From positions 1-64,000 of the IMG/VR virus record IMGVR_UViG_3300007541_000020: a stretch of DNA of 64,000 nt, one strand, 5' to 3'. The stretch's first letter is position 1. Every line of letters begins with the position of its first letter. This document shows, piece after piece, positions 1-64,000 of this stretch. A model generated the notes under the pieces. That model worked only from the letters and a program-made list of their open reading frames with translations. It did no database searches and was not told the DNA's origin. Both the position numbers and the translations under genes were made by a program. The stretch comes from a virus.

Positions 1-3000
1 ATCGTAAAAAAATCAGTACCTCTCGGCATCATTGGAACAGATACTAGCGCAGATCTTTTTACAGCGGAAGATGTTGCATGTGATGCCGCATTGATTGCAA
101 TAAAAGCATCAAAGGTAAATATTGATTCATGGAAGCTTGCTGGAGATGACGCGAATCCATTAATGAACCAAGCCGCAAAATTTATGGATGCGGATGATTT
201 TAGTTTTTTTCTCGAAGATAGCATCGCATATAATTACATATCCGACGTTGGCGGAGGAAAAAAAGACGAGCCTCTAATGGTTTTCTCTGGAAGAAGTTCT
301 GGGTTTCATAATAGTCACGAAAATAATAACAGAATTAGAAACCTTGGGCCCGCATATGGGGTTAAGGTTGCTTATTCGCAAGGAGGGGTGATAAAATATT
401 TATGGATAAGAGGGGCGTTTGTTATTGCAGATCAAGATTGGGATCTTAGATATTCAACAACTCTTGATAACATCGAAGATCCTGAAAACTCACAAGTCTC
501 TGAAGGCTCTTTATTTTGTCAGAATACAATAATGTCGGGAGATTCAGGGTCTGTAATTTATGCATACACAAATACATTTGTAAGAAATAGCGACGGATCA
601 CCTCACAAATTAATTGTGCCTCAAGACGAAGCTATATTAAAAGAATTAAATCGAACTGCAGATGTAAATGGAAAATGGACAAAAACATTGACTGAAGTCA
701 TGCAAGATTTGGGCATAGGAGCGACGACATCCCACACTTATTATGACTTCGGACCGCATGTTGCACAAAAAGTAGATACAAGCTCATTATCTGAGAGTAG
801 TGTTCTTGCAGCCTTAAAAGCTCAAACACTTGATCCAGATGGAAACAAAGGGACAGAAAAACATTGGAGGATCGCTGGACAGGCTTTTGCAGCAGAGATT
901 GTTACACAACAAATTATTAATGAAGAAGGCGAGGATGAAATAATTCAATACTCTACAAGGGGTTTTTGTCAACCAATGCACAGAATCGCCAATTTATTAA
1001 ATATTAAAGAATGGGACGGAAATTTAAATAATGTAAATTATAATGTAAGAGAGGATAACTCTTATGTAGAAAGTTTAGTTTTTTCAAAGGGTTTGAGTGA
1101 TGTATATAATATATCTTTAAATCAAAAAAATTATTATCAAGCGGGAGGCATCGCAAAAGCAGAGGGCAGGGAATATACTGCAGCTATAGAAGCAAAAACA
1201 AATTTAACAAAAAGCAATTACCCATTCGATGAGACTATGCCTCCATTGTCAGAATGGATGACATTTGACAGTTTTGATATAGAGGTCGCAGAAGGGGGGT
1301 CTGTTCAGTCTGGACTTAATAATCCCAGAAAATACCCAATTTGGCTAAAATTAAATAATCTATCTATTGATTTATCAAAACTGCCAGAAGAAGTTTTGAG
1401 AATGCCTACAGGCGCCATGCACATGGATGCCGTATTAATGGATGCAAATGCAGTATTCAATGTAGAGGATTGGTACACCGATACAAAATTGTCAGGAATG
1501 CCTGATCAGGGGCTGTTTTATCATGGTGAAAACTCTACCACAAAAGCCTATGCCTCTTGGAGGATTTTTTCTCGTGCGGGAGAAATAGCATCCAAAGATA
1601 CAGTAAGTAAAAGTTACCCTTTATACTTGAAAGAGTTTGATGGAAAAACGAAATTTAAAGGTTATCAAATAAAGTTTCCATTAGGAGGTGGCATTGGATA
1701 TAATTTTGATTTAGATCAAAATTCCCAAACATATAGTTTTAATAAAGAGAAAACAGGGCTTTCAGTATATTTTCAATATTTGCCGTGGACTATTTCTGGA
1801 AACTCTATTTCATTTAATGCTACACCTGGCGACATTGAGTCTTGGCTAGGAACCAAGCCTCTGAAATTAGTTTTTGTTTTGTGGAAAAACGATACATTTG
1901 ATGCGGGGACTTCTACAAGAATAGGAAGAAGTGTGAATTTTAGGAGAAAAACTCAATCATACCTGATACAAACCACAGCAATTGCTGATGATATAACTTC
2001 GGCAGATTTAGTATCTTACACTCCTGGGTTGCAAGAATCAGATGATAAATTAAGTAGATACGAATCATTAGATCTAGCTCAAAGAAAATTAAGAATTTTA
2101 TTTGATTCAGATCATTTGGGTGGGCCAAATCCAAACAAAGGAATTAAGGATTCAAATGGTTTAAATGTTGGCAATAAGTTCAAGTGTCAGCAGATAAAGT
2201 TGAGCGAGAGCGCTGGCAAATATACATACAAATTTGAGACCACTCCAATAGCAACAAAAGGTTTTCAGGAGTTAATGCCTGGAGCTGTATTAACAATAGA
2301 CTGGAGCGATGCTCCAGATCATCCAGTTGGAATAAGCACAACCAATGATGGCACGCACGGAGGCGGAGATTTATATAGTGAAGTAGAAATAGATCTGGCA
2401 ACAAAAACTACAAAATGTTATTTCAAAATGGCTGATACCTTGGGTGGAGAAAACTACTCTCCAGACCCACAAAACCCTGGACTTAAGGAATTCAGGACGA
2501 CCACAAAACTAGATTTTTATGTATATTGTACAAATCATCCAGGAATGGGATTTCCGTTACAATTTATAGATATTCAAGATGGTCACAAAGAGTTATATAT
2601 AAACTCTTGGATGCCTAAGAAGATATTCTTGCCAATTAATCACGTAGGCCCAGGCGGAGCAACAATATTATGGAACTCATTAGATAGATCTAGTGATGTT
2701 TTGCCTGTTGTAAATTTAGAACCTAACACCAAATTTAGCGCAAGACAAATGTACTGGACTGCAAATGCCGCTGGATTTTCATCATACAACGGGTGGAGGC
2801 ATCCGTACAATCCATGGAGAGACAACTGGTCTTTGGAATCAAGTGATGCCAATTTGGCAAAATGTCTTGCTTACGGGGACTGCGAAGATTTACAAGAAGG
2901 AGAAAGAACTATTTATGTAGATGACGCAGATCTTGAAATTGATGATGATTACTACACTAATCAAGTAAAGTTTAATTTGCATGGTCGCGGCTGGGAGGCA

Positions 3001-6000
3001 AATGATAAAGTTAATGATTTAACTTATTCTTTAGACAATCAATGGATTATACTTGAAGAGAATAAAATTCAAAGAGGCGATGTCTTTGAAGTTGTTGTAC
3101 TTGGGGATGTCAAAAGTTTTGGATTACATGAAGATTGGTTTAATGAAAATAATGAATTAAAATCTTTTTCTAGAAATAAAGATAAATGGGCAAAAAATTA
3201 TTTAGCCGCATATAAAAGTTCATTCTCTTTCGGAATCAAGAACATTTCTTATCCATCCTGGATTGACTGCAAATGGTATCATACTTTTGACGGATCTTCG
3301 ATTGATACAATATCTGGTCTCAACAAGCCAATTAGTAATCCAAGTGTAATGGTTAATACATTTGCTAATTTGGTCAACATTTTAGATCATAGAAGTTTCA
3401 ATATCGCACTTAGCGATTTCTCTAATGCTGAAATCATGGAGCAAATTTTTGCAAACTCAAGAATAAGCTCGGATTTGCAAAAAATTGTTTTTGATAGTAA
3501 TTATCAAATAACAAATGGCATCGCAGAAAATTTGGCAGAATTAGCCGAGAGATCTGGGTGTCAATTGGAAATAAAGCAAGCAAATCTAGCAAAATATAAT
3601 GCTAAGTTTGATGAATTTGCAATAGTAGAAAGAGCATTAGATCCTACAGACACAACAGTTATTTTTGCAGAAAGCTCTGTTGATTTTGAAGTAGGGGTAG
3701 AGATTAGATTTTTAAAAGACAAAACCTTCGAAAACGGTGATATAATAACAGCGGGAAGCGTTGTAGGAATATCTGCATATACTGAAGGAAGCCTAAACTT
3801 TCAGATAAATTATTTGGAGGCTGCTAGAAACATCTCTACTTCAGAGTTGGATGATTTATATGAGTTTGTAAACGGAGATAAGCCCGTGCTATATTTCAAT
3901 GGAACCAGCTTGCCAACTTTAGATTTACAGCAAAGACTTTTGGCTGCTGGAGTTGTAGCCCATATTGGAAGGTCCAGCTCTTTAGGAAAGATAAAAGATT
4001 TAACAAAATATTTTGCAGGTCAAACTGTAAACAGTGAAGACTTAAATTATTTAATAAGATTAATTAATCAGAGAGGAATCGACAAGAATGCTGATTTTAC
4101 AAAATTTTGTTATAATGCAAATGTGCCTAATTTAGATTTGTCAAGTATTCAATTAGAGTCTCCTGATTTTACAAAAATGTTTCAAGGAAGCATTATTTCT
4201 GGATTAAAGCTGCCAAAGGTACTTAACAGTGCATATTCTGTAAAAGACATGTTCGAGTCTTCAACCATAACAGCTAATTTGGATTTAGAAGGCATCGTTG
4301 ATGTAGGAACTAAAAGTGTAGAGAGTTGTTTTTATAACACAACAACATCGTTTCCAATTGATATAACATCTTGGAAATTTAGCGAAATTAAATTGTTTGA
4401 ATACATGGATGAGTTTATTATCAATTCTTATCTGAATGACTTTAAAGTATCACAAGTTTCTAAAACTATTCTTTTAAATTCTGCCGATTTTTGGTTTAAA
4501 AGTTTAAACATAACAAATGTAAGAAAAGTTGGGCGATCCACATACAGAACTTACGAAGATACAACCAATGGGCTTTATATTCCTTATGAAGACGATACTG
4601 AATGGAATAATTTTAATCAAATCTTGGTAGCTTTCGGAGAAGAAGACATTACGGATCCAGATTTTTTTATGAAACCAGCAGGGAAAATTTATGCAAGTTG
4701 GTTTGAGATGGATCATTCTCCGAATTACAACACATGGTCTTGGAGGAATGATGGAGGGCAGGATTCCTATGATTTTAACGGATCTTGGGATGTTGGCAAA
4801 TCTTTAATAGTAAATTTGCCCTACGACGACAATGACACAAATTATGATGATGCAATATCTGGCTTTGGATATTTCTCTTATGAAGAAGAAGAAAATGAAT
4901 GGAATCACCTTAATGGAATCCCTACAAATACATATTCCACTAGATCCACCCACCTACGTTTAAATCAGGAAACCGATAAATTTGAAATAGTTAATGCATA
5001 CAAAAATATAGTTACTGTAATTTCTGATGCAGGAAATTATACTGGAGGATTTAATGGAACTTTTTCACCAACTCCAGACTTATTTCAAGACGGAAAAGGT
5101 ATTCAGAAGTACATAACGCAGACAAACGGACTAGAAGTTTTTACATCTCATATAAAAATGGAACTTTCGGATGGAAATATAGATGATCCAACACCACTGG
5201 ATGTTTATAGATTGAGCTTTTTTGTTCATTTAGGAAAATATTATAATAGCGAATCTAAATTATTTAGTTACAATAAATACAAAGGAGCCTACGGCAAATT
5301 TCCATTAGTTATTTTTAAATTTGAGAAAAGATCCGCTGATTTTACTGAAGCCGAGAAATTAGAAATATATAATTATATAGAAACATTAAATATAAAAGAT
5401 TATGCAGTTTCTCCGACAAATCCACGTTATGCTATTACCAATAAGACATATGCAAATCAATCTCCATTTTTATTTGGGCCGAAAATAGCAGATAAATATT
5501 TAACAATTTCAGAGCAACTCTCCGATACGGGAGACGCTGGTAGGCCAGCAAGATTCCATAGTAAAAATGTAAGTCTTGGGGAAGGTGGTGGCGGAGATGT
5601 TGAAGTGTACGATGTTAAGACCAAATCTTACCCTTATAATTTATTGTCAGAAAATAAATTGACCGAAAAAGATGAGGTTCATATTCCTGTTCCATTTGTT
5701 GAGTATAATAACTGGAATCATGCAACACAATACGATCACAGTTATCCATTGATGCTTAGATGGCAAGGTGTAGAAGAAGATATACATCTAAGATTTCTAG
5801 GAAATTACATCCAGCAAATGGGTGGTAACCCAATGTTTGATTTTTCGATTAAAAATAAAAATGTAAAGTCCGAGCCAGCTCAAATATATATTATTGCTGA
5901 TGGCACTGAAGTTCTTGGCGAAAGATATTACATCACAGACGGATCGCAAGTTCAAGCTATAGAATTAGAAGAGCAAAATATTTTAATATTAGTATTGGGT

Positions 6001-9000
6001 ATTGAGGTATTGGATGTAAATGCTGTAGAGTCAAACCAAATCACGCAAAGATTAGAGGCATGGGTTGATGACATGCTTACAATCACTCAGCCATTTCCAG
6101 AAATGGATCCTAGTTACTTTGATATTGATTATTCAAATCTAGAAAATACCTTGCGAGATGCTATAAATTCAACAAATAATTTTGAAATATTTTTTGCTGG
6201 TTGGAACGTAACAAATCGTCAACAAGTATCTTTAACTCTTTTTTACCCAAAATGGAGTGCTGATTTTAATGCAGGAACAAGTCCATTAAGTAGCTTAAGT
6301 TTGTACAAAGACGCGGATAGAACCATACCTGCAGATAGTGTTATGAATTATGTAATAGGAGGAAGCACTCAATATTTGATTCGATTGTATTATAAGTGGT
6401 CTTATTCTTACGACACTCAAGATTTTGTGAGGCCTGGATCATTAATAGTCTTAGATTCTTCAACAGCTAACATTACATATACAACAAACACGACCAATAA
6501 TTCTACCACAACTATTACTCCAAGTAATATATGCATGGTTGTTAAAGTAGATAAAGATAATATTTATTTTGTAAAAACTGGCGACACCGTCGATGTGGGT
6601 GGAGATTCTATTAATTATGGCGTGCATGATAATAACGACTTTTCTGGGTTTGCATTCAAGGCTCCAAATGCAGGGATGTCTCCTACTGTCGATTTGATAA
6701 TTACTGGTGGAACAGCAGAAGAGCCAACATATGCAAGGCATTTAGAATACCCCTCCTTGCCCAGGGGGGAAAGAAACACTACTTTCCACAAAATAACTCC
6801 TAGAATAATGCATGTAGACCAATCATGGACTTCTGTAACAAACCGAGGTTGGGAAGAAAACAAACTATACTTTACTGCCCAGAAAACTAATGGAGAAACT
6901 TCAGATGGAGTAATAGTATTCCATCCAATAAGAGAGGGAGAAGATGAGGGCAAACTTATCGACAAATATCCAATTGGAGAAACTGAAAAATTACTTGGAG
7001 TAAAGGGTACATATGCGCTTTATATTGATGGCGATGATTTTAAGGATACCGAATTTTATCAGGCAGAATTAGAATCTGAATATGAATCAGTAATAGATAT
7101 TCCAGCGATTGATTCGAGTAAATACGAAGAATATCCTGCTCCAAAATCAAACTTAGGCCATTACAAGGGGGGGTTTGGAAGTAAATGGGTTATTATGAGT
7201 TACGATCCACTGCAAGATGGTTTTACAAAAATTAGAGGAAAGTATACCGAAGGAAATGACGAGGTATTGAGCTCCGCTCCTTTTCAAAAATTCAATCATA
7301 TAATAGGATTGGTTCCCAATGGAGAGTATAATGATCCATACGACCCAGGAACAGATTCTTTTCGAGACAGTTTGGATAGTGACTTCGACGGATATCCAGA
7401 TATAATTGATCCAGCACCTTTTGATCAAAGTGTGCCAGGAAACACGATTATTACTCTAGAATATTATGATTCAGGAGAATATCAAAATGCATATGCTAGT
7501 TTTGGCCTAGGCTCGTACAAAGGAGAGTTTGCAACTTCAAGCAGGATGGATTCAGATGTACATACAATAAATATGTTCAATGATGACCCTTCCAATATTA
7601 CACAAATGTATAATTGGAACGCTGGAACAAACCAAGTTACAATAGCATTGGTTGCGGGCGATCTCGAACTTCAAGAAGATTGGGAAAACATGGCTTTACC
7701 TAGTCCAACTAGTGAGGTGGAATATATTCAAACAAATGATGGATTTGGTATACCAAATGGAGTTTCTATTAATTGGGGAGATGGAGACGTTACAGATGCT
7801 AATGTAAACAATGCAGATTCCTATGTAGAAGAAACTAAAGAATTAAATGAGCAGATTGGCCCCAGAGATTCTTGGAAATATAATGGAACATATCGAATAT
7901 ATTTCTTTAAACACATATATCAAGATGCAGGGGACAAAACCGTAACCATAACAGGACCCTTAAAGCATTTCACAATAATGGCCGACGACATCGGACAAAT
8001 CGGCACAGATGAGAGAGATAATGCTAGATATCTAGGGCTTGTTTCGAAAAATTTACTAAATAATAGTGAGTATTTAAATTGGACAGAATCTAATTTTAGA
8101 ATAAAAGGAATGAGTGTTATTGGCGGAGCTGATACATTGTCTTTGGGTTCTCCTTTTTACTCTATATTTCCAAGAGATTTTTTTGATAGCGACAGGGACG
8201 AAGTTATTGAAGCCCATGTTGATGAAATTTCATGGATATCAGAACCTATTTTATACCAACATGCGAGACCAAGTGTGTGGACACTTCCTTCTGATATAAC
8301 TTTTAGGTCTTACATTTGGGAAACTAATTGGGGAGGAACTAGCCAAGAGGGAGTTTCTAATGATTACATAGATCAAACATGGCATGCTAATAATTATAAA
8401 TTTTCATCATATTTTATAAATGACTTGGGGGTACCTGCAGGGTTAACCAATAATCAATGGAGGGAAACCTTTTATCAGGGAGAGATTAGCGATTCAGCTA
8501 TAACACTTCCGACTCCTCTTCCTATAATGACATCTTTGTTGAGCACTTATCCTTATGGATCAGAAGCTGACAGGTATTCCAACGGAGATTTGCAATCAAT
8601 ATGGGTAAAGAATCAAAGCCATTTGCCACAAAGCGACTTTTTTGATTGGGACGAGAGTAGCGCAGTAGTTGCAGGAGATATGATTGGATGCCTGGGTCAG
8701 GAACTTAGCTTGACGCCCCAAATATTGATTGATAATATCTCTGATAATAACGAAGAATTTTTGGAAAAAATTAAAGATGCCGTGGGCAGTGGCAATACCC
8801 ACAATTTAGAAACCGAGTTCGGATATCTTTATTATGAGATGCATATTGACAGAAACAAAAAAGCTCCAGATGGGATTCTTAAAGACGAAAATGGTCAAAC
8901 TACAAACACAATGACCGCATTGGGTTTGGAAAGCGCCACAGAAACAGATTATATTGACTTTGATGGCACACAAACAAATGGCACATACTTAGCCTATGGA

Positions 9001-12000
9001 AACCAACAGTTTTTATCTGATTTAAAATACCATTATTTTAAAGAATCTGATAAAACATTAAAATCTGTAGATCATAAATATGATAGATTTAGGGTACTAT
9101 GGTTGCCATCTATAGGAGACCAAGAAAAAATAACAGTTACATTAACTGGAGACGGAACCTCAAATGTAGCCACTCTTTTTGAAGCAGCGGCTGCCAGTCA
9201 AGTCTATGAAAATAGCGATATCAAATCAACCGTTCCATCTCAAATTAGCGGCCACAACCCTTTGTTTAGTGTTCCTGTAATATACTCTTCAATTATACTT
9301 CCTTCTGATTGGACATGGGAATTGGAATTAAAAATAGATTTATACTTGAACGAAAAACACATGTTCAAGACCAGAAAGTTAATTAATGGAAATCATGTAG
9401 AAACCAAAACATGCCCATCTGAAACCTGGATAGTATTAGAAAGAAATAATACCGAAATCACAGTAGTTCCAAATAACCTGAAATCTATATTTAACAAAAA
9501 TGAAAGTCATCTTAAGAATGACTCTTTACATCAAAGAGTCATGACTCAAACTGAAGGTTTAAATTCTACTGCATTTGCGGGGCAAGATCAATTTTATAAC
9601 CTTCTTGAGTCACATGAACGATCAAGCAATGAAGATTACGGTCATGCTACTGACGGATCATTTGTTCTAAATCATGATATATCGAGTTTGCCTTTGGTTC
9701 ATCTTTTGTCTTCCCATAATCACACTGATTTTAGGCAATGGAACAACACTTCATCTAATCCAATATCAAATTTTGTCACATGGAATGACAATCCAGTATT
9801 ATTAAATAATATTCATTATATATCTTTTGGATATGGCCTATTGAATTGGTTTAATGAAACTAGATCGGCTCCAACTAGAGATACGGAAATTTCAGCATTG
9901 GCTTGGAATAAATTAAAAGCTGATGGAAATGTTCCTAGCAGTTTGAGTTATTCTTATGAAAGCATTGGGTATGCAGATAGCACAACATATCAAGCTGGAG
10001 AGCATCCATTGAATGGATCATTTGAAGGCTTAATCAGGAATGATCTCAATTTAGGTAAAAAGATTGTAAAATATCATAACTATGGAAATCCTCATACTGG
10101 ATTTGGTGTATTTTTTAATCAAACAAGAAAAGAGGTTGTTGATTGGAGCTGGGGTAGTTACACGGCTCAAAATAAGCATATAGATGGAACCACTAATCAT
10201 ATTGCAACAAATTATTTTTCATCAGTGGGAATGTTTGAACCTATTTTAACAAGTCGACATACCGCAGGATTAAGAAATAGATTTGTGCCCAACTCGAAAG
10301 TTTACAATGAAATTCAAAATCCGTTCTTTGATCCTTCTATATTATCAGAGGACAAAATTGTAGTAGCAAGAGCTGAAATTATTCAACCAAGTTACTCATG
10401 GCAAGACCCCCCAAGCGAATGGGCTGACGTAAGTGCGACTTTAAAATATCTCGATATTATCGATAGATATAAAAATGAAGAAGGAGTGATGAAATTGCTT
10501 GAAGATGCTCATGCAGCGGGAGTTTATTTTGACGGCAGACGCTCCAAAATTGATAGTTCTCCATATGTCCGTCTCGGAGGTGGTCATCAATTTACATTTA
10601 AGGATTTAATTAAAGATGCATCTATCGAAACTAAACCGCAATTGATTAAAATTACTAAAACTTGGACTGGTACAGGAACCGAGCCTGTTGACTATGGAGC
10701 GTCTCAAATAGCCGTGCCGCTTGGATTGATAGAGGGCGGCTCAAAGATAGTTTTAGGTATATTACAACAGGATGTCGCCGCTGGGCTGATTATCAATGAC
10801 GGAGTTATTGGTTCATATCATTTAACAAATAATTTATTTAATTTAACTCCAAGTATGAGGCGAACGAATTGGGATGTTTATGACCCTTCATATTATCTCC
10901 ATCTCGACGGAATTTCTGTAATAGTCGTGTTTAACGTTTCTGACAGAGGGGACATTTGGGAAGTTTATAAAGAAGATTTATACGAATGGAATGTAAGTTA
11001 CATTGATAGCAAGAAACCGTTAAAGTTAAAATTAAAACTTTCCGAAAGAGGGTCATTTTGGGAAAAAACTAAGCCAAAGCACCACGATCCAGAAATTACA
11101 AACACAAATCAAACTAGAAAATATTTTGGATTAGATTGTTCTCAATCAATGAAAGTTTTGGCACCAACATTGTCAGCAAGTAACAGGTATAATGAAAACG
11201 AATATATTCAAGATTATACATGGAGCAATGTATCCGCAGATCTAAGCTCAATAACGCTACCAGCAAAATCTAGCAATAATGATGGAGACCAAGCTCATTT
11301 CACAATGAATTACATGATAAGTGCAGGTCAAGGAAACTTAATTCCAGCTGGTGCATTTAATTCTTATGGATGCAATGATATGGTTACATTAAAAGATGAG
11401 CTTCGGTCGAACAATCCGATCCCTTTTCGCTCTAATTCTTATACTTTCTCATCGCTTGGATACAATAAAAGGAATGATGGTTATTTATACAATTATCCGT
11501 TTGAACAACGAATATTCATTGGGTATCAGGGTTTGAATTTTAATGGAGCAGCTGGTTACAATAACATTAAAACAGGATTACCTCCTTTTTTCGTGGGAAG
11601 ATTTCCTGCAAGAAAAATTTCTGAGCTACAAGGCACATCCGTAATTTTTAGATGTCAGTCGGCTAGTGAAACTGGGAAATTTGTACAAAAACCACTTTCT
11701 ATTGTAGAGAGAATTAGTCATAAAAATCAAATTGCTATAGGTGCTTCAAACAAAAATTCATTAAATACAAATTATAATGATTATAATTTATCAAATTTTT
11801 CAGAAAGTTTAATGTTCTTTGCAGATGACTTATCAAATCCATCAAACAGTGGAATAGGAAGTGGACTAAACAAAAAAAATAAAGTAGAATATGTTGATCT
11901 CAGCAAAATGGTTATCTTTAATGGAGCAAGCAGAATGCTGGGGGGATTTTTCAACAATCTAATTATTGATGACATTGACTTGAGTTCTATAGACATAACA

Positions 12001-13743
12001 AACAATTCTATTACTACTCCGTGTATAGAAGGAGCACAAATAAAAAATCTTAAGTATTTTACAATCAATGATGACAATTTGTCGCCCGAGGCACTTTTGG
12101 GATCCAAATTGGACATGGTTTCCAAACTCGAAGAACTTCATACCAACTTAAATAAGCCTTCTAGTATAAATATAGAAGATAGATATTGGTATAAAATCTT
12201 GAGACCTCACTTGCGTGGAGATAAATCATGGGGGATTGATACAAATTCGTTTATATTTGGTTCTACAACAGTGTATAGAGGTACTCCCCCAGTATACGTA
12301 GATGGTAAAGCAACATATCCATATCAGCCTGAAATGGGGCAACTTTATAAACATAGTAAAGATGCTTATGGATATATAAGTGGTTATGCTTATTATAATT
12401 ACCTGGGCCTAGTTATTATGGATGCTGGTCCACTAAATTTTTATAGTGGAGATTGGAGCAAAGGCGATGTAGTTTGGATGGGAATGTCAGTTGCAGAAGA
12501 TATAGATGAAAGTGGAGAACTTTACATTGAAGGATCAAATCTTCCTGGGGGAAAAATTATTCTCAAAAAGAAAGGCTCTGCAGATGCGGTTTCTCATGGA
12601 GGGCAAACCTACACATATACTACAATAGCCCCAGAGGTTGAACATAGTCTTTCTAATTACAATTATAATTGGACCAATCCTAATAATCGAAGATTTAGAT
12701 TTACCAATCAATTTATAAAAATGGATTTCGATTTACAAGATGATGTAGAGCTCAAATGCGATTATACGCATTATCAAAATAAATCATTAACTCAGATCAT
12801 TGATGAGTTGCCAAAAAAGTATTATAAAGACGGAGAATACTATTATGATTTTGAAAAAGCTAGAAAAATGATGCCGTTTTTATTATACAGAATGATCTGT
12901 ACAGATCAACTACATTCAGCAAGAGGTAGTCAAGAAAGCAACAGTGATACTGGCATTCCAACTGAGGCAGCCATGCTTACAAATCAAAAAACAATGAGAT
13001 CATTTGGTACGATCTGTGCCTCTGAGTTTTCTTCTTTAGAAAATTTAGATATGTCTAGTGTTAAGGCTAGATATGCTGGAATTCATAACCTTTCAGCTCA
13101 TGGAATAAATCTTAAAAAGGGTGTAGATTTGGACATTGGTTGGATGAAATATTTGCCTAAATTCGGAGGTAATCCAGCATATAATAGGAGAATGGGTCAT
13201 CCTTTAACTTTTAATATAGATTGTTATGTAAATTCTCAATCTACATTTTTAGATTGGATGGAATCTTTTGAGAAATTAAAAGATAGTGAAATAGAGATGC
13301 CGTCTTGGTTTTTAGGATTCAGGAATAAAGCCTATACCGACAAATTTTACGATTTCATGAGTACTGCTGGCACAGTACAGGGATACTCTAGCTATTCGAA
13401 TACTGCGTGGAGCAAATCGCTTTTCTTTCTTTCAGATTTTGAGAATGGAGACAATGTTCAAATTCCTTTACCTAATCATTTAAATGTTACAATTACAAAT
13501 TATGATTTTGTTAGCGAGAGGGGTGCGGGATATAAATATTCTTTGCTCTTCAATTATGAACCAATTATTTTGAAATCTTTTATGGATAATGATTCTTGGC
13601 CAAATTCTCTAGACTACATAAAAGATGCAAGAAATAAATTAGGAATATCTAGTTCGTATACTGTTTCCAGGCCGATCTTGAATCCTGGCCATGCTACGGT
13701 ACATTACTATGGTTGGGCCACTCGATTGCTGTTCCAAAAATAA
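1..13743 (+). CDS. Giant mosaic virion or fibre protein, 5' end missing
   Basis: The frame is open from the first base, so the gene begins outside the window; at least 4580 residues are visible. A TTG at 91 is only an internal codon. Visible pieces in order: a trypsin-like protease remnant (Asp in DAALIAI at 82-84, GRSSG near 286-300, GDSGS with Ser at 544-546); a cupredoxin-like domain with His at 2320 and C-x2-H-x2-M at 2527-2547; BspA/DUF285-like leucine-rich repeats around 3340-4500; a Ca-binding thrombospondin-3-like loop at 7375-7401; a PKD-like domain around 7690-7985 with WGDGD; and more LRR-like sequence around 11880-12150. Such domains are typical of adhesins and phage fibres. It sits directly upstream of the portal gene. 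Exact role is unknown; a fibre or head/tail appendage is my inference. Arginine is mainly AGA/AGG, as in most of the window. Confidence 0.75.
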   Translation: MVKKSVPLGIIGTDTSADLFTAEDVACDAALIAIKASKVNIDSWKLAGDDANPLMNQAAKFMDADDFSFFLEDSIAYNYISDVGGGKKDEPLMVFSGRSSGFHNSHENNNRIRNLGPAYGVKVAYSQGGVIKYLWIRGAFVIADQDWDLRYSTTLDNIEDPENSQVSEGSLFCQNTIMSGDSGSVIYAYTNTFVRNSDGSPHKLIVPQDEAILKELNRTADVNGKWTKTLTEVMQDLGIGATTSHTYYDFGPHVAQKVDTSSLSESSVLAALKAQTLDPDGNKGTEKHWRIAGQAFAAEIVTQQIINEEGEDEIIQYSTRGFCQPMHRIANLLNIKEWDGNLNNVNYNVREDNSYVESLVFSKGLSDVYNISLNQKNYYQAGGIAKAEGREYTAAIEAKTNLTKSNYPFDETMPPLSEWMTFDSFDIEVAEGGSVQSGLNNPRKYPIWLKLNNLSIDLSKLPEEVLRMPTGAMHMDAVLMDANAVFNVEDWYTDTKLSGMPDQGLFYHGENSTTKAYASWRIFSRAGEIASKDTVSKSYPLYLKEFDGKTKFKGYQIKFPLGGGIGYNFDLDQNSQTYSFNKEKTGLSVYFQYLPWTISGNSISFNATPGDIESWLGTKPLKLVFVLWKNDTFDAGTSTRIGRSVNFRRKTQSYLIQTTAIADDITSADLVSYTPGLQESDDKLSRYESLDLAQRKLRILFDSDHLGGPNPNKGIKDSNGLNVGNKFKCQQIKLSESAGKYTYKFETTPIATKGFQELMPGAVLTIDWSDAPDHPVGISTTNDGTHGGGDLYSEVEIDLATKTTKCYFKMADTLGGENYSPDPQNPGLKEFRTTTKLDFYVYCTNHPGMGFPLQFIDIQDGHKELYINSWMPKKIFLPINHVGPGGATILWNSLDRSSDVLPVVNLEPNTKFSARQMYWTANAAGFSSYNGWRHPYNPWRDNWSLESSDANLAKCLAYGDCEDLQEGERTIYVDDADLEIDDDYYTNQVKFNLHGRGWEANDKVNDLTYSLDNQWIILEENKIQRGDVFEVVVLGDVKSFGLHEDWFNENNELKSFSRNKDKWAKNYLAAYKSSFSFGIKNISYPSWIDCKWYHTFDGSSIDTISGLNKPISNPSVMVNTFANLVNILDHRSFNIALSDFSNAEIMEQIFANSRISSDLQKIVFDSNYQITNGIAENLAELAERSGCQLEIKQANLAKYNAKFDEFAIVERALDPTDTTVIFAESSVDFEVGVEIRFLKDKTFENGDIITAGSVVGISAYTEGSLNFQINYLEAARNISTSELDDLYEFVNGDKPVLYFNGTSLPTLDLQQRLLAAGVVAHIGRSSSLGKIKDLTKYFAGQTVNSEDLNYLIRLINQRGIDKNADFTKFCYNANVPNLDLSSIQLESPDFTKMFQGSIISGLKLPKVLNSAYSVKDMFESSTITANLDLEGIVDVGTKSVESCFYNTTTSFPIDITSWKFSEIKLFEYMDEFIINSYLNDFKVSQVSKTILLNSADFWFKSLNITNVRKVGRSTYRTYEDTTNGLYIPYEDDTEWNNFNQILVAFGEEDITDPDFFMKPAGKIYASWFEMDHSPNYNTWSWRNDGGQDSYDFNGSWDVGKSLIVNLPYDDNDTNYDDAISGFGYFSYEEEENEWNHLNGIPTNTYSTRSTHLRLNQETDKFEIVNAYKNIVTVISDAGNYTGGFNGTFSPTPDLFQDGKGIQKYITQTNGLEVFTSHIKMELSDGNIDDPTPLDVYRLSFFVHLGKYYNSESKLFSYNKYKGAYGKFPLVIFKFEKRSADFTEAEKLEIYNYIETLNIKDYAVSPTNPRYAITNKTYANQSPFLFGPKIADKYLTISEQLSDTGDAGRPARFHSKNVSLGEGGGGDVEVYDVKTKSYPYNLLSENKLTEKDEVHIPVPFVEYNNWNHATQYDHSYPLMLRWQGVEEDIHLRFLGNYIQQMGGNPMFDFSIKNKNVKSEPAQIYIIADGTEVLGERYYITDGSQVQAIELEEQNILILVLGIEVLDVNAVESNQITQRLEAWVDDMLTITQPFPEMDPSYFDIDYSNLENTLRDAINSTNNFEIFFAGWNVTNRQQVSLTLFYPKWSADFNAGTSPLSSLSLYKDADRTIPADSVMNYVIGGSTQYLIRLYYKWSYSYDTQDFVRPGSLIVLDSSTANITYTTNTTNNSTTTITPSNICMVVKVDKDNIYFVKTGDTVDVGGDSINYGVHDNNDFSGFAFKAPNAGMSPTVDLIITGGTAEEPTYARHLEYPSLPRGERNTTFHKITPRIMHVDQSWTSVTNRGWEENKLYFTAQKTNGETSDGVIVFHPIREGEDEGKLIDKYPIGETEKLLGVKGTYALYIDGDDFKDTEFYQAELESEYESVIDIPAIDSSKYEEYPAPKSNLGHYKGGFGSKWVIMSYDPLQDGFTKIRGKYTEGNDEVLSSAPFQKFNHIIGLVPNGEYNDPYDPGTDSFRDSLDSDFDGYPDIIDPAPFDQSVPGNTIITLEYYDSGEYQNAYASFGLGSYKGEFATSSRMDSDVHTINMFNDDPSNITQMYNWNAGTNQVTIALVAGDLELQEDWENMALPSPTSEVEYIQTNDGFGIPNGVSINWGDGDVTDANVNNADSYVEETKELNEQIGPRDSWKYNGTYRIYFFKHIYQDAGDKTVTITGPLKHFTIMADDIGQIGTDERDNARYLGLVSKNLLNNSEYLNWTESNFRIKGMSVIGGADTLSLGSPFYSIFPRDFFDSDRDEVIEAHVDEISWISEPILYQHARPSVWTLPSDITFRSYIWETNWGGTSQEGVSNDYIDQTWHANNYKFSSYFINDLGVPAGLTNNQWRETFYQGEISDSAITLPTPLPIMTSLLSTYPYGSEADRYSNGDLQSIWVKNQSHLPQSDFFDWDESSAVVAGDMIGCLGQELSLTPQILIDNISDNNEEFLEKIKDAVGSGNTHNLETEFGYLYYEMHIDRNKKAPDGILKDENGQTTNTMTALGLESATETDYIDFDGTQTNGTYLAYGNQQFLSDLKYHYFKESDKTLKSVDHKYDRFRVLWLPSIGDQEKITVTLTGDGTSNVATLFEAAAASQVYENSDIKSTVPSQISGHNPLFSVPVIYSSIILPSDWTWELELKIDLYLNEKHMFKTRKLINGNHVETKTCPSETWIVLERNNTEITVVPNNLKSIFNKNESHLKNDSLHQRVMTQTEGLNSTAFAGQDQFYNLLESHERSSNEDYGHATDGSFVLNHDISSLPLVHLLSSHNHTDFRQWNNTSSNPISNFVTWNDNPVLLNNIHYISFGYGLLNWFNETRSAPTRDTEISALAWNKLKADGNVPSSLSYSYESIGYADSTTYQAGEHPLNGSFEGLIRNDLNLGKKIVKYHNYGNPHTGFGVFFNQTRKEVVDWSWGSYTAQNKHIDGTTNHIATNYFSSVGMFEPILTSRHTAGLRNRFVPNSKVYNEIQNPFFDPSILSEDKIVVARAEIIQPSYSWQDPPSEWADVSATLKYLDIIDRYKNEEGVMKLLEDAHAAGVYFDGRRSKIDSSPYVRLGGGHQFTFKDLIKDASIETKPQLIKITKTWTGTGTEPVDYGASQIAVPLGLIEGGSKIVLGILQQDVAAGLIINDGVIGSYHLTNNLFNLTPSMRRTNWDVYDPSYYLHLDGISVIVVFNVSDRGDIWEVYKEDLYEWNVSYIDSKKPLKLKLKLSERGSFWEKTKPKHHDPEITNTNQTRKYFGLDCSQSMKVLAPTLSASNRYNENEYIQDYTWSNVSADLSSITLPAKSSNNDGDQAHFTMNYMISAGQGNLIPAGAFNSYGCNDMVTLKDELRSNNPIPFRSNSYTFSSLGYNKRNDGYLYNYPFEQRIFIGYQGLNFNGAAGYNNIKTGLPPFFVGRFPARKISELQGTSVIFRCQSASETGKFVQKPLSIVERISHKNQIAIGASNKNSLNTNYNDYNLSNFSESLMFFADDLSNPSNSGIGSGLNKKNKVEYVDLSKMVIFNGASRMLGGFFNNLIIDDIDLSSIDITNNSITTPCIEGAQIKNLKYFTINDDNLSPEALLGSKLDMVSKLEELHTNLNKPSSINIEDRYWYKILRPHLRGDKSWGIDTNSFIFGSTTVYRGTPPVYVDGKATYPYQPEMGQLYKHSKDAYGYISGYAYYNYLGLVIMDAGPLNFYSGDWSKGDVVWMGMSVAEDIDESGELYIEGSNLPGGKIILKKKGSADAVSHGGQTYTYTTIAPEVEHSLSNYNYNWTNPNNRRFRFTNQFIKMDFDLQDDVELKCDYTHYQNKSLTQIIDELPKKYYKDGEYYYDFEKARKMMPFLLYRMICTDQLHSARGSQESNSDTGIPTEAAMLTNQKTMRSFGTICASEFSSLENLDMSSVKARYAGIHNLSAHGINLKKGVDLDIGWMKYLPKFGGNPAYNRRMGHPLTFNIDCYVNSQSTFLDWMESFEKLKDSEIEMPSWFLGFRNKAYTDKFYDFMSTAGTVQGYSSYSNTAWSKSLFFLSDFENGDNVQIPLPNHLNVTITNYDFVSERGAGYKYSLLFNYEPIILKSFMDNDSWPNSLDYIKDARNKLGISSSYTVSRPILNPGHATVHYYGWATRLLFQK

Positions 13744-13754
13744 AAACAAAGTAT

Positions 13755-13766
13755 AAAGTTAACTTT
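13755..13766. promoter_or_regulatory. 12-bp perfect palindrome before the portal gene
   Basis: AAAGTTAACTTT is a perfect 12-base inverted repeat lying between the giant gene and the portal gene, just upstream of the candidate late promoter. It could be an operator or activator site. No second copy was noticed, and palindromes of this length occur by chance in AT-rich DNA. Confidence 0.25.
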
Positions 13767-13785
13767 TAGACTTTTATAATTTGCC

Positions 13786-13799
13786 GTGTATAATATTAC
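13786..13799 (+). promoter_or_regulatory. Candidate late promoter, GTGTATAATATTAC
   Basis: GTGTATAATATTAC ends one base before the portal ATG at 13800. TATAAT lies at 13789-13794 with a weak TTAGAC 17 bases upstream (13766-13771). A start site about seven bases downstream would fall on the ATG, so the message would be leaderless. The same GTGTA-plus-AT-rich element precedes four other structural genes. Confidence 0.5.
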
Positions 13800-15812
13800 A
13801 TGGGAGAAAAAAGAAAATACATAAAAAAATCTAATTATTGGTCTAAATTTAAAGGTAAACCTGTTGAGAAATCTATAGCAAATACTGTGGAGCCAGTGAG
13901 TGCTGGAGATACATACTATGTTTCTTCCGCAGCTTGCTATACAGGGGGGCAATCAGGATCTACACGTGGAAGATCATCACACAATCCGTCAAGAGCAAAA
14001 AACAACAAGTATACCAACATTAGAGAAGGTATGCTTCCATACACAACCTCAAGAGATGGAGTTGATGTAAGAGATGCAATAGAACTTTGTCAAAAAGCAT
14101 ATGCAAATGTCCCTATATTCAGAAATGCAATAGATATTATGGCAGAGCTGGCAAATTCTCCAATTTATGTAGAAGGAGGAAATGAAGCGGCTAGAAATTT
14201 TGTGGAAAAATGGTTTTCTAAAATTAATTTATGGGCATTAAAAGATCAGTATTTTAGAGAGTACTATAGGAGCGGAAATGTATTTCTTTACAGATTAGAC
14301 GGAAAATTTACAACAGAAGACTTTATTAAATTAAATAAAATATATGGATCTACTAATTTGATTAAACCTAATCATATACCAGTTAGATATGTTTTGCTTA
14401 ATCCTTATGATATAGTTGCAACACGCAGCACATCCTTTAAGACAAATTCTTACAAAAAAATACTTTCTGAGTATGAATTAGAAAGACTGCAAACTCCAAA
14501 AACAGAAGAAGACAAAGAAATTTTCAATAGCCTACCTGAAGAGGTCAAAAAAAGAATAAAAGAGGGAGGTTGGGCACAACAAGGAATTAATGTGGATTTA
14601 GACCCAACAAAATTAAGTCATTCTTTTTACAAAAAACAAGATTATGAACCATTTGCAATACCTTTTGGATTTCCTGTGCTTGATGATATAAATTGGAAAA
14701 TAGAATTAAAAAAGGTTGACCAAGCAATTAGTAGAACTATAGAGAATGTTATTCTCTTAATAACAATGGGTAATGATCCAGATAAAGGAGGAATTAATCC
14801 AAATAATTTAAATGCTATGCAAGCTCTATTTCAGAACGAAAGTGTAGGAAGAGTTTTGGTCGCAGATTACACAACAAAAGCGGAATTTATTCTACCTGAT
14901 ATAAGTAAGATTATCGGGCCGCAAAAATATGAAATTGTAAATGAAGATATTCGTCAAGGGTTGCAAAATGTCATAGTTGGAGATGAAAAATATAAAAACA
15001 CCCAAGTTAAAGCAGAGATCTTTTTAGAAAGATTGAAGGAAGCGAGACAATCATTTGTTCATAACTTTTTACAACCTCAAATTAAATTAGTTTGCCAACA
15101 TATGGGATTTAAATCTTATCCAACTGCAAAATTTGAAGAAATTGACATAAAAGACGAGGTTCAATTACAACGGGTTGTAACTAGATTAATAGAGATGGGA
15201 ATTTTAACTCCAGAGCAAGGAATTAATGCAATTAAAACTGGAATATACCCAAGAGCTGAAGATATTGAGCCAGCACAAGAAAGATATCTTGAAAAAAGAA
15301 AAGAAGGAATGTACAATCCATTGGTTGGTGGACTCCCAATGATTGATGTTGATGGAGATGGCACCGTAGACACTGCTGGACCAAGTCAAACAGAAACGCC
15401 AAATAGCAATAAAACTCCAACAAAAAAAAGTGGAGGCAGGCCAGTTGGTAGACCAAAAGGAACTACTGGAATTCCTCGCAGCGTTAATGCTCAAGAAATA
15501 TATTCAAGAAAAGATATTCAAAACATTGTTTACAAAATAGAAGAATTAAAATGCCATATCGATGCATCTTTAATCGAAAAATATAAAGTTAAAGAATTAA
15601 GCGATGACCAAAAAGATTTGAGTCAAAATTTATGCACATCAATTGTTTTATCTAAAGAAAAGAGCATGTGGAAAAGAACTGCGAATAGCTGTTTAAAGAA
15701 TTTCGAAAACATAGAAAAGCTTTCTTTTATTAGCGACATTGTGGAAATATCTGAAGCCCATCAACTTGAGACCTATCCAGCCGCATTATTATATCATAGT
15801 AAAAATAAGTAA
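13800..15812 (+). CDS. Portal protein
   Basis: A 670-residue protein resembling phage portal proteins, which form the dodecameric ring at the DNA entry vertex and dock terminase and the neck. The portal-like core spans roughly residues 75-430 (helical stretch with DAIELCQKAY and FRNAIDIMAELAN, then a beta-rich part with RYVLLNPYDI). The C-terminal tail is unusual: residues 516-524 form an EF-hand/dockerin-style loop (DVDGDGTVD), and residues about 545-556 are AT-hook-like (GGRPVGRPKGTTG). It is followed immediately by protease/scaffold and capsid genes, the classic head order. The ATG is fixed by the promoter-like element just before it. The family call rests on general resemblance and position, not on a database match. 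Confidence 0.82.
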   Translation: MGEKRKYIKKSNYWSKFKGKPVEKSIANTVEPVSAGDTYYVSSAACYTGGQSGSTRGRSSHNPSRAKNNKYTNIREGMLPYTTSRDGVDVRDAIELCQKAYANVPIFRNAIDIMAELANSPIYVEGGNEAARNFVEKWFSKINLWALKDQYFREYYRSGNVFLYRLDGKFTTEDFIKLNKIYGSTNLIKPNHIPVRYVLLNPYDIVATRSTSFKTNSYKKILSEYELERLQTPKTEEDKEIFNSLPEEVKKRIKEGGWAQQGINVDLDPTKLSHSFYKKQDYEPFAIPFGFPVLDDINWKIELKKVDQAISRTIENVILLITMGNDPDKGGINPNNLNAMQALFQNESVGRVLVADYTTKAEFILPDISKIIGPQKYEIVNEDIRQGLQNVIVGDEKYKNTQVKAEIFLERLKEARQSFVHNFLQPQIKLVCQHMGFKSYPTAKFEEIDIKDEVQLQRVVTRLIEMGILTPEQGINAIKTGIYPRAEDIEPAQERYLEKRKEGMYNPLVGGLPMIDVDGDGTVDTAGPSQTETPNSNKTPTKKSGGRPVGRPKGTTGIPRSVNAQEIYSRKDIQNIVYKIEELKCHIDASLIEKYKVKELSDDQKDLSQNLCTSIVLSKEKSMWKRTANSCLKNFENIEKLSFISDIVEISEAHQLETYPAALLYHSKNK

Positions 15813-15825
15813 TTAAGTTTTTTTT

Positions 15826-15841
15826 GTGTATATAATATAAT
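15826..15841 (+). promoter_or_regulatory. Candidate late promoter, GTGTATATAATATAAT
   Basis: GTGTATATAATATAAT runs directly into the ATG at 15842, with two overlapping TATAAT boxes. It matches the element before the portal gene in sequence and in distance to the start codon (16 versus 14 bases). There is no recognisable Shine-Dalgarno site. Confidence 0.5.
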
Positions 15842-17473
15842 ATGCGCAAGCCATTTAAATATACTGCATCATTTGATAGTGAAATAGTAGCTTCAGATGA
15901 AAATATAAAAGAGTCCTCGCAAGTTCTGCAGGCATCATTAGATTCATTAAAAAGTTTAATGCCAGCTGATATCGATTTAGAGGCGAATATTGATTTACTT
16001 GCTGTAGCATTTAATGCTGCGGTTGTTAATGTTTTTAATAGAAATCATGATGGCATAAACACAGATGTAGCAAAAGCAGTATATAAATACTTCTTGCATA
16101 AACCAACTAATATAGAACATAAAAAAGAAAAAGTAGTTGGGCATATTGTATCTTCTGGCCTTTCTTCTTTTGGTGATAATCAATTAATTCCAGAAGAGTC
16201 AATTGGAGGAGAGTATGATCCATTTAATATAGCGTTATCTGCTGTTATATATAAAACTGTAAATAAAGATTTTGCTAATTTAGTAGAAAGATCTTTAAAT
16301 AAAGAGGATTCATTATTTAATGCAATATCCGCAAGCTGGGAAATTGGATTTAATGATTTTGTTATTGCAGTGGGGAGCAAAAATCTAAAGGAGGCTGAAA
16401 TTATATCTGACCCAAAATATATAGAAGAATTCAAAGGATATTTAAAAGCTTTTGATGGAGAAGGGTTGATGGACGACGGAACCGAGGTATATCGCTTAGT
16501 TTCTGGAGATGTATATCCTCTGGGAATTGGATTCACCACCAATCCAGCAGCTAATGTAAAGGGATTAATACAGTTAGAAAATAAAAAAAAAGAAGAGGAA
16601 GTTGTTGAAGCTGAGCATGAAGAACCAGAAAAAATAGAGATTGACTTGAGTAATTTTTTAAAAAAAATAATAAAAAGTAAAAAAAATTTTTCACATAACA
16701 CAAAAGAAACTGTAATTTCAAACAAAGATAATTTTAATTCAGACATTAATACAATGGAAATGAAAGACCTAATCAAAGAACTAAAAGAAACCATTCAGGC
16801 TTCTACTTCTGATAAATTTTCGGAAGAAGCTGTTGCGAATGTAATTAAAGTAGTAACTGAAGCCATCAAGGATCGCAGTGAATCTTATGTTGCTGAGCGC
16901 GCAGAAATCGAAAAACAAAAAGAAGAATTGGCTCAAGCCAAAACCGAAGCTGAAGAAAAAATTAAACAAATGGAAGAGCAACTTGCTTCCACTCAAGAGA
17001 AACTCGCTCAAGTCGAGTCAGAACAACAAGCCGCTAAGGCATCTCAGTTGTTTAATGATCGAATGGATTCACTTGATTCAGAATACGAATTGTCAGACGA
17101 AGATCGTAAGATTATTGCTTCTGACATAAAAGATCTTGATGATTCTGAAGAGAGCTTTGCTTCTTATCAAGAAAGAATGGCTGTAGTATATAGTCATAAA
17201 AGCAAAAAGTTCATCGAAGAGCAAGAAAAACAATTTAACGAAAAAGTAGAAGCTGCTGTACAGGAAAAGATTTCTAAAATGTCTTCGTCTGAGGCCTCTA
17301 CCGAAGAAGTTACCGAAGAAGTTGTCGAAGAGAGTGTAGAAGAAGTTCTTGACAACGTTGAAGCTTCGGAAGATATTTCCTCGAACAACGGTGAGTCGAC
17401 GGAAAAAGAACTTACGCTGGCGGAAAAGTTCCAACAAGCGTTTTCAAAAGAATCTATAACAATTAAATATTAA
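15842..17473 (+). CDS. Prohead protease fused to scaffold
   Basis: A 543-residue protein with two parts. Residues about 1-235 look like an HK97/herpesvirus-fold prohead serine protease: the conserved His is H93 (NIEHKKEKVVGHI), and the nucleophile motif is S165-W-E167 followed by IGF, matching the family pattern in which Ser lies two residues before Glu. Residues about 305-543 are acidic, Lys/Glu/Gln-rich coiled coil ending in a Glu-rich tail, typical of scaffolds. The protease would cleave the scaffold and itself during capsid maturation. Base and codon use change near residue 305: TTA and AGA dominate before it, CTT/CTC and CGC/CGT are frequent after it. The decoration and capsid genes follow closely. 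Confidence 0.82.
   Translation: MRKPFKYTASFDSEIVASDENIKESSQVLQASLDSLKSLMPADIDLEANIDLLAVAFNAAVVNVFNRNHDGINTDVAKAVYKYFLHKPTNIEHKKEKVVGHIVSSGLSSFGDNQLIPEESIGGEYDPFNIALSAVIYKTVNKDFANLVERSLNKEDSLFNAISASWEIGFNDFVIAVGSKNLKEAEIISDPKYIEEFKGYLKAFDGEGLMDDGTEVYRLVSGDVYPLGIGFTTNPAANVKGLIQLENKKKEEEVVEAEHEEPEKIEIDLSNFLKKIIKSKKNFSHNTKETVISNKDNFNSDINTMEMKDLIKELKETIQASTSDKFSEEAVANVIKVVTEAIKDRSESYVAERAEIEKQKEELAQAKTEAEEKIKQMEEQLASTQEKLAQVESEQQAAKASQLFNDRMDSLDSEYELSDEDRKIIASDIKDLDDSEESFASYQERMAVVYSHKSKKFIEEQEKQFNEKVEAAVQEKISKMSSSEASTEEVTEEVVEESVEEVLDNVEASEDISSNNGESTEKELTLAEKFQQAFSKESITIKY
16754..17473 (+). other. Possible internal start giving a free scaffold protein
   Basis: An in-frame ATG at codon 305 begins MEMKDLIKEL and would yield a 239-residue scaffold without the protease, analogous to lambda Nu3 inside gene C. 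The codon-use switch toward the style of the capsid genes starts about here, consistent with extra expression of this segment alone. No strong ribosome binding site precedes the ATG, so the call is tentative. Confidence 0.45.
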
Positions 17474-17479
17474 TACATC

Positions 17480-18112
17480 ATGGCACACAGATTATTACCA
17501 TTCAGACAGTATGACGAAAACGATGTTGTAAATCTTTTTGCGCTGGACATTTCTAGTATCACAGATTTTCAAACAAAGTTGCCATCATCTGACGGCATTA
17601 ACGCAGACGGAGTTCTGGTAAAAGTTTCCAATGGAGACGGCACAGGAGGAGACGTTAACGATTACGGAACAGAAAATGGCGACATGTTCGCTACTTATAG
17701 TTCTCCAATCGGACGCAACCCTTATCCGTTCAACCCATTGCGAGTAACACCTGCAACTGCTGGCGATACAGCAGCTATTGGTCTTACATTGAACCAAACT
17801 CTTCACATCGACGAAAACGGAGAAAAACTTCTTTTCAATCCTGTAAAGAAGGATGAGCTTCAAGCAGTTCTTTCTGGTCAAACAGTACCTGTTCTTTCCA
17901 AGGGAATCGTTACATTGAGTGCATCAGCATTTGATGTAGAACCAGACGAAGCTGGAGCTGCTCTTTATCCTGCAGCTGGCGGAAAACTGAGCACAACTGA
18001 AGCTGCAGGATCAAAAGTGGCAACAGTATTGAGTTCTGGAACTCGTACATCTTCTGCAGTTGGAACCGACAGCTTGGCTGGAAACTACTATGTAATCAAG
18101 CTCGATTGCTAA
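17480..18112 (+). CDS. Probable capsid decoration protein
   Basis: A 210-residue protein between protease/scaffold and major capsid protein, the usual place for a head decoration (lambda gpD-like) protein that caps the capsid lattice. The sequence is Gly/Ala/Thr/Ser-rich and beta-prone, with a stretch YPAAGGKLSTTEAAG near the C terminus and almost no charged helices. No diagnostic motif is visible, so the name depends on position and composition. Codon use is distinctly richer in C-ending codons than that of the tail genes, as in the capsid gene, pointing to very high expression. It starts six bases after the protease stop, so it probably shares that transcript. Confidence 0.6.
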   Translation: MAHRLLPFRQYDENDVVNLFALDISSITDFQTKLPSSDGINADGVLVKVSNGDGTGGDVNDYGTENGDMFATYSSPIGRNPYPFNPLRVTPATAGDTAAIGLTLNQTLHIDENGEKLLFNPVKKDELQAVLSGQTVPVLSKGIVTLSASAFDVEPDEAGAALYPAAGGKLSTTEAAGSKVATVLSSGTRTSSAVGTDSLAGNYYVIKLDC

Positions 18113-18144
18113 ACGATAACAATTTAACAAAAAAAGGTTAAACA

Positions 18145-19224
18145 ATGAATATTACACTTAAAAGAACCGAAGAGCAGGTGGAGTTAGTTAAAGCTATGGC
18201 TTCCCGCGACCGCGATGTCGCTTATGAAGCACAACAAGCACTGGCCGCATTTATCGGACCAGTACTTGCTGAAGTTATTGACCAAGCTCCAACAATTAGT
18301 AATCTTTTCACCTCGTTCTCTTTTGCTGCAGACGACAATCCAAGCATTCCTTTGGATTTGTACTATGACGTAACTGATGACGAGTACATCAAAGTTTACA
18401 CAACTAATCGTCCTGGCGGATTACCCTCCAGTCATGTAACTCCAACACATAGCGAAATGAAACTCGCCACTTACCGTTTGGAAAGTGCTGTTGATTTTGA
18501 CAAACGTTATGCTTCTCGTTCCAGACTTGATGTGGTTAGCAAGACCATGACTCGTTTGGCTCAAGAAATTCTTCTTCAACAAGAAAGTGCTTCTGCAGGC
18601 TTGTTGTTTGGAACACTTGCAGACGCTGGTAGCACACACTTCTTAGATAGCGCAAGTGCTGGAAGTCTTACTCTTGACGATTTCAATAATCTTTTAACTC
18701 AAGCAAAACGAAACAATCCTGCATGGACAGGTGGCACACCCGAGCGTTCTCGTGGCATCACTGATCTGATTGTATCTCCAGAGGTTATTCAAAGCCTTCG
18801 TGAGCTTGCTTACAATCCCATCAATACCAAGGGAGCTGCTAATATAGATGGCGCTGCTGAATCAGGAGTGATTGCAGCAAATGATTCATTGCGTCAAGCA
18901 TTGTTCTCTCAAGCTGGCATGCCTGAGTTTTATGGTGTTTCCCTTATGGAAATCTATGAACTTGGCAAAGGTCAAAAATACACCAATGTTGCTAAAAAGC
19001 TTATTGGTAGTGACTTTACTCGGGACGATATTGTAGTGGGTCTTGACCGCTCTCGCGAATCTATGCTTCGTGCTGTCGCAGTTGATGCTGAGTCTGGAAC
19101 AAGCCTTACTGTTTCTGCTGACGATCAATATGTAACACGTTCAAAGAAGATCGGTTACTATTGTGAGCTCGAAGAAGGTCGTACAATTATTAGTGATCGC
19201 GGATTGCTCGCTATGCAAGTATAA
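18145..19224 (+). CDS. Major capsid protein (HK97-fold type)
   Basis: A 359-residue protein with the size and layout of an HK97-fold major capsid protein that builds the icosahedral shell. It has a helical N-arm (residues about 1-45), then beta/loop sequence with SFAADDNPSIPLDLYYDV, a long helix around RLAQEILLQQESASAG, and a late segment DDIVVGLDRSRESMLRAV. It lies after portal, protease/scaffold and the decoration protein and before the strongest terminator in the window. Nearly all arginine codons are CGT/CGC, whereas the tail genes use AGA/AGG, which is expected for the most abundant virion protein. There is no N-terminal pro-domain because the scaffold is encoded with the protease. The upstream AAAAAAGG is only a weak ribosome site. 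Confidence 0.8.
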   Translation: MNITLKRTEEQVELVKAMASRDRDVAYEAQQALAAFIGPVLAEVIDQAPTISNLFTSFSFAADDNPSIPLDLYYDVTDDEYIKVYTTNRPGGLPSSHVTPTHSEMKLATYRLESAVDFDKRYASRSRLDVVSKTMTRLAQEILLQQESASAGLLFGTLADAGSTHFLDSASAGSLTLDDFNNLLTQAKRNNPAWTGGTPERSRGITDLIVSPEVIQSLRELAYNPINTKGAANIDGAAESGVIAANDSLRQALFSQAGMPEFYGVSLMEIYELGKGQKYTNVAKKLIGSDFTRDDIVVGLDRSRESMLRAVAVDAESGTSLTVSADDQYVTRSKKIGYYCELEEGRTIISDRGLLAMQV

Positions 19225-19251
19225 TTTATATTTTAAATTATATTTCTTTTC

Positions 19252-19279
19252 AAAAAATCCACCTTCGGGTGGATTTTTT
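19252..19279 (+). terminator. Rho-independent terminator after the capsid gene
   Basis: A perfect 12-bp stem, AAAAAATCCACC (19252-19263) with GGTGGATTTTTT (19268-19279), closed by a UUCG tetraloop and ending in a T run. It lies 28 bases after the capsid stop. The flanking A and T runs make it potentially bidirectional, but no opposing gene ends here. Confidence 0.93.
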
Positions 19280-19301
19280 GTTTCTACAATTTACTATAAA
19301 A

Positions 19302-19316
19302 GTGTATATAAAAATA
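19302..19316 (+). promoter_or_regulatory. Candidate late promoter before the connector genes
   Basis: GTGTATATAAAAATA matches the element before portal and protease. Here the ATG is 28 bases from the first G, leaving room for an AGGAG ribosome site at 19317-19321. The position just after a strong terminator supports restart of transcription. Confidence 0.5.
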
Positions 19317-19329
19317 AGGAGTAAATAAT

Positions 19330-19716
19330 ATGGCCAAGAAAAAAACAAAACAAATGAAATTGGAGGAACTAAATTTTATGGACGGAAAAAATCATGATGA
19401 AGATAATCATCAACTTGCTAAAGATATAGAAGACTTGTTAATGCCAGACACAAATCCATTTGGAACAAACTCAATGGAAGACTTGGAAAGTATGCTAGAA
19501 GGCATGAATTTAAGACAAGTACAAGAAGTCGCTGTAAAAGCTAGTGTATTCCCATCTGGGAATAAAACTTCTTTAAAAAACAAAATCAAAAAAGAGTTTA
19601 AAATGAAATATCTAACCAAAGATGGAGGTAGGCGTAATTATGCAACTTCTGAAGGTCCAGTGGTGAAAGATAAAGATTTGGCTAAAGAGATTTCTAATAT
19701 ACTTAATGGGCGATGA
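19330..19716 (+). CDS. Small head-associated protein with SAP-like motif
   Basis: A 128-residue, highly charged protein of unknown function. Residues about 58-90 (MNLRQVQEVAVKASVFPSGNK and the following basic helix) resemble a SAP or Rho-N helix-extension-helix, a small nucleic-acid-binding module in which the first helix leads to a GNK turn. The N terminus is Lys-rich (KKKTKQMK). It has its own promoter-like element and an AGGAG site nine bases from the ATG, and its stop overlaps the next start by four bases (ATGA). DNA binding at the portal or packaging vertex is conceivable but is inference from a weak motif. Confidence 0.6.
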   Translation: MAKKKTKQMKLEELNFMDGKNHDEDNHQLAKDIEDLLMPDTNPFGTNSMEDLESMLEGMNLRQVQEVAVKASVFPSGNKTSLKNKIKKEFKMKYLTKDGGRRNYATSEGPVVKDKDLAKEISNILNGR

Positions 19717-20306
19717 CCTATCAATTCGATTCCTCTATAAATGAATATGGGAATCTGGCTTCTGGAATATTTTTATACGATTTTGATGAAGAATACTCAG
19801 TAATTAGGCCAGAGTATATATCTGGCTGGCTTGATAACAATATTGGCGAATTAAATGTATTAATTCACAAATGCTACGAAGGTGGTAGTCCTGGATTAGG
19901 CAACGAAGAGCAAGCGATTTACAGGCAATTATTTTTAAAATCTTTTTATGGCAAACTAGCTAGAAAAACATTAATGGGTGTTTCTGTTACTGAAACTATT
20001 CCAGTAGAAGGCAGTACATACAATCCAACAATGTCAGATTGGATAGAGCTAAGAGAAGGTGATAGCTACATAAAAAGACAAGTAACTACAGCAAGCCCTT
20101 CCACAAAGGTTTCTGCGTCTAAACAATATTCATCATATGCACAAGAGGCAGAACTAACTTTGAAAGATTTAATATTCAAATATAATAATAATATTGCATT
20201 TCCAAGACAAGTTGTTCCTGGTTTCAGTTATGCAGAAGCTAGCGAAAAAAAACAAGATGTGGGATATCCTGGAGTGGGATATCCTGGAGTTGGGTATCCT
20301 TCTTAA
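19713..20306 (+). CDS. Putative head-tail connector protein
   Basis: A 197-residue protein placed where siphoviruses encode the adaptor (gp6-like) that links portal to tail. The first 110 residues look mostly helical (SGWLDNNIGELNVLIHKC, then FLKSFYGKLARKTLMG), compatible with a connector subunit, but no signature motif is visible. The extreme C terminus is a short GYPGV repeat encoded by a 15-base tandem repeat. It is translationally coupled to the upstream SAP-like gene and converges tail-to-tail with the minus-strand island, overlapping it by four bases. Confidence 0.5.
   Translation: MTYQFDSSINEYGNLASGIFLYDFDEEYSVIRPEYISGWLDNNIGELNVLIHKCYEGGSPGLGNEEQAIYRQLFLKSFYGKLARKTLMGVSVTETIPVEGSTYNPTMSDWIELREGDSYIKRQVTTASPSTKVSASKQYSSYAQEAELTLKDLIFKYNNNIAFPRQVVPGFSYAEASEKKQDVGYPGVGYPGVGYPS
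20259..20303 (+). repeat. 15-bp tandem repeat coding for GYPGV
   Basis: Two identical 15-base units (20259-20273, 20274-20288) and a third diverged unit (20289-20303) encode three repeats of the VGYPG type at the very end of the connector protein. In-frame units of this sort can expand or contract by slippage without disrupting the frame. Confidence 0.9.
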
Positions 20307-21304
20307 AGCCCTTGCATTTTTATTAAATCATCCATAGTTAAAGATCCACCTTTTTTTGCTGCAGCTTGATGCAGGGAAGGTTTCTTAATAGAAAGTTCTT
20401 CACTAGAAATGCCTAGGTCATTATAATCAGATTCACTTGCCCCAAAAACAGTTGATGCCCCTTCTTTTTGTAAGTTTTCTTTAGCTTTTTCTCTTGATTT
20501 AGATTCAGAACTATATGCTAGCAATTTTTCAGGATCTTTTCTAACATCTTCTGGTATATCTGGATGTTGGTCTATAATATTTTTAAAAACTTTTTGATAG
20601 AGACATAAAATCAATTGATTGCTGGTTAGATCAATTAATGGTTTTCCGAATACATCTTTAGGGTTATCGCTTACATACATATAAGGAATAAAAAAATCTT
20701 GAAGTATAATTGATTGTATATTCTTTTCAGAAAAAATATACACAAAAGAATTATTTATTTTGGTAAGATCTGAAATTGCGCTTCTAGGGAGATCTTCAAA
20801 TTCATCTTTTCTGAAAAATTTATGCGTCAATAAAGGATCTTTGTAGAGTATATTATATATAAATCTTTCTCCAGCAACTTTATTAGAATAAATTTCTGAT
20901 GTTTCACCTATTAAGGCTTCGAGTATATCCTTTTTTTTATTTAAAAAATTTAATTCTTCATCAATTAAATTCTGTATCTTTTCTTTTTCTGATTTGATTA
21001 TTAACTCATTCTTTGTTTTACTTAAAGAATTTATATAATTTTCTTGACTTAATATAAAAGCATCATCTTTTTCAAGCCATTCTCCAGATTCAATTAAGGT
21101 TTTTTTTCTAGATTCTCGCGAGGGAATCCCTCGTTTTTGAGCATCAATATTTAGTTTATTTACGGTCTCTTCAAAATATAAAAGGTCTCCGTCTTTTACA
21201 TGTTTTATGAAAACATCTTTTTTTTTATAATTTACTATTGTATAACCTTGACATACGTCCCTGAAAATTTTCTTAAAGAAATTTTTGTCAGAATCATCAT
21301 ACAT
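20303..21304 (-). CDS. Hypothetical protein, possible tail assembly chaperone partner
   Basis: A 333-residue acidic, largely helical protein without recognised enzyme motifs. A middle section (about residues 90-140) is a likely coiled coil rich in Lys/Glu. The C-terminal third contains PDIPEDVRKDPEKLLAYS, then a low-complexity stretch, and ends in a short helix (MDDLIKMQGL). It is the last of three minus-strand genes; its ATG overlaps the preceding stop by eight bases, so the two are translationally coupled. The tail module lacks the usual G/GT chaperone genes between tube and tape measure, so this pair may replace them. That role is inferred from context alone. Confidence 0.5.
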   Translation of the reverse strand: MYDDSDKNFFKKIFRDVCQGYTIVNYKKKDVFIKHVKDGDLLYFEETVNKLNIDAQKRGIPSRESRKKTLIESGEWLEKDDAFILSQENYINSLSKTKNELIIKSEKEKIQNLIDEELNFLNKKKDILEALIGETSEIYSNKVAGERFIYNILYKDPLLTHKFFRKDEFEDLPRSAISDLTKINNSFVYIFSEKNIQSIILQDFFIPYMYVSDNPKDVFGKPLIDLTSNQLILCLYQKVFKNIIDQHPDIPEDVRKDPEKLLAYSSESKSREKAKENLQKEGASTVFGASESDYNDLGISSEELSIKKPSLHQAAAKKGGSLTMDDLIKMQGL

Positions 21305-22058
21305 TTCCAGAATCTATATCTTCGCTAATCTTATCAAAATCTTCTCTGGAGACATTGGTACTGAAGTACCAAAAACTTATAAGCGTTGCTATTTTATCTT
21401 TTACGAGATCGAATATTTCGTGACCGTTTTCGTCTAAATCATAATATTGATCGATTTTATCAACAGATTCAACTTCGTCAAAAAAAGGAATGATTTCATC
21501 TTGTTCTGATTCTTGATAAAAAGAAAGATGGACAAGATACCAAATTAGAACCTTGTTTTGTGCCTTTGTGTCTGCTGTATGATTAAAAAGAGATGAATAA
21601 CTGGTTTCCATATCCACTATATCTCTCCTTAGGCTTGCCATCTCTCCAAGAAGGTTTTCAAGTTTTTTTTCATCTTGTTTGTTTTTTTTGGGCTGAGATG
21701 AGAGTCTGGAGTACTTATTTTGAATAGAGCCTAGTTCTGCGTAAGATTTAGTTAGGAGTTTTGCATCATCTTCGGACAGTAATCCTCCTGAGTCGCTGTA
21801 TTTTTTTGCTAACATAGCTTTTGTTAAAATGCCTCTTTTGATACACTTGCTCATTTCTATACTATATTCAATGTCAGCTTCTTCAAGATCTCTTCGACTG
21901 GGATCTTTTATGATTATCTTATAAGGAACTGGAGTTTTCACTACCTCTGTGACAGTGTATTCTTCCACTTTTCCAGTCTTTGGATTCTTTTTCTTTTTGA
22001 CAATATCCTGTTCTATTTCTTTATCGATATCAACACTAAAACTATATAATTCTTTCAT
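21297..22058 (-). CDS. Hypothetical protein, possible tail assembly chaperone
   Basis: A 253-residue acidic protein. After a Lys-rich N-terminal hairpin (IVKKKKNPKTGKVEEY) comes PSRRDLEEADIEYSIEMSK with GILTKAMLAKKYSDSGG, a segment style I associate with conserved proteins of uncertain function in large tailed phages. Residues about 95-150 are predicted coiled coil, and the C terminus is strongly acidic. It lies in the minus-strand island between head connector and tail completion genes and is coupled to the next gene by an 8-base overlap. A chaperone that coats the tape measure protein would fit the size, acidity and location, but no motif proves it. Confidence 0.5.
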   Translation of the reverse strand: MKELYSFSVDIDKEIEQDIVKKKKNPKTGKVEEYTVTEVVKTPVPYKIIIKDPSRRDLEEADIEYSIEMSKCIKRGILTKAMLAKKYSDSGGLLSEDDAKLLTKSYAELGSIQNKYSRLSSQPKKNKQDEKKLENLLGEMASLRRDIVDMETSYSSLFNHTADTKAQNKVLIWYLVHLSFYQESEQDEIIPFFDEVESVDKIDQYYDLDENGHEIFDLVKDKIATLISFWYFSTNVSREDFDKISEDIDSGNV

Positions 22059-22082
22059 TGCTTATTATAATAATATTTATTT

Positions 22083-22379
22083 TTATTTTTTAAAATCAAA
22101 AGTCACTGTGAATTTTTCTAAATCTTGATTTTGATTTCTCATGGAATCATTTCCTTTGTCCAAAACGGTTTTTCTTAAAAATTTCATTTTAGATTCGTCT
22201 AGATAATCTGCCTGATCTATAAAAGTTGAATATTTTTCAGGTAGATTTTTTTTTAATTTATCAAAATGAATATCATGATCATTTTTTAAATTTTCCAGAA
22301 TATTAAGAAAAGATTTAAATAAATCTTTCATATGCCTTTCATACCTTTCTTGGAGGAAAAATTTGTGAAAATCACTCAT
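22083..22379 (-). CDS. Small hypothetical protein, first of the minus-strand island
   Basis: A 98-residue charged helical protein with no recognised family. It begins MSDFHKFFLQERYERHMK and ends in a short beta-prone FTVTFDFKK. A well-formed TTGAAA-16-TATAAT promoter on the minus strand lies immediately upstream, with only eight bases from the -10 box to the ATG. The next gene starts 24 bases downstream, so it heads a three-gene operon. Confidence 0.55.
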   Translation of the reverse strand: MSDFHKFFLQERYERHMKDLFKSFLNILENLKNDHDIHFDKLKKNLPEKYSTFIDQADYLDESKMKFLRKTVLDKGNDSMRNQNQDLEKFTVTFDFKK

Positions 22380-22387
22380 GGTTTCTT

Positions 22388-22415
22388 ATTATAAGTATAA
22401 AAGTTATTTTTTCAA
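22388..22415 (-). promoter_or_regulatory. Sigma70-like promoter for the minus-strand island
   Basis: On the minus strand TTGAAA (22415-22410) and TATAAT (22393-22388) are separated by 16 bases. The ATG at 22379 is eight bases beyond the -10 box, so the message would have almost no leader. The 58-bp gap also holds the plus-strand GTGTATA element, making a compact divergent promoter pair. Confidence 0.6.
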
Positions 22416-22423
22416 AATATAAA

Positions 22424-22437
22424 GTGTATATATTTAT
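22424..22437 (+). promoter_or_regulatory. Candidate late promoter, GTGTATATATTTAT
   Basis: GTGTATATATTTAT abuts the ATG at 22438 with the same 14-base spacing as the portal copy. It faces away from the minus-strand promoter in the same short gap and would start the tail-gene transcript. Confidence 0.5.
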
Positions 22438-23091
22438 ATGGGATTATTACCTGCAGATGTTCAAAAACAAATAAATTCTCAATTAGATAGGGAGCTGGGC
22501 AACCGAATAAGGAAAGATATAAAAGCCCAATTTGAAATTATTAAAATAAAAATGATCAGTGATTTTAATAACCATCCAGTAACCAGAGAAATTGATGCGG
22601 GTCCAGATTCATCCAATATTAGCGAAACATTAAATGGGTACGGGAATTTATTTAGCTTTATTGGTTTTGCTGAGGGTCAAGATCCACTGATTGAAGTAAG
22701 AAGAGAATTGAACCAAGTTTTAATAAGGAATATTTCATATAAAAATGGCAAGTGGGATTTTATTATTCAAAATGAGCCTACTAGGGAAAAACTATTTTCA
22801 TTAACACCAATTCCATGGGCTCCAGGCAGGAGTTGGATGGATGGGATAGAAACTGGGCTATCAGGACTAGGGCTTTATTTGTATGATCCAGAAAAAGATT
22901 TTGGAGAAGAATCTAATTCTGGAACGGCGATACAATTAAAAGCCAAGAAAAAATCAAAGAAAGCATTTGGTGGGAGCTCTACAGGTGGAGCAATAAAACA
23001 ACAAAGATCAAGATATAAAAGAACATCTTATATGTCGACCATATTAAAACAATTTAGGTACTCTATATCAAAATTAAGAGATATAAAATAA
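22438..23091 (+). CDS. Putative neck or tail-completion protein
   Basis: A 217-residue basic protein that opens the tail module. It starts with a helical segment (LPADVQKQINSQLDREL) and contains a central beta-rich part with GRSWMDGIETGLSGLGLYLY. The C-terminal 60 residues are strongly basic (LKAKKKSKK, KQQRSRYKR). Size and position, after the connector and before the tube gene, match HK97 gp10-type stoppers or tail-completion factors, but I cannot point to a diagnostic motif. It is separated from the next gene by a single base. Confidence 0.45.
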   Translation: MGLLPADVQKQINSQLDRELGNRIRKDIKAQFEIIKIKMISDFNNHPVTREIDAGPDSSNISETLNGYGNLFSFIGFAEGQDPLIEVRRELNQVLIRNISYKNGKWDFIIQNEPTREKLFSLTPIPWAPGRSWMDGIETGLSGLGLYLYDPEKDFGEESNSGTAIQLKAKKKSKKAFGGSSTGGAIKQQRSRYKRTSYMSTILKQFRYSISKLRDIK

Positions 23092-23092
23092 A

Positions 23093-23962
23093 ATGAAAAG
23101 TAATTTTGGGCATAATGCTACTACAAGTTTTACCTTATGGCTAGAGTATTTCTTGCTCTCGAAAGGAGAAGCTTACAGTAATTTTGAAAGCAATTTATAT
23201 TTTATAGAAGATCCTAGACTTCCAGAAGGGTTTTTTAGATACAGTAGCCCCTATAAACAATGGGCTTATGAAACTATAAATGAAGAAATAAACATTCCTC
23301 AATATATAATAAAAGACTCTGAGATACAGATTAATAGACAAAACAAAAATTTTGGTTATTTTGTTGATTTTCAGAATGGGGGCATAGTGGTTACTGGGGA
23401 AAAAGCGAGGGCTAATTTGGATTTGAAGGCTGAATATTCAGCTAAAGAGTTTAATATTTATAACACAAATGAAACGGAAGAAAATTTAATAATAGAAAAT
23501 AAATTTGAACAAAATAGTAGATTTGCTATTAGTGAATCACCGATACCTCCATATGACATAGTAACTCCAGCAATATTTATAAATACAGAATATATTCGCA
23601 ATGAACCCCTTTTCTTTGGAGGAGAAGATAAAACAACTATTTTCTTTAAGACAGTGGTATTTGCAGAAAACTTATACCAGTTGGATGGTGTACTGTCTCT
23701 ACTTGCAGATTCTAGACATGTGGGATTTTATAACTGTGATTTTGGAGATCATCCAATAAATGAATATGGAGATCTCAAAGACTTAGACGGATATAAGTAT
23801 ACAGATTTTCATGAAAGCAAGCTTAATGAACCAACTTTTTATATAGATAGAGTTTCAACATCAAAAATAGCAGAAAATGCAAGTAAATTTATATCTCCAT
23901 CATTATTTGTGGGATTTATTGATTTTGAGGTGGCGACAAGCAGATTCCCTAGATCAATTTAA
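23093..23962 (+). CDS. Hypothetical tail protein upstream of the tube gene
   Basis: A 289-residue protein rich in aromatic and acidic residues, mostly beta-prone (NFGYFVDFQNGGIVVTGEKA; ESPIPPYDIVTPAIFIN). It sits where siphoviruses encode a tail terminator, directly before the tube protein, and shares a transcript with the preceding gene. It is longer than typical terminators (about 130-150 residues) and no family signature is visible, so the role remains open. Confidence 0.5.
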   Translation: MKSNFGHNATTSFTLWLEYFLLSKGEAYSNFESNLYFIEDPRLPEGFFRYSSPYKQWAYETINEEINIPQYIIKDSEIQINRQNKNFGYFVDFQNGGIVVTGEKARANLDLKAEYSAKEFNIYNTNETEENLIIENKFEQNSRFAISESPIPPYDIVTPAIFINTEYIRNEPLFFGGEDKTTIFFKTVVFAENLYQLDGVLSLLADSRHVGFYNCDFGDHPINEYGDLKDLDGYKYTDFHESKLNEPTFYIDRVSTSKIAENASKFISPSLFVGFIDFEVATSRFPRSI

Positions 23963-24058
23963 AAATTTAAAAATTAATAAAAAATTTCACATTAAAACAC
24001 ATTTTCTGTAATTATCAGTAACATAATCTTTATTTTCAAATCCAACAAGTAAAAAATC

Positions 24059-25837
24059 ATGGCTAGAAACAGAGTAATTTATCAAAGCGAAGCTTTATTC
24101 GTAAGTCCAGTATCGACTGGCGCAAATTTTCAATGTACTGCTCTATTATCAGGGATGGGACCAACAGGCGACAGCAAAGTTGCAAGCCAAAACGCTCCTT
24201 CTGGTTTATTTAAGGGAGCTTTCCATACGGGAAATCCAATTGGGTATTTAGGTTTTACCAATCCAATTGGATTGGGTCAAGATCCATTCGTACTTAAAAG
24301 CATGGATACTCCTGCAGAGAGGTTTCTTCACGAAGATATTATTAATTTGTCAGGAGTAGCCGTTACCGCAGCATCTGGAGAATTTGAAGTTTTCACGGGT
24401 CAACGTTTTGACACCCCTTCTTTTGCTATTGACTATACCAAGATAAATGAAAATCCAATAACAGTTTCTGCATTACAGCAAAATGGCCCAGGAGGAATTT
24501 CTTTATATACAGATGCAGCTGCATGGAATGCGGGATTAGAGAAATATTACGAAGTGGATCCTGCTACAAATTTACCTTTTATCGCGGATAAAAACACAGT
24601 ACCAGTTGGGCTTTTATTGCAGCCATTTTATGGAGATTATGAAAATTTAGTTCAGCAAATTCATAGAGTTCAAAGCGCAAACTATAGCTTTACAATTAAT
24701 CGTACAGATGTTAATGTATTTGGTCAGCTGGCTAGAATTGATAGCATCTCTCTTGAGCCACCCACAGTTAATCTTGATTTCACATATTATCCAACAGATG
24801 GGTTCAATGAAAGAAATTTAGGTTTATATGTGCAATCCCCTAGCGACAATGTAGGGTTAATGGGCGGCACTGACGTTGTCAATGCAGCAAAAGATTTAAT
24901 GAAAACCGACAAAGCTGGTCAGAATTATTATATTTTAACCACTCCTGAAAATTCAGATGCATTTAATACAGCTTCTGCTAATGGAGATAGAAGTGTAATC
25001 GGTCTGGGTAATGGATATTTAACAGACTATACTTTTGAAGCTTCTGTGGGATCTATTCCTAGTGTATCTGCAACTGTAGAGCTTTATAATGCAAAATCAG
25101 ATAATGGTACCATTAACATAAACACTCCAGCTGTAAATCTTACCGACGGTACACCAGTTGAGAATACTAAATTTACTATCGCTCATCCTGAATCAGATCG
25201 AGGAGATAATCGTGGAATGGTTCCTTCAACAGGAAGTTTCCCAGAATCTCAAATTACTGCACTTCGACCAGGAGATATTAAACTTGAAATACCTAATGAG
25301 CTTGGGATGTTTTCAACAATTGAGGGTGAGGACGGATTTAATATTCAAAGCTTTAGTATTTCTTTGCCTCTTAGTCGTACACCTATCGAAAGAATCGGAT
25401 CAAGGTATGCATTCTCAAGAGCTGTAGATGTGCCAGTAACCGTATCAATGAGCGTTAATGCATTAATCGGAGAGCTTGGTACAGGGAATCTTGCAAAACT
25501 TATAGATGATTGTAATGAATACAATGTAAGGGTAAAAATTAAAGCTCAAGCTTTATGTGGAACCCCATATACCAGTGAAAATCGTACAGATGCTATGATA
25601 TTCGATTTTAAGGGAGCAAGGCTTGATAGCGAATCCATTTCATCAGACATCGGAAGCAACAAAAGCGTTGATCTTTCTTGGAGTGCTCAATTAGGAGGAC
25701 TTGAAGATTTGGATCATGGTGTATTTATATCTGGGTTAAATAATACTAGAATTCCAGAACCATCACCAATTCCTGGCAGACAGAACTTGAAAGAGTACAT
25801 ATCTAGGCCAGACGATGCAATTCTTGGAGACGAGTAA
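24059..25837 (+). CDS. Major tail tube protein with duplicated tube-like domain
   Basis: A 592-residue protein upstream of the tape measure gene, the standard place of the major tail protein that stacks into the tube. Two tube-like halves can be seen: one around residues 205-345 (YSFTINRTDVNVFGQLARID through LTDYTFEASVGSIPSVSATV), another around 400-575 (FNIQSFSISLPLSRTPIERI through VDLSWSAQLGG), each with a strand of the type 'S-x-S-x-x-x-R-x-x' leading to an exposed loop with a Gly-rich end. Typical single-domain tube proteins have about 150-250 residues, so this is roughly double or triple. Codon use is intermediate, with some CGT arginines. A terminator follows, isolating high-level tube expression from the tape measure. 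Confidence 0.68.
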   Translation: MARNRVIYQSEALFVSPVSTGANFQCTALLSGMGPTGDSKVASQNAPSGLFKGAFHTGNPIGYLGFTNPIGLGQDPFVLKSMDTPAERFLHEDIINLSGVAVTAASGEFEVFTGQRFDTPSFAIDYTKINENPITVSALQQNGPGGISLYTDAAAWNAGLEKYYEVDPATNLPFIADKNTVPVGLLLQPFYGDYENLVQQIHRVQSANYSFTINRTDVNVFGQLARIDSISLEPPTVNLDFTYYPTDGFNERNLGLYVQSPSDNVGLMGGTDVVNAAKDLMKTDKAGQNYYILTTPENSDAFNTASANGDRSVIGLGNGYLTDYTFEASVGSIPSVSATVELYNAKSDNGTININTPAVNLTDGTPVENTKFTIAHPESDRGDNRGMVPSTGSFPESQITALRPGDIKLEIPNELGMFSTIEGEDGFNIQSFSISLPLSRTPIERIGSRYAFSRAVDVPVTVSMSVNALIGELGTGNLAKLIDDCNEYNVRVKIKAQALCGTPYTSENRTDAMIFDFKGARLDSESISSDIGSNKSVDLSWSAQLGGLEDLDHGVFISGLNNTRIPEPSPIPGRQNLKEYISRPDDAILGDE

Positions 25838-25865
25838 TAAAAATTACAAAATATAACTAAACTTT

Positions 25866-25891
25866 AAACCCCCATTTTTTGGGGGTTTTTT
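25866..25891 (+). terminator. Rho-independent terminator after the tube gene
   Basis: Stem AAACCCCC (25866-25873) with GGGGGTTT (25881-25888), loop ATTTTTT, followed by a T run. It lies 28 bases beyond the tube stop, the same arrangement as the terminator behind the capsid gene. It would limit read-through into the tape measure gene. Confidence 0.9.
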
Positions 25892-25899
25892 GTTTTTAA

Positions 25900-25912
25900 G
25901 TGTAATTCTTAT
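25900..25912 (+). promoter_or_regulatory. Weaker candidate late promoter before tape measure
   Basis: GTGTAATTCTTAT keeps the GTGTA core but lacks the perfect TATA run. As at 19302, it follows a terminator and lies 28 bases from the ATG, with an AAGG-type ribosome site in between. Confidence 0.35.
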
Positions 25913-25927
25913 TTAAGGAATAAGGTA

Positions 25928-28900
25928 ATGCCAATAAAAGTCAATGTAGTTCAAAAAGGGTTAGAGGAGTCTATACAAAGGGCTGCTAAAAACATTAACT
26001 CAAAAGGCTTGCATGTAAACATAAATGACAGGCAATTCACTAGACCTTTAGGAAAAATAACTGGCTCAGTAAGCGAGTTTAATAAATCCTTAGAAGCTTC
26101 TAATGCTCGTGTTTTGGCATTTGGAGCATCTGTTGGAATTATTCAAGGAGTTCAGACCGCATTTAAAGCATTGATTTCCAGCGCTATAGAGGTAGAAAAA
26201 AAGTTGACAGAAATTAATGTTGTAATGGGATTAACCTCCAAACAACTAGAAAATTTTGGGTCAAAATTATTTGATGTAGCAAGAAACACCGCTCAAAGTT
26301 TTTCGACTGTAGCCTCTGCTGCAACAGAATTAGCCAGACAGGGCCTTACAATGGAAGAGACCTTAAAGAGGACGAATGATGCTTTAATATTAACAAGATT
26401 AACAGGTCTAGACGCAGCTTCCGCTGTAAGCGGATTAACGGCAGCTTTAAACACTTTCAATAAAGCAGGTCTTGACTCAACTCAAATTTTAAGCAAAATG
26501 GCCGCAGTTGATGTTCAGTTTGCGGTTAGCACGGAAGATTTGATAGATGCCGTATCCAGAGCTGGAGCTGTTGCGAATGATGCTGGCGTAAGTTTTGATC
26601 AATTAATGGGAGCTGTAACTGCAGCTCAACAAATGACCGCAAGAGGCGGTAAGGTAATTGGAAATAGTTTTAAGACTATATTCACTAGAGTCCAAAGGTC
26701 AAGCACTATAACGAGACTAGAAGAGTTGGGTATAGCAGTAAGAGATATGATGGGAAATACTCTTCCTGCAATAAGCGTATTGGAAAATTTAGCAAAAACA
26801 TATGATACTTTAGCAGATACCACAAAAGCCGCTGTTGCAGAACAAGTAGGTGGAGTATTCCAAATTAATATTTTAAAAGCAGCAATAAAAGATTTGTCAG
26901 AAGAAAATAGTATTTTGGCTAGAGCCACACAGTTGTCCTCTCAGGCAACAGATGAAGCTTATAAGAAAAATGAATTATTAAATCGATCATTAGATGCATT
27001 AGTAAATCAGACAGGTGCAAGTATAAAAGAACTGGCGGCTACAATTGGTGAAATTGGATTTTCTGACAGCATGAAGGATTATCTTTCTTTTATTAATGAT
27101 CAAATTAAGGGGTTATCTAATTTATTAAGCGAAGAAAAAGGAGAAAAAGATGGAACAAATTATTTTAAAGGTTTTGTTTCTGGCTTAGGAAAGGTCATAA
27201 TGGGACCTGGGTTGGCTGCGGGATTGGTTGTATTAACAAGCCTTGCTGCCAAAACGTTTGCATTCCTAGGGGGAAGTGTTAAAGAGCTACTAGGAATGGT
27301 TTCCGCAAGTCAAAAACAAAAACAAATACAGGAGTCAATCGTTGCTGTATTAGCAGAAAATTCCTCACTTCAAGCGAAATTGTTATCTCAGGAAGGAAAT
27401 AGAGCTGCACAAGAAAAGACAATATTGGGAATACTACAAGCTCAAGCAAGAGAACAAGCAAGAATATCTTCATTGGCTTCTAGGGTAGCTCCAGTAATCG
27501 CTCAAAGAGGCTATGGCCCGAATCTACAGAGAACTAGGGCAGATGGACACATTCCAAATTATGTAAGCAAAGAAGAGGAGTTGAGAGAAAGACGGGGTGC
27601 AATTAAATCTGGTTACACCCCAGGAAAAATAAAATCCATGATACTTCCTGGAGAGGGTAGGGTGGTTTATAACTCTTCTGAAAATGTTAAGAAATTCGCA
27701 AATTTAAATCAGCCTGCAATTATGCCGCCCGAGTCAAGTGTGGCTGGCAGAAAATACAAGTCTAAATTCAAAAAGAAACATGGTTTTGATCCATACAAAA
27801 ATGATGGTTTGATTCCAAATTATTATCAAGCTGCAGGGGCAAGCGCTAACTTCGGTAATTTTACGGCAACAAAAGCTTTTGGTTATGGTTGGCATGGCCC
27901 AGGGGGAGGGGGAGGCGGAAAGTCCGCAGCTAGCGGAAGCCAGCAAAGAGCCCGCATAAGAATCCCTGGGGGCGGCGGAGGAAGTGGAACTAGAGGCCTG
28001 TCATTTTCTTCAAGTGAAGGGTTTGTTCCAAATTTTATGAAGTTAAACGCTTCAAGTTTGAAGTCAATAAAAAATTTACAAAGCAAAACTGTTTCGCCCA
28101 AAATTAATTCTAGTAAATTTGATGAAATCATAACCGAAAAGGTTCAATTGCTATCATTATTATCTGACAACAAATTTAAGTCATTAGAATATTTAACTTC
28201 TGGAAATAAATTAAAAACATTTCATAGCGCAAGAAATAATGTGCATAAGTATAAGAAAGGAGTTTCTGCCCCTAAAGATTATGCTAGTTGGAAAGATTTA
28301 GATGAAAAGACGGGCTCTAAAGTTTTATGGGTTGGTTCTGCAGGAGAGAAAGAGGCTGGATATAGAAGATTTACATTAGAAAAAATATTAAGCATTATGT
28401 CTGGCGGGAAAAAGTATGGTGTAAATTTATCTTCATTTAAGAATAAATTCCAAGGCATGATTCCGAACTTCGCTTTGTCTTCAACCCCGAAAGATCAAGG
28501 TGAATTTTTAAAGGGATTAAAAGAATCAAACCCTAGATTTTATAACCCTGCGGCAATAGCAAAGTATGAAACTTATAAAAATCCATCAAAACTAAATGAT
28601 TTATTAAATAGCCCCAAGAATACTGTAGATGCTGTTAAGTATTTGGATAATAATGCATTGCGAAGAATGAAACAGTATATGCAGAAAAATTCCATGTTGG
28701 GAGATGCGGACTGGAAGGTTGTATCTAGGATTAATGGTCAAGAAGTATTAGGTGCAAATATCGATAAAGAACTAAGAACTGCATCTCCAAGAGAAATATT
28801 CAATTATTTAACTGGACAAACAGATAGAATTCAGGGGAATATACCCAATGCATTTTTAAGATTGAGAGATCATTCAGAAAGATCGGCAGTTGCAGAAGAT

Positions 28901-31900
28901 ATCATAGGTAGAAGTGGCATCTCTAAGATAGTAAAAGAAGAGATAGACATTATAAAAAGGAATAAAGGTAGACAGCAGTCTGCATTAAAAGAGGCAAATC
29001 TTTCAGAAAAACAAATCAGCGTTAGGGAGGAAAATCAGAAGAAATTTCAGTCCGCATGGCTCAAGGAAAGACAGAGACAAATAGAAAGTTCCATGATGGA
29101 ATCTATGTCTTCATTAAATAAATCTTCTTCGTTTGATCCTGTAAAAAATATAAATGCAAGTTCATTCCGAAAAAGCTGGAATGATATGGAATACAATAGG
29201 TACTTAGAAAAAATCGGCAAAGGACAATCTGTTTCAAAAGCATTTAGGGAGGCTCAATACATGTATGATCCAGACCTTTTTAAAAATACTGGTTTAGTAA
29301 AAAGAAGATTGAGAAATAAAGGTCATATTCCAAATTTTGCAAAAATAGCATCTACTGGAGCTCAAAAAATATTAGATAAGAATCCTGAGTTTTATGGAGC
29401 AGCAAATGATGCAATAAAAAGAGAATCATCCTTCGGATTAACTCCTAAATTAGTTTCAGCCCCATCTTTAAGGGGATCTCAGAATCCAGGCTTGGCTGTA
29501 GTAAATCAAGAACAAGAAGGAGGGTCTTTGGGGAGGGCAAGAAAATTACATAAAGGATTAAATCCAAAACAAAAAACTTCAGCCAAAAAAGTTCCAAATT
29601 TTGCTTTAACAGCTGGACAAACTTCTGCTTTATATCATCAGGCAATGTATGATGAGGTTCCAAAAAGAGGCATGGATGCAATCGAGCAAAGACAGGCTGC
29701 AGTAAGAAGCAATTTAGCTCCATTTTCACAAATAGATCCTATTGTAAATAAACTCAACGATTCTTATGTGAAGCATAATCAATTAATTATGCAATCAAAT
29801 TTAAGGGAAAGAATCGCATTGGGGCTATTGGAAAAAGAAAATGTATCAAGACAAAATTTTGCAAAACAATTTTTAAGAAAAGATGCGATGGCCGCAATAG
29901 CTGGGGGAGGAGGATCTCAGGCTGCATTAGCTAAATCTTATATGAAATATGACGGCGCTGAAATGATGACCAGAATGTTTACTGAAAAAGCTATGGCTGA
30001 TAAATTGGGAGATAAGAAAACATCTAATGCTATCAACAGTTTAATAAAAAATGTAGAAAAACAAACAAATACACTATCAAACATTCCAAGACTGCAAGCT
30101 CAGGCATTAGAGTCTTCAGCGAGACAGATTAGGGGAGAAAACACTCTGAGTTCTAGATTTACTGGAACACAAGGTTTTAATCCCAGGGTAGCAGAACAAT
30201 ATTACGGAAAAAAATTTTTAGAGAGTAAAGGAATACAATCTTCAAGTAGGCAAGAGACTGCTGCAATTGTTTCAAGATTTGGCAGGGAAACTAGAGATGA
30301 ATTCAAAAAATTTATGCAAGAAAAGGGTGTTATGTCATCTAATGCACAGCTTGCAAGAGGCGGTTTATTGAAAGGAGAATTCGCTGGATTAATGAGGAGC
30401 CAAAGTTCTACATTTCTGCCAAGACTTTCCCAATTAGAGGGTGCTGTAAAAAACGGCGACACTGCTACTGCAAGAAACTTAAGACGTCAATTAAATCAAG
30501 AAGCTTTAAGACAAGGCACAAGCGCAACTGCTATTGCAAAATTACAAGACACAATAAAGAATGTAGAGAGAGAAGCTAAACCATCAAAAAGAGAAGGTTA
30601 TAGAGATAGGGGATTGTCCATGCAAAGAGGCGGTCAAAATTTCTCTGGAGGCTTTTATGCTGGATTGGGTGGAGGCAGGGACTTGAGTCAAACTTTAGGT
30701 GGGAAAACAGGAAATTTAGCGGGAAGAGTTGCTGGCTCAGTAGGCGGAGGATTAAAAAATTATTTTTCTAGTGCTAATAGATTGATGGCTGGAAATACTG
30801 GTCTTGCATTATCATTTGCATTACCAATGATGTCTGGAATGGTTCAAAGTCAAAAGGCAAGAGAAGAGAGGGGGGTATATAGAGACGGAAATTATGAGAT
30901 AGAAGAAGGTAGAGGGAGAGATGTCGCGGCAAGCACATTAATGGGCGCTGGAATGGGTGCGATGTTCGGATTACCAGGGCTTCTAGTTGGGGGATTAGCT
31001 GGGTTTGCGAAAGCAATGTCACAGACAACTCTTACTATTCAAGAGCAAATCAAAATGAGAGAAAAAGAAATCGCCGTAATTTCTCAAAATGCTCAAGCTT
31101 TATCTTCCGTGCAAAACTTATCGACCGCGAGGGCAGAAGCATTCAGGACAGGAAGATCTGATGATGTAAATAAATTAGATTCTCAGATCAATCAAGTATT
31201 ATCTGGAATTACAGAAAAATCTATAATAGATAGAGCTGTTGCGTCAGTTGGAGACCAAGATGCATTATCTAAATTACAGAAAGAAATCGGAGATCAACAA
31301 GCCACTCAAAATAATATACAAAATTTTGCTATGGCGATCAATAGCAAAAACTCAAAAAATGCGGGACTTTCTCTTGCGTCTATTATTTCTCAAAACATAG
31401 CTAACGAATTAACTACTATTGAAGATATGAATTCTGCTATCGCAGACATTAAAAGGCAATATGCAGATGCACAACAAAGCGGGAATTATTTAGAGGGAGC
31501 TGAGTTGAGAAATCTTCGAAGAATGTCCAATAGGGAGGGAATAAGCAACCGTGGATTAGGGATGGCTGGTTTTGCAGGATTGGGAACTTTTGCAGCTGGA
31601 GCTGCTTTATCATTTACTGGAGCTGGAGCGTCAATAGGAATCCCCATGATGTTAGCAGCTTCAGGGGCAGCGGCTGGAGCAGGATATTTCGGACAACAAG
31701 AAGTTGATAAATATTTTGCAGATAGAAAATTAGAACAAGCGGGAAGTCAAGGTTTTGATCAAACTTTATGGATGAATAGCCTTGTCAAGAAAGGAGTTTT
31801 GAGTCAAGCAACCATGGAACCTTTATTGGCTGCATTAAACAAAGGAGAGACTAATGTATCTGATATTGCCAAGTATGCAGAAGAGGCCGTAAGTCAAATG

Positions 31901-34900
31901 CAAATGATAAGGGATAATTCAAATGCTTTTGGAAATAATATTTTTGATTTAAATCAAAAATTTAAAAATGCTATAAATTCAATGGTTACTGATCTAGAAG
32001 TTTCAAGAATCAATCAATCAGAAAATTTAAATTCATTAAAATCCATTACGGATATATCATCAAGTTACATGCAGCCAAATAAAGCAGTACAATACCAAGG
32101 TAATCAAATGAGAAAAATGTTTGATCTTGATGTTTCGTATAGAAGGCAAAACCAAGCAAGAGAAAATGATGTATCTCTTTTAAGAGAATTGCAACAAAAC
32201 ATGAAGCAATTAAATTTAATGCCTACTCAGCAACAAGCTATAATAGATTTAATTCAAAAAGAAGGAACTGGAGCTGTTGGTACAATGGCAGACCAGAGAC
32301 TGCTGCAGGGTAAATATGATATATCATTAACTGAAAGCAAACTATCTAATATATTTTCAAGATTAGGTTATAAAGGCTCTATTGAAAATGTAGGTTCAGC
32401 GGGCCGAATGGAAGTAACGAAAGATTCTCAGCTTGGAGGATTTCTTGGAACACAAAATATCCAAGAACAACAAAAGATAATCGACGATTTACAAAAAAAT
32501 GCAGCTCAGTATCTTCAACAAGGATCTTATACTGCTACATTCTCAAGAGACCTGGATAACAATTCAAGAAAGCTTGTGAAAGAAATGCTTCAAAGACAAG
32601 ATACCAGAAATACTATTTTAGAGGCTCAGATAAATTCAGATAGAAGAAGCTTGGCAATTTCTATAAAAAGAAATGAAATAGAGAATTCTATTAGACAGAA
32701 AACAGAAATGATGTTAGCTTCTTTTCAAACAGAGACGATGAAGGAAGAAAATAGATTAACAACCAAAAGACTTAAGTCTGCAGGAAAAATCTCAGACCTT
32801 CAGTTTCAACAGTCTGATATGTTCCGAGGTTTTAATAATAATGATCAAGAGAATCAAAGACAAACAGAGATAAGGAAAAAAATATTTGATCAAGAATTTG
32901 CCATAAGGAAGGCTGAGATCGAATCCAGAATGAGAACTGAAGCTTCTAGGTTATTATCTGACCAGAATTTGATATATGCATTAAATAATTTGGGAGACAG
33001 GATTGATAGTAAATTAAATAAAGAAATTGGCCCAATTGAGCCCAGGGTTCCATCAAATGAACCAACAAAATTAAACGAGGGGAGAAAGGCTGCGGAAAAA
33101 TCTTTAATAATAACAAATCAAGCAAAGGTAGAGGAAGCTAGTTCCAGAGTGGAATCAAAGATAAAGGAGAAAAACAAAGCTAAAGCAGAAATAAATAATA
33201 TAGGAAATCAGATAGATTATCAAAGGTCGATGGAAAAACATTCTAGGAATATTGAAAATATTTTCAAGAATGCACCTTTTCCAGAGAAGCCTAAAAGAGG
33301 TAATACATTGTATGAAGAGTGGAATCCTTTTGTGGATGGCCCAACAGAAAGATATCTAAAAGCCTCAAAGAAAGTTCAAAAAGAAACATCAAGACAGGCT
33401 CTAAATTACATAGAAGAGAATGAGCTGAGCGGCGCTTTGGGACTCAGTAATACTCATAATTGGAAAGCCAATTTCATGAATTGGTCCATAGCTGATCAAG
33501 AAAAGGTATTTAGAAACCATGCGGATTCTTACAAGGCGAGAGGTGATTCTATATCTAGAGACAAACTCGTCCCGCAACAAAATAAATTAAATGAAATTGA
33601 AAAAGAAATTAGCAATGCTAGGAATGAAATAAAAAATCTCTCTAACCAGACACAGCAGAGAGTAATAAAACCTGCTCCTACTCAATCACCATCTGTTCCT
33701 AATGTTAATATTGGGCCAAATAATGGACCAAAGACAGGAGAGCAAGAAGATCCATTTGAATATTATGCAAGTCAAATTGGAATAAAAAAGAGCGAGCTCT
33801 ATATGAATCAACTTTCAGAAGCCCAGGGATTAAATGCCCAATTAGATGTAATAGAAAGAGCCATACAAGAAGCAAAACAGAGTGGCGGAGATATGAGTAT
33901 GATAAATCAGCTTTTTATGCAATTAGCTGAGAGCTACAAAGCAGCTGGGCTTGAGCTAAGGGAGTTTTCTCAGAATTTTAATATTCAAGAAGCTCAAAAG
34001 GCAACTGAGAATTTTGTTTCGTCATTGAAAACTTTAAGCGGAGCCCAATCTCAAATTTCTGGCATTAGAAATTTGACTAATTTAACAAGCGATGATATTG
34101 CAGCGCAATCAAGCATATCTAGTATTTCAGCATTAAAAGATCAAATTCAAAAAGAAAAAGAGTATGAAATATTAAAGAATGATCCCTCCGCAACTTCATT
34201 ACAAAAAGCAGATGCATTTGCTGCCGCAAACGCACAATCAATTGGCACCAAACAGCAAAGAGATGAACTTATAGGTTATTTAAAACAAGAAGAAGGGTTA
34301 AGAAGTCAACTTTACAATGCTGAACGTATCGCGAGAACTTCTGAAAATCCTTTTGAGATTTCTCAAGCACAAGATGAGGTAAGAAGTTTAAAAAATCAAT
34401 TGGCTCAATTGGATGATTCTGTTAGAATATTAGGATCTCAACTCGAAAGGACAACACCTAGAGACAGGGGTGTTTTATCAGAAATAGGCTCTGGAATGTC
34501 AAGTGGATTACAACAGGGTTTTGCACAATTAGAAGCTGATTCGGAAACGATATATCAAAGACTGGGGCAACAATTGCCCGTGCAGTTAAGAGATGGTCTA
34601 ACCGATGCAATGCAGGCTGCAATAAATGGATCTCAAAAATTTGGGGATGCTATGAAGCAGGTTGGAATTCAGTTGTTGCAGAACATACAGAGAGCCTTTT
34701 TGCAAAGTGCGTCAAATAGAATTACGGGATTAATTGGAAGCGCATTTAATCTAAAATTAAATAGCGGAGGATATGTTCCAGGAGGCAGTGGGGTAAGAGA
34801 TGATGTGCCTGCCTTATTGACAGGAGGAGAGTATGTCATGAAAAAAAGCTCTGTAGAAAAATATGGAGTTAATTTCATGGAGTCATTAAACAAAGGAAAT

Positions 34901-35842
34901 ATTGAAGGGTTTTCTCAAGGAGGCGGAGTTAATTTAAAAATAGGTGCACCTAGGGCCGCAGAAAGAGAATCTTATCAAGACTCAAATCAAGATGGATCTG
35001 TCACTAGGTACAGGGTTAAAAAAGAAAAAATTGGTATTAACAAGCAATTAACTGCTTATGCAGTAGCAAATGATAGATCTATACAGAAGTATTTACAAGA
35101 AGAAGAAAGCCAGTTTTATGAAGATGTTGAAACAAAGAGACAAGAAAAACATAGATCAAACATGGCTGGATGGAGAAAAAGACAAGAAAAAGATCAATTA
35201 TTAAATACAGTTTTAACGATAGCAGGCACAGCTTTATTAAATAAAGGTCTAGATTGGGCAAAGAATAAATACGATAATTCTTCTTTTGCTCAAAAAAGAT
35301 TTGACAAGAAAGTAAACAAGGGATTAGAAGAAAAAGGTTATTACAGGCACAAAGGTGCACCATTGTCTCAAAAATTTGAGAGTCCGAGCGACATGATGAG
35401 AGTTGAAAAAATGTATGACAGAATATATCAAGATTCTGGACCTCAAGGAGTTTTGCAACAAGCAAGGAAGGATAATTTAGATGTAACTGCTGATCAATTT
35501 AGATACAAAATGAGAAGGTACAACCAAGGAGGAAAAGTACCATCTGTTTTGACTGGAGGAGAATTTGTTGTAAATAAAGATGCTGTTAAAAACAACGGAT
35601 CCGCTTTTATGAGCAGCGTCAATAGTGGAACTTTGAATACGAGATCAAATCAAGCGACATCCGACCAATCTACTAATATAACACATGGAGATGTTAATGT
35701 AACAATTAATGTAAGTGGAGGTGGCGCTGCAACATCTTCTGGAGGAAACATGAATCCTTCTGATTTCTCAGCAAAGGTAAAAAGTGCTGTAATGGAAGTA
35801 ATTGCAAAAGAAAGAAGAGTTGGGGGATCAATGAGAGGATGA
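25928..35842 (+). CDS. Tail tape measure protein, very long
   Basis: A 3304-residue tape measure protein, which sets tail length and is ejected with the DNA. Residues about 60-290 match the TP901-type core (TEINVVMGLTSKQLENFG, then ARQGLTMEETLKRTNDA, and TARGGKVIGNSFKTIFTRVQR). Hydrophobic segments at about 420-450, 1619-1641, 1669-1698 and 1877-1922 could insert into the host membrane. Between residues 540 and 1226 seven short motifs of the type G-x-I/V-P-N-F/Y recur at intervals of 71-162 residues. The rest is Gln/Lys/Glu-rich helix. Two copies of the C-terminal Gly-rich 'LTGGEYVM...G...N.G' motif occur near residues 2947 and 3201. Its stop overlaps the next start (ATGA). By the lambda ruler of about 0.15 nm per residue a full-length tape would imply a tail near 500 nm. 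Confidence 0.93.
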   Translation: MPIKVNVVQKGLEESIQRAAKNINSKGLHVNINDRQFTRPLGKITGSVSEFNKSLEASNARVLAFGASVGIIQGVQTAFKALISSAIEVEKKLTEINVVMGLTSKQLENFGSKLFDVARNTAQSFSTVASAATELARQGLTMEETLKRTNDALILTRLTGLDAASAVSGLTAALNTFNKAGLDSTQILSKMAAVDVQFAVSTEDLIDAVSRAGAVANDAGVSFDQLMGAVTAAQQMTARGGKVIGNSFKTIFTRVQRSSTITRLEELGIAVRDMMGNTLPAISVLENLAKTYDTLADTTKAAVAEQVGGVFQINILKAAIKDLSEENSILARATQLSSQATDEAYKKNELLNRSLDALVNQTGASIKELAATIGEIGFSDSMKDYLSFINDQIKGLSNLLSEEKGEKDGTNYFKGFVSGLGKVIMGPGLAAGLVVLTSLAAKTFAFLGGSVKELLGMVSASQKQKQIQESIVAVLAENSSLQAKLLSQEGNRAAQEKTILGILQAQAREQARISSLASRVAPVIAQRGYGPNLQRTRADGHIPNYVSKEEELRERRGAIKSGYTPGKIKSMILPGEGRVVYNSSENVKKFANLNQPAIMPPESSVAGRKYKSKFKKKHGFDPYKNDGLIPNYYQAAGASANFGNFTATKAFGYGWHGPGGGGGGKSAASGSQQRARIRIPGGGGGSGTRGLSFSSSEGFVPNFMKLNASSLKSIKNLQSKTVSPKINSSKFDEIITEKVQLLSLLSDNKFKSLEYLTSGNKLKTFHSARNNVHKYKKGVSAPKDYASWKDLDEKTGSKVLWVGSAGEKEAGYRRFTLEKILSIMSGGKKYGVNLSSFKNKFQGMIPNFALSSTPKDQGEFLKGLKESNPRFYNPAAIAKYETYKNPSKLNDLLNSPKNTVDAVKYLDNNALRRMKQYMQKNSMLGDADWKVVSRINGQEVLGANIDKELRTASPREIFNYLTGQTDRIQGNIPNAFLRLRDHSERSAVAEDIIGRSGISKIVKEEIDIIKRNKGRQQSALKEANLSEKQISVREENQKKFQSAWLKERQRQIESSMMESMSSLNKSSSFDPVKNINASSFRKSWNDMEYNRYLEKIGKGQSVSKAFREAQYMYDPDLFKNTGLVKRRLRNKGHIPNFAKIASTGAQKILDKNPEFYGAANDAIKRESSFGLTPKLVSAPSLRGSQNPGLAVVNQEQEGGSLGRARKLHKGLNPKQKTSAKKVPNFALTAGQTSALYHQAMYDEVPKRGMDAIEQRQAAVRSNLAPFSQIDPIVNKLNDSYVKHNQLIMQSNLRERIALGLLEKENVSRQNFAKQFLRKDAMAAIAGGGGSQAALAKSYMKYDGAEMMTRMFTEKAMADKLGDKKTSNAINSLIKNVEKQTNTLSNIPRLQAQALESSARQIRGENTLSSRFTGTQGFNPRVAEQYYGKKFLESKGIQSSSRQETAAIVSRFGRETRDEFKKFMQEKGVMSSNAQLARGGLLKGEFAGLMRSQSSTFLPRLSQLEGAVKNGDTATARNLRRQLNQEALRQGTSATAIAKLQDTIKNVEREAKPSKREGYRDRGLSMQRGGQNFSGGFYAGLGGGRDLSQTLGGKTGNLAGRVAGSVGGGLKNYFSSANRLMAGNTGLALSFALPMMSGMVQSQKAREERGVYRDGNYEIEEGRGRDVAASTLMGAGMGAMFGLPGLLVGGLAGFAKAMSQTTLTIQEQIKMREKEIAVISQNAQALSSVQNLSTARAEAFRTGRSDDVNKLDSQINQVLSGITEKSIIDRAVASVGDQDALSKLQKEIGDQQATQNNIQNFAMAINSKNSKNAGLSLASIISQNIANELTTIEDMNSAIADIKRQYADAQQSGNYLEGAELRNLRRMSNREGISNRGLGMAGFAGLGTFAAGAALSFTGAGASIGIPMMLAASGAAAGAGYFGQQEVDKYFADRKLEQAGSQGFDQTLWMNSLVKKGVLSQATMEPLLAALNKGETNVSDIAKYAEEAVSQMQMIRDNSNAFGNNIFDLNQKFKNAINSMVTDLEVSRINQSENLNSLKSITDISSSYMQPNKAVQYQGNQMRKMFDLDVSYRRQNQARENDVSLLRELQQNMKQLNLMPTQQQAIIDLIQKEGTGAVGTMADQRLLQGKYDISLTESKLSNIFSRLGYKGSIENVGSAGRMEVTKDSQLGGFLGTQNIQEQQKIIDDLQKNAAQYLQQGSYTATFSRDLDNNSRKLVKEMLQRQDTRNTILEAQINSDRRSLAISIKRNEIENSIRQKTEMMLASFQTETMKEENRLTTKRLKSAGKISDLQFQQSDMFRGFNNNDQENQRQTEIRKKIFDQEFAIRKAEIESRMRTEASRLLSDQNLIYALNNLGDRIDSKLNKEIGPIEPRVPSNEPTKLNEGRKAAEKSLIITNQAKVEEASSRVESKIKEKNKAKAEINNIGNQIDYQRSMEKHSRNIENIFKNAPFPEKPKRGNTLYEEWNPFVDGPTERYLKASKKVQKETSRQALNYIEENELSGALGLSNTHNWKANFMNWSIADQEKVFRNHADSYKARGDSISRDKLVPQQNKLNEIEKEISNARNEIKNLSNQTQQRVIKPAPTQSPSVPNVNIGPNNGPKTGEQEDPFEYYASQIGIKKSELYMNQLSEAQGLNAQLDVIERAIQEAKQSGGDMSMINQLFMQLAESYKAAGLELREFSQNFNIQEAQKATENFVSSLKTLSGAQSQISGIRNLTNLTSDDIAAQSSISSISALKDQIQKEKEYEILKNDPSATSLQKADAFAAANAQSIGTKQQRDELIGYLKQEEGLRSQLYNAERIARTSENPFEISQAQDEVRSLKNQLAQLDDSVRILGSQLERTTPRDRGVLSEIGSGMSSGLQQGFAQLEADSETIYQRLGQQLPVQLRDGLTDAMQAAINGSQKFGDAMKQVGIQLLQNIQRAFLQSASNRITGLIGSAFNLKLNSGGYVPGGSGVRDDVPALLTGGEYVMKKSSVEKYGVNFMESLNKGNIEGFSQGGGVNLKIGAPRAAERESYQDSNQDGSVTRYRVKKEKIGINKQLTAYAVANDRSIQKYLQEEESQFYEDVETKRQEKHRSNMAGWRKRQEKDQLLNTVLTIAGTALLNKGLDWAKNKYDNSSFAQKRFDKKVNKGLEEKGYYRHKGAPLSQKFESPSDMMRVEKMYDRIYQDSGPQGVLQQARKDNLDVTADQFRYKMRRYNQGGKVPSVLTGGEFVVNKDAVKNNGSAFMSSVNSGTLNTRSNQATSDQSTNITHGDVNVTINVSGGGAATSSGGNMNPSDFSAKVKSAVMEVIAKERRVGGSMRG

Positions 35843-36666
35843 AGGGTTTTGTAAAAAACAGAAATCAAGAGTTTACAATTAATGGAGTTAATCTTTCAGG
35901 AGTATCTTCTGTTAATGCGGGCTATTCAATACCACATGAAATTACTAGCTATATAGGATATACTGGAGCTCCAGGAATATTCCAAAATTCTCCTGGTATA
36001 GGAAATTTATCTTTTGCAAGACCATTGATTTCATCCGATGAAAAAATTACGGAACTAATAGCTCGAAAAGAAGGTTTTAGCGGAGGGCTTAGTTACAATA
36101 ATAAATCAATTAATTTTGAAAGCGGATATATAAGCTCTTATGAATGTACATTTTCTATAGATTCAATACCTCAAACAAATGTATCAATAGTATCTTATGG
36201 TAATTTCGGTCCCTCTGTAGAGATAGAAGAGATTGAAGAAAATGAACAAAAAATTTTTATACCATTAAATAGCGGTATAATATTAGAATGTGATGGAAGA
36301 GATACTAACCGTGTAAGTTCTTTTAGTTTTTCAATAAATATATCCACACAGCCATTGTATTCTGTTGGGAGTATATATCCAGTTGATATTTATTTAGAAA
36401 AACCTATATACCAAACTTTTTCTGTAAGCCTAGAAATAGAAGATTATGAAACAAAGTCAATTTATGATTATATAACAAAAGGTTTTGATAAAAGAGATTT
36501 ATCCGTAACAATACACGACAAGGGGGGTCAAGATAAAATCAAATACACCTTTAAAGATGCGAGGCTGGTCGAGGAGAATTTTGCCACAGATAGTGAGGAC
36601 AATACAAGTGTGAACATAAAGTACATAGCGCCGACAATGAATCAACCTATTATAGAATATATATGA
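35839..36666 (+). CDS. Tube-like tail protein, paralogue A
   Basis: A 275-residue beta-rich protein directly after the tape measure. The N terminus (FTINGVNLSGVSSVNAGYS) resembles that of the next gene product (CIVEINGEKVFAINASISA), and a central strand FSFSINISTQPLYSVG resembles FSISLPLSRTPIERIG in the tube protein. It therefore looks like a tube-fold derivative, perhaps forming the distal tube or a distal-tail-type hub at the tip. The gene overlaps both neighbours by four bases, so three genes are translationally coupled. The function is inferred from similarity by eye and from gene order. Confidence 0.55.
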   Translation: MKGFVKNRNQEFTINGVNLSGVSSVNAGYSIPHEITSYIGYTGAPGIFQNSPGIGNLSFARPLISSDEKITELIARKEGFSGGLSYNNKSINFESGYISSYECTFSIDSIPQTNVSIVSYGNFGPSVEIEEIEENEQKIFIPLNSGIILECDGRDTNRVSSFSFSINISTQPLYSVGSIYPVDIYLEKPIYQTFSVSLEIEDYETKSIYDYITKGFDKRDLSVTIHDKGGQDKIKYTFKDARLVEENFATDSEDNTSVNIKYIAPTMNQPIIEYI

Positions 36667-37487
36667 GCTACATAGGATACGAAAAATGCATTGTGGAAAT
36701 TAATGGCGAAAAGGTTTTTGCTATTAATGCAAGTATATCTGCAGCTTCAAATTCTCAAGAAAACATAACATATGGAGGAGAAATGAGGGGGAGAGTGCCT
36801 AGATTTTTTAATCAACCTGGAGACGAAGGGAATACATTAGTTAGAGATTATGCCGCAGAGGCTCCATTAGAGTCTAGTTTGAGTTTAAGATATTACATAA
36901 CGGGAGAAGAGGATCCAATTGCATCGCTAACAGGAGAGGGATCGTGCCAAGGAAAATTTGGAGGAATAAGCTTTTCTGGTGCATATTTAACTAGCTATGC
37001 AATGCGTATGGAGCCCTATAAACCAATAATCCACTCTGCAGATTTTAGAATTTTTAGTGGATTTAAAAATGGATTAAAAGAAGAATCTTTTGGAGATCAG
37101 ATGGATCAAATTGATTTATCAAATGGATCTTATTCAGAACTTGCCAACTTTAATCAACAAAATATAGGAATGAAATTTATTAATTCAGTTGATTATTATG
37201 TATCTTGCGAAAGACTACCTAGCTACGTTGTCGGAGAGGAGTTTCCAGAATATGTAATACAAGGAAAAGTATTAAAAAGTTTAAGGGTTGAAGGCGAGAA
37301 CATAGGAGATGTAATAACATATACTGGAAAAAAAATTACAAAACTAGAAATTTCTCCAAAAACAATCGGGAAAGAGGCTCGAGGTAAAGATTTGTTTTGT
37401 TCTGGAGTATTAGTTTATCAAAATATAAATGTGTCCAAAAATGATTTCCTTGCGGGAGGGATAGAGGTAATAGAAAGTGTAAAATGA
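36663..37487 (+). CDS. Tube-like tail protein, paralogue B
   Basis: A 274-residue protein of nearly the same length as its upstream neighbour and with a similar opening strand pattern (an N-terminal 'xxINGxxxxxxxxxxSAxS' segment followed by a Gly-rich loop, ENITYGGEMRGRVPRF). The middle contains LESSLSLRYYITGEEDP and SGAYLTSYAMRMEPYKP. The pair probably arose by duplication and forms successive rings at the tail end. The start codon lies in an ATGA overlap with the upstream stop, and its own stop overlaps the gpM-like gene in the same way. Confidence 0.55.
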   Translation: MSYIGYEKCIVEINGEKVFAINASISAASNSQENITYGGEMRGRVPRFFNQPGDEGNTLVRDYAAEAPLESSLSLRYYITGEEDPIASLTGEGSCQGKFGGISFSGAYLTSYAMRMEPYKPIIHSADFRIFSGFKNGLKEESFGDQMDQIDLSNGSYSELANFNQQNIGMKFINSVDYYVSCERLPSYVVGEEFPEYVIQGKVLKSLRVEGENIGDVITYTGKKITKLEISPKTIGKEARGKDLFCSGVLVYQNINVSKNDFLAGGIEVIESVK

Positions 37488-38449
37488 TATTGAATACAAA
37501 AACATTCTGGAACACAAATCAAAAAACTTTTTTTGATAATGATGATAATAAAGGAGAGGGTTTCTATAATAACTACGAAGATTTTATTAAAAATTCTTAC
37601 ATAGATACAAATCTCAAAAATTTTAAATATAAAGATCCTTTTTTATTTAAACCATCTTATGGCTCTAGTGTTGAAATTTATTTTGATTTGAACAATAATT
37701 ATTTTGGGAACACATATGATTTTAAGGCAATAAACAAAATAAACAATATTTATGTAAACTTTAATTTAAGTTTTACTGAAAAAAACGATAACCAAACCAG
37801 AGATATAATAAATTACATAAACCAAAGAAAAGGTTTTGAGTATTTTGTTATGCAAAAAAAAGAAAGGGAACTGTTGGATCAAGAAGAATCTTACAAATCT
37901 TTATATTCCATGGAGCCATATATGATACAAGAGTTTGTTTGTAGCAGCCTAGATATTAATCAAGGATATAAAGGGATTAATAATATAAATTTAATTTTAC
38001 AAAACGATTGTTTTTCTCAATTAAATTCAAAGAGAATGTTATTTTCAAAAAGTTTGCCGCAGAGAAAACAGGATATAATAAACGAATATTTTCACAAAAA
38101 GGTTCTAGATATACCCCCTTCTTACCCTTTGTCTTTATCAAAAAGTTATGATGTTTTCAACACTGAATTTAACAATTCAAAGCCATATGTGGGGGGGCAT
38201 AGCGTGAATCCTGAACGAGGTTTGATTCAAGCTCAATTTATAAATATAGACGACGATACCTTATTGAGTATATTAGCATTTGTAATTGGAAGTTTAGGTA
38301 GGAGATCTTTTAAATTTCAATTAGAAGACCCAATAACGGAAAATTTAAATTTATTATGTAAATCAATTTCTCATACTTTTGTTTATAATGGTGTTCATTC
38401 ATTAGAGATGACATTGGAGAAAACCGTAACACGGAAAGATTTTATTTAA
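37484..38449 (+). CDS. Minor tail protein, lambda gpM-like
   Basis: A 321-residue protein in the position of lambda gpM, between tape measure and the gpL-like protein. The C-terminal 60 residues fit that family: LGRRSFKFQLEDPI, then LCKSISHTFVYNGVHSLEMTLEKT, matching the pattern of an aromatic-rich strand, a cysteine and a final beta hairpin. The N-terminal 250 residues are an addition not found in the roughly 110-residue lambda protein and are rich in Asn, Tyr and Phe. A tail-tip structural role is likely. Confidence 0.55.
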   Translation: MILNTKTFWNTNQKTFFDNDDNKGEGFYNNYEDFIKNSYIDTNLKNFKYKDPFLFKPSYGSSVEIYFDLNNNYFGNTYDFKAINKINNIYVNFNLSFTEKNDNQTRDIINYINQRKGFEYFVMQKKERELLDQEESYKSLYSMEPYMIQEFVCSSLDINQGYKGINNINLILQNDCFSQLNSKRMLFSKSLPQRKQDIINEYFHKKVLDIPPSYPLSLSKSYDVFNTEFNNSKPYVGGHSVNPERGLIQAQFINIDDDTLLSILAFVIGSLGRRSFKFQLEDPITENLNLLCKSISHTFVYNGVHSLEMTLEKTVTRKDFI

Positions 38450-38478
38450 ATTTAATTAAAAATTAATATTATATAAAA

Positions 38479-39375
38479 ATGAGTTTTATAAAAACAGAAA
38501 AGATTAATCAAGAAATTTTTGATATAAATAAAAATACTATTGTAGAATTTATAAAAATTCATAATATTGTAAATTTAGATGAAATTTACATGCATGCAGG
38601 AGTAAATAAAATTTACTCATCTTTATTTTTTGACAATCAAGAATATGCATATATACCTTTTGAGTTGACTGGAGTAGAAAGTCAGGGTGATGGGGGTATA
38701 TCTAGACCCAACTTAAAGATAGTAAATTTTTCTGGATTTTTGTCTAAATATTTAAGGGATAAAGACGATCTTCTCGGTGCAAAAGTCACAAGAATAAGGA
38801 CATATTTAAAGTTTTTAGATAAAGAAAATTTCTTGGGTTACGATGAAGATCCTGAAAATTGGATAAGTCAAGGAATAAATCCTGATCCAATGTCTAAATT
38901 TAGAGATGATGATTGGGTTATTTCCCAAAAAATTGAAGAAAATAAGTTTTTTATTTCATTTGAGCTGACGAATGCTTTAGATTTGGAAAATATAACATTG
39001 CCAAACAGGAAAATAATTAACAATTATTGTTATTGGAAATATAGGGGGAAAGGCTGTAGGTATGATGGTGATCCAATAGCCGACAGTAACAATGTTAAAT
39101 TCAAAGACAAAATTAATTTTAGAGGGCAATGGAAATTAAATGAGAACTATATAACAAACGATTCTGTATATCTGGTCGTAAAAGAAGGTAATACCACAAG
39201 GAAAGTATTTTATGTATGTGCTCAGAACAATTCTGGCTCAATATCAACCAAACCTTCTTTAAATTCAAATTTATGGGTTAAAGATGATTGCAACAAGAAG
39301 CTTGGTGGATGCAAGTTAAGATATAAAGACGGACCGTTGCCATTTGGAGGATTCCCCTCAAGTAGATTATATTAA
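38479..39375 (+). CDS. Minor tail protein, lambda gpL-like with four-cysteine site
   Basis: A 298-residue tail-tip protein similar in layout to lambda gpL, which binds an iron-sulfur cluster through conserved cysteines. Here C184 and C193 (YCYWKYRGKGCRYDG) and C271 and C278 (DDCNKKLGGCKLRY) form two pairs in the C-terminal region, separated by an insertion of about 75 residues that may be a small beta domain (FRGQWKLNENYITNDSVYL). The N-terminal part has the gpL-like pattern ending in ENITLPNRKI. It precedes the JAMM protease and gpI-like genes, completing the lambda order. Confidence 0.8.
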   Translation: MSFIKTEKINQEIFDINKNTIVEFIKIHNIVNLDEIYMHAGVNKIYSSLFFDNQEYAYIPFELTGVESQGDGGISRPNLKIVNFSGFLSKYLRDKDDLLGAKVTRIRTYLKFLDKENFLGYDEDPENWISQGINPDPMSKFRDDDWVISQKIEENKFFISFELTNALDLENITLPNRKIINNYCYWKYRGKGCRYDGDPIADSNNVKFKDKINFRGQWKLNENYITNDSVYLVVKEGNTTRKVFYVCAQNNSGSISTKPSLNSNLWVKDDCNKKLGGCKLRYKDGPLPFGGFPSSRLY

Positions 39376-39376
39376 A

Positions 39377-39775
39377 ATGATCAAGTATTTAAATGAGATA
39401 AAAGTTATATGCGAAAGAGAGGCTAAGAAAAATAAAGAGGCTTGTGGTTTTTGGGTGAATGAAGAGCAAGGTGTACAAAAAATAATTGAATGTAAAAATA
39501 CAGCTCAGTTTCAAGAATTTAGTTTTAAAATAGATTCAAGGAAATTTCTTGAATGTTTGGAGAAAAATCCTGTTTTAATTTATCATTCTCATTTGCATGG
39601 ATCTAGGTTTGCTTCAATGGAAGATCTAAGACAATCAAATGCTTTATTAATTCCATATTTAATATACAGCATTAAGGAAAAAAGATTTTCTTTACATGTG
39701 CCTAATGATATTGATTTAAATCAAAATCTTATAAAAATAAATGATGCTATAATGTGTAATTTAATTCAGGCATAA
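39377..39775 (+). CDS. JAMM/MPN metalloprotease, lambda gpK N-domain-like
   Basis: A 132-residue protein carrying the full JAMM zinc site: E21 (KEACGF), then H70-S-H72-x7-S80-x2-D83. Lambda gpK joins such a domain to an NlpC/P60 peptidase; here only the JAMM part is present. In tails it is thought to process a tip protein or act on the ubiquitin-like start of gpI, whose homologue is the next gene, three bases downstream. The frame extends upstream to 39344, but the ATG at 39377 is preferred because it starts two bases after the gpL-like stop and removes an unlikely overlap. Confidence 0.85.
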   Translation: MIKYLNEIKVICEREAKKNKEACGFWVNEEQGVQKIIECKNTAQFQEFSFKIDSRKFLECLEKNPVLIYHSHLHGSRFASMEDLRQSNALLIPYLIYSIKEKRFSLHVPNDIDLNQNLIKINDAIMCNLIQA

Positions 39776-39777
39776 GG

Positions 39778-40503
39778 ATGAAATTTAAATTACATGGAAT
39801 ACTGGCTAAAAATTTCCAGAGAAGTTGGGAATTAGATGTGGATTCTGTTGCAGAGGGAATAAGGGCAATTGATGCAAATGAACCCAGTTTTATTCCATTT
39901 TTATACAAAAATAGAGAAGAGTTTAAGTTGGCTATATTTAAAAACAAAAAGCCCTTAACAGACACAAAAGAAATAAAAATAAATTCAAGAAAAGAAGATG
40001 TAGTGCATATATTTCCAACCCCATATGGAGAAGACGAAGCTGCAAGAATGAGATCTTATGGGGGTATTGGTATAGTAGGGGGATATGGACTACAATCTTT
40101 AGGTGGATGGATGGGGGAGTCCGATAATTGGTTTGTTAGGGGAGCGGGAAATATACTTAGTACAATAGGGGCTGTGGCAATGGAGGTCGGCGCATCATTG
40201 TTAATTCAAGGATTATTGCAGGAATTAATGCCAGATCCTGAACCTCCACCTACGGAGCCAGAAGGCCCTATTTTAAAAAGCACTCAGTCTTTTACTTTTA
40301 CTAATCCAGTGAATAATGTGGTACAAGGAGCTCCTGTTCCGATAGGTTATGGAAGAGTTTTGGTTGGCAGCCATGTGATATCATCTCATGTAATGAATAC
40401 TAGATTGGCTGCATTTAATAAAGTAGAAGAGACTATTAAGGATTCAGACGGGAAAGTTGTAGGAGCCGTTCATGTGGATCAATTTACTAGAAAGGACGGT
40501 TAA
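39778..40503 (+). CDS. Tail assembly protein, lambda gpI-like
   Basis: A 241-residue protein with the gpI layout. Residues 1-80 form a ubiquitin/beta-grasp-like domain (KLHGILAKNFQRSWELDVDS, ending in KEDVVHIFPTPYGEDE). A hydrophobic, Gly-rich middle (residues about 98-140) may be a membrane-active helix pair. Residues about 165-205 carry the conserved segment SFTFTNPVNNVVQGAPVPIG. The gene begins with an AAGG ribosome site overlapping the JAMM stop and is followed by the gpJ-like gene after two bases. Pairing of JAMM protease and ubiquitin-like protein is the known K-I combination. Confidence 0.85.
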   Translation: MKFKLHGILAKNFQRSWELDVDSVAEGIRAIDANEPSFIPFLYKNREEFKLAIFKNKKPLTDTKEIKINSRKEDVVHIFPTPYGEDEAARMRSYGGIGIVGGYGLQSLGGWMGESDNWFVRGAGNILSTIGAVAMEVGASLLIQGLLQELMPDPEPPPTEPEGPILKSTQSFTFTNPVNNVVQGAPVPIGYGRVLVGSHVISSHVMNTRLAAFNKVEETIKDSDGKVVGAVHVDQFTRKDG

Positions 40504-40505
40504 GG

Positions 40506-43500
40506 ATGCCTTTATATATCGAATCAAAAGCTTCAGACACAGTACCACGTTTATTTAGGAGAAAAATAAATGGAACATATAACCCTTCTGATGAAGACAA
40601 AGAGAAATTACAATCGACATCATTTTTTAGATCATTAGATTTGATATGCGAAGGACCTATAGAGGGGTTTTGTGATGCAACAGGAGCATTAATAACAGAT
40701 GGAAGGATTTTACAAGGGGTCTATTTAAATAATGTTCCAGTGCAACTTACACTAAGCCCAAAAGCAACACAAAGATTTAATTTTAGAAATATATCGGTTG
40801 CATATAAATTTGGAACAGAAGATCAAGAGCCTTTATACATAGACTCTGAAACTAATGAAAATTTTGGTTGGTTGGAAGACTGTTCTTACTCTTCAATGAC
40901 TACATCATTAGGAACTGTATTAGATAATCAATTACAATTAGAAGCGGGTGCTACTGCAGGAGGTGTACCCAAGGAATTGAATTCTCAAGCCAATTACTCG
41001 GTTATAGATGCTGATGTAGATTGGTTGGCAATCACATTAAATATAGAGCAATGTTATAGCATAAACGAAGAAGGTGACCATAAACCCAATCAAGGACAAG
41101 TTATGATTTTCGGGGATTTTACGGGCGCATATCATAGGAGTCATGGAGATACAAAGATAACGGCAGTTCCAAACGATGGGGGGAACGATTACAGTATAGT
41201 TATCAACTACGATGGTATGGCAATGGCTCCATATCAAGAAGAAGTTTTTGTTAAATTAAGAGACGTAAAAGATTCAAAAAGAAATAAAAACAGAAGGGTT
41301 TATATAAAGAATGCAACCGAAGAAACTTATAATTTTAAAAGAAAATGGTCTGTTTCAGTGCCTACTGTAACGGAAATAGTTGATAAAAATTTATCTTATC
41401 CTTTTTCTGCATATATAGCCGTACTTTGTAATGCAGAAAGTTTTGCTTCGGTGCCAAATAGATCATTTCATTTAAAACTAAAAAAAGTAAAGGTTCCCAG
41501 TAATTATGTAGAAAAAATGGAAGGCCCTAATGGTCCGACAAATCAAAGAGCATATGATAGCAAATTTGGGGCAAAAGGATCAACTTATTCATCCGAAGAA
41601 AGACATGAGGGATTTTGGGATGGCACATTCAAGGACGAATTAGAATGGACAGATAATCCAGCATGGATACTATATGATATATTAACTAATGATATATATG
41701 GTTTAGGAGAGTATATTAAAAATTTTAATATTGACAAATGGGAGCTTTATAAAATAGCTAAATTTTGTGACGAGTTAGTAGAGACATCCAAACCTCATTC
41801 TACATCTAGCACTGGATTTAAAAAAGAAAGAAGGTTTTCATGCAATATAGTTTTAAGCAACGCTGCTGATGCATTTAATACCATAAGTGAATTAGCATCT
41901 GTATTTAGGGGTGTAGCTTATTTCAATAATCAATCTGTATTTTTTAGCGTTAATAGACTAAAAGAATCAATTCATAAATTCACAAACGATTCTGTAATAG
42001 AAGGGATATTTAGATATAGCGGAGCCCCAAAGCACTCAAAATTTACAGCTATAAGAGTGGCTTATAAAGATAAGGATAATAATTATTTAACTAAATACGA
42101 ATACATTGAAGATCCAGAGGGCATCATTAAATTTGGTTTAGTTATGAAGGAAACGACCGCGATAGGTTGTACGTCAAGAGATCAGGCCTTAAGGCTCGGG
42201 AGATGGATTTTATTGACATCAAACTTAGAAGAAGGGCAGGTAAGTTTTACTTCAGACTCTCAAGCAGAATACTTAAATCCTGGAGATGTTTTTACAGTAA
42301 GAGATGAGATGAAGAATATCCATAGATTTGCTGGGAGAATAAAAGAAATAAAGTCTGATAGCATTAACATAAACGAAAATTATATTTTATTGGATCAGAA
42401 TCTTGACTTGGAAAATTTTAATATCAAAGACATCAGTTTCTTGATACCAAGCAAAGATGTAGAAGACGAAAATGTAGAACAGTATAAAGCATTTATTCAT
42501 AGAGATGGATATAATTTAGGAAATCAGGATGGAGGATTCAGGAAAGCAGAGAAACTTTTTATACCATTGAATTCAGAAAATTCAGAAAATCAAGATATAC
42601 ATAGTTATCTAGTTAACACAGAAAATGGAACTAAATTTATAACTAACGAAGAAGAGAGTGCAATACTTAAAAAAACCCACAATGATTCCTTAATAGGGGG
42701 AGGGGCTGGACACAAAACATTGAACGATTATTTATTGGATTCAGAAGTATTAGCTCAATTAACTAATGGAACAGCTAGGTCAAAAATAACACAAAAAATC
42801 AAAGAAGGAACTTTATATTTTATTTCGGCAGAGGCGAAGGACGGTTCAGATTTAGAAATAATTGAACAAGATTTTCAATTGATAAGAAAATCAGATAATG
42901 GAGATGGCACATATTCAATTGTAGGACAAGATTTCAATAGAGATAAATTCGATAAAACTGAAAATTTATCTACAATATATAAACATACTACATTTAGTTA
43001 CGATACCGATGACACTGACCCTGGGATAGGGGAAGATGATGAAATACCAGAAAGAATATTGCCTCCAGCTCCACAAGTAGAAAATCCAACATTTCCTAGA
43101 GAAAATACTGTAGATTTATTAATTACTACCACTGGCTTTGTAAACACAGAGGGAGAAACTAAGTCTAGGGTAAATTACTATTTTCATAATACTCAAGAAA
43201 ATAATTTATATTACCAGGATGAGTACAGCAAGAACCACAGATATGAAATAAGATGTTCTGAAATTGATGAAGATAAATACACAACACTTTTTCAATCTCA
43301 ATTTTCAGTAGGAGGAGATCAGGTAAATATATTACAAGAAGGGCAATATATATTATCTGGAGTAGGGAAATGTGGAGAATATAGAGTGCTATATGACCAT
43401 TCAATAGGAGAGCCTAAAGTATTAACTCCAAGCGGTAAAGCCTTGGTTGGTGGAACTATAGATAGACACATTTCTGTGCCTAATTATAACGAGACTGATT

Positions 43501-46500
43501 TTAGTCCGTTTGCCAATATTGTAAGAGCTAGAAATAGAAATGAATGGGGAGAAATAAAATTAGAGGGATGCGAATTATTTGACGAAATTTATAAAGATCA
43601 AAAGACGGGTTATGTGCTTTCTGGACAGTTCGAATTGCCAAATCCAGATGCATATTATGAATTAAGATGGCTCGAAGCTAACGATAAAGGAACTTCTCCA
43701 GAGAAAATAATGTTCTTCAAGGGATCTAGAGATGATATACCCCCAGGGCCAGTTTCAAATTTCAAAATAAGAATTAACAACTTATTTCCTAATATGCTTA
43801 ATTATTCCTGGCAGCATCAAGGACAAAAAGATCCTGATTTAGCTGGATTTAGGATTTACACTGGACATATAAATGGAGAAAACCCAGACTATGAGTTTGA
43901 TGATTTGGATGAAGATGGAGTCCCTAATCCTGGCTCAGAGTTTGCTGAAATAATGGGCAAAAATGCTTCTTATTTTACATACGAAGCAAATACCAGTGAT
44001 GGCACAATAAAAGACAACGATGGAAATACCTTAAGCTTTAATGATACTGGAGCATTTCACATAAGAGCTTTTGATATGTCAAATAATTTAAGTGTTCCAG
44101 CAAACAGCAATATTTTAACATTATTTCAATTTGCAGAGGCTCCTGATATATTTTTATCTGGAGAAATAAGAGAAGAAGGTGTTGGAACTGACACTTACGG
44201 ATACTATCCTATTTTACATGTTTTTTATTCTGGTTCATTTCACGAGCAAGATGCATTTAGCAAATATTCTTTATCTATTTTAGATGAGACCAATGGCTTT
44301 GGTGTTTCAACAGAATATGATATATTTAGAAATGGAGTCAAGATTGCAGACAAAAATGTTTATTCTGCTGAAAATTCTGGACACTATGAAGTAAGAAATG
44401 TCTTACCAAACTCAACTTATTTAGGTAGAATTTCAGCTGTAACAACTGATGGTAGGCTTTCTCCAGAAGGTTCGGATAGAACAACGATAGGAAAAGATGA
44501 GTTCGCACCTGGTAAACTAAGAAACTTTAGAGTAGACAAACAATTCTCAAATTTTAGATTTTCATGGGATGAGCCAATCGAAAATGATGTAAAAAATGTA
44601 TTGTTATTTACAGGGTTAGGTGGCGAAAATTTTGGCATAGAAAAAGAAGATGAAGATGATATAAAAAAATTAGAAGTGAGGCCAAAAAACCCTCCATTTG
44701 CTTCTGTATTACCAGATGATTCTCCAGTTTTTAGGGTAGACAAATTTAAAAATGCAGGAGACCCTTTTAATGAAAGATTTAAATTTCATGGATTGGCGGT
44801 AGATACATCTAATAATACTGGGATGTATGAAGATTTTACCTATGCATACGTTGATCTTAGTGGGCCTGAATTACACACAAGCGGTCAACTAACCGATGAC
44901 GGTAGATCTTTAATACATGTGTTTTATTCTGGAGAAGGGCAGTCCGATGAGTCTTTTAGGTATTATTTAACTCAATATCAAGACACTCAAGATTTGGCAA
45001 TACAGTCTTTTCAGGGATTGGATAAAGCAAATTACATAAATGAGGCAGACAGGAAGACTGTATCAGAAATACACGGAAAAGGATCTGGCCATTTTTCTTT
45101 TGAAGCAAGAGGCAATCGATTTTATGAGATTAGATCTAAAATGGTATTTGATGCATTTGAGTCAAGATGGGCAGATGATATTGTTTTAACCGAAACAAAA
45201 GATGGTTTTATAAAAGCCGTCCCTGATCAAGTGCCTCCAGGCAAACCAACATGGATATCAGCAACAAAAAATGGAAATAATATATTTCTATCTTGGGAAA
45301 ATCCTCCAGATCATGATTTATTAGCTATAAATTTATATACTGGAAGCAAAGAATCTACGCTTGAATCAGATGGAACATTTATACACCAGAGAGCTTTGCA
45401 AACATCACAAGTTATTCCTCTAAGAGATTTTGCTGCAAACAAAAACAAGCAATTTTATTTTTACTTGCAGGCTGTAGATACATCATTGAATACTGGAGAA
45501 TTTAGCGATTCAAGAGGGTTGAATGTTGGAATAACAAGACAGCTAGACAGAAAAGAAATTTATATAAATAGCGGAATAATGCTTGATGAAGATGGAGATG
45601 GTTCTGCAAAACCTTTTATATCATACAAAATATTAGATGAGCCTGTAAATTTTCAACATGCACTTTATGATATACAGCTATCTACAAATGATACATACAA
45701 TCCTCTTGTTTCCACCCAAACCATAGAAGTAGAGCATATTTCCGATTTAAATTTAAATAGTGGAAGCGGTACATTTTTGAATTTAAACGCAAATACAGAA
45801 TATTACTTAAGGGCAAGAATAAGAGAGTTTGATGGGAAGAGTAGTTTATATACAGAGGCATGGGACAATCCAATCTTAACCCCCAAAGATGACATACCTC
45901 CAAAAAACCCTGAGAATTTCTATATAATATCTGGACCAAAACAAGCAATACTTGAGTGGGATTGGAGTGCGGGAATATCTTCAGATATAGCATCCGTATT
46001 AGTTTATAAAACAGGAATACCAACAGGAAGGGTTGCGACAAATTCTCATAAGGTAAATAATTGCTGGTCCGCTGAGCATATAAGTGGTTATTTTGAAGAC
46101 AATCCCGATGATTATTCATATAAATTAAATGCTTCAACTTCATTTGTGGATAATGATATAGAGACAGGAATTGCGTTCCCTAATACAAACAGCCCAAAAC
46201 AATCTATATATTATCACTATTTATTAAAAACAGTTGATAGATCAAATAATACTGGCGAACATTTTGTGTCAGGGAAATCGAGGGACCCTCATGAATATTA
46301 CTGGGTAAATAAAGCAAAAACAAAAAAAGATGATTTTGTAAATAAAAGATATGGAACAACACCACACTATCATGGTTACATAACTGGCGGGGCAGTAAGT
46401 GCTGATTATATAACAAATATTTATGCAGGAAGGATATTAACAGATAAATTAACTACAACTGATTTAATATTAAGTCACCCCAGCGGTAGATTGTTGAGCG

Positions 46501-48923
46501 ATAATGTGTACGCGATGGGCTCAAATGATCACAAATATGATTACATGAAAGGTGCGGGTGTATACATTGATCATAAAATGTTTAGAATAGGAGATCCAAA
46601 TCCAGGAGGGTTTGGATTATTCTGGACTGGTGAAAAATTATCAAACGGAAATTTTAAAGTTCCCACATTTAATGAAGATCCTGATGGATTTCATGCGATT
46701 GATATAAATCCAAATACATTAGAAATAAGGGGCAACTTAACAGCTGGAACGATACAAATAGGGGCCAGCGAACAAAATGCCTTAAGTGTCGATGATCAAG
46801 GCAATTTAACAATAGGAAATCAAAGCAAAAATATTCAGGGATTCTTCTCTAATAAAGCTGGTGTAAGTGGAATTTTAGGAGAAATTCCTAGTTATATATC
46901 AAGCCCTGATCCAGATGCTGTATACGTCCAATTAGATAAAAATGATATAAGCACACAAGAATCTATAGAACTTCAATCTCTAGCGAACGGAGGAGGGTTT
47001 CTTGAAACAAACTGGATTAGAGGAAGATTTAGAGGGTGGGAAGTAAGAGCTATAGAAAAAATAGAAACAGCAGGTAATGATGCAAAAAAATGGACTGTAA
47101 AACTTGGGGTGCCATTTTCGGCATATGTCGGTTTTAACTTTTTTGATATACAAGGAAACACATATGGACTAAGTGGCGTTGTAGCAACTGGATCAAAAGA
47201 TATTTACACGCAAAGCGATGCTCCTACCGATTCCTTAATAGGATACCCAAAAGTAAGAGATTGGTGGAGAGTACATCAAGCTAAATTCAAAGTTACTAAT
47301 GATGGAGTATTGTTTGCTGCAGATGCTAGAATACTAGGAACGGCCAAAGCAGATTCTTTAGAAGTAAATAAAACAATCGTTTTAGGGGACACTTATAATA
47401 CATACACTAGTATTATTCAAAGTTATGGATTTGAAGAAGGAAATGCATGTGACGGAGTTAATCCATCTGGCTGGAAAATTGTTGGCGATGGGCATGCCAT
47501 ATTTAAAAGTATTGATATAAGGTCTGGAGTAATCAGCGGGACTGTAGGTTTATCTATTGGGCAACAATGTGATGATACATATGCATTTAGAGCTAATCAA
47601 TTTGGAGAAATTGCCGTAGGAGATTCCAATGTTTTACATAAGAATAATTTCTACGTATCAAGAGAAGGAAATATATCAGCAAATAATGCCGTACTAAAAG
47701 GAGACCTTAGTGTTTCTGGATCTATTGACGTTGGAGATGGAATACTACTGGGATCGAAGGTTACAAGAGATCAATATGGAAATGTTACAAGTGTAACAAA
47801 AGACCTAAATGATGGAATTTTAATTACACAAAATGATATAAGATCATTGGCTTACACGGATGATTTTAATGGAGCAGCTGGTTTTAAAATAGACAATAAA
47901 GGAAGAGGGATATTTCATAATATAGCAGTTACTGGAGGAGCTCTCAGTGGAGTATCCTTAATTATTGGGAAGGGAACGGTAACCAGTCCTTATTTTAAAG
48001 CATTTTCAGATGGTGAAATAAGCGTCGGAAGTCACAATGGCGCAGGCACTGCTCCCAGTAAAAACGATCCTTTTTATGTTAGCAAAAAGGGAGAGTTATG
48101 GGCAAATGATGCTCGCATAAAAGGAACCATTAGTGGGAGTGCTGGATTAATAGGTTCCTTGTATATAGGAGAAACGTTTGTGTCAACATTTAACGAAGAC
48201 TCGGCATCTCCTGTTCGAACAAGCAATGATTTACAAAAAGTTGATTCTAAGAAACCGTTGGCGGCTGGTAATTACAGAACTGGATTATTTATTGGAAGAA
48301 ATGGAGAGTTCTCCATAACAAATGAACAAGGAAAATTGTTTGGATGGAGAGGTAGCAATAAATATTTAACTGTAACTGGATTGGCTTCTAGTAGTAGTGA
48401 AAATGCAAGTTTTTATACAGTGGAGGGTGCAGATAAAACAAAAGCAAATTTTGAAAAAGGAGTTGGATTTTACTTGCAAGGTGGAGGAGGAGGCAGTTAT
48501 ATATCCAATTTTACGACCGATACGAGTAGCGCAAAAAATATAGCAAGTAAAGTAATAACGCATATATGCGGGGAAATACATGGCCCTATAGTTGGTACAA
48601 ATTATACAGTACTGGCAAAATCTAAAATTGGGTATACCGTAAAAGAAGTTTACCTGGAATGCGATGGATCTAACAATACATGCACGGTTCAAATAAATAG
48701 AAGTCATCATAGTGTAAGCCCAGCCCAAAAAATAGGAGATGGAACTTTTCTTGGTAGCTCTGACGGAACATCAGAATTGGTGACATCAAATAATAAAATT
48801 GTAGTAAATAGCGAAAGTAATAGAAAGAATTTTGGATATATTGTTTTAAAAGTTATTCAGACTAATGGAGCAAATATAATTAAATTTAGAATAGAATTAA
48901 TTAGAGATAATAGCTATGCTTAA
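40506..48923 (+). CDS. Central tail tip/host specificity protein, lambda gpJ-like
   Basis: A 2805-residue tail-tip protein, more than twice the length of lambda gpJ (about 1130). Residues about 25-80 contain the gpJ start pattern (FFRSLDLICEGPIEGFCD, then GVYLNNVPVQ). Residues about 330-650 are the tip barrel region. Four fibronectin-III-like modules begin at about residues 1076, 1331, 1574 and 1795, each opening with a D-x-x-P-P/P-G motif. The C-terminal 800 residues are repetitive beta sequence with at least two copies of a unit containing 'FGEIAVG ... FYVSREGNISAN', suggesting a trimeric beta-helical needle. The protein should form the tip spike and contact the host receptor. It is coupled to the gpI-like gene. 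Confidence 0.88.
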   Translation: MPLYIESKASDTVPRLFRRKINGTYNPSDEDKEKLQSTSFFRSLDLICEGPIEGFCDATGALITDGRILQGVYLNNVPVQLTLSPKATQRFNFRNISVAYKFGTEDQEPLYIDSETNENFGWLEDCSYSSMTTSLGTVLDNQLQLEAGATAGGVPKELNSQANYSVIDADVDWLAITLNIEQCYSINEEGDHKPNQGQVMIFGDFTGAYHRSHGDTKITAVPNDGGNDYSIVINYDGMAMAPYQEEVFVKLRDVKDSKRNKNRRVYIKNATEETYNFKRKWSVSVPTVTEIVDKNLSYPFSAYIAVLCNAESFASVPNRSFHLKLKKVKVPSNYVEKMEGPNGPTNQRAYDSKFGAKGSTYSSEERHEGFWDGTFKDELEWTDNPAWILYDILTNDIYGLGEYIKNFNIDKWELYKIAKFCDELVETSKPHSTSSTGFKKERRFSCNIVLSNAADAFNTISELASVFRGVAYFNNQSVFFSVNRLKESIHKFTNDSVIEGIFRYSGAPKHSKFTAIRVAYKDKDNNYLTKYEYIEDPEGIIKFGLVMKETTAIGCTSRDQALRLGRWILLTSNLEEGQVSFTSDSQAEYLNPGDVFTVRDEMKNIHRFAGRIKEIKSDSININENYILLDQNLDLENFNIKDISFLIPSKDVEDENVEQYKAFIHRDGYNLGNQDGGFRKAEKLFIPLNSENSENQDIHSYLVNTENGTKFITNEEESAILKKTHNDSLIGGGAGHKTLNDYLLDSEVLAQLTNGTARSKITQKIKEGTLYFISAEAKDGSDLEIIEQDFQLIRKSDNGDGTYSIVGQDFNRDKFDKTENLSTIYKHTTFSYDTDDTDPGIGEDDEIPERILPPAPQVENPTFPRENTVDLLITTTGFVNTEGETKSRVNYYFHNTQENNLYYQDEYSKNHRYEIRCSEIDEDKYTTLFQSQFSVGGDQVNILQEGQYILSGVGKCGEYRVLYDHSIGEPKVLTPSGKALVGGTIDRHISVPNYNETDFSPFANIVRARNRNEWGEIKLEGCELFDEIYKDQKTGYVLSGQFELPNPDAYYELRWLEANDKGTSPEKIMFFKGSRDDIPPGPVSNFKIRINNLFPNMLNYSWQHQGQKDPDLAGFRIYTGHINGENPDYEFDDLDEDGVPNPGSEFAEIMGKNASYFTYEANTSDGTIKDNDGNTLSFNDTGAFHIRAFDMSNNLSVPANSNILTLFQFAEAPDIFLSGEIREEGVGTDTYGYYPILHVFYSGSFHEQDAFSKYSLSILDETNGFGVSTEYDIFRNGVKIADKNVYSAENSGHYEVRNVLPNSTYLGRISAVTTDGRLSPEGSDRTTIGKDEFAPGKLRNFRVDKQFSNFRFSWDEPIENDVKNVLLFTGLGGENFGIEKEDEDDIKKLEVRPKNPPFASVLPDDSPVFRVDKFKNAGDPFNERFKFHGLAVDTSNNTGMYEDFTYAYVDLSGPELHTSGQLTDDGRSLIHVFYSGEGQSDESFRYYLTQYQDTQDLAIQSFQGLDKANYINEADRKTVSEIHGKGSGHFSFEARGNRFYEIRSKMVFDAFESRWADDIVLTETKDGFIKAVPDQVPPGKPTWISATKNGNNIFLSWENPPDHDLLAINLYTGSKESTLESDGTFIHQRALQTSQVIPLRDFAANKNKQFYFYLQAVDTSLNTGEFSDSRGLNVGITRQLDRKEIYINSGIMLDEDGDGSAKPFISYKILDEPVNFQHALYDIQLSTNDTYNPLVSTQTIEVEHISDLNLNSGSGTFLNLNANTEYYLRARIREFDGKSSLYTEAWDNPILTPKDDIPPKNPENFYIISGPKQAILEWDWSAGISSDIASVLVYKTGIPTGRVATNSHKVNNCWSAEHISGYFEDNPDDYSYKLNASTSFVDNDIETGIAFPNTNSPKQSIYYHYLLKTVDRSNNTGEHFVSGKSRDPHEYYWVNKAKTKKDDFVNKRYGTTPHYHGYITGGAVSADYITNIYAGRILTDKLTTTDLILSHPSGRLLSDNVYAMGSNDHKYDYMKGAGVYIDHKMFRIGDPNPGGFGLFWTGEKLSNGNFKVPTFNEDPDGFHAIDINPNTLEIRGNLTAGTIQIGASEQNALSVDDQGNLTIGNQSKNIQGFFSNKAGVSGILGEIPSYISSPDPDAVYVQLDKNDISTQESIELQSLANGGGFLETNWIRGRFRGWEVRAIEKIETAGNDAKKWTVKLGVPFSAYVGFNFFDIQGNTYGLSGVVATGSKDIYTQSDAPTDSLIGYPKVRDWWRVHQAKFKVTNDGVLFAADARILGTAKADSLEVNKTIVLGDTYNTYTSIIQSYGFEEGNACDGVNPSGWKIVGDGHAIFKSIDIRSGVISGTVGLSIGQQCDDTYAFRANQFGEIAVGDSNVLHKNNFYVSREGNISANNAVLKGDLSVSGSIDVGDGILLGSKVTRDQYGNVTSVTKDLNDGILITQNDIRSLAYTDDFNGAAGFKIDNKGRGIFHNIAVTGGALSGVSLIIGKGTVTSPYFKAFSDGEISVGSHNGAGTAPSKNDPFYVSKKGELWANDARIKGTISGSAGLIGSLYIGETFVSTFNEDSASPVRTSNDLQKVDSKKPLAAGNYRTGLFIGRNGEFSITNEQGKLFGWRGSNKYLTVTGLASSSSENASFYTVEGADKTKANFEKGVGFYLQGGGGGSYISNFTTDTSSAKNIASKVITHICGEIHGPIVGTNYTVLAKSKIGYTVKEVYLECDGSNNTCTVQINRSHHSVSPAQKIGDGTFLGSSDGTSELVTSNNKIVVNSESNRKNFGYIVLKVIQTNGANIIKFRIELIRDNSYA
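47575..48150 (+). repeat. Diverged fibre repeat inside the gpJ-like gene
   Basis: Two copies at protein level, about 47587-47720 and 47995-48150, share the pattern F-[RK]-A-x3-G-E-I-[AS]-V-G, then FYVS-[RK]-x-G and A-N-[ND]-A-x-[LI]-K-G. A weaker third copy lies near 47290-47360. The spacing and Gly/Asn turns resemble triple-beta-helix fibre repeats. Confidence 0.6.
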
Positions 48924-48935
48924 TAATATATTATT

Positions 48936-49091
48936 ATGAATATTAAAGAATTAGACGACCTTAATATAAAAGCTATACTTTATGATTTAATTTCAGAAAA
49001 AGAATTAATACAAGAGAATATAGACAGATTAAAAGAAGAATTGCTTAGAAGAGAGGTAGAAAGAGAAGATAACAAAAAAAAGGAGCAGTAA
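48936..49091 (+). CDS. 51-residue coiled-coil protein
   Basis: A short gene fitting exactly between the gpJ-like stop and the next start. It encodes 51 residues, MNIKELDDLNIKAILYDL then Glu/Lys/Arg-rich helix ending in KKKEQ, with hydrophobic residues at heptad-like spacing. The stop TAA is directly followed by the ATG of the 1100-residue gene, and an AGGAG inside its 3' end serves as that gene's ribosome site. It may be a chaperone or clamp for the gpJ-like or fibre protein; this is inference. Confidence 0.6.
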   Translation: MNIKELDDLNIKAILYDLISEKELIQENIDRLKEELLRREVEREDNKKKEQ

Positions 49092-52000
49092 ATGCCTTTC
49101 GATGACATATATTGCAAGATTTATGGAAATACAGATTATAAAAAGTCTGGGGAATATCAAGTATCTCCTTATGTCTTTGCTAGATTTGGGAAAACAAAAA
49201 CTGAAGACAGTCATTCTGATTTTACTTTTCTGGGAGATAGAAGATGGGCGATAGCTCCTAGATACTGGGTGCAAGGAATGGATATGCAATATCCATTTTT
49301 TATATTTGATATAGAACATCCAAAATTTACAGACGGTGAACCTGTTGCCCCCATGAGAACTACATCTGTGGTTTATGGATGGCCTGGAGTTAAGGGAACC
49401 TACAGGGATGGAACTTATGGAGCTCGGGAAACAGTAGACGGGATGAATATTGGAAGTGTTTCGACAATGGTTCAAAATGCTTATAGATCAAAATACTCTG
49501 GAATTACAAACAATGAAATACTGTTTGAGTGTCAAAATAGAGAAAGTTGCCACAACTTTACAAATATGCCATATATAAAAAATGTTGAAAATCCTTTTGT
49601 TGGAGTGCATAAAGAACAACCTCTTGAAATTACTGCAGATGGAAATTATTATAGAGGATTTTATATAGTTTTGGAAAGGGAGAGGTTTCATTATGACGAA
49701 GCGAGGATAGCATTATGGCCATATAATCAATTTAATGATTCAACGGGGCTATACCCACCCTGTAGAAGCATGAGTGTGGCAGGAGAATATTTTCCCGATG
49801 GAAGGACCAGTTTTTATTCTACAAAACTTTTTGAATTTAATGTGGGGGCAACCTATGCATTGAGATATCTGGTTGGAATAGCAGATAAGGCTACATGCAA
49901 TAAAACAACTGGAATAGGCTGCGGAACCACACCAGAAGGAGAAAAGGTTGACTTGCAAACATTTGCGTGCAATGCACAGAGGCATGGATATACAGAAAAT
50001 GATAAAAATAATCCTGATTATGGCGCTCAATGTTATTTTAAAAGAAATACACTCAAAGAACATATAAGACTTGTCGCTGAAGATCCAGTTGGAAAATTTG
50101 GTACTACAAGTAGAGCACAAGCTTTGGCAGATGGATTTTCCACAAAAATACCTTTAAATGGATTAAACTCTGATGATGTAAGGCAAAGGTTATACGGATC
50201 TTATGATTCTGGAAATGATTTTGTGGACCCTTGGTCCAAAGCAGAAAACATTTGGAACAATGCAGATGCATATGATTTTAGAGATCTTTTGACAATATGG
50301 ACATGGACCAGGAAGGCTCCTGGAACTCAGCATAGCCCAAAAAGCATATCGAATATAACACCAGCGATGGAGGCCGAAATGTTTTGGTTTTATTGGAGAA
50401 CATTTGGAGGACATCAATTTTGGTATGAGCTGAATGACTCAGCTCCTTTTCTTTGGGATTTCGCTTTTTGTAATGGACTAGGAATCAACAAAGGCCCTGG
50501 TCCTGGCCCAATAAGATATGAATATGCACCTGGCCATAGTAATTCTCCAGGATTTGCAGAGATTGATGTCAAAGATGCAGTAATACATCCAGATTATAGT
50601 GTAAGAAAACAAATAGAAACTGGAAATGTTTGGATAAAAAATATTACAATAAAGAAAGGTAATACCGTATTAGAAGCAAAAAATGATATCAAGGGAGAGT
50701 ATCAAGAAATATCGAGCAGTGAAATATGGAATGGGAAAGGAACTACACATATAACAGCAACGAGCAGTGGAACTGGAAATAAGACAATAACATTTTCGAA
50801 TTTATACAAAAGCAAATCTAATATAATTTCTAGATATATAGCGACAGACTTTAAAATAAAATTTGGATCAGAAACTACAGAATATTCGATAGCTAGTGTT
50901 TCTAGTTCAAGTAATACAATAACTTTATCAACAGCAAGAGGGGGGAAGATTACTAATTCAAGTTTCACTCTGTTGATACCAAGAGGGGCGAGGGGATCTG
51001 GTTACACTTGGGGACAATATAAATTAACAAATTTTGATAAAGATAATTTCACGAATACCAATAGCACTTGGCTTAGCATACAATACAGGTCTCCAAAATT
51101 TGGAAACAATCTACATAGAGATTTATTTCCAAACGTTGAAATATCAAATTATAGCAATTGGCCCAGTGCTAGCGGAGATGTGCAGAATTTAAATTTTTAC
51201 AGTTTGAGCAACAACTACAGAACATTTGAGGCTTCAAAATTCGGACAGACTGGAAAGCCAGTAAGGCACCCTTATTTTGCCAACGAGTTAGGGGAAGCTT
51301 TATATCTAGATAATGATTTTCATCATATAGCTTTTTGGGATAGAGCGTACCTAAGGGGAAGTATGCCTAGATATGGATTTGCTTCTTGCAAGATTCCAGG
51401 GAAGAAAAATGTAACATGGAATGGAGAAAAATGGGTTGAATATTGGGAGCGTGTATTTTCTCCAAGATCTAGTTCTACATGGACAGAGACTAGTGTGGAT
51501 GCTACTCTAAATAAAGCTGGATACACAAATCTAGCATGGACTACTTCTACTGGAGATGGAAACTATAACGAACAGGCACTGGATGGAAGTCCAGTGAATG
51601 TTTACACACCCAGGTTTTATATGGACGGAATAGACAAGGCTTCTGGATCAATTTGGCCAAATTACAGAAATATATTGGCTGATATAGAAGACCCCGAGGG
51701 AGTGTTTCCATTTGATTACGATTTTCCAGATCGAACAGATTGGACTTCAAAATACACAACTGCATTCAGTAAAGTTTATGGAGCTACTGGAGTTCCATCC
51801 ATAGGCAAAATATTAGATGGGCCTTGGTGTTCTTTTTGTTCATTTAAAACTGATACTAATATAGAAATTTGGGGCACTGCAGAAGGTCAATATTTTGAAA
51901 CTAATGACCCGAAAACACCATATTTATATGTATGGGGATCTGGTGTATATGAAGTAACTGGTGCTCATGCACGATTTGCATTGCAAAGTATTTCAAGCAT

Positions 52001-52394
52001 TACAGGAACTTATTATACAGCAGAATCTGTGGTTTTAAATAGAAATGTAAGAAGTACAGTCTATGGCATATGGCAAGATATATACAAAGCAAAATTTGAA
52101 AAAACTGCAATGCATCCATGGGTGTTGGCTCTATATGGACACGGAGGAGATAGTACTGGATGGGCAGAGGTAGAAGGCGGTAGTAAAAAACATGCTTTGA
52201 CTATATATGAAAGCAACGGATTTGTACTAAGGGGAGAAAAAATACAAGTTATGCTGCATGAATGTCCACCTTTATTTTGTAGGCAACTAGAAGCGAATAC
52301 TGGAATGGCATTAAGTAATGATGCATCTAATACATCTTGGGGTAGATCAATGCATCCAGTAAATAGATACAGAATATATTTAGTAGCTAAATAA
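49092..52394 (+). CDS. Putative tail fibre or receptor-binding protein
   Basis: An 1100-residue protein directly after the tail-tip genes, where fibres and receptor-binding proteins are normally found. No known domain is recognised. It is rich in Trp, Tyr, Phe and Gly, and unusually rich in cysteine for a phage virion protein, with close pairs such as CQNRESC (about residue 149), CNKTTGIGC, CSFC and CPPLFC. A central stretch around residues 515-640 is Ser/Thr/Asn-rich beta sequence. The ATG is preceded by AGGAG at a good distance. The gene converges with the glycan operon, nine bases apart. Binding of a surface sugar is a guess based on aromatic richness and location. Confidence 0.6.
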   Translation: MPFDDIYCKIYGNTDYKKSGEYQVSPYVFARFGKTKTEDSHSDFTFLGDRRWAIAPRYWVQGMDMQYPFFIFDIEHPKFTDGEPVAPMRTTSVVYGWPGVKGTYRDGTYGARETVDGMNIGSVSTMVQNAYRSKYSGITNNEILFECQNRESCHNFTNMPYIKNVENPFVGVHKEQPLEITADGNYYRGFYIVLERERFHYDEARIALWPYNQFNDSTGLYPPCRSMSVAGEYFPDGRTSFYSTKLFEFNVGATYALRYLVGIADKATCNKTTGIGCGTTPEGEKVDLQTFACNAQRHGYTENDKNNPDYGAQCYFKRNTLKEHIRLVAEDPVGKFGTTSRAQALADGFSTKIPLNGLNSDDVRQRLYGSYDSGNDFVDPWSKAENIWNNADAYDFRDLLTIWTWTRKAPGTQHSPKSISNITPAMEAEMFWFYWRTFGGHQFWYELNDSAPFLWDFAFCNGLGINKGPGPGPIRYEYAPGHSNSPGFAEIDVKDAVIHPDYSVRKQIETGNVWIKNITIKKGNTVLEAKNDIKGEYQEISSSEIWNGKGTTHITATSSGTGNKTITFSNLYKSKSNIISRYIATDFKIKFGSETTEYSIASVSSSSNTITLSTARGGKITNSSFTLLIPRGARGSGYTWGQYKLTNFDKDNFTNTNSTWLSIQYRSPKFGNNLHRDLFPNVEISNYSNWPSASGDVQNLNFYSLSNNYRTFEASKFGQTGKPVRHPYFANELGEALYLDNDFHHIAFWDRAYLRGSMPRYGFASCKIPGKKNVTWNGEKWVEYWERVFSPRSSSTWTETSVDATLNKAGYTNLAWTTSTGDGNYNEQALDGSPVNVYTPRFYMDGIDKASGSIWPNYRNILADIEDPEGVFPFDYDFPDRTDWTSKYTTAFSKVYGATGVPSIGKILDGPWCSFCSFKTDTNIEIWGTAEGQYFETNDPKTPYLYVWGSGVYEVTGAHARFALQSISSITGTYYTAESVVLNRNVRSTVYGIWQDIYKAKFEKTAMHPWVLALYGHGGDSTGWAEVEGGSKKHALTIYESNGFVLRGEKIQVMLHECPPLFCRQLEANTGMALSNDASNTSWGRSMHPVNRYRIYLVAK

Positions 52395-52403
52395 AAGGTA
52401 ATT

Positions 52404-53033
52404 TCATGTTTTGTAAATGTACCAGATGCGTTTGCCTGATGTTAATATTTCAAAATTAAAATCCTGAGATATTCTTTTAAGTGCGTTTGGTAAACCAAAT
52501 ATTGTTCGATCATCACCAAAAATAACTCCGCCTTTGTTTAAGATAGAATAATAATTTTTAATATCTTGATAGGCGTCCTCCTCTAAGTGAGAGCCGTCAA
52601 TATATATTAGATCAGGATTGATTTTCTTATACTTTAAAATTTCAAAACCGATTACACTTGTATTAGGTATTGGTTGTATTAAATCTTGTGCATTATTATG
52701 TACCACATTGCTTAAAAACTGATAATATACTTGAGGGAAGCCATGTAAACAATTAAGGTCACGCTCGGGCGTGTGAGAATGATATGTCCAAAACTCTTCA
52801 GCTCCCAGCCACGTATCAATACAATAAATCTTATTACAATTTAAATTATTGTTTTTGCAAATATTTGCCATGTTGATTGCTGATGCGCCTAACCAAGTTC
52901 CGACCTCAACAATTAAGTTGGGATTTATTTCTAATAAAATTTTCTTAAAAAATGGATCGTTTGAGCCCCAGCCAGAAAGTTTTTCAGGCAATGGCTTAAA
53001 ATTTTTGTATATATCTTGGTTGATTTGATTCAT
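52404..53033 (-). CDS. Class I SAM methyltransferase, family 24-like
   Basis: A 209-residue protein with a Rossmann-type SAM fold: motif I is IVEVGTWLGASAINMA (residues about 41-56), followed by IYCIDTW at strand two and the late DLIYIDGSHLEEDAYQDI with GGVIFGDD. This pattern fits the small Methyltransf_24/cephalosporin-hydroxylase-like group, often linked to glycan or lipid gene clusters. It is the last gene of the minus-strand sugar operon, overlapping the mutase gene by four bases, so it probably O-methylates a sugar of the same product. The substrate is not evident. Confidence 0.8.
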   Translation of the reverse strand: MNQINQDIYKNFKPLPEKLSGWGSNDPFFKKILLEINPNLIVEVGTWLGASAINMANICKNNNLNCNKIYCIDTWLGAEEFWTYHSHTPERDLNCLHGFPQVYYQFLSNVVHNNAQDLIQPIPNTSVIGFEILKYKKINPDLIYIDGSHLEEDAYQDIKNYYSILNKGGVIFGDDRTIFGLPNALKRISQDFNFEILTSGKRIWYIYKT

Positions 53034-54025
53034 GTTAATTTATTAATAGCTTGTTTTATAGTGACCCACATATCCATGTATTGATATGTAGCTAGACGAC
53101 CTAAGAAAATTACATTATTTTCTGATCGGATAGATTTTTTATATTTTTTATAAATTTCTTGACCCTCTCCAAAATTTTTGGGGTATATTGGTTCGTTTGT
53201 TTCATCGTGTTCTTCTGGGTAATCCCGCGTTAAAATTGTATGATCTTCTTGCTGGTTTAAAAAAACACTGTTATCAACTGTCCTATTGTATTTTATAGTT
53301 TTATCTTCGCATTCATTGATTTGAGCTCCAGAATCAAAAGAAAATAAATCAGTTCTTTTAGTTTTAAAATGTTTAAATTTAAGAGATCTATAGGGTAATT
53401 TTCCAAATTTCAAATCAAAGAATTCATCTGGTTTGCCAGTATATATCATTTTATCACATTTTAATTTTTTGTACTCATTCCTTGATACTCCCAAATTAAC
53501 CTTAATACCATTTAACATATTATTCATCATGTCTGTATAACCTTTATGAGGTATACCTTGATACTTATCGAGTGAATACCTGTCATCAAATGATTCCCTG
53601 CGGGTTGGTACTCTTGAGGAAATAGATTTGGGCAATTTATCCCAAGCGATGCCCCAATGTCTCTCAGAATAATTAATAAATATAGAATCATAAATTTCTT
53701 TATCTGTGAGTTTTTTTCCTATTTGCTGTTCTGTTAACTTGCTGTATGGAATGTTAATCATTCCATACTTTGTATTAGCCCTAACTCTCAAACTATGATT
53801 GTTAAATTTTGTATATCTATTTAAAAAATTCCATACTTGCTCATCGTTTGTATGAAAACAATGTAGCCCATATTTGTGAACTTTAATGCCTTCCATGTCT
53901 TCATCATAACAATTTCCGCCAATATGATTGCGAATATCAAATATTTCAACATTATGCCCTTGGCTTTTTAAAATATTTGCTGATGTTATGCCTGATAGTC
54001 CGCAGCCTATTATATTAATTTTCAT
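53030..54025 (-). CDS. glf: UDP-galactopyranose mutase
   Basis: A 331-residue flavoenzyme converting UDP-galactopyranose to UDP-galactofuranose. The N terminus has the FAD motif (INIIGCGLSGITSANILK) and HIGGNCYD. Family signatures follow: HKYGLHCFHTND (residues about 51-62), WGIAWDKLP with SSRVPTR, and GIPHKGYTDMMNNML. The C terminus has FLGRLATYQYMDMW, which binds flavin and substrate. At 331 residues it is a little shorter than typical bacterial enzymes (about 370). It overlaps both neighbours by four bases and lies between glycosyltransferase-type genes and a methyltransferase, supplying galactofuranose donor. This is one of the firmest assignments in the window. Confidence 0.93.
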   Translation of the reverse strand: MKINIIGCGLSGITSANILKSQGHNVEIFDIRNHIGGNCYDEDMEGIKVHKYGLHCFHTNDEQVWNFLNRYTKFNNHSLRVRANTKYGMINIPYSKLTEQQIGKKLTDKEIYDSIFINYSERHWGIAWDKLPKSISSRVPTRRESFDDRYSLDKYQGIPHKGYTDMMNNMLNGIKVNLGVSRNEYKKLKCDKMIYTGKPDEFFDLKFGKLPYRSLKFKHFKTKRTDLFSFDSGAQINECEDKTIKYNRTVDNSVFLNQQEDHTILTRDYPEEHDETNEPIYPKNFGEGQEIYKKYKKSIRSENNVIFLGRLATYQYMDMWVTIKQAINKLT

Positions 54026-54801
54026 TTAATTTTTTTGATATCATGAAGTAATGTTTCATATTTAGAATAAGTTCTTATCTTAGAATTTGAAAATTTACTA
54101 TACCAAAGATTAAAAGTGTTATGTTGTACTTCCCCTCCTTTGATTGCATATATGTAATTAAATCCACCAGTAAAACTTGATAGTATACTACCACCACCTT
54201 GAACCGATATTTTACCTATGGATTTAGATCCTAAGATTAATTGCAGTTCGTTAAATGAATAATTTTCTTGTAATTCATTTATATCAATTACATTAGGAAA
54301 ATTTTTAGAAATCAAATCGTAATCTCCTAAATCGAACAAAATACTATTGTCTTTGGGGATTTTATCTCCCCTGGGTCTATTATAGATTAAAGAAAAATGG
54401 GGGCTTAATATTTTAAAAATCTCAGAAAGAGTATTCAAGTCAAGAAAATTGACTGGCTCTGAACCCCATTCAGTATTGTACTTGTTGTTGACTATTAATA
54501 CATCTTTTTCAAAAGAATTTTTTAATTTTTTATTTTTAAAGTGCGATTTATAGTCTGGGAAAATTTCATTTTTAAGAGCTGGAACATGTATATCTCCGTA
54601 GAAATTATTCGTTTTCTCTGTCCTTTTTGTGTACTTTTCTATAACACAATCTTCTGGCAAAAAGTAATAAAAGCATCGCATGCCTTGATTTGTTATTACT
54701 GTAACTTTATCATTGTTTAAGTAGTGCTTATATACAAGAGGGACAATCAAAATAAGTTCATACCCAAATTCTGGCGCATAAGTATCTACAATTAATTCCA
54801 T
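54022..54801 (-). CDS. Unassigned protein of the sugar operon, possible glycosyltransferase
   Basis: A 259-residue protein with alternating beta/alpha sequence. The start EFGYELILIVPLVYKHYL and the later KISVQGGGSILSSFTGG resemble parts of GT-B-type transferases or of pyruvyl/fucosyl-transferase-like enzymes, where a Gly-rich turn near the C terminus binds the donor. No complete family signature is seen. It overlaps the mutase gene by four bases and has a weak ribosome site. Given that every other operon member handles sugars, a transferase acting on the galactofuranose-containing glycan is plausible. Confidence 0.55.
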   Translation of the reverse strand: MELIVDTYAPEFGYELILIVPLVYKHYLNNDKVTVITNQGMRCFYYFLPEDCVIEKYTKRTEKTNNFYGDIHVPALKNEIFPDYKSHFKNKKLKNSFEKDVLIVNNKYNTEWGSEPVNFLDLNTLSEIFKILSPHFSLIYNRPRGDKIPKDNSILFDLGDYDLISKNFPNVIDINELQENYSFNELQLILGSKSIGKISVQGGGSILSSFTGGFNYIYAIKGGEVQHNTFNLWYSKFSNSKIRTYSKYETLLHDIKKIK

Positions 54802-54819
54802 TTGAATTGAGTGTTATTT

Positions 54820-56442
54820 TTATGTATTATATAATATTTTTTCGAGTGTACAACTGAAGCTTGAGGCACTGTGAACATTTCTTTGATACCAATCGTAACA
54901 GTTTTTAGACATAATATTCCACTCGTTTTTGTTTATAGATTTTATTTTTTCTAATAATTCATCTTTGGAGTTTATGCTGATATAATGTTTATTTTCAATC
55001 AAGGGTTCAATATAAGAATTAACATTAACTTCTTTTGTTATAATAGGAACTGTTCCGAATGCCATTAATTCTACTTCCCTGTGACACTTACTTCCATAGC
55101 CACGTAGACATAGGCCATATTTTGAATTACGCAATTTCATGAGATACTCTTCCTGGGTAAATTTATGTTCATGACCTGCCGTACAATGGTATTCCGTAAG
55201 CACCGAGCTCCAGTCAGTTCCAGTGTTTCTGTATATTGATTGCACGTTGTTTTCGTAATTTCCTATAAATATACTTTCTATTTCCCTCTCTTCGTAAGAT
55301 AAGATTTCTTTTTCTCTCAATATTCTTTCTAACACTTTGGGCCTTCTGGGCCAAAAAATCCATGGAATCACATTTAGGTTATTTCTTTTTAGCATTTCCC
55401 CTTCTTTGTTGACGTCTCCATTTCCTAATAATATTAAACTTGAACTCAATAATTCATCATCAAACCATTCTTTTGTTGGCCTATCGTATAGTAATATATG
55501 ATCCCCTATCCAGCAGTGACCGCTACTAGACAGTTCAATATCAATGGATTCGTTATTGTCTTTGTATAGAAGGGCCAATTCCCTAAAACTATCATTGGTA
55601 TGATTCCATATACCTTGCTGTGGTTGACTTGGAATTTTTATATTCCATTTTTTGTTAACAATTCTATCGATTATTAACAACTCTTTATAGCGCTTTAACT
55701 TAATAAGTAAACTAAGGAAAATTTCGTTTATTCGAAGGAATCTAGGGTCTTCAAAGTGTGTGTGTAGAAATATTAAAGGTTTATTGTTTATCGTAATTTC
55801 TTTTTTATTGATACCTATCGAGCTCGCTGTCTTACGTGGGTTTTCAGATAATATTATTCTCCAAGGCATAAAGTTTATTTCTTCACCAAATTCTGAATAT
55901 CTATATTTTTTTGCCAAGTCTTCGATGGATGCCTGGTCATGATATCTTGAGGTTTTTGTGAATTCTATCCAGTCATTTGCAATGTTTTTATTTTTTGTCC
56001 ACAAACATCCGCCATTGTAATAACCAACTTCATCTGTATTTATTTTTTTAATATAATGTGGAGATAGTCCAAGGTCCTTTGTTTTGTCTACTGATGTGAT
56101 GGGATTTAGGAATAATATATCGCTATCTAAAAACATTGTGTCGTCTTCATTTTCTAAGGCGTATTTTATTACATTAGCTTTTTGCATCTGAAATTCATCC
56201 CATATTTTTTCTTGGACCATTGTAGCTCTATTTTTACCACTATATTTATCCAGTGTGGTTTTTAAAAATAACTGCAATTGAATTCGGGGAATAAAATTAT
56301 TTATTAAATCGTGTGTTTCGGAGTCTATCAGTCCATATACTTTTGAATTATTATGATGTATGGATAAACTCAATAACATTCCAATCAATTCATTACTGGA
56401 ATTATATGTAGATATAAAACAAAAACTATTAGGCTCTGACAT
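54820..56442 (-). CDS. Two-domain glycosyltransferase, GT-A plus exostosin-like
   Basis: A 540-residue protein with two likely catalytic units. The N-terminal half is GT-A-like: FCFISTYNSSNEL, the metal-binding D106-S-D108 (MFLDSDILFLNP), and YNGGCLWTKN about 35 residues further. The C-terminal part (about residues 440-500) matches the exostosin/GT47 donor-binding region: KYGLCLRGYGSKCHREVELM followed by AFGTVPIITKEV. Such fusions make alternating glycan units in other systems. The frame extends two codons upstream with a TTG at 56448; the ATG at 56442 is preferred. The next upstream gene ends 15 bases away, so it is operonic. Confidence 0.75.
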   Translation of the reverse strand: MSEPNSFCFISTYNSSNELIGMLLSLSIHHNNSKVYGLIDSETHDLINNFIPRIQLQLFLKTTLDKYSGKNRATMVQEKIWDEFQMQKANVIKYALENEDDTMFLDSDILFLNPITSVDKTKDLGLSPHYIKKINTDEVGYYNGGCLWTKNKNIANDWIEFTKTSRYHDQASIEDLAKKYRYSEFGEEINFMPWRIILSENPRKTASSIGINKKEITINNKPLIFLHTHFEDPRFLRINEIFLSLLIKLKRYKELLIIDRIVNKKWNIKIPSQPQQGIWNHTNDSFRELALLYKDNNESIDIELSSSGHCWIGDHILLYDRPTKEWFDDELLSSSLILLGNGDVNKEGEMLKRNNLNVIPWIFWPRRPKVLERILREKEILSYEEREIESIFIGNYENNVQSIYRNTGTDWSSVLTEYHCTAGHEHKFTQEEYLMKLRNSKYGLCLRGYGSKCHREVELMAFGTVPIITKEVNVNSYIEPLIENKHYISINSKDELLEKIKSINKNEWNIMSKNCYDWYQRNVHSASSFSCTLEKILYNT

Positions 56443-56457
56443 AATCAATTAATATGG

Positions 56458-57417
56458 TTATAATAATATGTTTATTAAAGTGGCCGTGTATTCAAGTATA
56501 TTATTATAAGTTAATACATTTTTTACAAAATCTTTATTATTTTCTATTATTTGCAAAGAAAATTCTTCATTAATTTCTAATTTATCATGAATGATTCTTA
56601 ATTCATCCTCTTTATTGTATTTTATATAATTAATTCCATCTTTTAATAAATAACTATAAAATTCTTCATATGGGCTATTTTTTTTTATAATTACAGAATT
56701 TACATTCAACAGTAATTTCATTCTGTCGCTTAATGTATTGCCATCATTATAAATGATATATTTATATTTAAAATGCTCATTGAAGAAATGAAAATTCTCC
56801 CCAGCTAGATTTTTAGATTTTAATTTTTCAATTAAACCTTTTTTCAGATCTTTGTATTCGTGAACCGATCCTCCGTAAATATGCCCATCTATAATATCTT
56901 CATTTTCCAAACCATATATAAAATAATTTATTTTAGAAAGATGAGCTATACAATTTGTATAAAATTTATTTATTTTTTTATTAAAAGGATATTGATCATG
57001 CAAGCCCTTCATATAATTCGTTTCTTCATCATAATTTTTAAATTTATCAATATACCAATATTCATCTAAATTTATATCACTTAATGCAAATCTAAAATCG
57101 GGAAAGAGAAAGTGTTTTTCATTGATTTTTCTGCAAAAATTGAAGCATCCTTGTTTGGGTGAATCATTTAAATTTATATTAATATTTCCATCTTTCACTT
57201 CATGTTTTAGTAAAACATTGCTCACTAGAGCTATATATTGTTTTTTCCTAACTGGATGAATCCACCCAAGACCTTCTATTATGTTGAAAATGCTATTATC
57301 TTTTACTTGTATTACTATTGATTCATTTAATTTTTTATCACATTTTTTATATTTATCCTTAAAGCTGGCTTGATGTTCAATGATTTCATGAAAAAAATTT
57401 TTATTATTATTCGTCAT
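56458..57417 (-). CDS. GT90/CAP10-like glycosyltransferase
   Basis: A 319-residue protein. The C-terminal half has the GT90 (CAP10, POGLUT) pattern: FPDFRFALSDI, then YKYIIYNDGNTLSDRMKLLL, directly followed by NSVIIKKNSPYEEFYSYLL and DGINYIKY. In that family the D-G-x-x-x-S-x-R motif binds the nucleotide sugar and the next strand carries the hydrophobic 'sVhhK' segment. Bacterial and viral members add xylose or glucose to glycans or proteins. Codon use is extremely AT-rich, even for this window (many AAT, ATT, AAA). Confidence 0.7.
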   Translation of the reverse strand: MTNNNKNFFHEIIEHQASFKDKYKKCDKKLNESIVIQVKDNSIFNIIEGLGWIHPVRKKQYIALVSNVLLKHEVKDGNININLNDSPKQGCFNFCRKINEKHFLFPDFRFALSDINLDEYWYIDKFKNYDEETNYMKGLHDQYPFNKKINKFYTNCIAHLSKINYFIYGLENEDIIDGHIYGGSVHEYKDLKKGLIEKLKSKNLAGENFHFFNEHFKYKYIIYNDGNTLSDRMKLLLNVNSVIIKKNSPYEEFYSYLLKDGINYIKYNKEDELRIIHDKLEINEEFSLQIIENNKDFVKNVLTYNNILEYTATLINILL

Positions 57418-57457
57418 GTTTTTTAAAAGTTATATTTAAGTTTTTATTGCTTAATAT

Positions 57458-58144
57458 TCAGTGGGAGTATTTGTTTTGTATTTCCCTGTCTTCTTTCTGG
57501 GCTAAATGTATTTTTTCTTTGGAAATAGAATCAGGTCTGTCAAGAAAACAACCCACTATTTCAGGTATTTTTTTAAACTTAAAATTACTTTTTGATAATT
57601 TTAACCACATATCATAATCTCCGCTTGATACATATTTTTCGCTAAAATATCCAACTTTTTCAATTGCAGATTTTTTTACCAGAGGGAAAGGGCCGCATAT
57701 ACACCTAGTGAGTAATACTTCGTGACTGTAGTTTGGCCAAATTAATATATTTGATGGTGATTCAAAGCCTTGATTTTTTGATGTAAAACAGGGGCCGTAG
57801 AATAAATCTATATCTGAATATTTGCGAGCATAGTCTTCGTAAGTTTTAATAGCGGAAGGGAACAAAGAATCATCAGTGTTCCAGTTTAAGACATATTTTC
57901 CAGTTGAGTTTTTAATTGCTAAATTCCATGCTTCGTATATTGTAAGATTTTTATTTTGGGATATTATTTTTGTTTTAATGTTTTCTTTAAATTTAAAATT
58001 ACTTATTATTTCTAATGATTTATCTTGCGAGTTGGCGTCAACAAAAACAATCTCAAAGCATTCGGAAAACTGAGAGTTGATCATATCTAAATAAAGATCT
58101 AGATATTTTTCAGAATTATATACTGAACTGATTATTGATATCAT
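57458..58144 (-). CDS. Family 2 glycosyltransferase
   Basis: A 228-residue GT-A enzyme of the GT2 family. It begins MISIISSVYNSEKYLD, with FVDANSQDKSLEI at residues 34-46 and the metal/donor-binding N-T-D-D at 89-92 (LNWNTDDSLFPSA). A later conserved part is SSGDYDMWLKLSKSNFKF near residue 170. It overlaps the GT4-like gene by four bases, so they are co-translated. The 40-base gap to the next gene has no obvious terminator. The acceptor is unknown, but it presumably extends the glycan built by this operon. Confidence 0.88.
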   Translation of the reverse strand: MISIISSVYNSEKYLDLYLDMINSQFSECFEIVFVDANSQDKSLEIISNFKFKENIKTKIISQNKNLTIYEAWNLAIKNSTGKYVLNWNTDDSLFPSAIKTYEDYARKYSDIDLFYGPCFTSKNQGFESPSNILIWPNYSHEVLLTRCICGPFPLVKKSAIEKVGYFSEKYVSSGDYDMWLKLSKSNFKFKKIPEIVGCFLDRPDSISKEKIHLAQKEDREIQNKYSH

Positions 58145-58998
58145 AATTTATTTTCTATCTTTTTCCAAAAATTGGATTTAGCTAAAGAACATTCTTTTGA
58201 GAAATTCTTTAATCCATTTTTTTTGTATTCTAGGTAAGATCCTATTCTTGACATATCTCCATGAAAATCATTTATTCCGCACATGATTGATTCACCTATC
58301 ATCCTACAAAAAGGTTCGTTAACCAAGGGGTGGTGGAAAACCCCAATGGAACTTTGGTATATTTCTGCTATTTCTTTTTGGTCTACCTTTCCGTGAAATC
58401 TTATATTATCAATGTTTTTAAAATTTTGTTCTATTCCGTTTTCAGACCAACCAAAAATGTCAAATTTTCTATCACTGTTATTCTTGGCATATTCAATTAA
58501 ATTATTAAAGCCTTTTAATGGATGAAGGAAACCGCAATATATTATATCGTATATTTTATCTTTGTTTTTGTCAATATTAAAAATAAATGAATCTATAGGG
58601 TCTGGTAAAAATTCTACATTTTCAAATATATTTCCATAAAATTCAGTAAAAAAAGACAGATGGAATTCAGAAAGAAAGAAGTTTATTTTGGATGAACGAA
58701 AAAGCTCTTCTCTTACTGATTCAGTAAGATAACTGCATGAGTCATGCTCGAGCCTTACATGAAAATCATGATTACTTATATAATCTATTTTTTCTGGAGA
58801 TAATTGATTAATTGCCTCGAGGTTAGAACTTACCACTACATCAAAAGACTGTAAAAAATCAACTGGCGAGCTGTCGAAATTATGCAAAATAATATCGTAC
58901 CCCATCTTTTCCCCCTCTTTAATTATTTCATCATTACTAACTTGAGCTCCGCCAGAATTATGCTTTAGCCCAAAATCAGAAATGAATAAAACTTTCAC
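58141..58998 (-). CDS. GT4-like glycosyltransferase, GTG start
   Basis: A 285-residue GT-B enzyme. The N terminus MKVLFISDFGLKHNSGGAQV is the classic first strand plus Gly-loop; the second domain has IYDIIYCGFLHPLKGFNNLI, RKFDIFGWSENG and a donor-site segment around FHHPLVNEPFCRMIGESIMCG, with the E-x7-E glutamates E240-type region degenerate but recognisable. Length is short for the family (about 350-400). The start is GTG at 58998; an in-frame TGA directly precedes it, so no earlier start exists. It is the first gene of the minus-strand sugar operon. Confidence 0.8.
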   Translation of the reverse strand: MKVLFISDFGLKHNSGGAQVSNDEIIKEGEKMGYDIILHNFDSSPVDFLQSFDVVVSSNLEAINQLSPEKIDYISNHDFHVRLEHDSCSYLTESVREELFRSSKINFFLSEFHLSFFTEFYGNIFENVEFLPDPIDSFIFNIDKNKDKIYDIIYCGFLHPLKGFNNLIEYAKNNSDRKFDIFGWSENGIEQNFKNIDNIRFHGKVDQKEIAEIYQSSIGVFHHPLVNEPFCRMIGESIMCGINDFHGDMSRIGSYLEYKKNGLKNFSKECSLAKSNFWKKIENKL

Positions 58999-59175
58999 TC
59001 AATATGATTGAGCTTAATTAGGAAAATTCAATTTTTTTTTGAAAAAATTATTTCTTATATTATATTATATATATATATTATGGAAACATAATAATTTTTA
59101 TTAGTACTAATTATTATTTTTCTATAAATAAAAAAAAACTTGATTTTATTATTTTTTTTTGTTAAGATATGGGCT
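58999..59175. promoter_or_regulatory. AT-rich divergent intergenic region
   Basis: 177 bases separate the minus-strand sugar operon from the plus-strand nucleotide operon, the longest gap in the window. It is almost wholly A and T, with an alternating TATATATATA run near 59061-59080. Several TATAAT-like boxes face the minus strand, but I cannot choose one. The plus-strand promoter is listed separately. No gene or RNA structure was seen in the gap. Confidence 0.6.
59140..59168 (+). promoter_or_regulatory. Sigma70-like promoter for the nucleotide-gene operon
   Basis: TTGATT (59140-59145) and TAAGAT (59163-59168) with a 17-base spacer. The ATG at 59176 is seven bases past the -10 box, so a leaderless message is predicted. 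There is no GTGTATA element, which suggests early or middle expression by host sigma factor. Confidence 0.5.
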
Positions 59176-59487
59176 ATGATAAGAAAATCAGATGAAAAAA
59201 AGGATATATTTTTAGTATCAAGCGCGAATTGGGAAATTGTTTTGGATTCAGAAAATGAAAGTTTCGCTGTAAGCGAGGCTCTTTCAAGGGCTTATGAAAA
59301 ATACAAGGAAAAGCTTTCTCTATCCACTACAATTTCAGTCTTTAATGTATCAAAATCTTATAAGAAAATGATTGATATTGATAATATATCATTTTTTCAT
59401 ACTCCTGCATCTCTAGCAGATGCAGGTTTTCATGACTTAGCTTCAAAATACTCAGAATTTTTTAAATCAATTAAAAATGAATCTTAA
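59176..59487 (+). CDS. Small hypothetical protein, first gene of plus-strand operon
   Basis: A 103-residue protein of unknown function. It has SSANWEIVLDSENESFAVSE near residue 15, a strand followed by a helix, and ends with a helix (DLASKYSEFFKSIK). The frame is open upstream to a TTG at 59140, but that codon lies inside the -35 box and would add a run of Phe and Leu; ATG at 59176 is chosen. The stop overlaps the dUTPase start by 11 bases. Confidence 0.6.
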   Translation: MIRKSDEKKDIFLVSSANWEIVLDSENESFAVSEALSRAYEKYKEKLSLSTTISVFNVSKSYKKMIDIDNISFFHTPASLADAGFHDLASKYSEFFKSIKNES

Positions 59488-60001
59488 TTTACATAAAAAC
59501 AATAGCGAAAACCTTCATAATCCAAAAAACGAAGGAGATGCTGGTTACGATTTAGTGGCTTTGTCTGACCCCAAAATAAAAGGGGATTTATTTTCTCCAT
59601 ATTTATATAAAAGTATTTCATATATAGAATATGATACGGGTGTGAGTATAGCCCCGAACTGCTTAGGGGGTAAATCGGATAAATTTTTTTCCTTACTTTT
59701 CCCTAGGTCAAGTATTAGTAAATACAATCTATCTTTATGTAACTCAGTCGGAGTAATTGATTCTGGATATAGGGATACAATAAAAGTTAGGTTCAAATAC
59801 ATACCTCAGCCAGAAAATTATTACATAATCAATGAAGCTAAAAATTTATTAATTGGAGTTGATGATTCTAAAATATATAAAAAGGGAGATAGGATTGCCC
59901 AAATCGTTTTCACTAAACATCTTCATCCGAAAATTTTTATAGTTGATGATTTGTCAGATTCTGATAGGGGTATTGGCGGTTTCGGAAGCACTGGATTATG
60001 A
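59477..60001 (+). CDS. dut: dUTPase
   Basis: A 174-residue trimeric-type dUTP pyrophosphatase, hydrolysing dUTP to dUMP and keeping uracil out of phage DNA. All five motifs are present: DAGYDL (21-26), PRSSISK (76-82), GVIDSGYRDTIKV (92-104, with catalytic D95 and Y98), GDRIAQIVF (137-145) and RGIGGFGSTG (164-173). Motif III has Asp where YRG is usual. About 25 residues more than the usual 150 are inserted, mainly between motifs I and II and before IV. The stop overlaps the dNMP kinase start (ATGA). Confidence 0.95.
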   Translation: MNLNLHKNNSENLHNPKNEGDAGYDLVALSDPKIKGDLFSPYLYKSISYIEYDTGVSIAPNCLGGKSDKFFSLLFPRSSISKYNLSLCNSVGVIDSGYRDTIKVRFKYIPQPENYYIINEAKNLLIGVDDSKIYKKGDRIAQIVFTKHLHPKIFIVDDLSDSDRGIGGFGSTGL

Positions 60002-60543
60002 TAATAGGATTAACTGGCTTAGCTAGAAGTGGAAAAGATTCATTCTTTAATTTTGCAAAAAAATATTTGATCAAAAATGATTTAAAAATTAAAAGGTACG
60101 CATTTGCCGATGCTCTAAAAAAAGAATGTGAAGAATTTATATATAAAAACACAGGGATTTCTGTTTTTACAGAAGATTCTTATGAAAAAAGTTTGATAAG
60201 ACCAACTTTGGTTGCGTACGGAACTCATTTAAGGAGAATGATTGATCCAGATTGCTGGATTAAGAAAATATCAAAATTAGTTGAAGAAGATAATTCGAAA
60301 AATTATATTATTTTCATAACAGATGTAAGATACCCAAATGAACTTAATTGGATTAAGTCAATCGGCGGATCAATTATACATATTTCAAAAGAAGGAAACT
60401 CATGCCCCAATTTAGAGGAGAATGAAAACGATCCAATTTTAAAAAAACTTTCTTCGTTTAGTTTTTCTTGGGAACCCTTTGATAAAAACCCCAACGGAGA
60501 ACAATCCGTAAACTATTTTTTTGAAAAAAATTTTAAATTTTAA
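59998..60543 (+). CDS. Deoxynucleoside monophosphate kinase
   Basis: A 181-residue P-loop kinase similar to the T4 gp1-type dNMP kinases, which raise dNMPs to dNDPs for phage DNA synthesis. The Walker A loop is GLARSGKDS (residues 7-15). Later features are RYAFADALKKECEEF (lid/nucleotide-binding helix), GTHLRRMIDPDCWIKK and FITDVRYPNELNWIK, the typical DVRxxNE motif for this family. It is coupled to dUTPase by an ATGA overlap, so the two supply dTMP/dNDP precursors. The gene is followed after one base by the sigma factor gene. Confidence 0.88.
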   Translation: MIIGLTGLARSGKDSFFNFAKKYLIKNDLKIKRYAFADALKKECEEFIYKNTGISVFTEDSYEKSLIRPTLVAYGTHLRRMIDPDCWIKKISKLVEEDNSKNYIIFITDVRYPNELNWIKSIGGSIIHISKEGNSCPNLEENENDPILKKLSSFSFSWEPFDKNPNGEQSVNYFFEKNFKF

Positions 60544-60544
60544 A

Positions 60545-61135
60545 ATGAACTCTACAATTGATAAAAATGTAAGTGACGAACAGTTAATAAATAACATCAA
60601 AAACAATATTCTTTCATCAGAATCTCTTGATGTTTTATATGAAAAATACTCAAAAGTATATTATCAAATAATACATCATTATTTTAAGAATAATGATTGT
60701 AATGAAAAAAATGAATTAATAAAAGAGTGTAAATATAATATTTATTTCTGTGCTTTGGATTTTAAAAAAGAAAAAGGTGCAAAATTCTCTTCTTATTTAG
60801 GGAATAAAGCTAGATGGCTTTGCCTTACCTTTTTCAATAAAAATAAAAAAATTAAAACTATTGATGACTCAGAACTTCAAAACCAAGAAGACACTATATG
60901 CTTATACAGGCACATATCATCAAGAGAAACAATTCAAAATTTTTTAAATGAAGTAGAGAATGATCCAGATCACAGAATAAAAAAAATATTCAATTTAAGA
61001 TACTTTTCAAGTAAAACTAATAAACTTAGATGCTGGCGAGAAATAGCTGAGCAACTTGGATTAAGCGTTCAAGGCTGCATCAACATACATAACGATTACT
61101 TAAAAAAACAAAAATATACAAAATATGATAAATAA
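60545..61135 (+). CDS. Putative phage RNA polymerase sigma factor
   Basis: A 196-residue protein with a divergent sigma70-family layout. Residues about 5-40 form a region-2-like helix pair (SDEQLINNIKNNILSSESLD, then LYEKYSKVYYQII); a segment FSSYLGNKARWLCLTFFNK resembles the regions 2.2-2.4 used by sigma factors to bind core and melt DNA. The C-terminal region 4-like helix-turn-helix is CWREIAEQLGLSVQGCINIH. Regions 1.1 and 3 are missing, as in T4 gp55-type or ECF sigmas. The frame extends upstream to TTG at 60521 inside dNMP kinase; ATG at 60545, one base after that stop, is chosen. It could direct late transcription from the GTGTATA elements. Confidence 0.72.
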   Translation: MNSTIDKNVSDEQLINNIKNNILSSESLDVLYEKYSKVYYQIIHHYFKNNDCNEKNELIKECKYNIYFCALDFKKEKGAKFSSYLGNKARWLCLTFFNKNKKIKTIDDSELQNQEDTICLYRHISSRETIQNFLNEVENDPDHRIKKIFNLRYFSSKTNKLRCWREIAEQLGLSVQGCINIHNDYLKKQKYTKYDK

Positions 61136-61526
61136 ATTTATAGGAATGGGCTACTCTGGATCAAATCCAGAAATAAAAAAGTTTGAATCTGGAAAGCAAA
61201 AATGTACCTTTTCTATAGGAATAAACATAGGAAAAGAAACTACTTGGATAGAAATTGAATGTTGGGATAGGATTGCAGAAAATGCTTCCAAGTATATAAA
61301 TAAAGGCTCCTTGGTTTTTGTAGAGGGCAAATTAAAATATTCTACATGGAAAGACTCGGGCGGAAATAACAGGAGTAAGTTGTTATGTATTTGTGATTTC
61401 TTAAAAATATTAAACAATAAGCAAGAAGCTAATGAAGCCTTAACTCAAAAAAATATTGATTCAGAAAAAAAATCTACTGAGAATGAAAATTCTCAATTGT
61501 CTAATTTTGATGATGTTCCTTGGTAA
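61125..61526 (+). CDS. ssb: Single-stranded DNA-binding protein
   Basis: A 133-residue SSB with a single OB-fold (residues about 1-105): the start INKFIGMGYSGSNPEIKKF and the conserved ECWDRIAENASKYINKGSLV followed by FVEGKLKYSTWKDSGG. The C-terminal tail is acidic and disordered and ends in DDVPW. Cellular SSBs end in DDDIPF, which recruits replication proteins, so the tip is conserved in kind but has Trp in place of the final Phe. The start lies 11 bases inside the sigma gene. SSB and sigma factor in one operon suggests replication and gene switching are co-regulated. Confidence 0.93.
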   Translation: MINKFIGMGYSGSNPEIKKFESGKQKCTFSIGINIGKETTWIEIECWDRIAENASKYINKGSLVFVEGKLKYSTWKDSGGNNRSKLLCICDFLKILNNKQEANEALTQKNIDSEKKSTENENSQLSNFDDVPW

Positions 61527-61532
61527 TTTTTT

Positions 61533-61560
61533 TTGATTTATTAATAATTATATATATAAT
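61533..61560 (+). promoter_or_regulatory. Sigma70-like promoter before the lone glycosyltransferase
   Basis: TTGATT (61533-61538) and TATAAT (61555-61560) are separated by 16 bases. The ATG at 61566 is only five bases after the -10 box, again predicting a leaderless message. Layout matches the promoter at 59140. Confidence 0.55.
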
Positions 61561-61565
61561 AATAT

Positions 61566-62636
61566 ATGGAAAAAATTATTTTAAAAGCTCCGTTTAATTC
61601 TTTATCATTAGGAAATGTATCTTACAATATAGCAAGAGAGTTATATAAAAAGGGTATATCAACAAGTATTTTCCCCAAAGGAAATAATTTTGAATTCGAT
61701 GCTTTTGATAAATTAGATGAAGATTTTAAAAAATGGCTTGAAGGCTCCACTAATAATCGATTTTTAACAATCGACAAAGATACTCCTTGTCTTTCTATCT
61801 GGCACATAAATGACAGCCAAGACTCTATCGGAAGGAAGAGTTATCTATATACTTTTTACGAACTAAATAATCCTACAGATACTGAAAAAAACATCTGTAG
61901 ATTACATGAAAAAACAATCTTTAGTAGCTCTCACGCCTCGAACTGTTTTGAAAATTCTAGTTATGTCCCCCTCGGCTTTGATGAAGATTTTGCAAAAACC
62001 AACAAATCTTATTTAAAAGATAAAATTCATTTTGGCTTGATCGGCAAATGGGAAAAAAGAAAAAATACTGATAAGATAATAAAATATTGGGCTGAAAAAT
62101 ATGGTAATAATAATAATTATCAATTAACATGTTGCGTAATTAATCCATTTTTTAAAACAGAGGAAATGAATGCATTAATAGCAAACACCTTAGAAAACAA
62201 ACATTATTCGAATATAAATTTTTTGCCAAGATTAAAGACTAATTCTGAAATTAATGAATTATTAAATTCTATTGACATCGACTTATCTGGACTCAGCGGG
62301 GGAGAGGGCTGGAATTTACCATCATTTAATTCAACTTGTCTAGGTAAATGGAGTATAGTCATGAATCATACTGCCCATAAAGATTGGGCTAATGAACAAA
62401 ATTCTATTTTAGTTAATCCAACTTCTGAAGTTGATTCTGAGGACGGGGTTTTCTTTCAAAAAAATAGTTCCTATAACCAAGGCACTTTTTACTCAATATC
62501 CAAAGACGAAATAATATCTTTGTTTGAAAAATCAGAACTTTACAAAGATAAACCGAATCTTGAAGGAGAAAAATTAAAAGATAAATTTACATATCAAAAT
62601 ACATTAGATAGTATATTAAACATAATGAAGGAATAA
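61566..62636 (+). CDS. GT4-like glycosyltransferase
   Basis: A 356-residue GT-B enzyme. The N-terminal domain has MEKIILKAPFNSLSLGNVSY with the characteristic Gly-Asn turn; the second domain has FGLIGKWEKRKNTDKIIKYW, TCCVINPFF, then LNSIDIDLSGLSGGEGWNLP and STCLGKWSIVMNHTAHKDW. The G-E-G-W-N-L-P segment corresponds to the conserved donor-binding 'E-G-x-x-x-P' loop. It lies outside the minus-strand sugar operon and has its own sigma70-like promoter, so it may act on a different acceptor, or at a different time. Candidate targets are DNA, virion protein or a host glycan. Confidence 0.8.
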   Translation: MEKIILKAPFNSLSLGNVSYNIARELYKKGISTSIFPKGNNFEFDAFDKLDEDFKKWLEGSTNNRFLTIDKDTPCLSIWHINDSQDSIGRKSYLYTFYELNNPTDTEKNICRLHEKTIFSSSHASNCFENSSYVPLGFDEDFAKTNKSYLKDKIHFGLIGKWEKRKNTDKIIKYWAEKYGNNNNYQLTCCVINPFFKTEEMNALIANTLENKHYSNINFLPRLKTNSEINELLNSIDIDLSGLSGGEGWNLPSFNSTCLGKWSIVMNHTAHKDWANEQNSILVNPTSEVDSEDGVFFQKNSSYNQGTFYSISKDEIISLFEKSELYKDKPNLEGEKLKDKFTYQNTLDSILNIMKE

Positions 62637-62637
62637 A

Positions 62638-63024
62638 ATGCCTGTATATTTATACAAGAATCCTGAAACGAATGAATTTATTGAAGTTATTCAAGGAATG
62701 AATGAAGAACATGTTTATTTTGACCAAAATGGGCTAGAATGGAAAAGAGTTTTTCTTTCCTCCCAATTAAATACTCAAGGAACAATAGATCATTGGAGTT
62801 CAAATGATTTTGTAAATAAAACCGCTAACACAAAAGGCTCTTATGGAGATTTAATGGATAGAAGTGCAGAATTATCTGAAAAGAGAGCTAATGATAATGG
62901 TGGGATTGATCCAGTCAAACAAAATTATTTTAAAAATTACGCTGATTCAAGAAAAGGCACTTTACACCCTCAAGACCCAAGGATTAAAAAGAAAGAAAAT
63001 AAAAATTATAAAATAGATTTTTAA
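62638..63024 (+). CDS. Hypothetical protein, FmdB-like N-terminal motif without cysteines
   Basis: A 128-residue protein beginning MPVYLYKNPETNEFIEVIQG, which resembles the N terminus of FmdB-type zinc-ribbon proteins found in many phages, followed by EWKRVFLSSQ. The zinc-binding cysteines are absent here. The second half is basic and probably disordered (KRANDNGG, PRIKKKENKNYK). It starts one base after the glycosyltransferase stop. Function is unknown. Confidence 0.6.
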   Translation: MPVYLYKNPETNEFIEVIQGMNEEHVYFDQNGLEWKRVFLSSQLNTQGTIDHWSSNDFVNKTANTKGSYGDLMDRSAELSEKRANDNGGIDPVKQNYFKNYADSRKGTLHPQDPRIKKKENKNYKIDF

Positions 63025-63027
63025 AAA

Positions 63028-63258
63028 ATGAAAATGGAATACACAAAAGAAGAGATAATGAATCAATTTTTTGCAAATAAAAATTTTTGTAAAGAACATC
63101 CGAAGCGTATGTTTATTAAGGATTGTCAGTCAATAAGAGACGGATTTGATTCAGAACTAAGTCAAGGTGGAAAAGGATGCTCTAGTTGCAAAAGAAATGC
63201 TATTGTAAGGAAATATCAAACTATTTTAAGGGCGAATATAATTCCAATACCTAATTAA
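63028..63258 (+). CDS. Small hypothetical cysteine-containing protein
   Basis: A 76-residue protein with four cysteines: one in NFCKEHPKR, one in KDCQSIRDG, and the pair GCSSCKRNAIVRKYQTIL. The C-x2-C followed by a basic helix looks like a small zinc-binding or nucleic-acid-binding unit, but no family was recognised. The next downstream ATG at 63034 is possible. Three bases separate it from the previous stop. Confidence 0.55.
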   Translation: MKMEYTKEEIMNQFFANKNFCKEHPKRMFIKDCQSIRDGFDSELSQGGKGCSSCKRNAIVRKYQTILRANIIPIPN

Positions 63259-63263
63259 AGATT

Positions 63264-63602
63264 ATGTTTTTTTATTATTATTTAATCGGATTATTATTCG
63301 TTTCTAATATTATTGTTGTTTTAAAATTCACAAATATTTCAGTTCATATTTACAATATTTTTAACTCTAAGAATAAATTTTATTTACACGAGGAACTTGA
63401 AGATTATTTTTCTTTAAATTATCCAATTTTTGGGGAATTATTTGCATGCCCAATTTGCCTGTCTACTCATTTATCTTGGATAACTTCTATTTTTTTATGT
63501 TTTATTTTTAATGTTAATTTTTTATTAGTTCCTTTGTCTATGTTTACATGGCCCTGCTTGGTATTTCTTTTTTATTCTACACTTTTAAAACTTAATAATT
63601 AG
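63264..63602 (+). CDS. Small inner-membrane protein with CxxC, DUF1360-like
   Basis: A 112-residue protein with a hydrophobic N-terminal helix (residues about 2-22), and two further membrane segments (about residues 70-105). Between them is FACPICLSTHLSW, a C-P-x-C-x3-H pattern like that of DUF1360-type phage and bacterial membrane proteins. It may be anchored in the host membrane, with a role in exclusion or lysis being only a guess. Its end overlaps the convergent LamG-like gene by 11 bases. Confidence 0.6.
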   Translation: MFFYYYLIGLLFVSNIIVVLKFTNISVHIYNIFNSKNKFYLHEELEDYFSLNYPIFGELFACPICLSTHLSWITSIFLCFIFNVNFLLVPLSMFTWPCLVFLFYSTLLKLNN

Positions 63603-64000
63603 AGTCAGGTCCTCCTCCGTCTATTGTTTCAGAAAAAGAAGTTTCAATACTCCCTATCATCGGAAAAGAATTTTTATACTTATGATTAGACCCCAAAGGA
63701 TTATTTTCTCCTAAACCAAAACATTTGTTTGCTAAATATCCTTCGATTTTTTCTAAATTTTCTCCGCTAAGAATATCATTAAATACAAGAATTTGCCTAA
63801 TCTTCCCCTCAAAATAACTGTTACTATTAATATCATCAGAAGAGTTTCCTATATTAAAAAATCCATCTACACTGTTCAACACATAATTAATATTATCACC
63901 AAATACATTATTTATATTTCCTGATCCATTTATATTATCTGTATGAGATATGTTTGATCTTGTTGAAACTCTAACATACTTCCCCATTCCAGTTGGAACT
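63592..64000 (-). CDS. LamG-like lectin domain protein, start outside the window
   Basis: At least 136 residues are seen on the minus strand; the frame stays open to base 64000, so the N-terminal part is missing. The ATG at 63987 is probably internal. The end has the LamG/concanavalin-like pattern IRQILVFNDILSGENLEKIE, then GYLANKCFGL and LGSNHKYKNSFP, which is the usual C-terminal finish of such carbohydrate-binding domains. This suggests a fibre or adhesin gene whose start lies to the right. It converges with the membrane protein gene, sharing 11 bases. Confidence 0.75.
   Translation of the reverse strand, partial: VPTGMGKYVRVSTRSNISHTDNINGSGNINNVFGDNINYVLNSVDGFFNIGNSSDDINSNSYFEGKIRQILVFNDILSGENLEKIEGYLANKCFGLGENNPLGSNHKYKNSFPMIGSIETSFSETIDGGGPDSNY

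Follow-up and report, generated by a model that had tools for sequence, protein, structure and literature searches.

What glycan would a seven-gene operon of an uncultivated tailed phage make, and on what would it be placed? The operon lies in IMG/VR record IMGVR_UViG_3300007541_000020 (about 65 kb, possibly a fragment), of which positions 1 to 64,000 were analysed (64 kb, hereafter the window). The phage has a lambda-like tail, and no lysogeny gene was recognised within the window. The ORF coordinates place all seven genes on the minus strand, running from 58998 to 52404, in agreement with the co-directional run originally predicted. The genes, the region upstream of them and a further glycosyltransferase (GT) gene beyond the operon are as follows.

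58141 to 58998, minus strand: GT4-type (GT-B) glycosyltransferase, first gene of the operon (285 aa, GTG start; Pfam Glycos_transf_1, 1.8e-9)
57458 to 58144, minus strand: GT2 (GT-A) glycosyltransferase (228 aa; Pfam Glycos_transf_2, 6.2e-17), overlapping the GT4 gene by 4 bp
56458 to 57417, minus strand: GT90 glycosyltransferase, exchangeable (319 aa; Pfam GT90, 2.1e-14)
54820 to 56448, minus strand: probable two-domain glycosyltransferase of 542 aa with a GT-A-like N-terminus and a GT47/exostosin-like C-terminus (Pfam matches sub-threshold)
54022 to 54801, minus strand: protein of 259 aa, probably an enzyme, without a Pfam match
53030 to 54025, minus strand: UDP-galactopyranose mutase (UGM), short form (331 aa; Pfam GLF, 1.3e-49)
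52404 to 53033, minus strand: class I SAM methyltransferase (MT) of the Methyltransf_24/CmcI-like type, last gene (209 aa; Pfam Methyltransf_24, 1.7e-16; RMNT_CmcI, 1.2e-8)
58999 to 59139, no strand: divergent AT-rich intergenic region, probably the promoter region, between the operon (minus) and nucleotide-metabolism genes (plus)
61566 to 62636, plus strand: further GT4-type glycosyltransferase (phrog_2170, 3.3e-18)

Overlaps of 4 bases were counted at three junctions (GT4/GT2, 259-aa/UGM and UGM/MT), one fewer than had been predicted, and the other three junctions have gaps of 40, 9 and 18 bases. UGM, GT90, GT2, GT4 and MT each passed their Pfam cut-offs, and these five assignments of the original prediction stand. 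No membrane-spanning segment was indicated in any of the seven products, the highest 19-residue Kyte-Doolittle mean being 1.22. A tail-fibre gene adjoins the operon, which diverges from nucleotide-metabolism genes and not from the virion operon.

The donor of galactofuranose (Galf) would be supplied by UGM. Its product matched PF03275 with 169 bits (cut-off, 26.3), and a Pfam match to NAD_binding_8 (1.5e-17) marked an FAD-binding Rossmann N-terminus. Loss of the active site, which would have undermined the predicted function, was looked for in both the residues and an AlphaFold model. Y119, W124, R138, R248, Y316 and D318 are kept and are invariant in 29 phage members; by hand mapping from an alignment they are equivalent to Y151, W156, R170, R278, Y346 and D348 of the E. 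coli enzyme, which we take to be its catalytic residues. The model (pLDDT 94) gave a Foldseek TMq of 0.92 to E. coli UGM (1i8t), with which the phage enzyme shares the flavin/Rossmann fold, about 35% identity and the checked catalytic positions, whereas it differs in length (331 versus 367 aa) and falls in a separate clade. Judged from the alignment, the active site is intact, and the predicted fold is of the UGM type. Inactivity owing to the short length of 331 aa was rejected as a reading, because neither the residues nor the predicted fold are impaired and the whole clade has the shortening in common. The putative activity is the interconversion of UDP-Galp and UDP-Galf; UDP-GalNAc mutase activity, exemplified by C. 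jejuni 4mo2, is possible as well.

In the tree, UGM grouped with strong support in a clade of short UGMs, nearly all of whose members come from uncultivated phages. Their domain 2 is shorter by about 30 residues: two of its motifs are 32-34 residues apart in almost every phage member versus 63-65 in most cellular UGMs. No close member of this clade was found in the 88 phage records with UGM or in 931 of the 932 sampled cellular genomes (four phyla). The single cellular match among these genomes was on an Opitutales contig, L027 (the centre genome itself; 514 bits), and the remaining cellular UGM matches reached at most 222 bits and were mostly split at the domain-2 insert. With one clade member among 932 cellular genomes, UGM as a recent host gene was ruled out. 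A strictly viral clade was likewise rejected, because bacterial-looking genes flank UGM on L027. The UGMs of cultured phages (Aeromonas Tulanevirus, Rhizobium/Agrobacterium, Lactobacillus ATCCB and S. suis) are phage-encoded like the operon enzyme, but they showed at most 40% identity to it in the aligned set and clustered with cellular enzymes; a comparable annotated multi-GT operon around UGM was present in none of the six annotated records examined.

Substrate specificity is not readable from the enzyme families of the operon, and gene context was the guide to the Galf-transferring step. GT90 scored 53.7 bits against Pfam Glyco_transf_90 (cut-off, 24), and its best PDB relative was POGLUT1 (E 4e-4). 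In seven further phage loci, a GT90 homolog immediately precedes UGM (seven of the nine GT90 matches among 1563 ORFs). This recurrence suggests that GT90 may be a galactofuranosyltransferase and makes it the best candidate for Galf transfer; to our knowledge, galactofuranose is not an established donor for GT90. The other same-strand genes immediately flanking short UGM in other phages are likewise sugar genes, encoding epimerases, GT2 and Methyltransf_24 proteins, and a gene of the last family directly adjoins UGM there as it does in the operon. Tail-fibre, head-tail connector or tail-sheath genes lie at most seven genes away in a number of these islands, and several others are flanked by replication genes instead. 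Homologs of the GT4-type gene at 61566 to 62636 lie no more than 12 genes from UGM in five further phage loci, and this gene is a possible additional member of the pathway.

The remaining enzymes were less readily classified. The call of the 542-aa protein as GT-A/exostosin-like held as a likeness and failed as Pfam membership: Exostosin_GT47 scored 27.5 bits versus a cut-off of 33.4, and the GT-A-like Nucleotid_trans match (E 0.0076) was also below its cut-off. The GT-A-like N-terminal part carries a DSD motif (FLDSDILFL), and the best solved relatives of the C-terminal part were the GT47 entries of chlorovirus A075L at E 0.005, a weak homology only; the protein is thus described as GT47-like, and membership of GT47 is not claimed. 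Stand-alone proteins resembling its C-terminal part occur in other phage loci, and a genome scan with the 542-aa protein returned no relative. The 259-aa protein had no match in Pfam, phage records, PDB or cellular genomes, is known only from this phage and the close relative described below, and gave an uninformative AlphaFold model (pLDDT 36). No homologs of the operon GT4 were found in the phage records searched. From its family, the substrate of MT is probably a sugar.

Similar operons were sought in related phages, as had been proposed, and the close relative L002 carries the operon at the same locus. It was the only relative that searches of viral contigs with the tail fibre, 259-aa and 542-aa proteins brought up; J homologs led to distant phages, with the operon absent from the stretch examined. 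The compared genes share 85-92% nucleotide identity with L002, and dN/dS of the six shared genes was 0.05-0.16, indicating purifying selection (GT4, 0.067; GT2, 0.092; 542-aa, 0.092; 259-aa, 0.16; MT, 0.058). The intergenic region at 58999 to 59139 exceeded the genes, with a mean column identity of 95% over 171 columns. A promoter-like match (10/12) lies in it on the minus strand at 59086-59059, but such matches were no commoner than in shuffles, and the scan found no promoter-like sites above chance. Terminator-like sites numbered seven versus 2.2 in shuffles; they lie inside genes, and therefore no inference was drawn from them. That a second phage carries this operon at the matching position, with these dN/dS values, is well beyond chance. 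A remnant or artefact reading is thereby rejected, and as far as sequence can tell the genes are not the unrelated remnants envisaged earlier, their order and the divergent upstream region being conserved as well.

The one gene not shared is GT90. From the GT2 stop to the start of the 542-aa gene, L002 has an FkbM methyltransferase gene and a second, unassigned gene in its place, the exchange falling at gene borders, and no GT90 was found anywhere in its record. Since UGM is kept in L002, something else must use Galf there, a point against the scheme proposed below. An unassigned 237-aa protein of L002 had no match in Pfam or PDB, and with these searches empty a fucosyltransferase label, given to it for a by-eye likeness, was dropped.

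Taken as biosynthetic potential, the predicted operon for a Galf-containing, probably methylated glycan is well supported, its destination being unproven. The operon is very probably a functional Galf-glycan module for phage glycan assembly; the complete reading, which includes the virion as destination, has about an even chance of being correct. We infer the enzyme specificities, step order, virion destination and benefit in recognition or shielding as follows. UGM would convert host UDP-galactopyranose to UDP-galactofuranose, the four GTs (GT4, GT2, GT90 and the 542-aa GT-A/GT47-like protein) would assemble an oligosaccharide in the cytoplasm, and the CmcI-like O-methyltransferase would cap it. 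Attachment would most likely be to virion proteins, such as the large tail fibre and J-like proteins encoded nearby. The most likely product is a variable methylated Galf glycan that soluble enzymes synthesise and virion proteins carry. The GT swap in mid-operon would give close relatives different glycans, akin to serotype variation, and these could alter recognition or shielding of the particle. More tentatively, a widespread, phage-dominated lineage of miniature UGM and a dedicated galactofuranosyltransferase GT90 might be the fixed core of glycan islands in uncultivated phages, with swaps of the other sugar genes giving antigen-like variation of virion glycans among close relatives.

Phage-encoded enzymes have been shown to glycosylate virions in few systems. 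In cluster O mycobacteriophages, the capsid and tail tube are modified by an O-methyltransferase and three tandem GTs (PMC11600133, reporting Freeman et al. 2023). Tandem GTs and an MT likewise share one operon here, the gene content expected of a phage virion-glycosylation system; in cluster O the target is a virion protein, and UGM is not mentioned in the passage of PMC11600133 concerned. Sequence searches with the operon MT, GT90, GT4 and 542-aa protein gave no match in these actinobacteriophages. Chlorovirus capsid glycans are built largely by soluble viral GTs and carry O-methyl caps (PMC9614988). PBCV-1 (A064R, a GT-GT-methyltransferase, A061L and A075L) resembles the operon in its mostly soluble virus-encoded GTs and terminal O-methylation, but it is a eukaryotic virus with an N-glycan on the major capsid protein, and galactofuranose is not mentioned in that review.

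Against the virion as destination, the tail-fibre neighbour is the sole virion link in this phage, and soluble GTs are also compatible with lipid-linked or LPS-core glycans. The replication genes beside several short-UGM islands and the divergence of the operon from nucleotide-metabolism genes count against it too. In a host-surface reading, phage GTs acting in the cytoplasm would place a methylated Galf branch on LPS core or O-units, so that superinfection is blocked or re-adsorption of progeny to debris is avoided. Bacterial O-antigen and capsule clusters commonly hold UGM, GT2, GT4 and methyltransferases, and O-antigen loci typically show cassette exchange too. The operon GT2 finds relatives among cellular GT2s located beside cellular UGMs, and the GtrB-like phrog_841 of phage Gtr seroconversion cassettes matches it weakly (2e-7). 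However, the GtrA flippase and membrane GT of those cassettes were not recognised in the window: Pfam searches found no GtrA family and no flippase or polymerase family, and no membrane-bound Gtr protein (GtrC-like proteins included) is among the seven products. The operon would need to feed into the host lipid-linked pathway. In addition, connector genes of the T4 type occur in some short-UGM phages, and a lytic phage gains less from seroconversion than a lysogen. Remodelling of the host surface is on balance rather unlikely, with perhaps one chance in a few.

Galactofuranosyl glycans on phage bases that block restriction are improbable. T4-like phage GTs do glycosylate DNA (PMC9614988, PMC12619734), UGM of Lactobacillus phage ATCCB adjoins an annotated beta-glucosyltransferase and thymidylate synthase, and dUTPase and dNMP kinase genes adjoin the operon. 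DNA glycosylation is nevertheless less likely because no thymidylate-synthase/hydroxymethylase homolog was found in 12 short-UGM virus records (five above 100 kb, all possibly fragments); moreover, four GTs, one of them exchangeable, and a CmcI-like methyltransferase exceed the needs of base glycosylation, and the sulfotransferases and epimerases of sister short-UGM islands better suit a surface glycan. Of the three destinations originally left open, the virion is therefore favoured over the host surface, and DNA is disfavoured. Auxiliary metabolic genes for host polysaccharide supply, or a recent cassette without a fixed phage role, are similarly doubtful: PMC9611531 counts glf among the auxiliary metabolic genes of Lake Baikal viral metatranscriptomes, and the swapped GT90 is unusually low in GC (22.8%, the lowest in the operon), but the strong purifying selection on six genes, the conserved order and upstream region and the phage-dominated UGM clade speak for long residence in phages.

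Searches of open-access papers found no account of phages making galactofuranose as a decoration. Should the virion glycan be confirmed, a large set of uncultivated phages would be producing a sugar donor absent from many hosts, and would vary the resulting glycan by swapping entire GT genes at one fixed position. The short UGM helps to delimit the dispensable part of domain 2, and the recurrent GT90-UGM pair offers a candidate, open to testing, for a new galactofuranosyltransferase class.

The virus record containing the window comprises 65,075 bases and may be a fragment. Lambda-like tail functions occupied the left four fifths of the window on the plus strand, and the right end of this region encoded a 2805-aa J-like protein and an adjacent 1100-aa protein, which matched no family and is called the tail fibre on the basis of its position. 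The operon was located on the opposite strand, between the tail fibre gene and a plus-strand group encoding a dUTPase, a dNMP kinase, a sigma-like factor and SSB. The features of the window are as follows.

91-13743: one uninterrupted 4550-aa reading frame at the record's left end, preceding the rest of the tail-region genes; no Pfam match
20303-22058, minus strand: two genes (333 and 253 aa) inverted inside the plus-strand tail region; no PHROG or Pfam match
58998-52404, minus strand: operon encoding GT4, GT2, GT90, a 542-aa protein, a 259-aa protein, UDP-galactopyranose mutase (UGM) and a methyltransferase
60521-61135: sigma-factor-like protein (phrog_351, 1.3e-5); a subset of the phage genes might be expressed under its control
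61566-62636, plus strand: additional GT4-type glycosyltransferase (phrog_2170); its homologs in five other phages lie no more than 12 genes from UGM

Homologs of the 333- and 253-aa genes also adjoin each other in a distant phage (L014), beside a tape-measure homolog.

The gene order and coordinates of the original prediction were confirmed, as were by Pfam its assignments of UGM, GT90, GT2, GT4 and the methyltransferase (Methyltransf_24/CmcI-type); however, three junctions with 4-base overlaps were counted instead of four. The 542-aa protein, proposed to be GT-A/exostosin-like, showed GT47-like and GT-A-like resemblance but nothing beyond resemblance in Pfam, and the 259-aa protein had no Pfam match. 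A UGM scan yielded one close relative, L002 (a contig of 35.8 kb from a different IMG/VR record), carrying the operon at the matching place. The dN/dS values against L002 were 0.067 (GT4), 0.092 (GT2), 0.092 (542 aa), 0.16 (259 aa), 0.051 (UGM) and 0.058 (methyltransferase), similar to those of the dUTPase (0.043) and tail fibre (0.155) genes. In addition, the stretch separating the operon from its divergent neighbours was 95% conserved. These results indicate that the operon genes are maintained and rule out unrelated remnants.

Nucleotide similarity to L002 ended at the GT2 stop codon and returned where the 542-aa gene begins. The window carried GT90 in this gap, and L002 carried genes for an FkbM-type methyltransferase (PF05050, 6.5e-11) and a 237-aa protein of no recognised family, coupled by 4-base overlaps; GT90 was absent throughout the L002 contig. 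GC content was lowest in GT90 among the operon genes. Judging from this one phage pair, the middle of the operon appears to be exchangeable.

Active-site loss was not seen in UGM: the counterparts of E. coli Y151, W156, R170, R278, Y346 and D348 were all present and were invariant in 29 phage sequences. The AlphaFold model (pLDDT 94) gave a TM score of 0.92 to E. coli UGM. The window enzyme was 36 residues shorter than 1i8t. Of 76 phage UGMs measured, 73 had 32-34 residues between two domain-2 motifs, compared with 63-65 residues in 45 of 51 cellular UGMs. A diverse-alignment scan found at least 80 viral loci with 40-67% identity (best 80 kept). In a quick tree of 159 UGMs, with SH-aLRT as the sole support measure, the window enzyme grouped with 79 other UGMs of viral origin and one from a bacterial contig (SH-aLRT 100, stem 0.82), separately from cellular and cultured-phage UGMs; since the best 80 matches were kept in the collection scans, this clade is sampled around the window. 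Among 932 cellular genomes of the four phyla searched, a member was found only in the Opitutales genome to which this bacterial contig belongs, itself the centre of one search. The 50,697-record phage collection contained no member, all matches being below 60% identity and the best among those listed 37%; UGMs from that collection showed at most 40% identity in the aligned set. The UGM of this Opitutales (Verrucomicrobiota) MAG contig (L027, 131-1129) is of the short phage type and branches inside the phage clade, although the other genes of the contig look bacterial; transfer from a phage to a bacterium, or a binning or assembly effect, is a possible cause. The UGM gene comes directly after motA in T4-like Aeromonas and Erwinia phages (L006, 6001-8183; L008, 6001-8126) and is itself followed by an uncharacterised gene of ~355 aa, whose product may use the galactofuranose (Galf) donor.

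The two gene positions on each side of 53 non-redundant short UGMs held 202 genes, of which 184 were on the UGM strand. Pfam assigned 12 of 88 immediate same-strand neighbours to epimerase/dehydratase types, 6 to Methyltransf_24, 6 to GT2 and 5 to GT90. Sulfotransferases were common a little further away; the Sulfotransfer_2 cluster (e.g. 12362-13000 in locus L107) comprised 50 proteins from 25 of the 80 best loci, which suggests sulfation of some of the phage glycans. A GT90 profile matched nine of 1563 ORFs in these 80 loci, seven directly upstream of UGM and mostly overlapping it (naive probability ~2e-8, uncorrected for relatedness), a count that leans towards UGM neighbours because the profile was built from them and the window gene. 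An independent Pfam model confirmed members of the set, and the seven pairs were spread over two or more deep UGM groups, which share 41-48% identity with each other. Kept beside the maker of a rare donor, GT90 most simply would use that donor.

Tail-fibre, head-tail connector or tail-sheath-stabiliser genes lay within seven genes of some short-UGM islands, whereas others adjoined SbcC/DNA polymerase or RecA-like genes; position alone therefore does not settle the destination of the glycan. We give about an even chance to its placement on the virion. None of the seven products had a strongly hydrophobic segment, and the virion would also be favoured by the adjacent tail fibre, by sugars that can be exchanged, by a methyl cap and by two precedents. 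In cluster O mycobacteriophages, an O-methyltransferase and three tandem glycosyltransferases act on the capsid and tail tube, according to the account in PMC11600133 (citing Freeman et al. 2023), and chlorovirus capsid glycans are made by mostly soluble viral glycosyltransferases and carry terminal O-methyl groups (PMC9614988). Action on the host surface is less likely; in its favour, O-antigen loci hold these gene families too, and lipid-linked or core glycans could be substrates of soluble glycosyltransferases. Modification of phage DNA, which has precedent among phages, is improbable: 12 short-UGM records contained no member of the thymidylate-synthase/hydroxymethylase family (five are 118-201 kb long; all are possibly fragments). 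In favour of this reading, genes for thymidylate synthase, an annotated beta-glucosyltransferase and UGM are consecutive in Lactobacillus phage ATCCB (L007, 4028-7083), which, unlike the window, is a candidate for Galf-type DNA hypermodification. Other roles take the remaining probability.

Phage UGMs, phage operons with several glycosyltransferases, and glycosylation of virions have all been described individually. Within the reach of the searches, three features are new: a short UGM clade dominated by phages, the recurrent pairing of GT90 with UGM, and the in-place exchange of a cassette within a glycan operon of close phage relatives. With GT90 replaced by an FkbM methyltransferase and the 237-aa gene, the core enzymes shared by the two phages would yield a different glycan in each.
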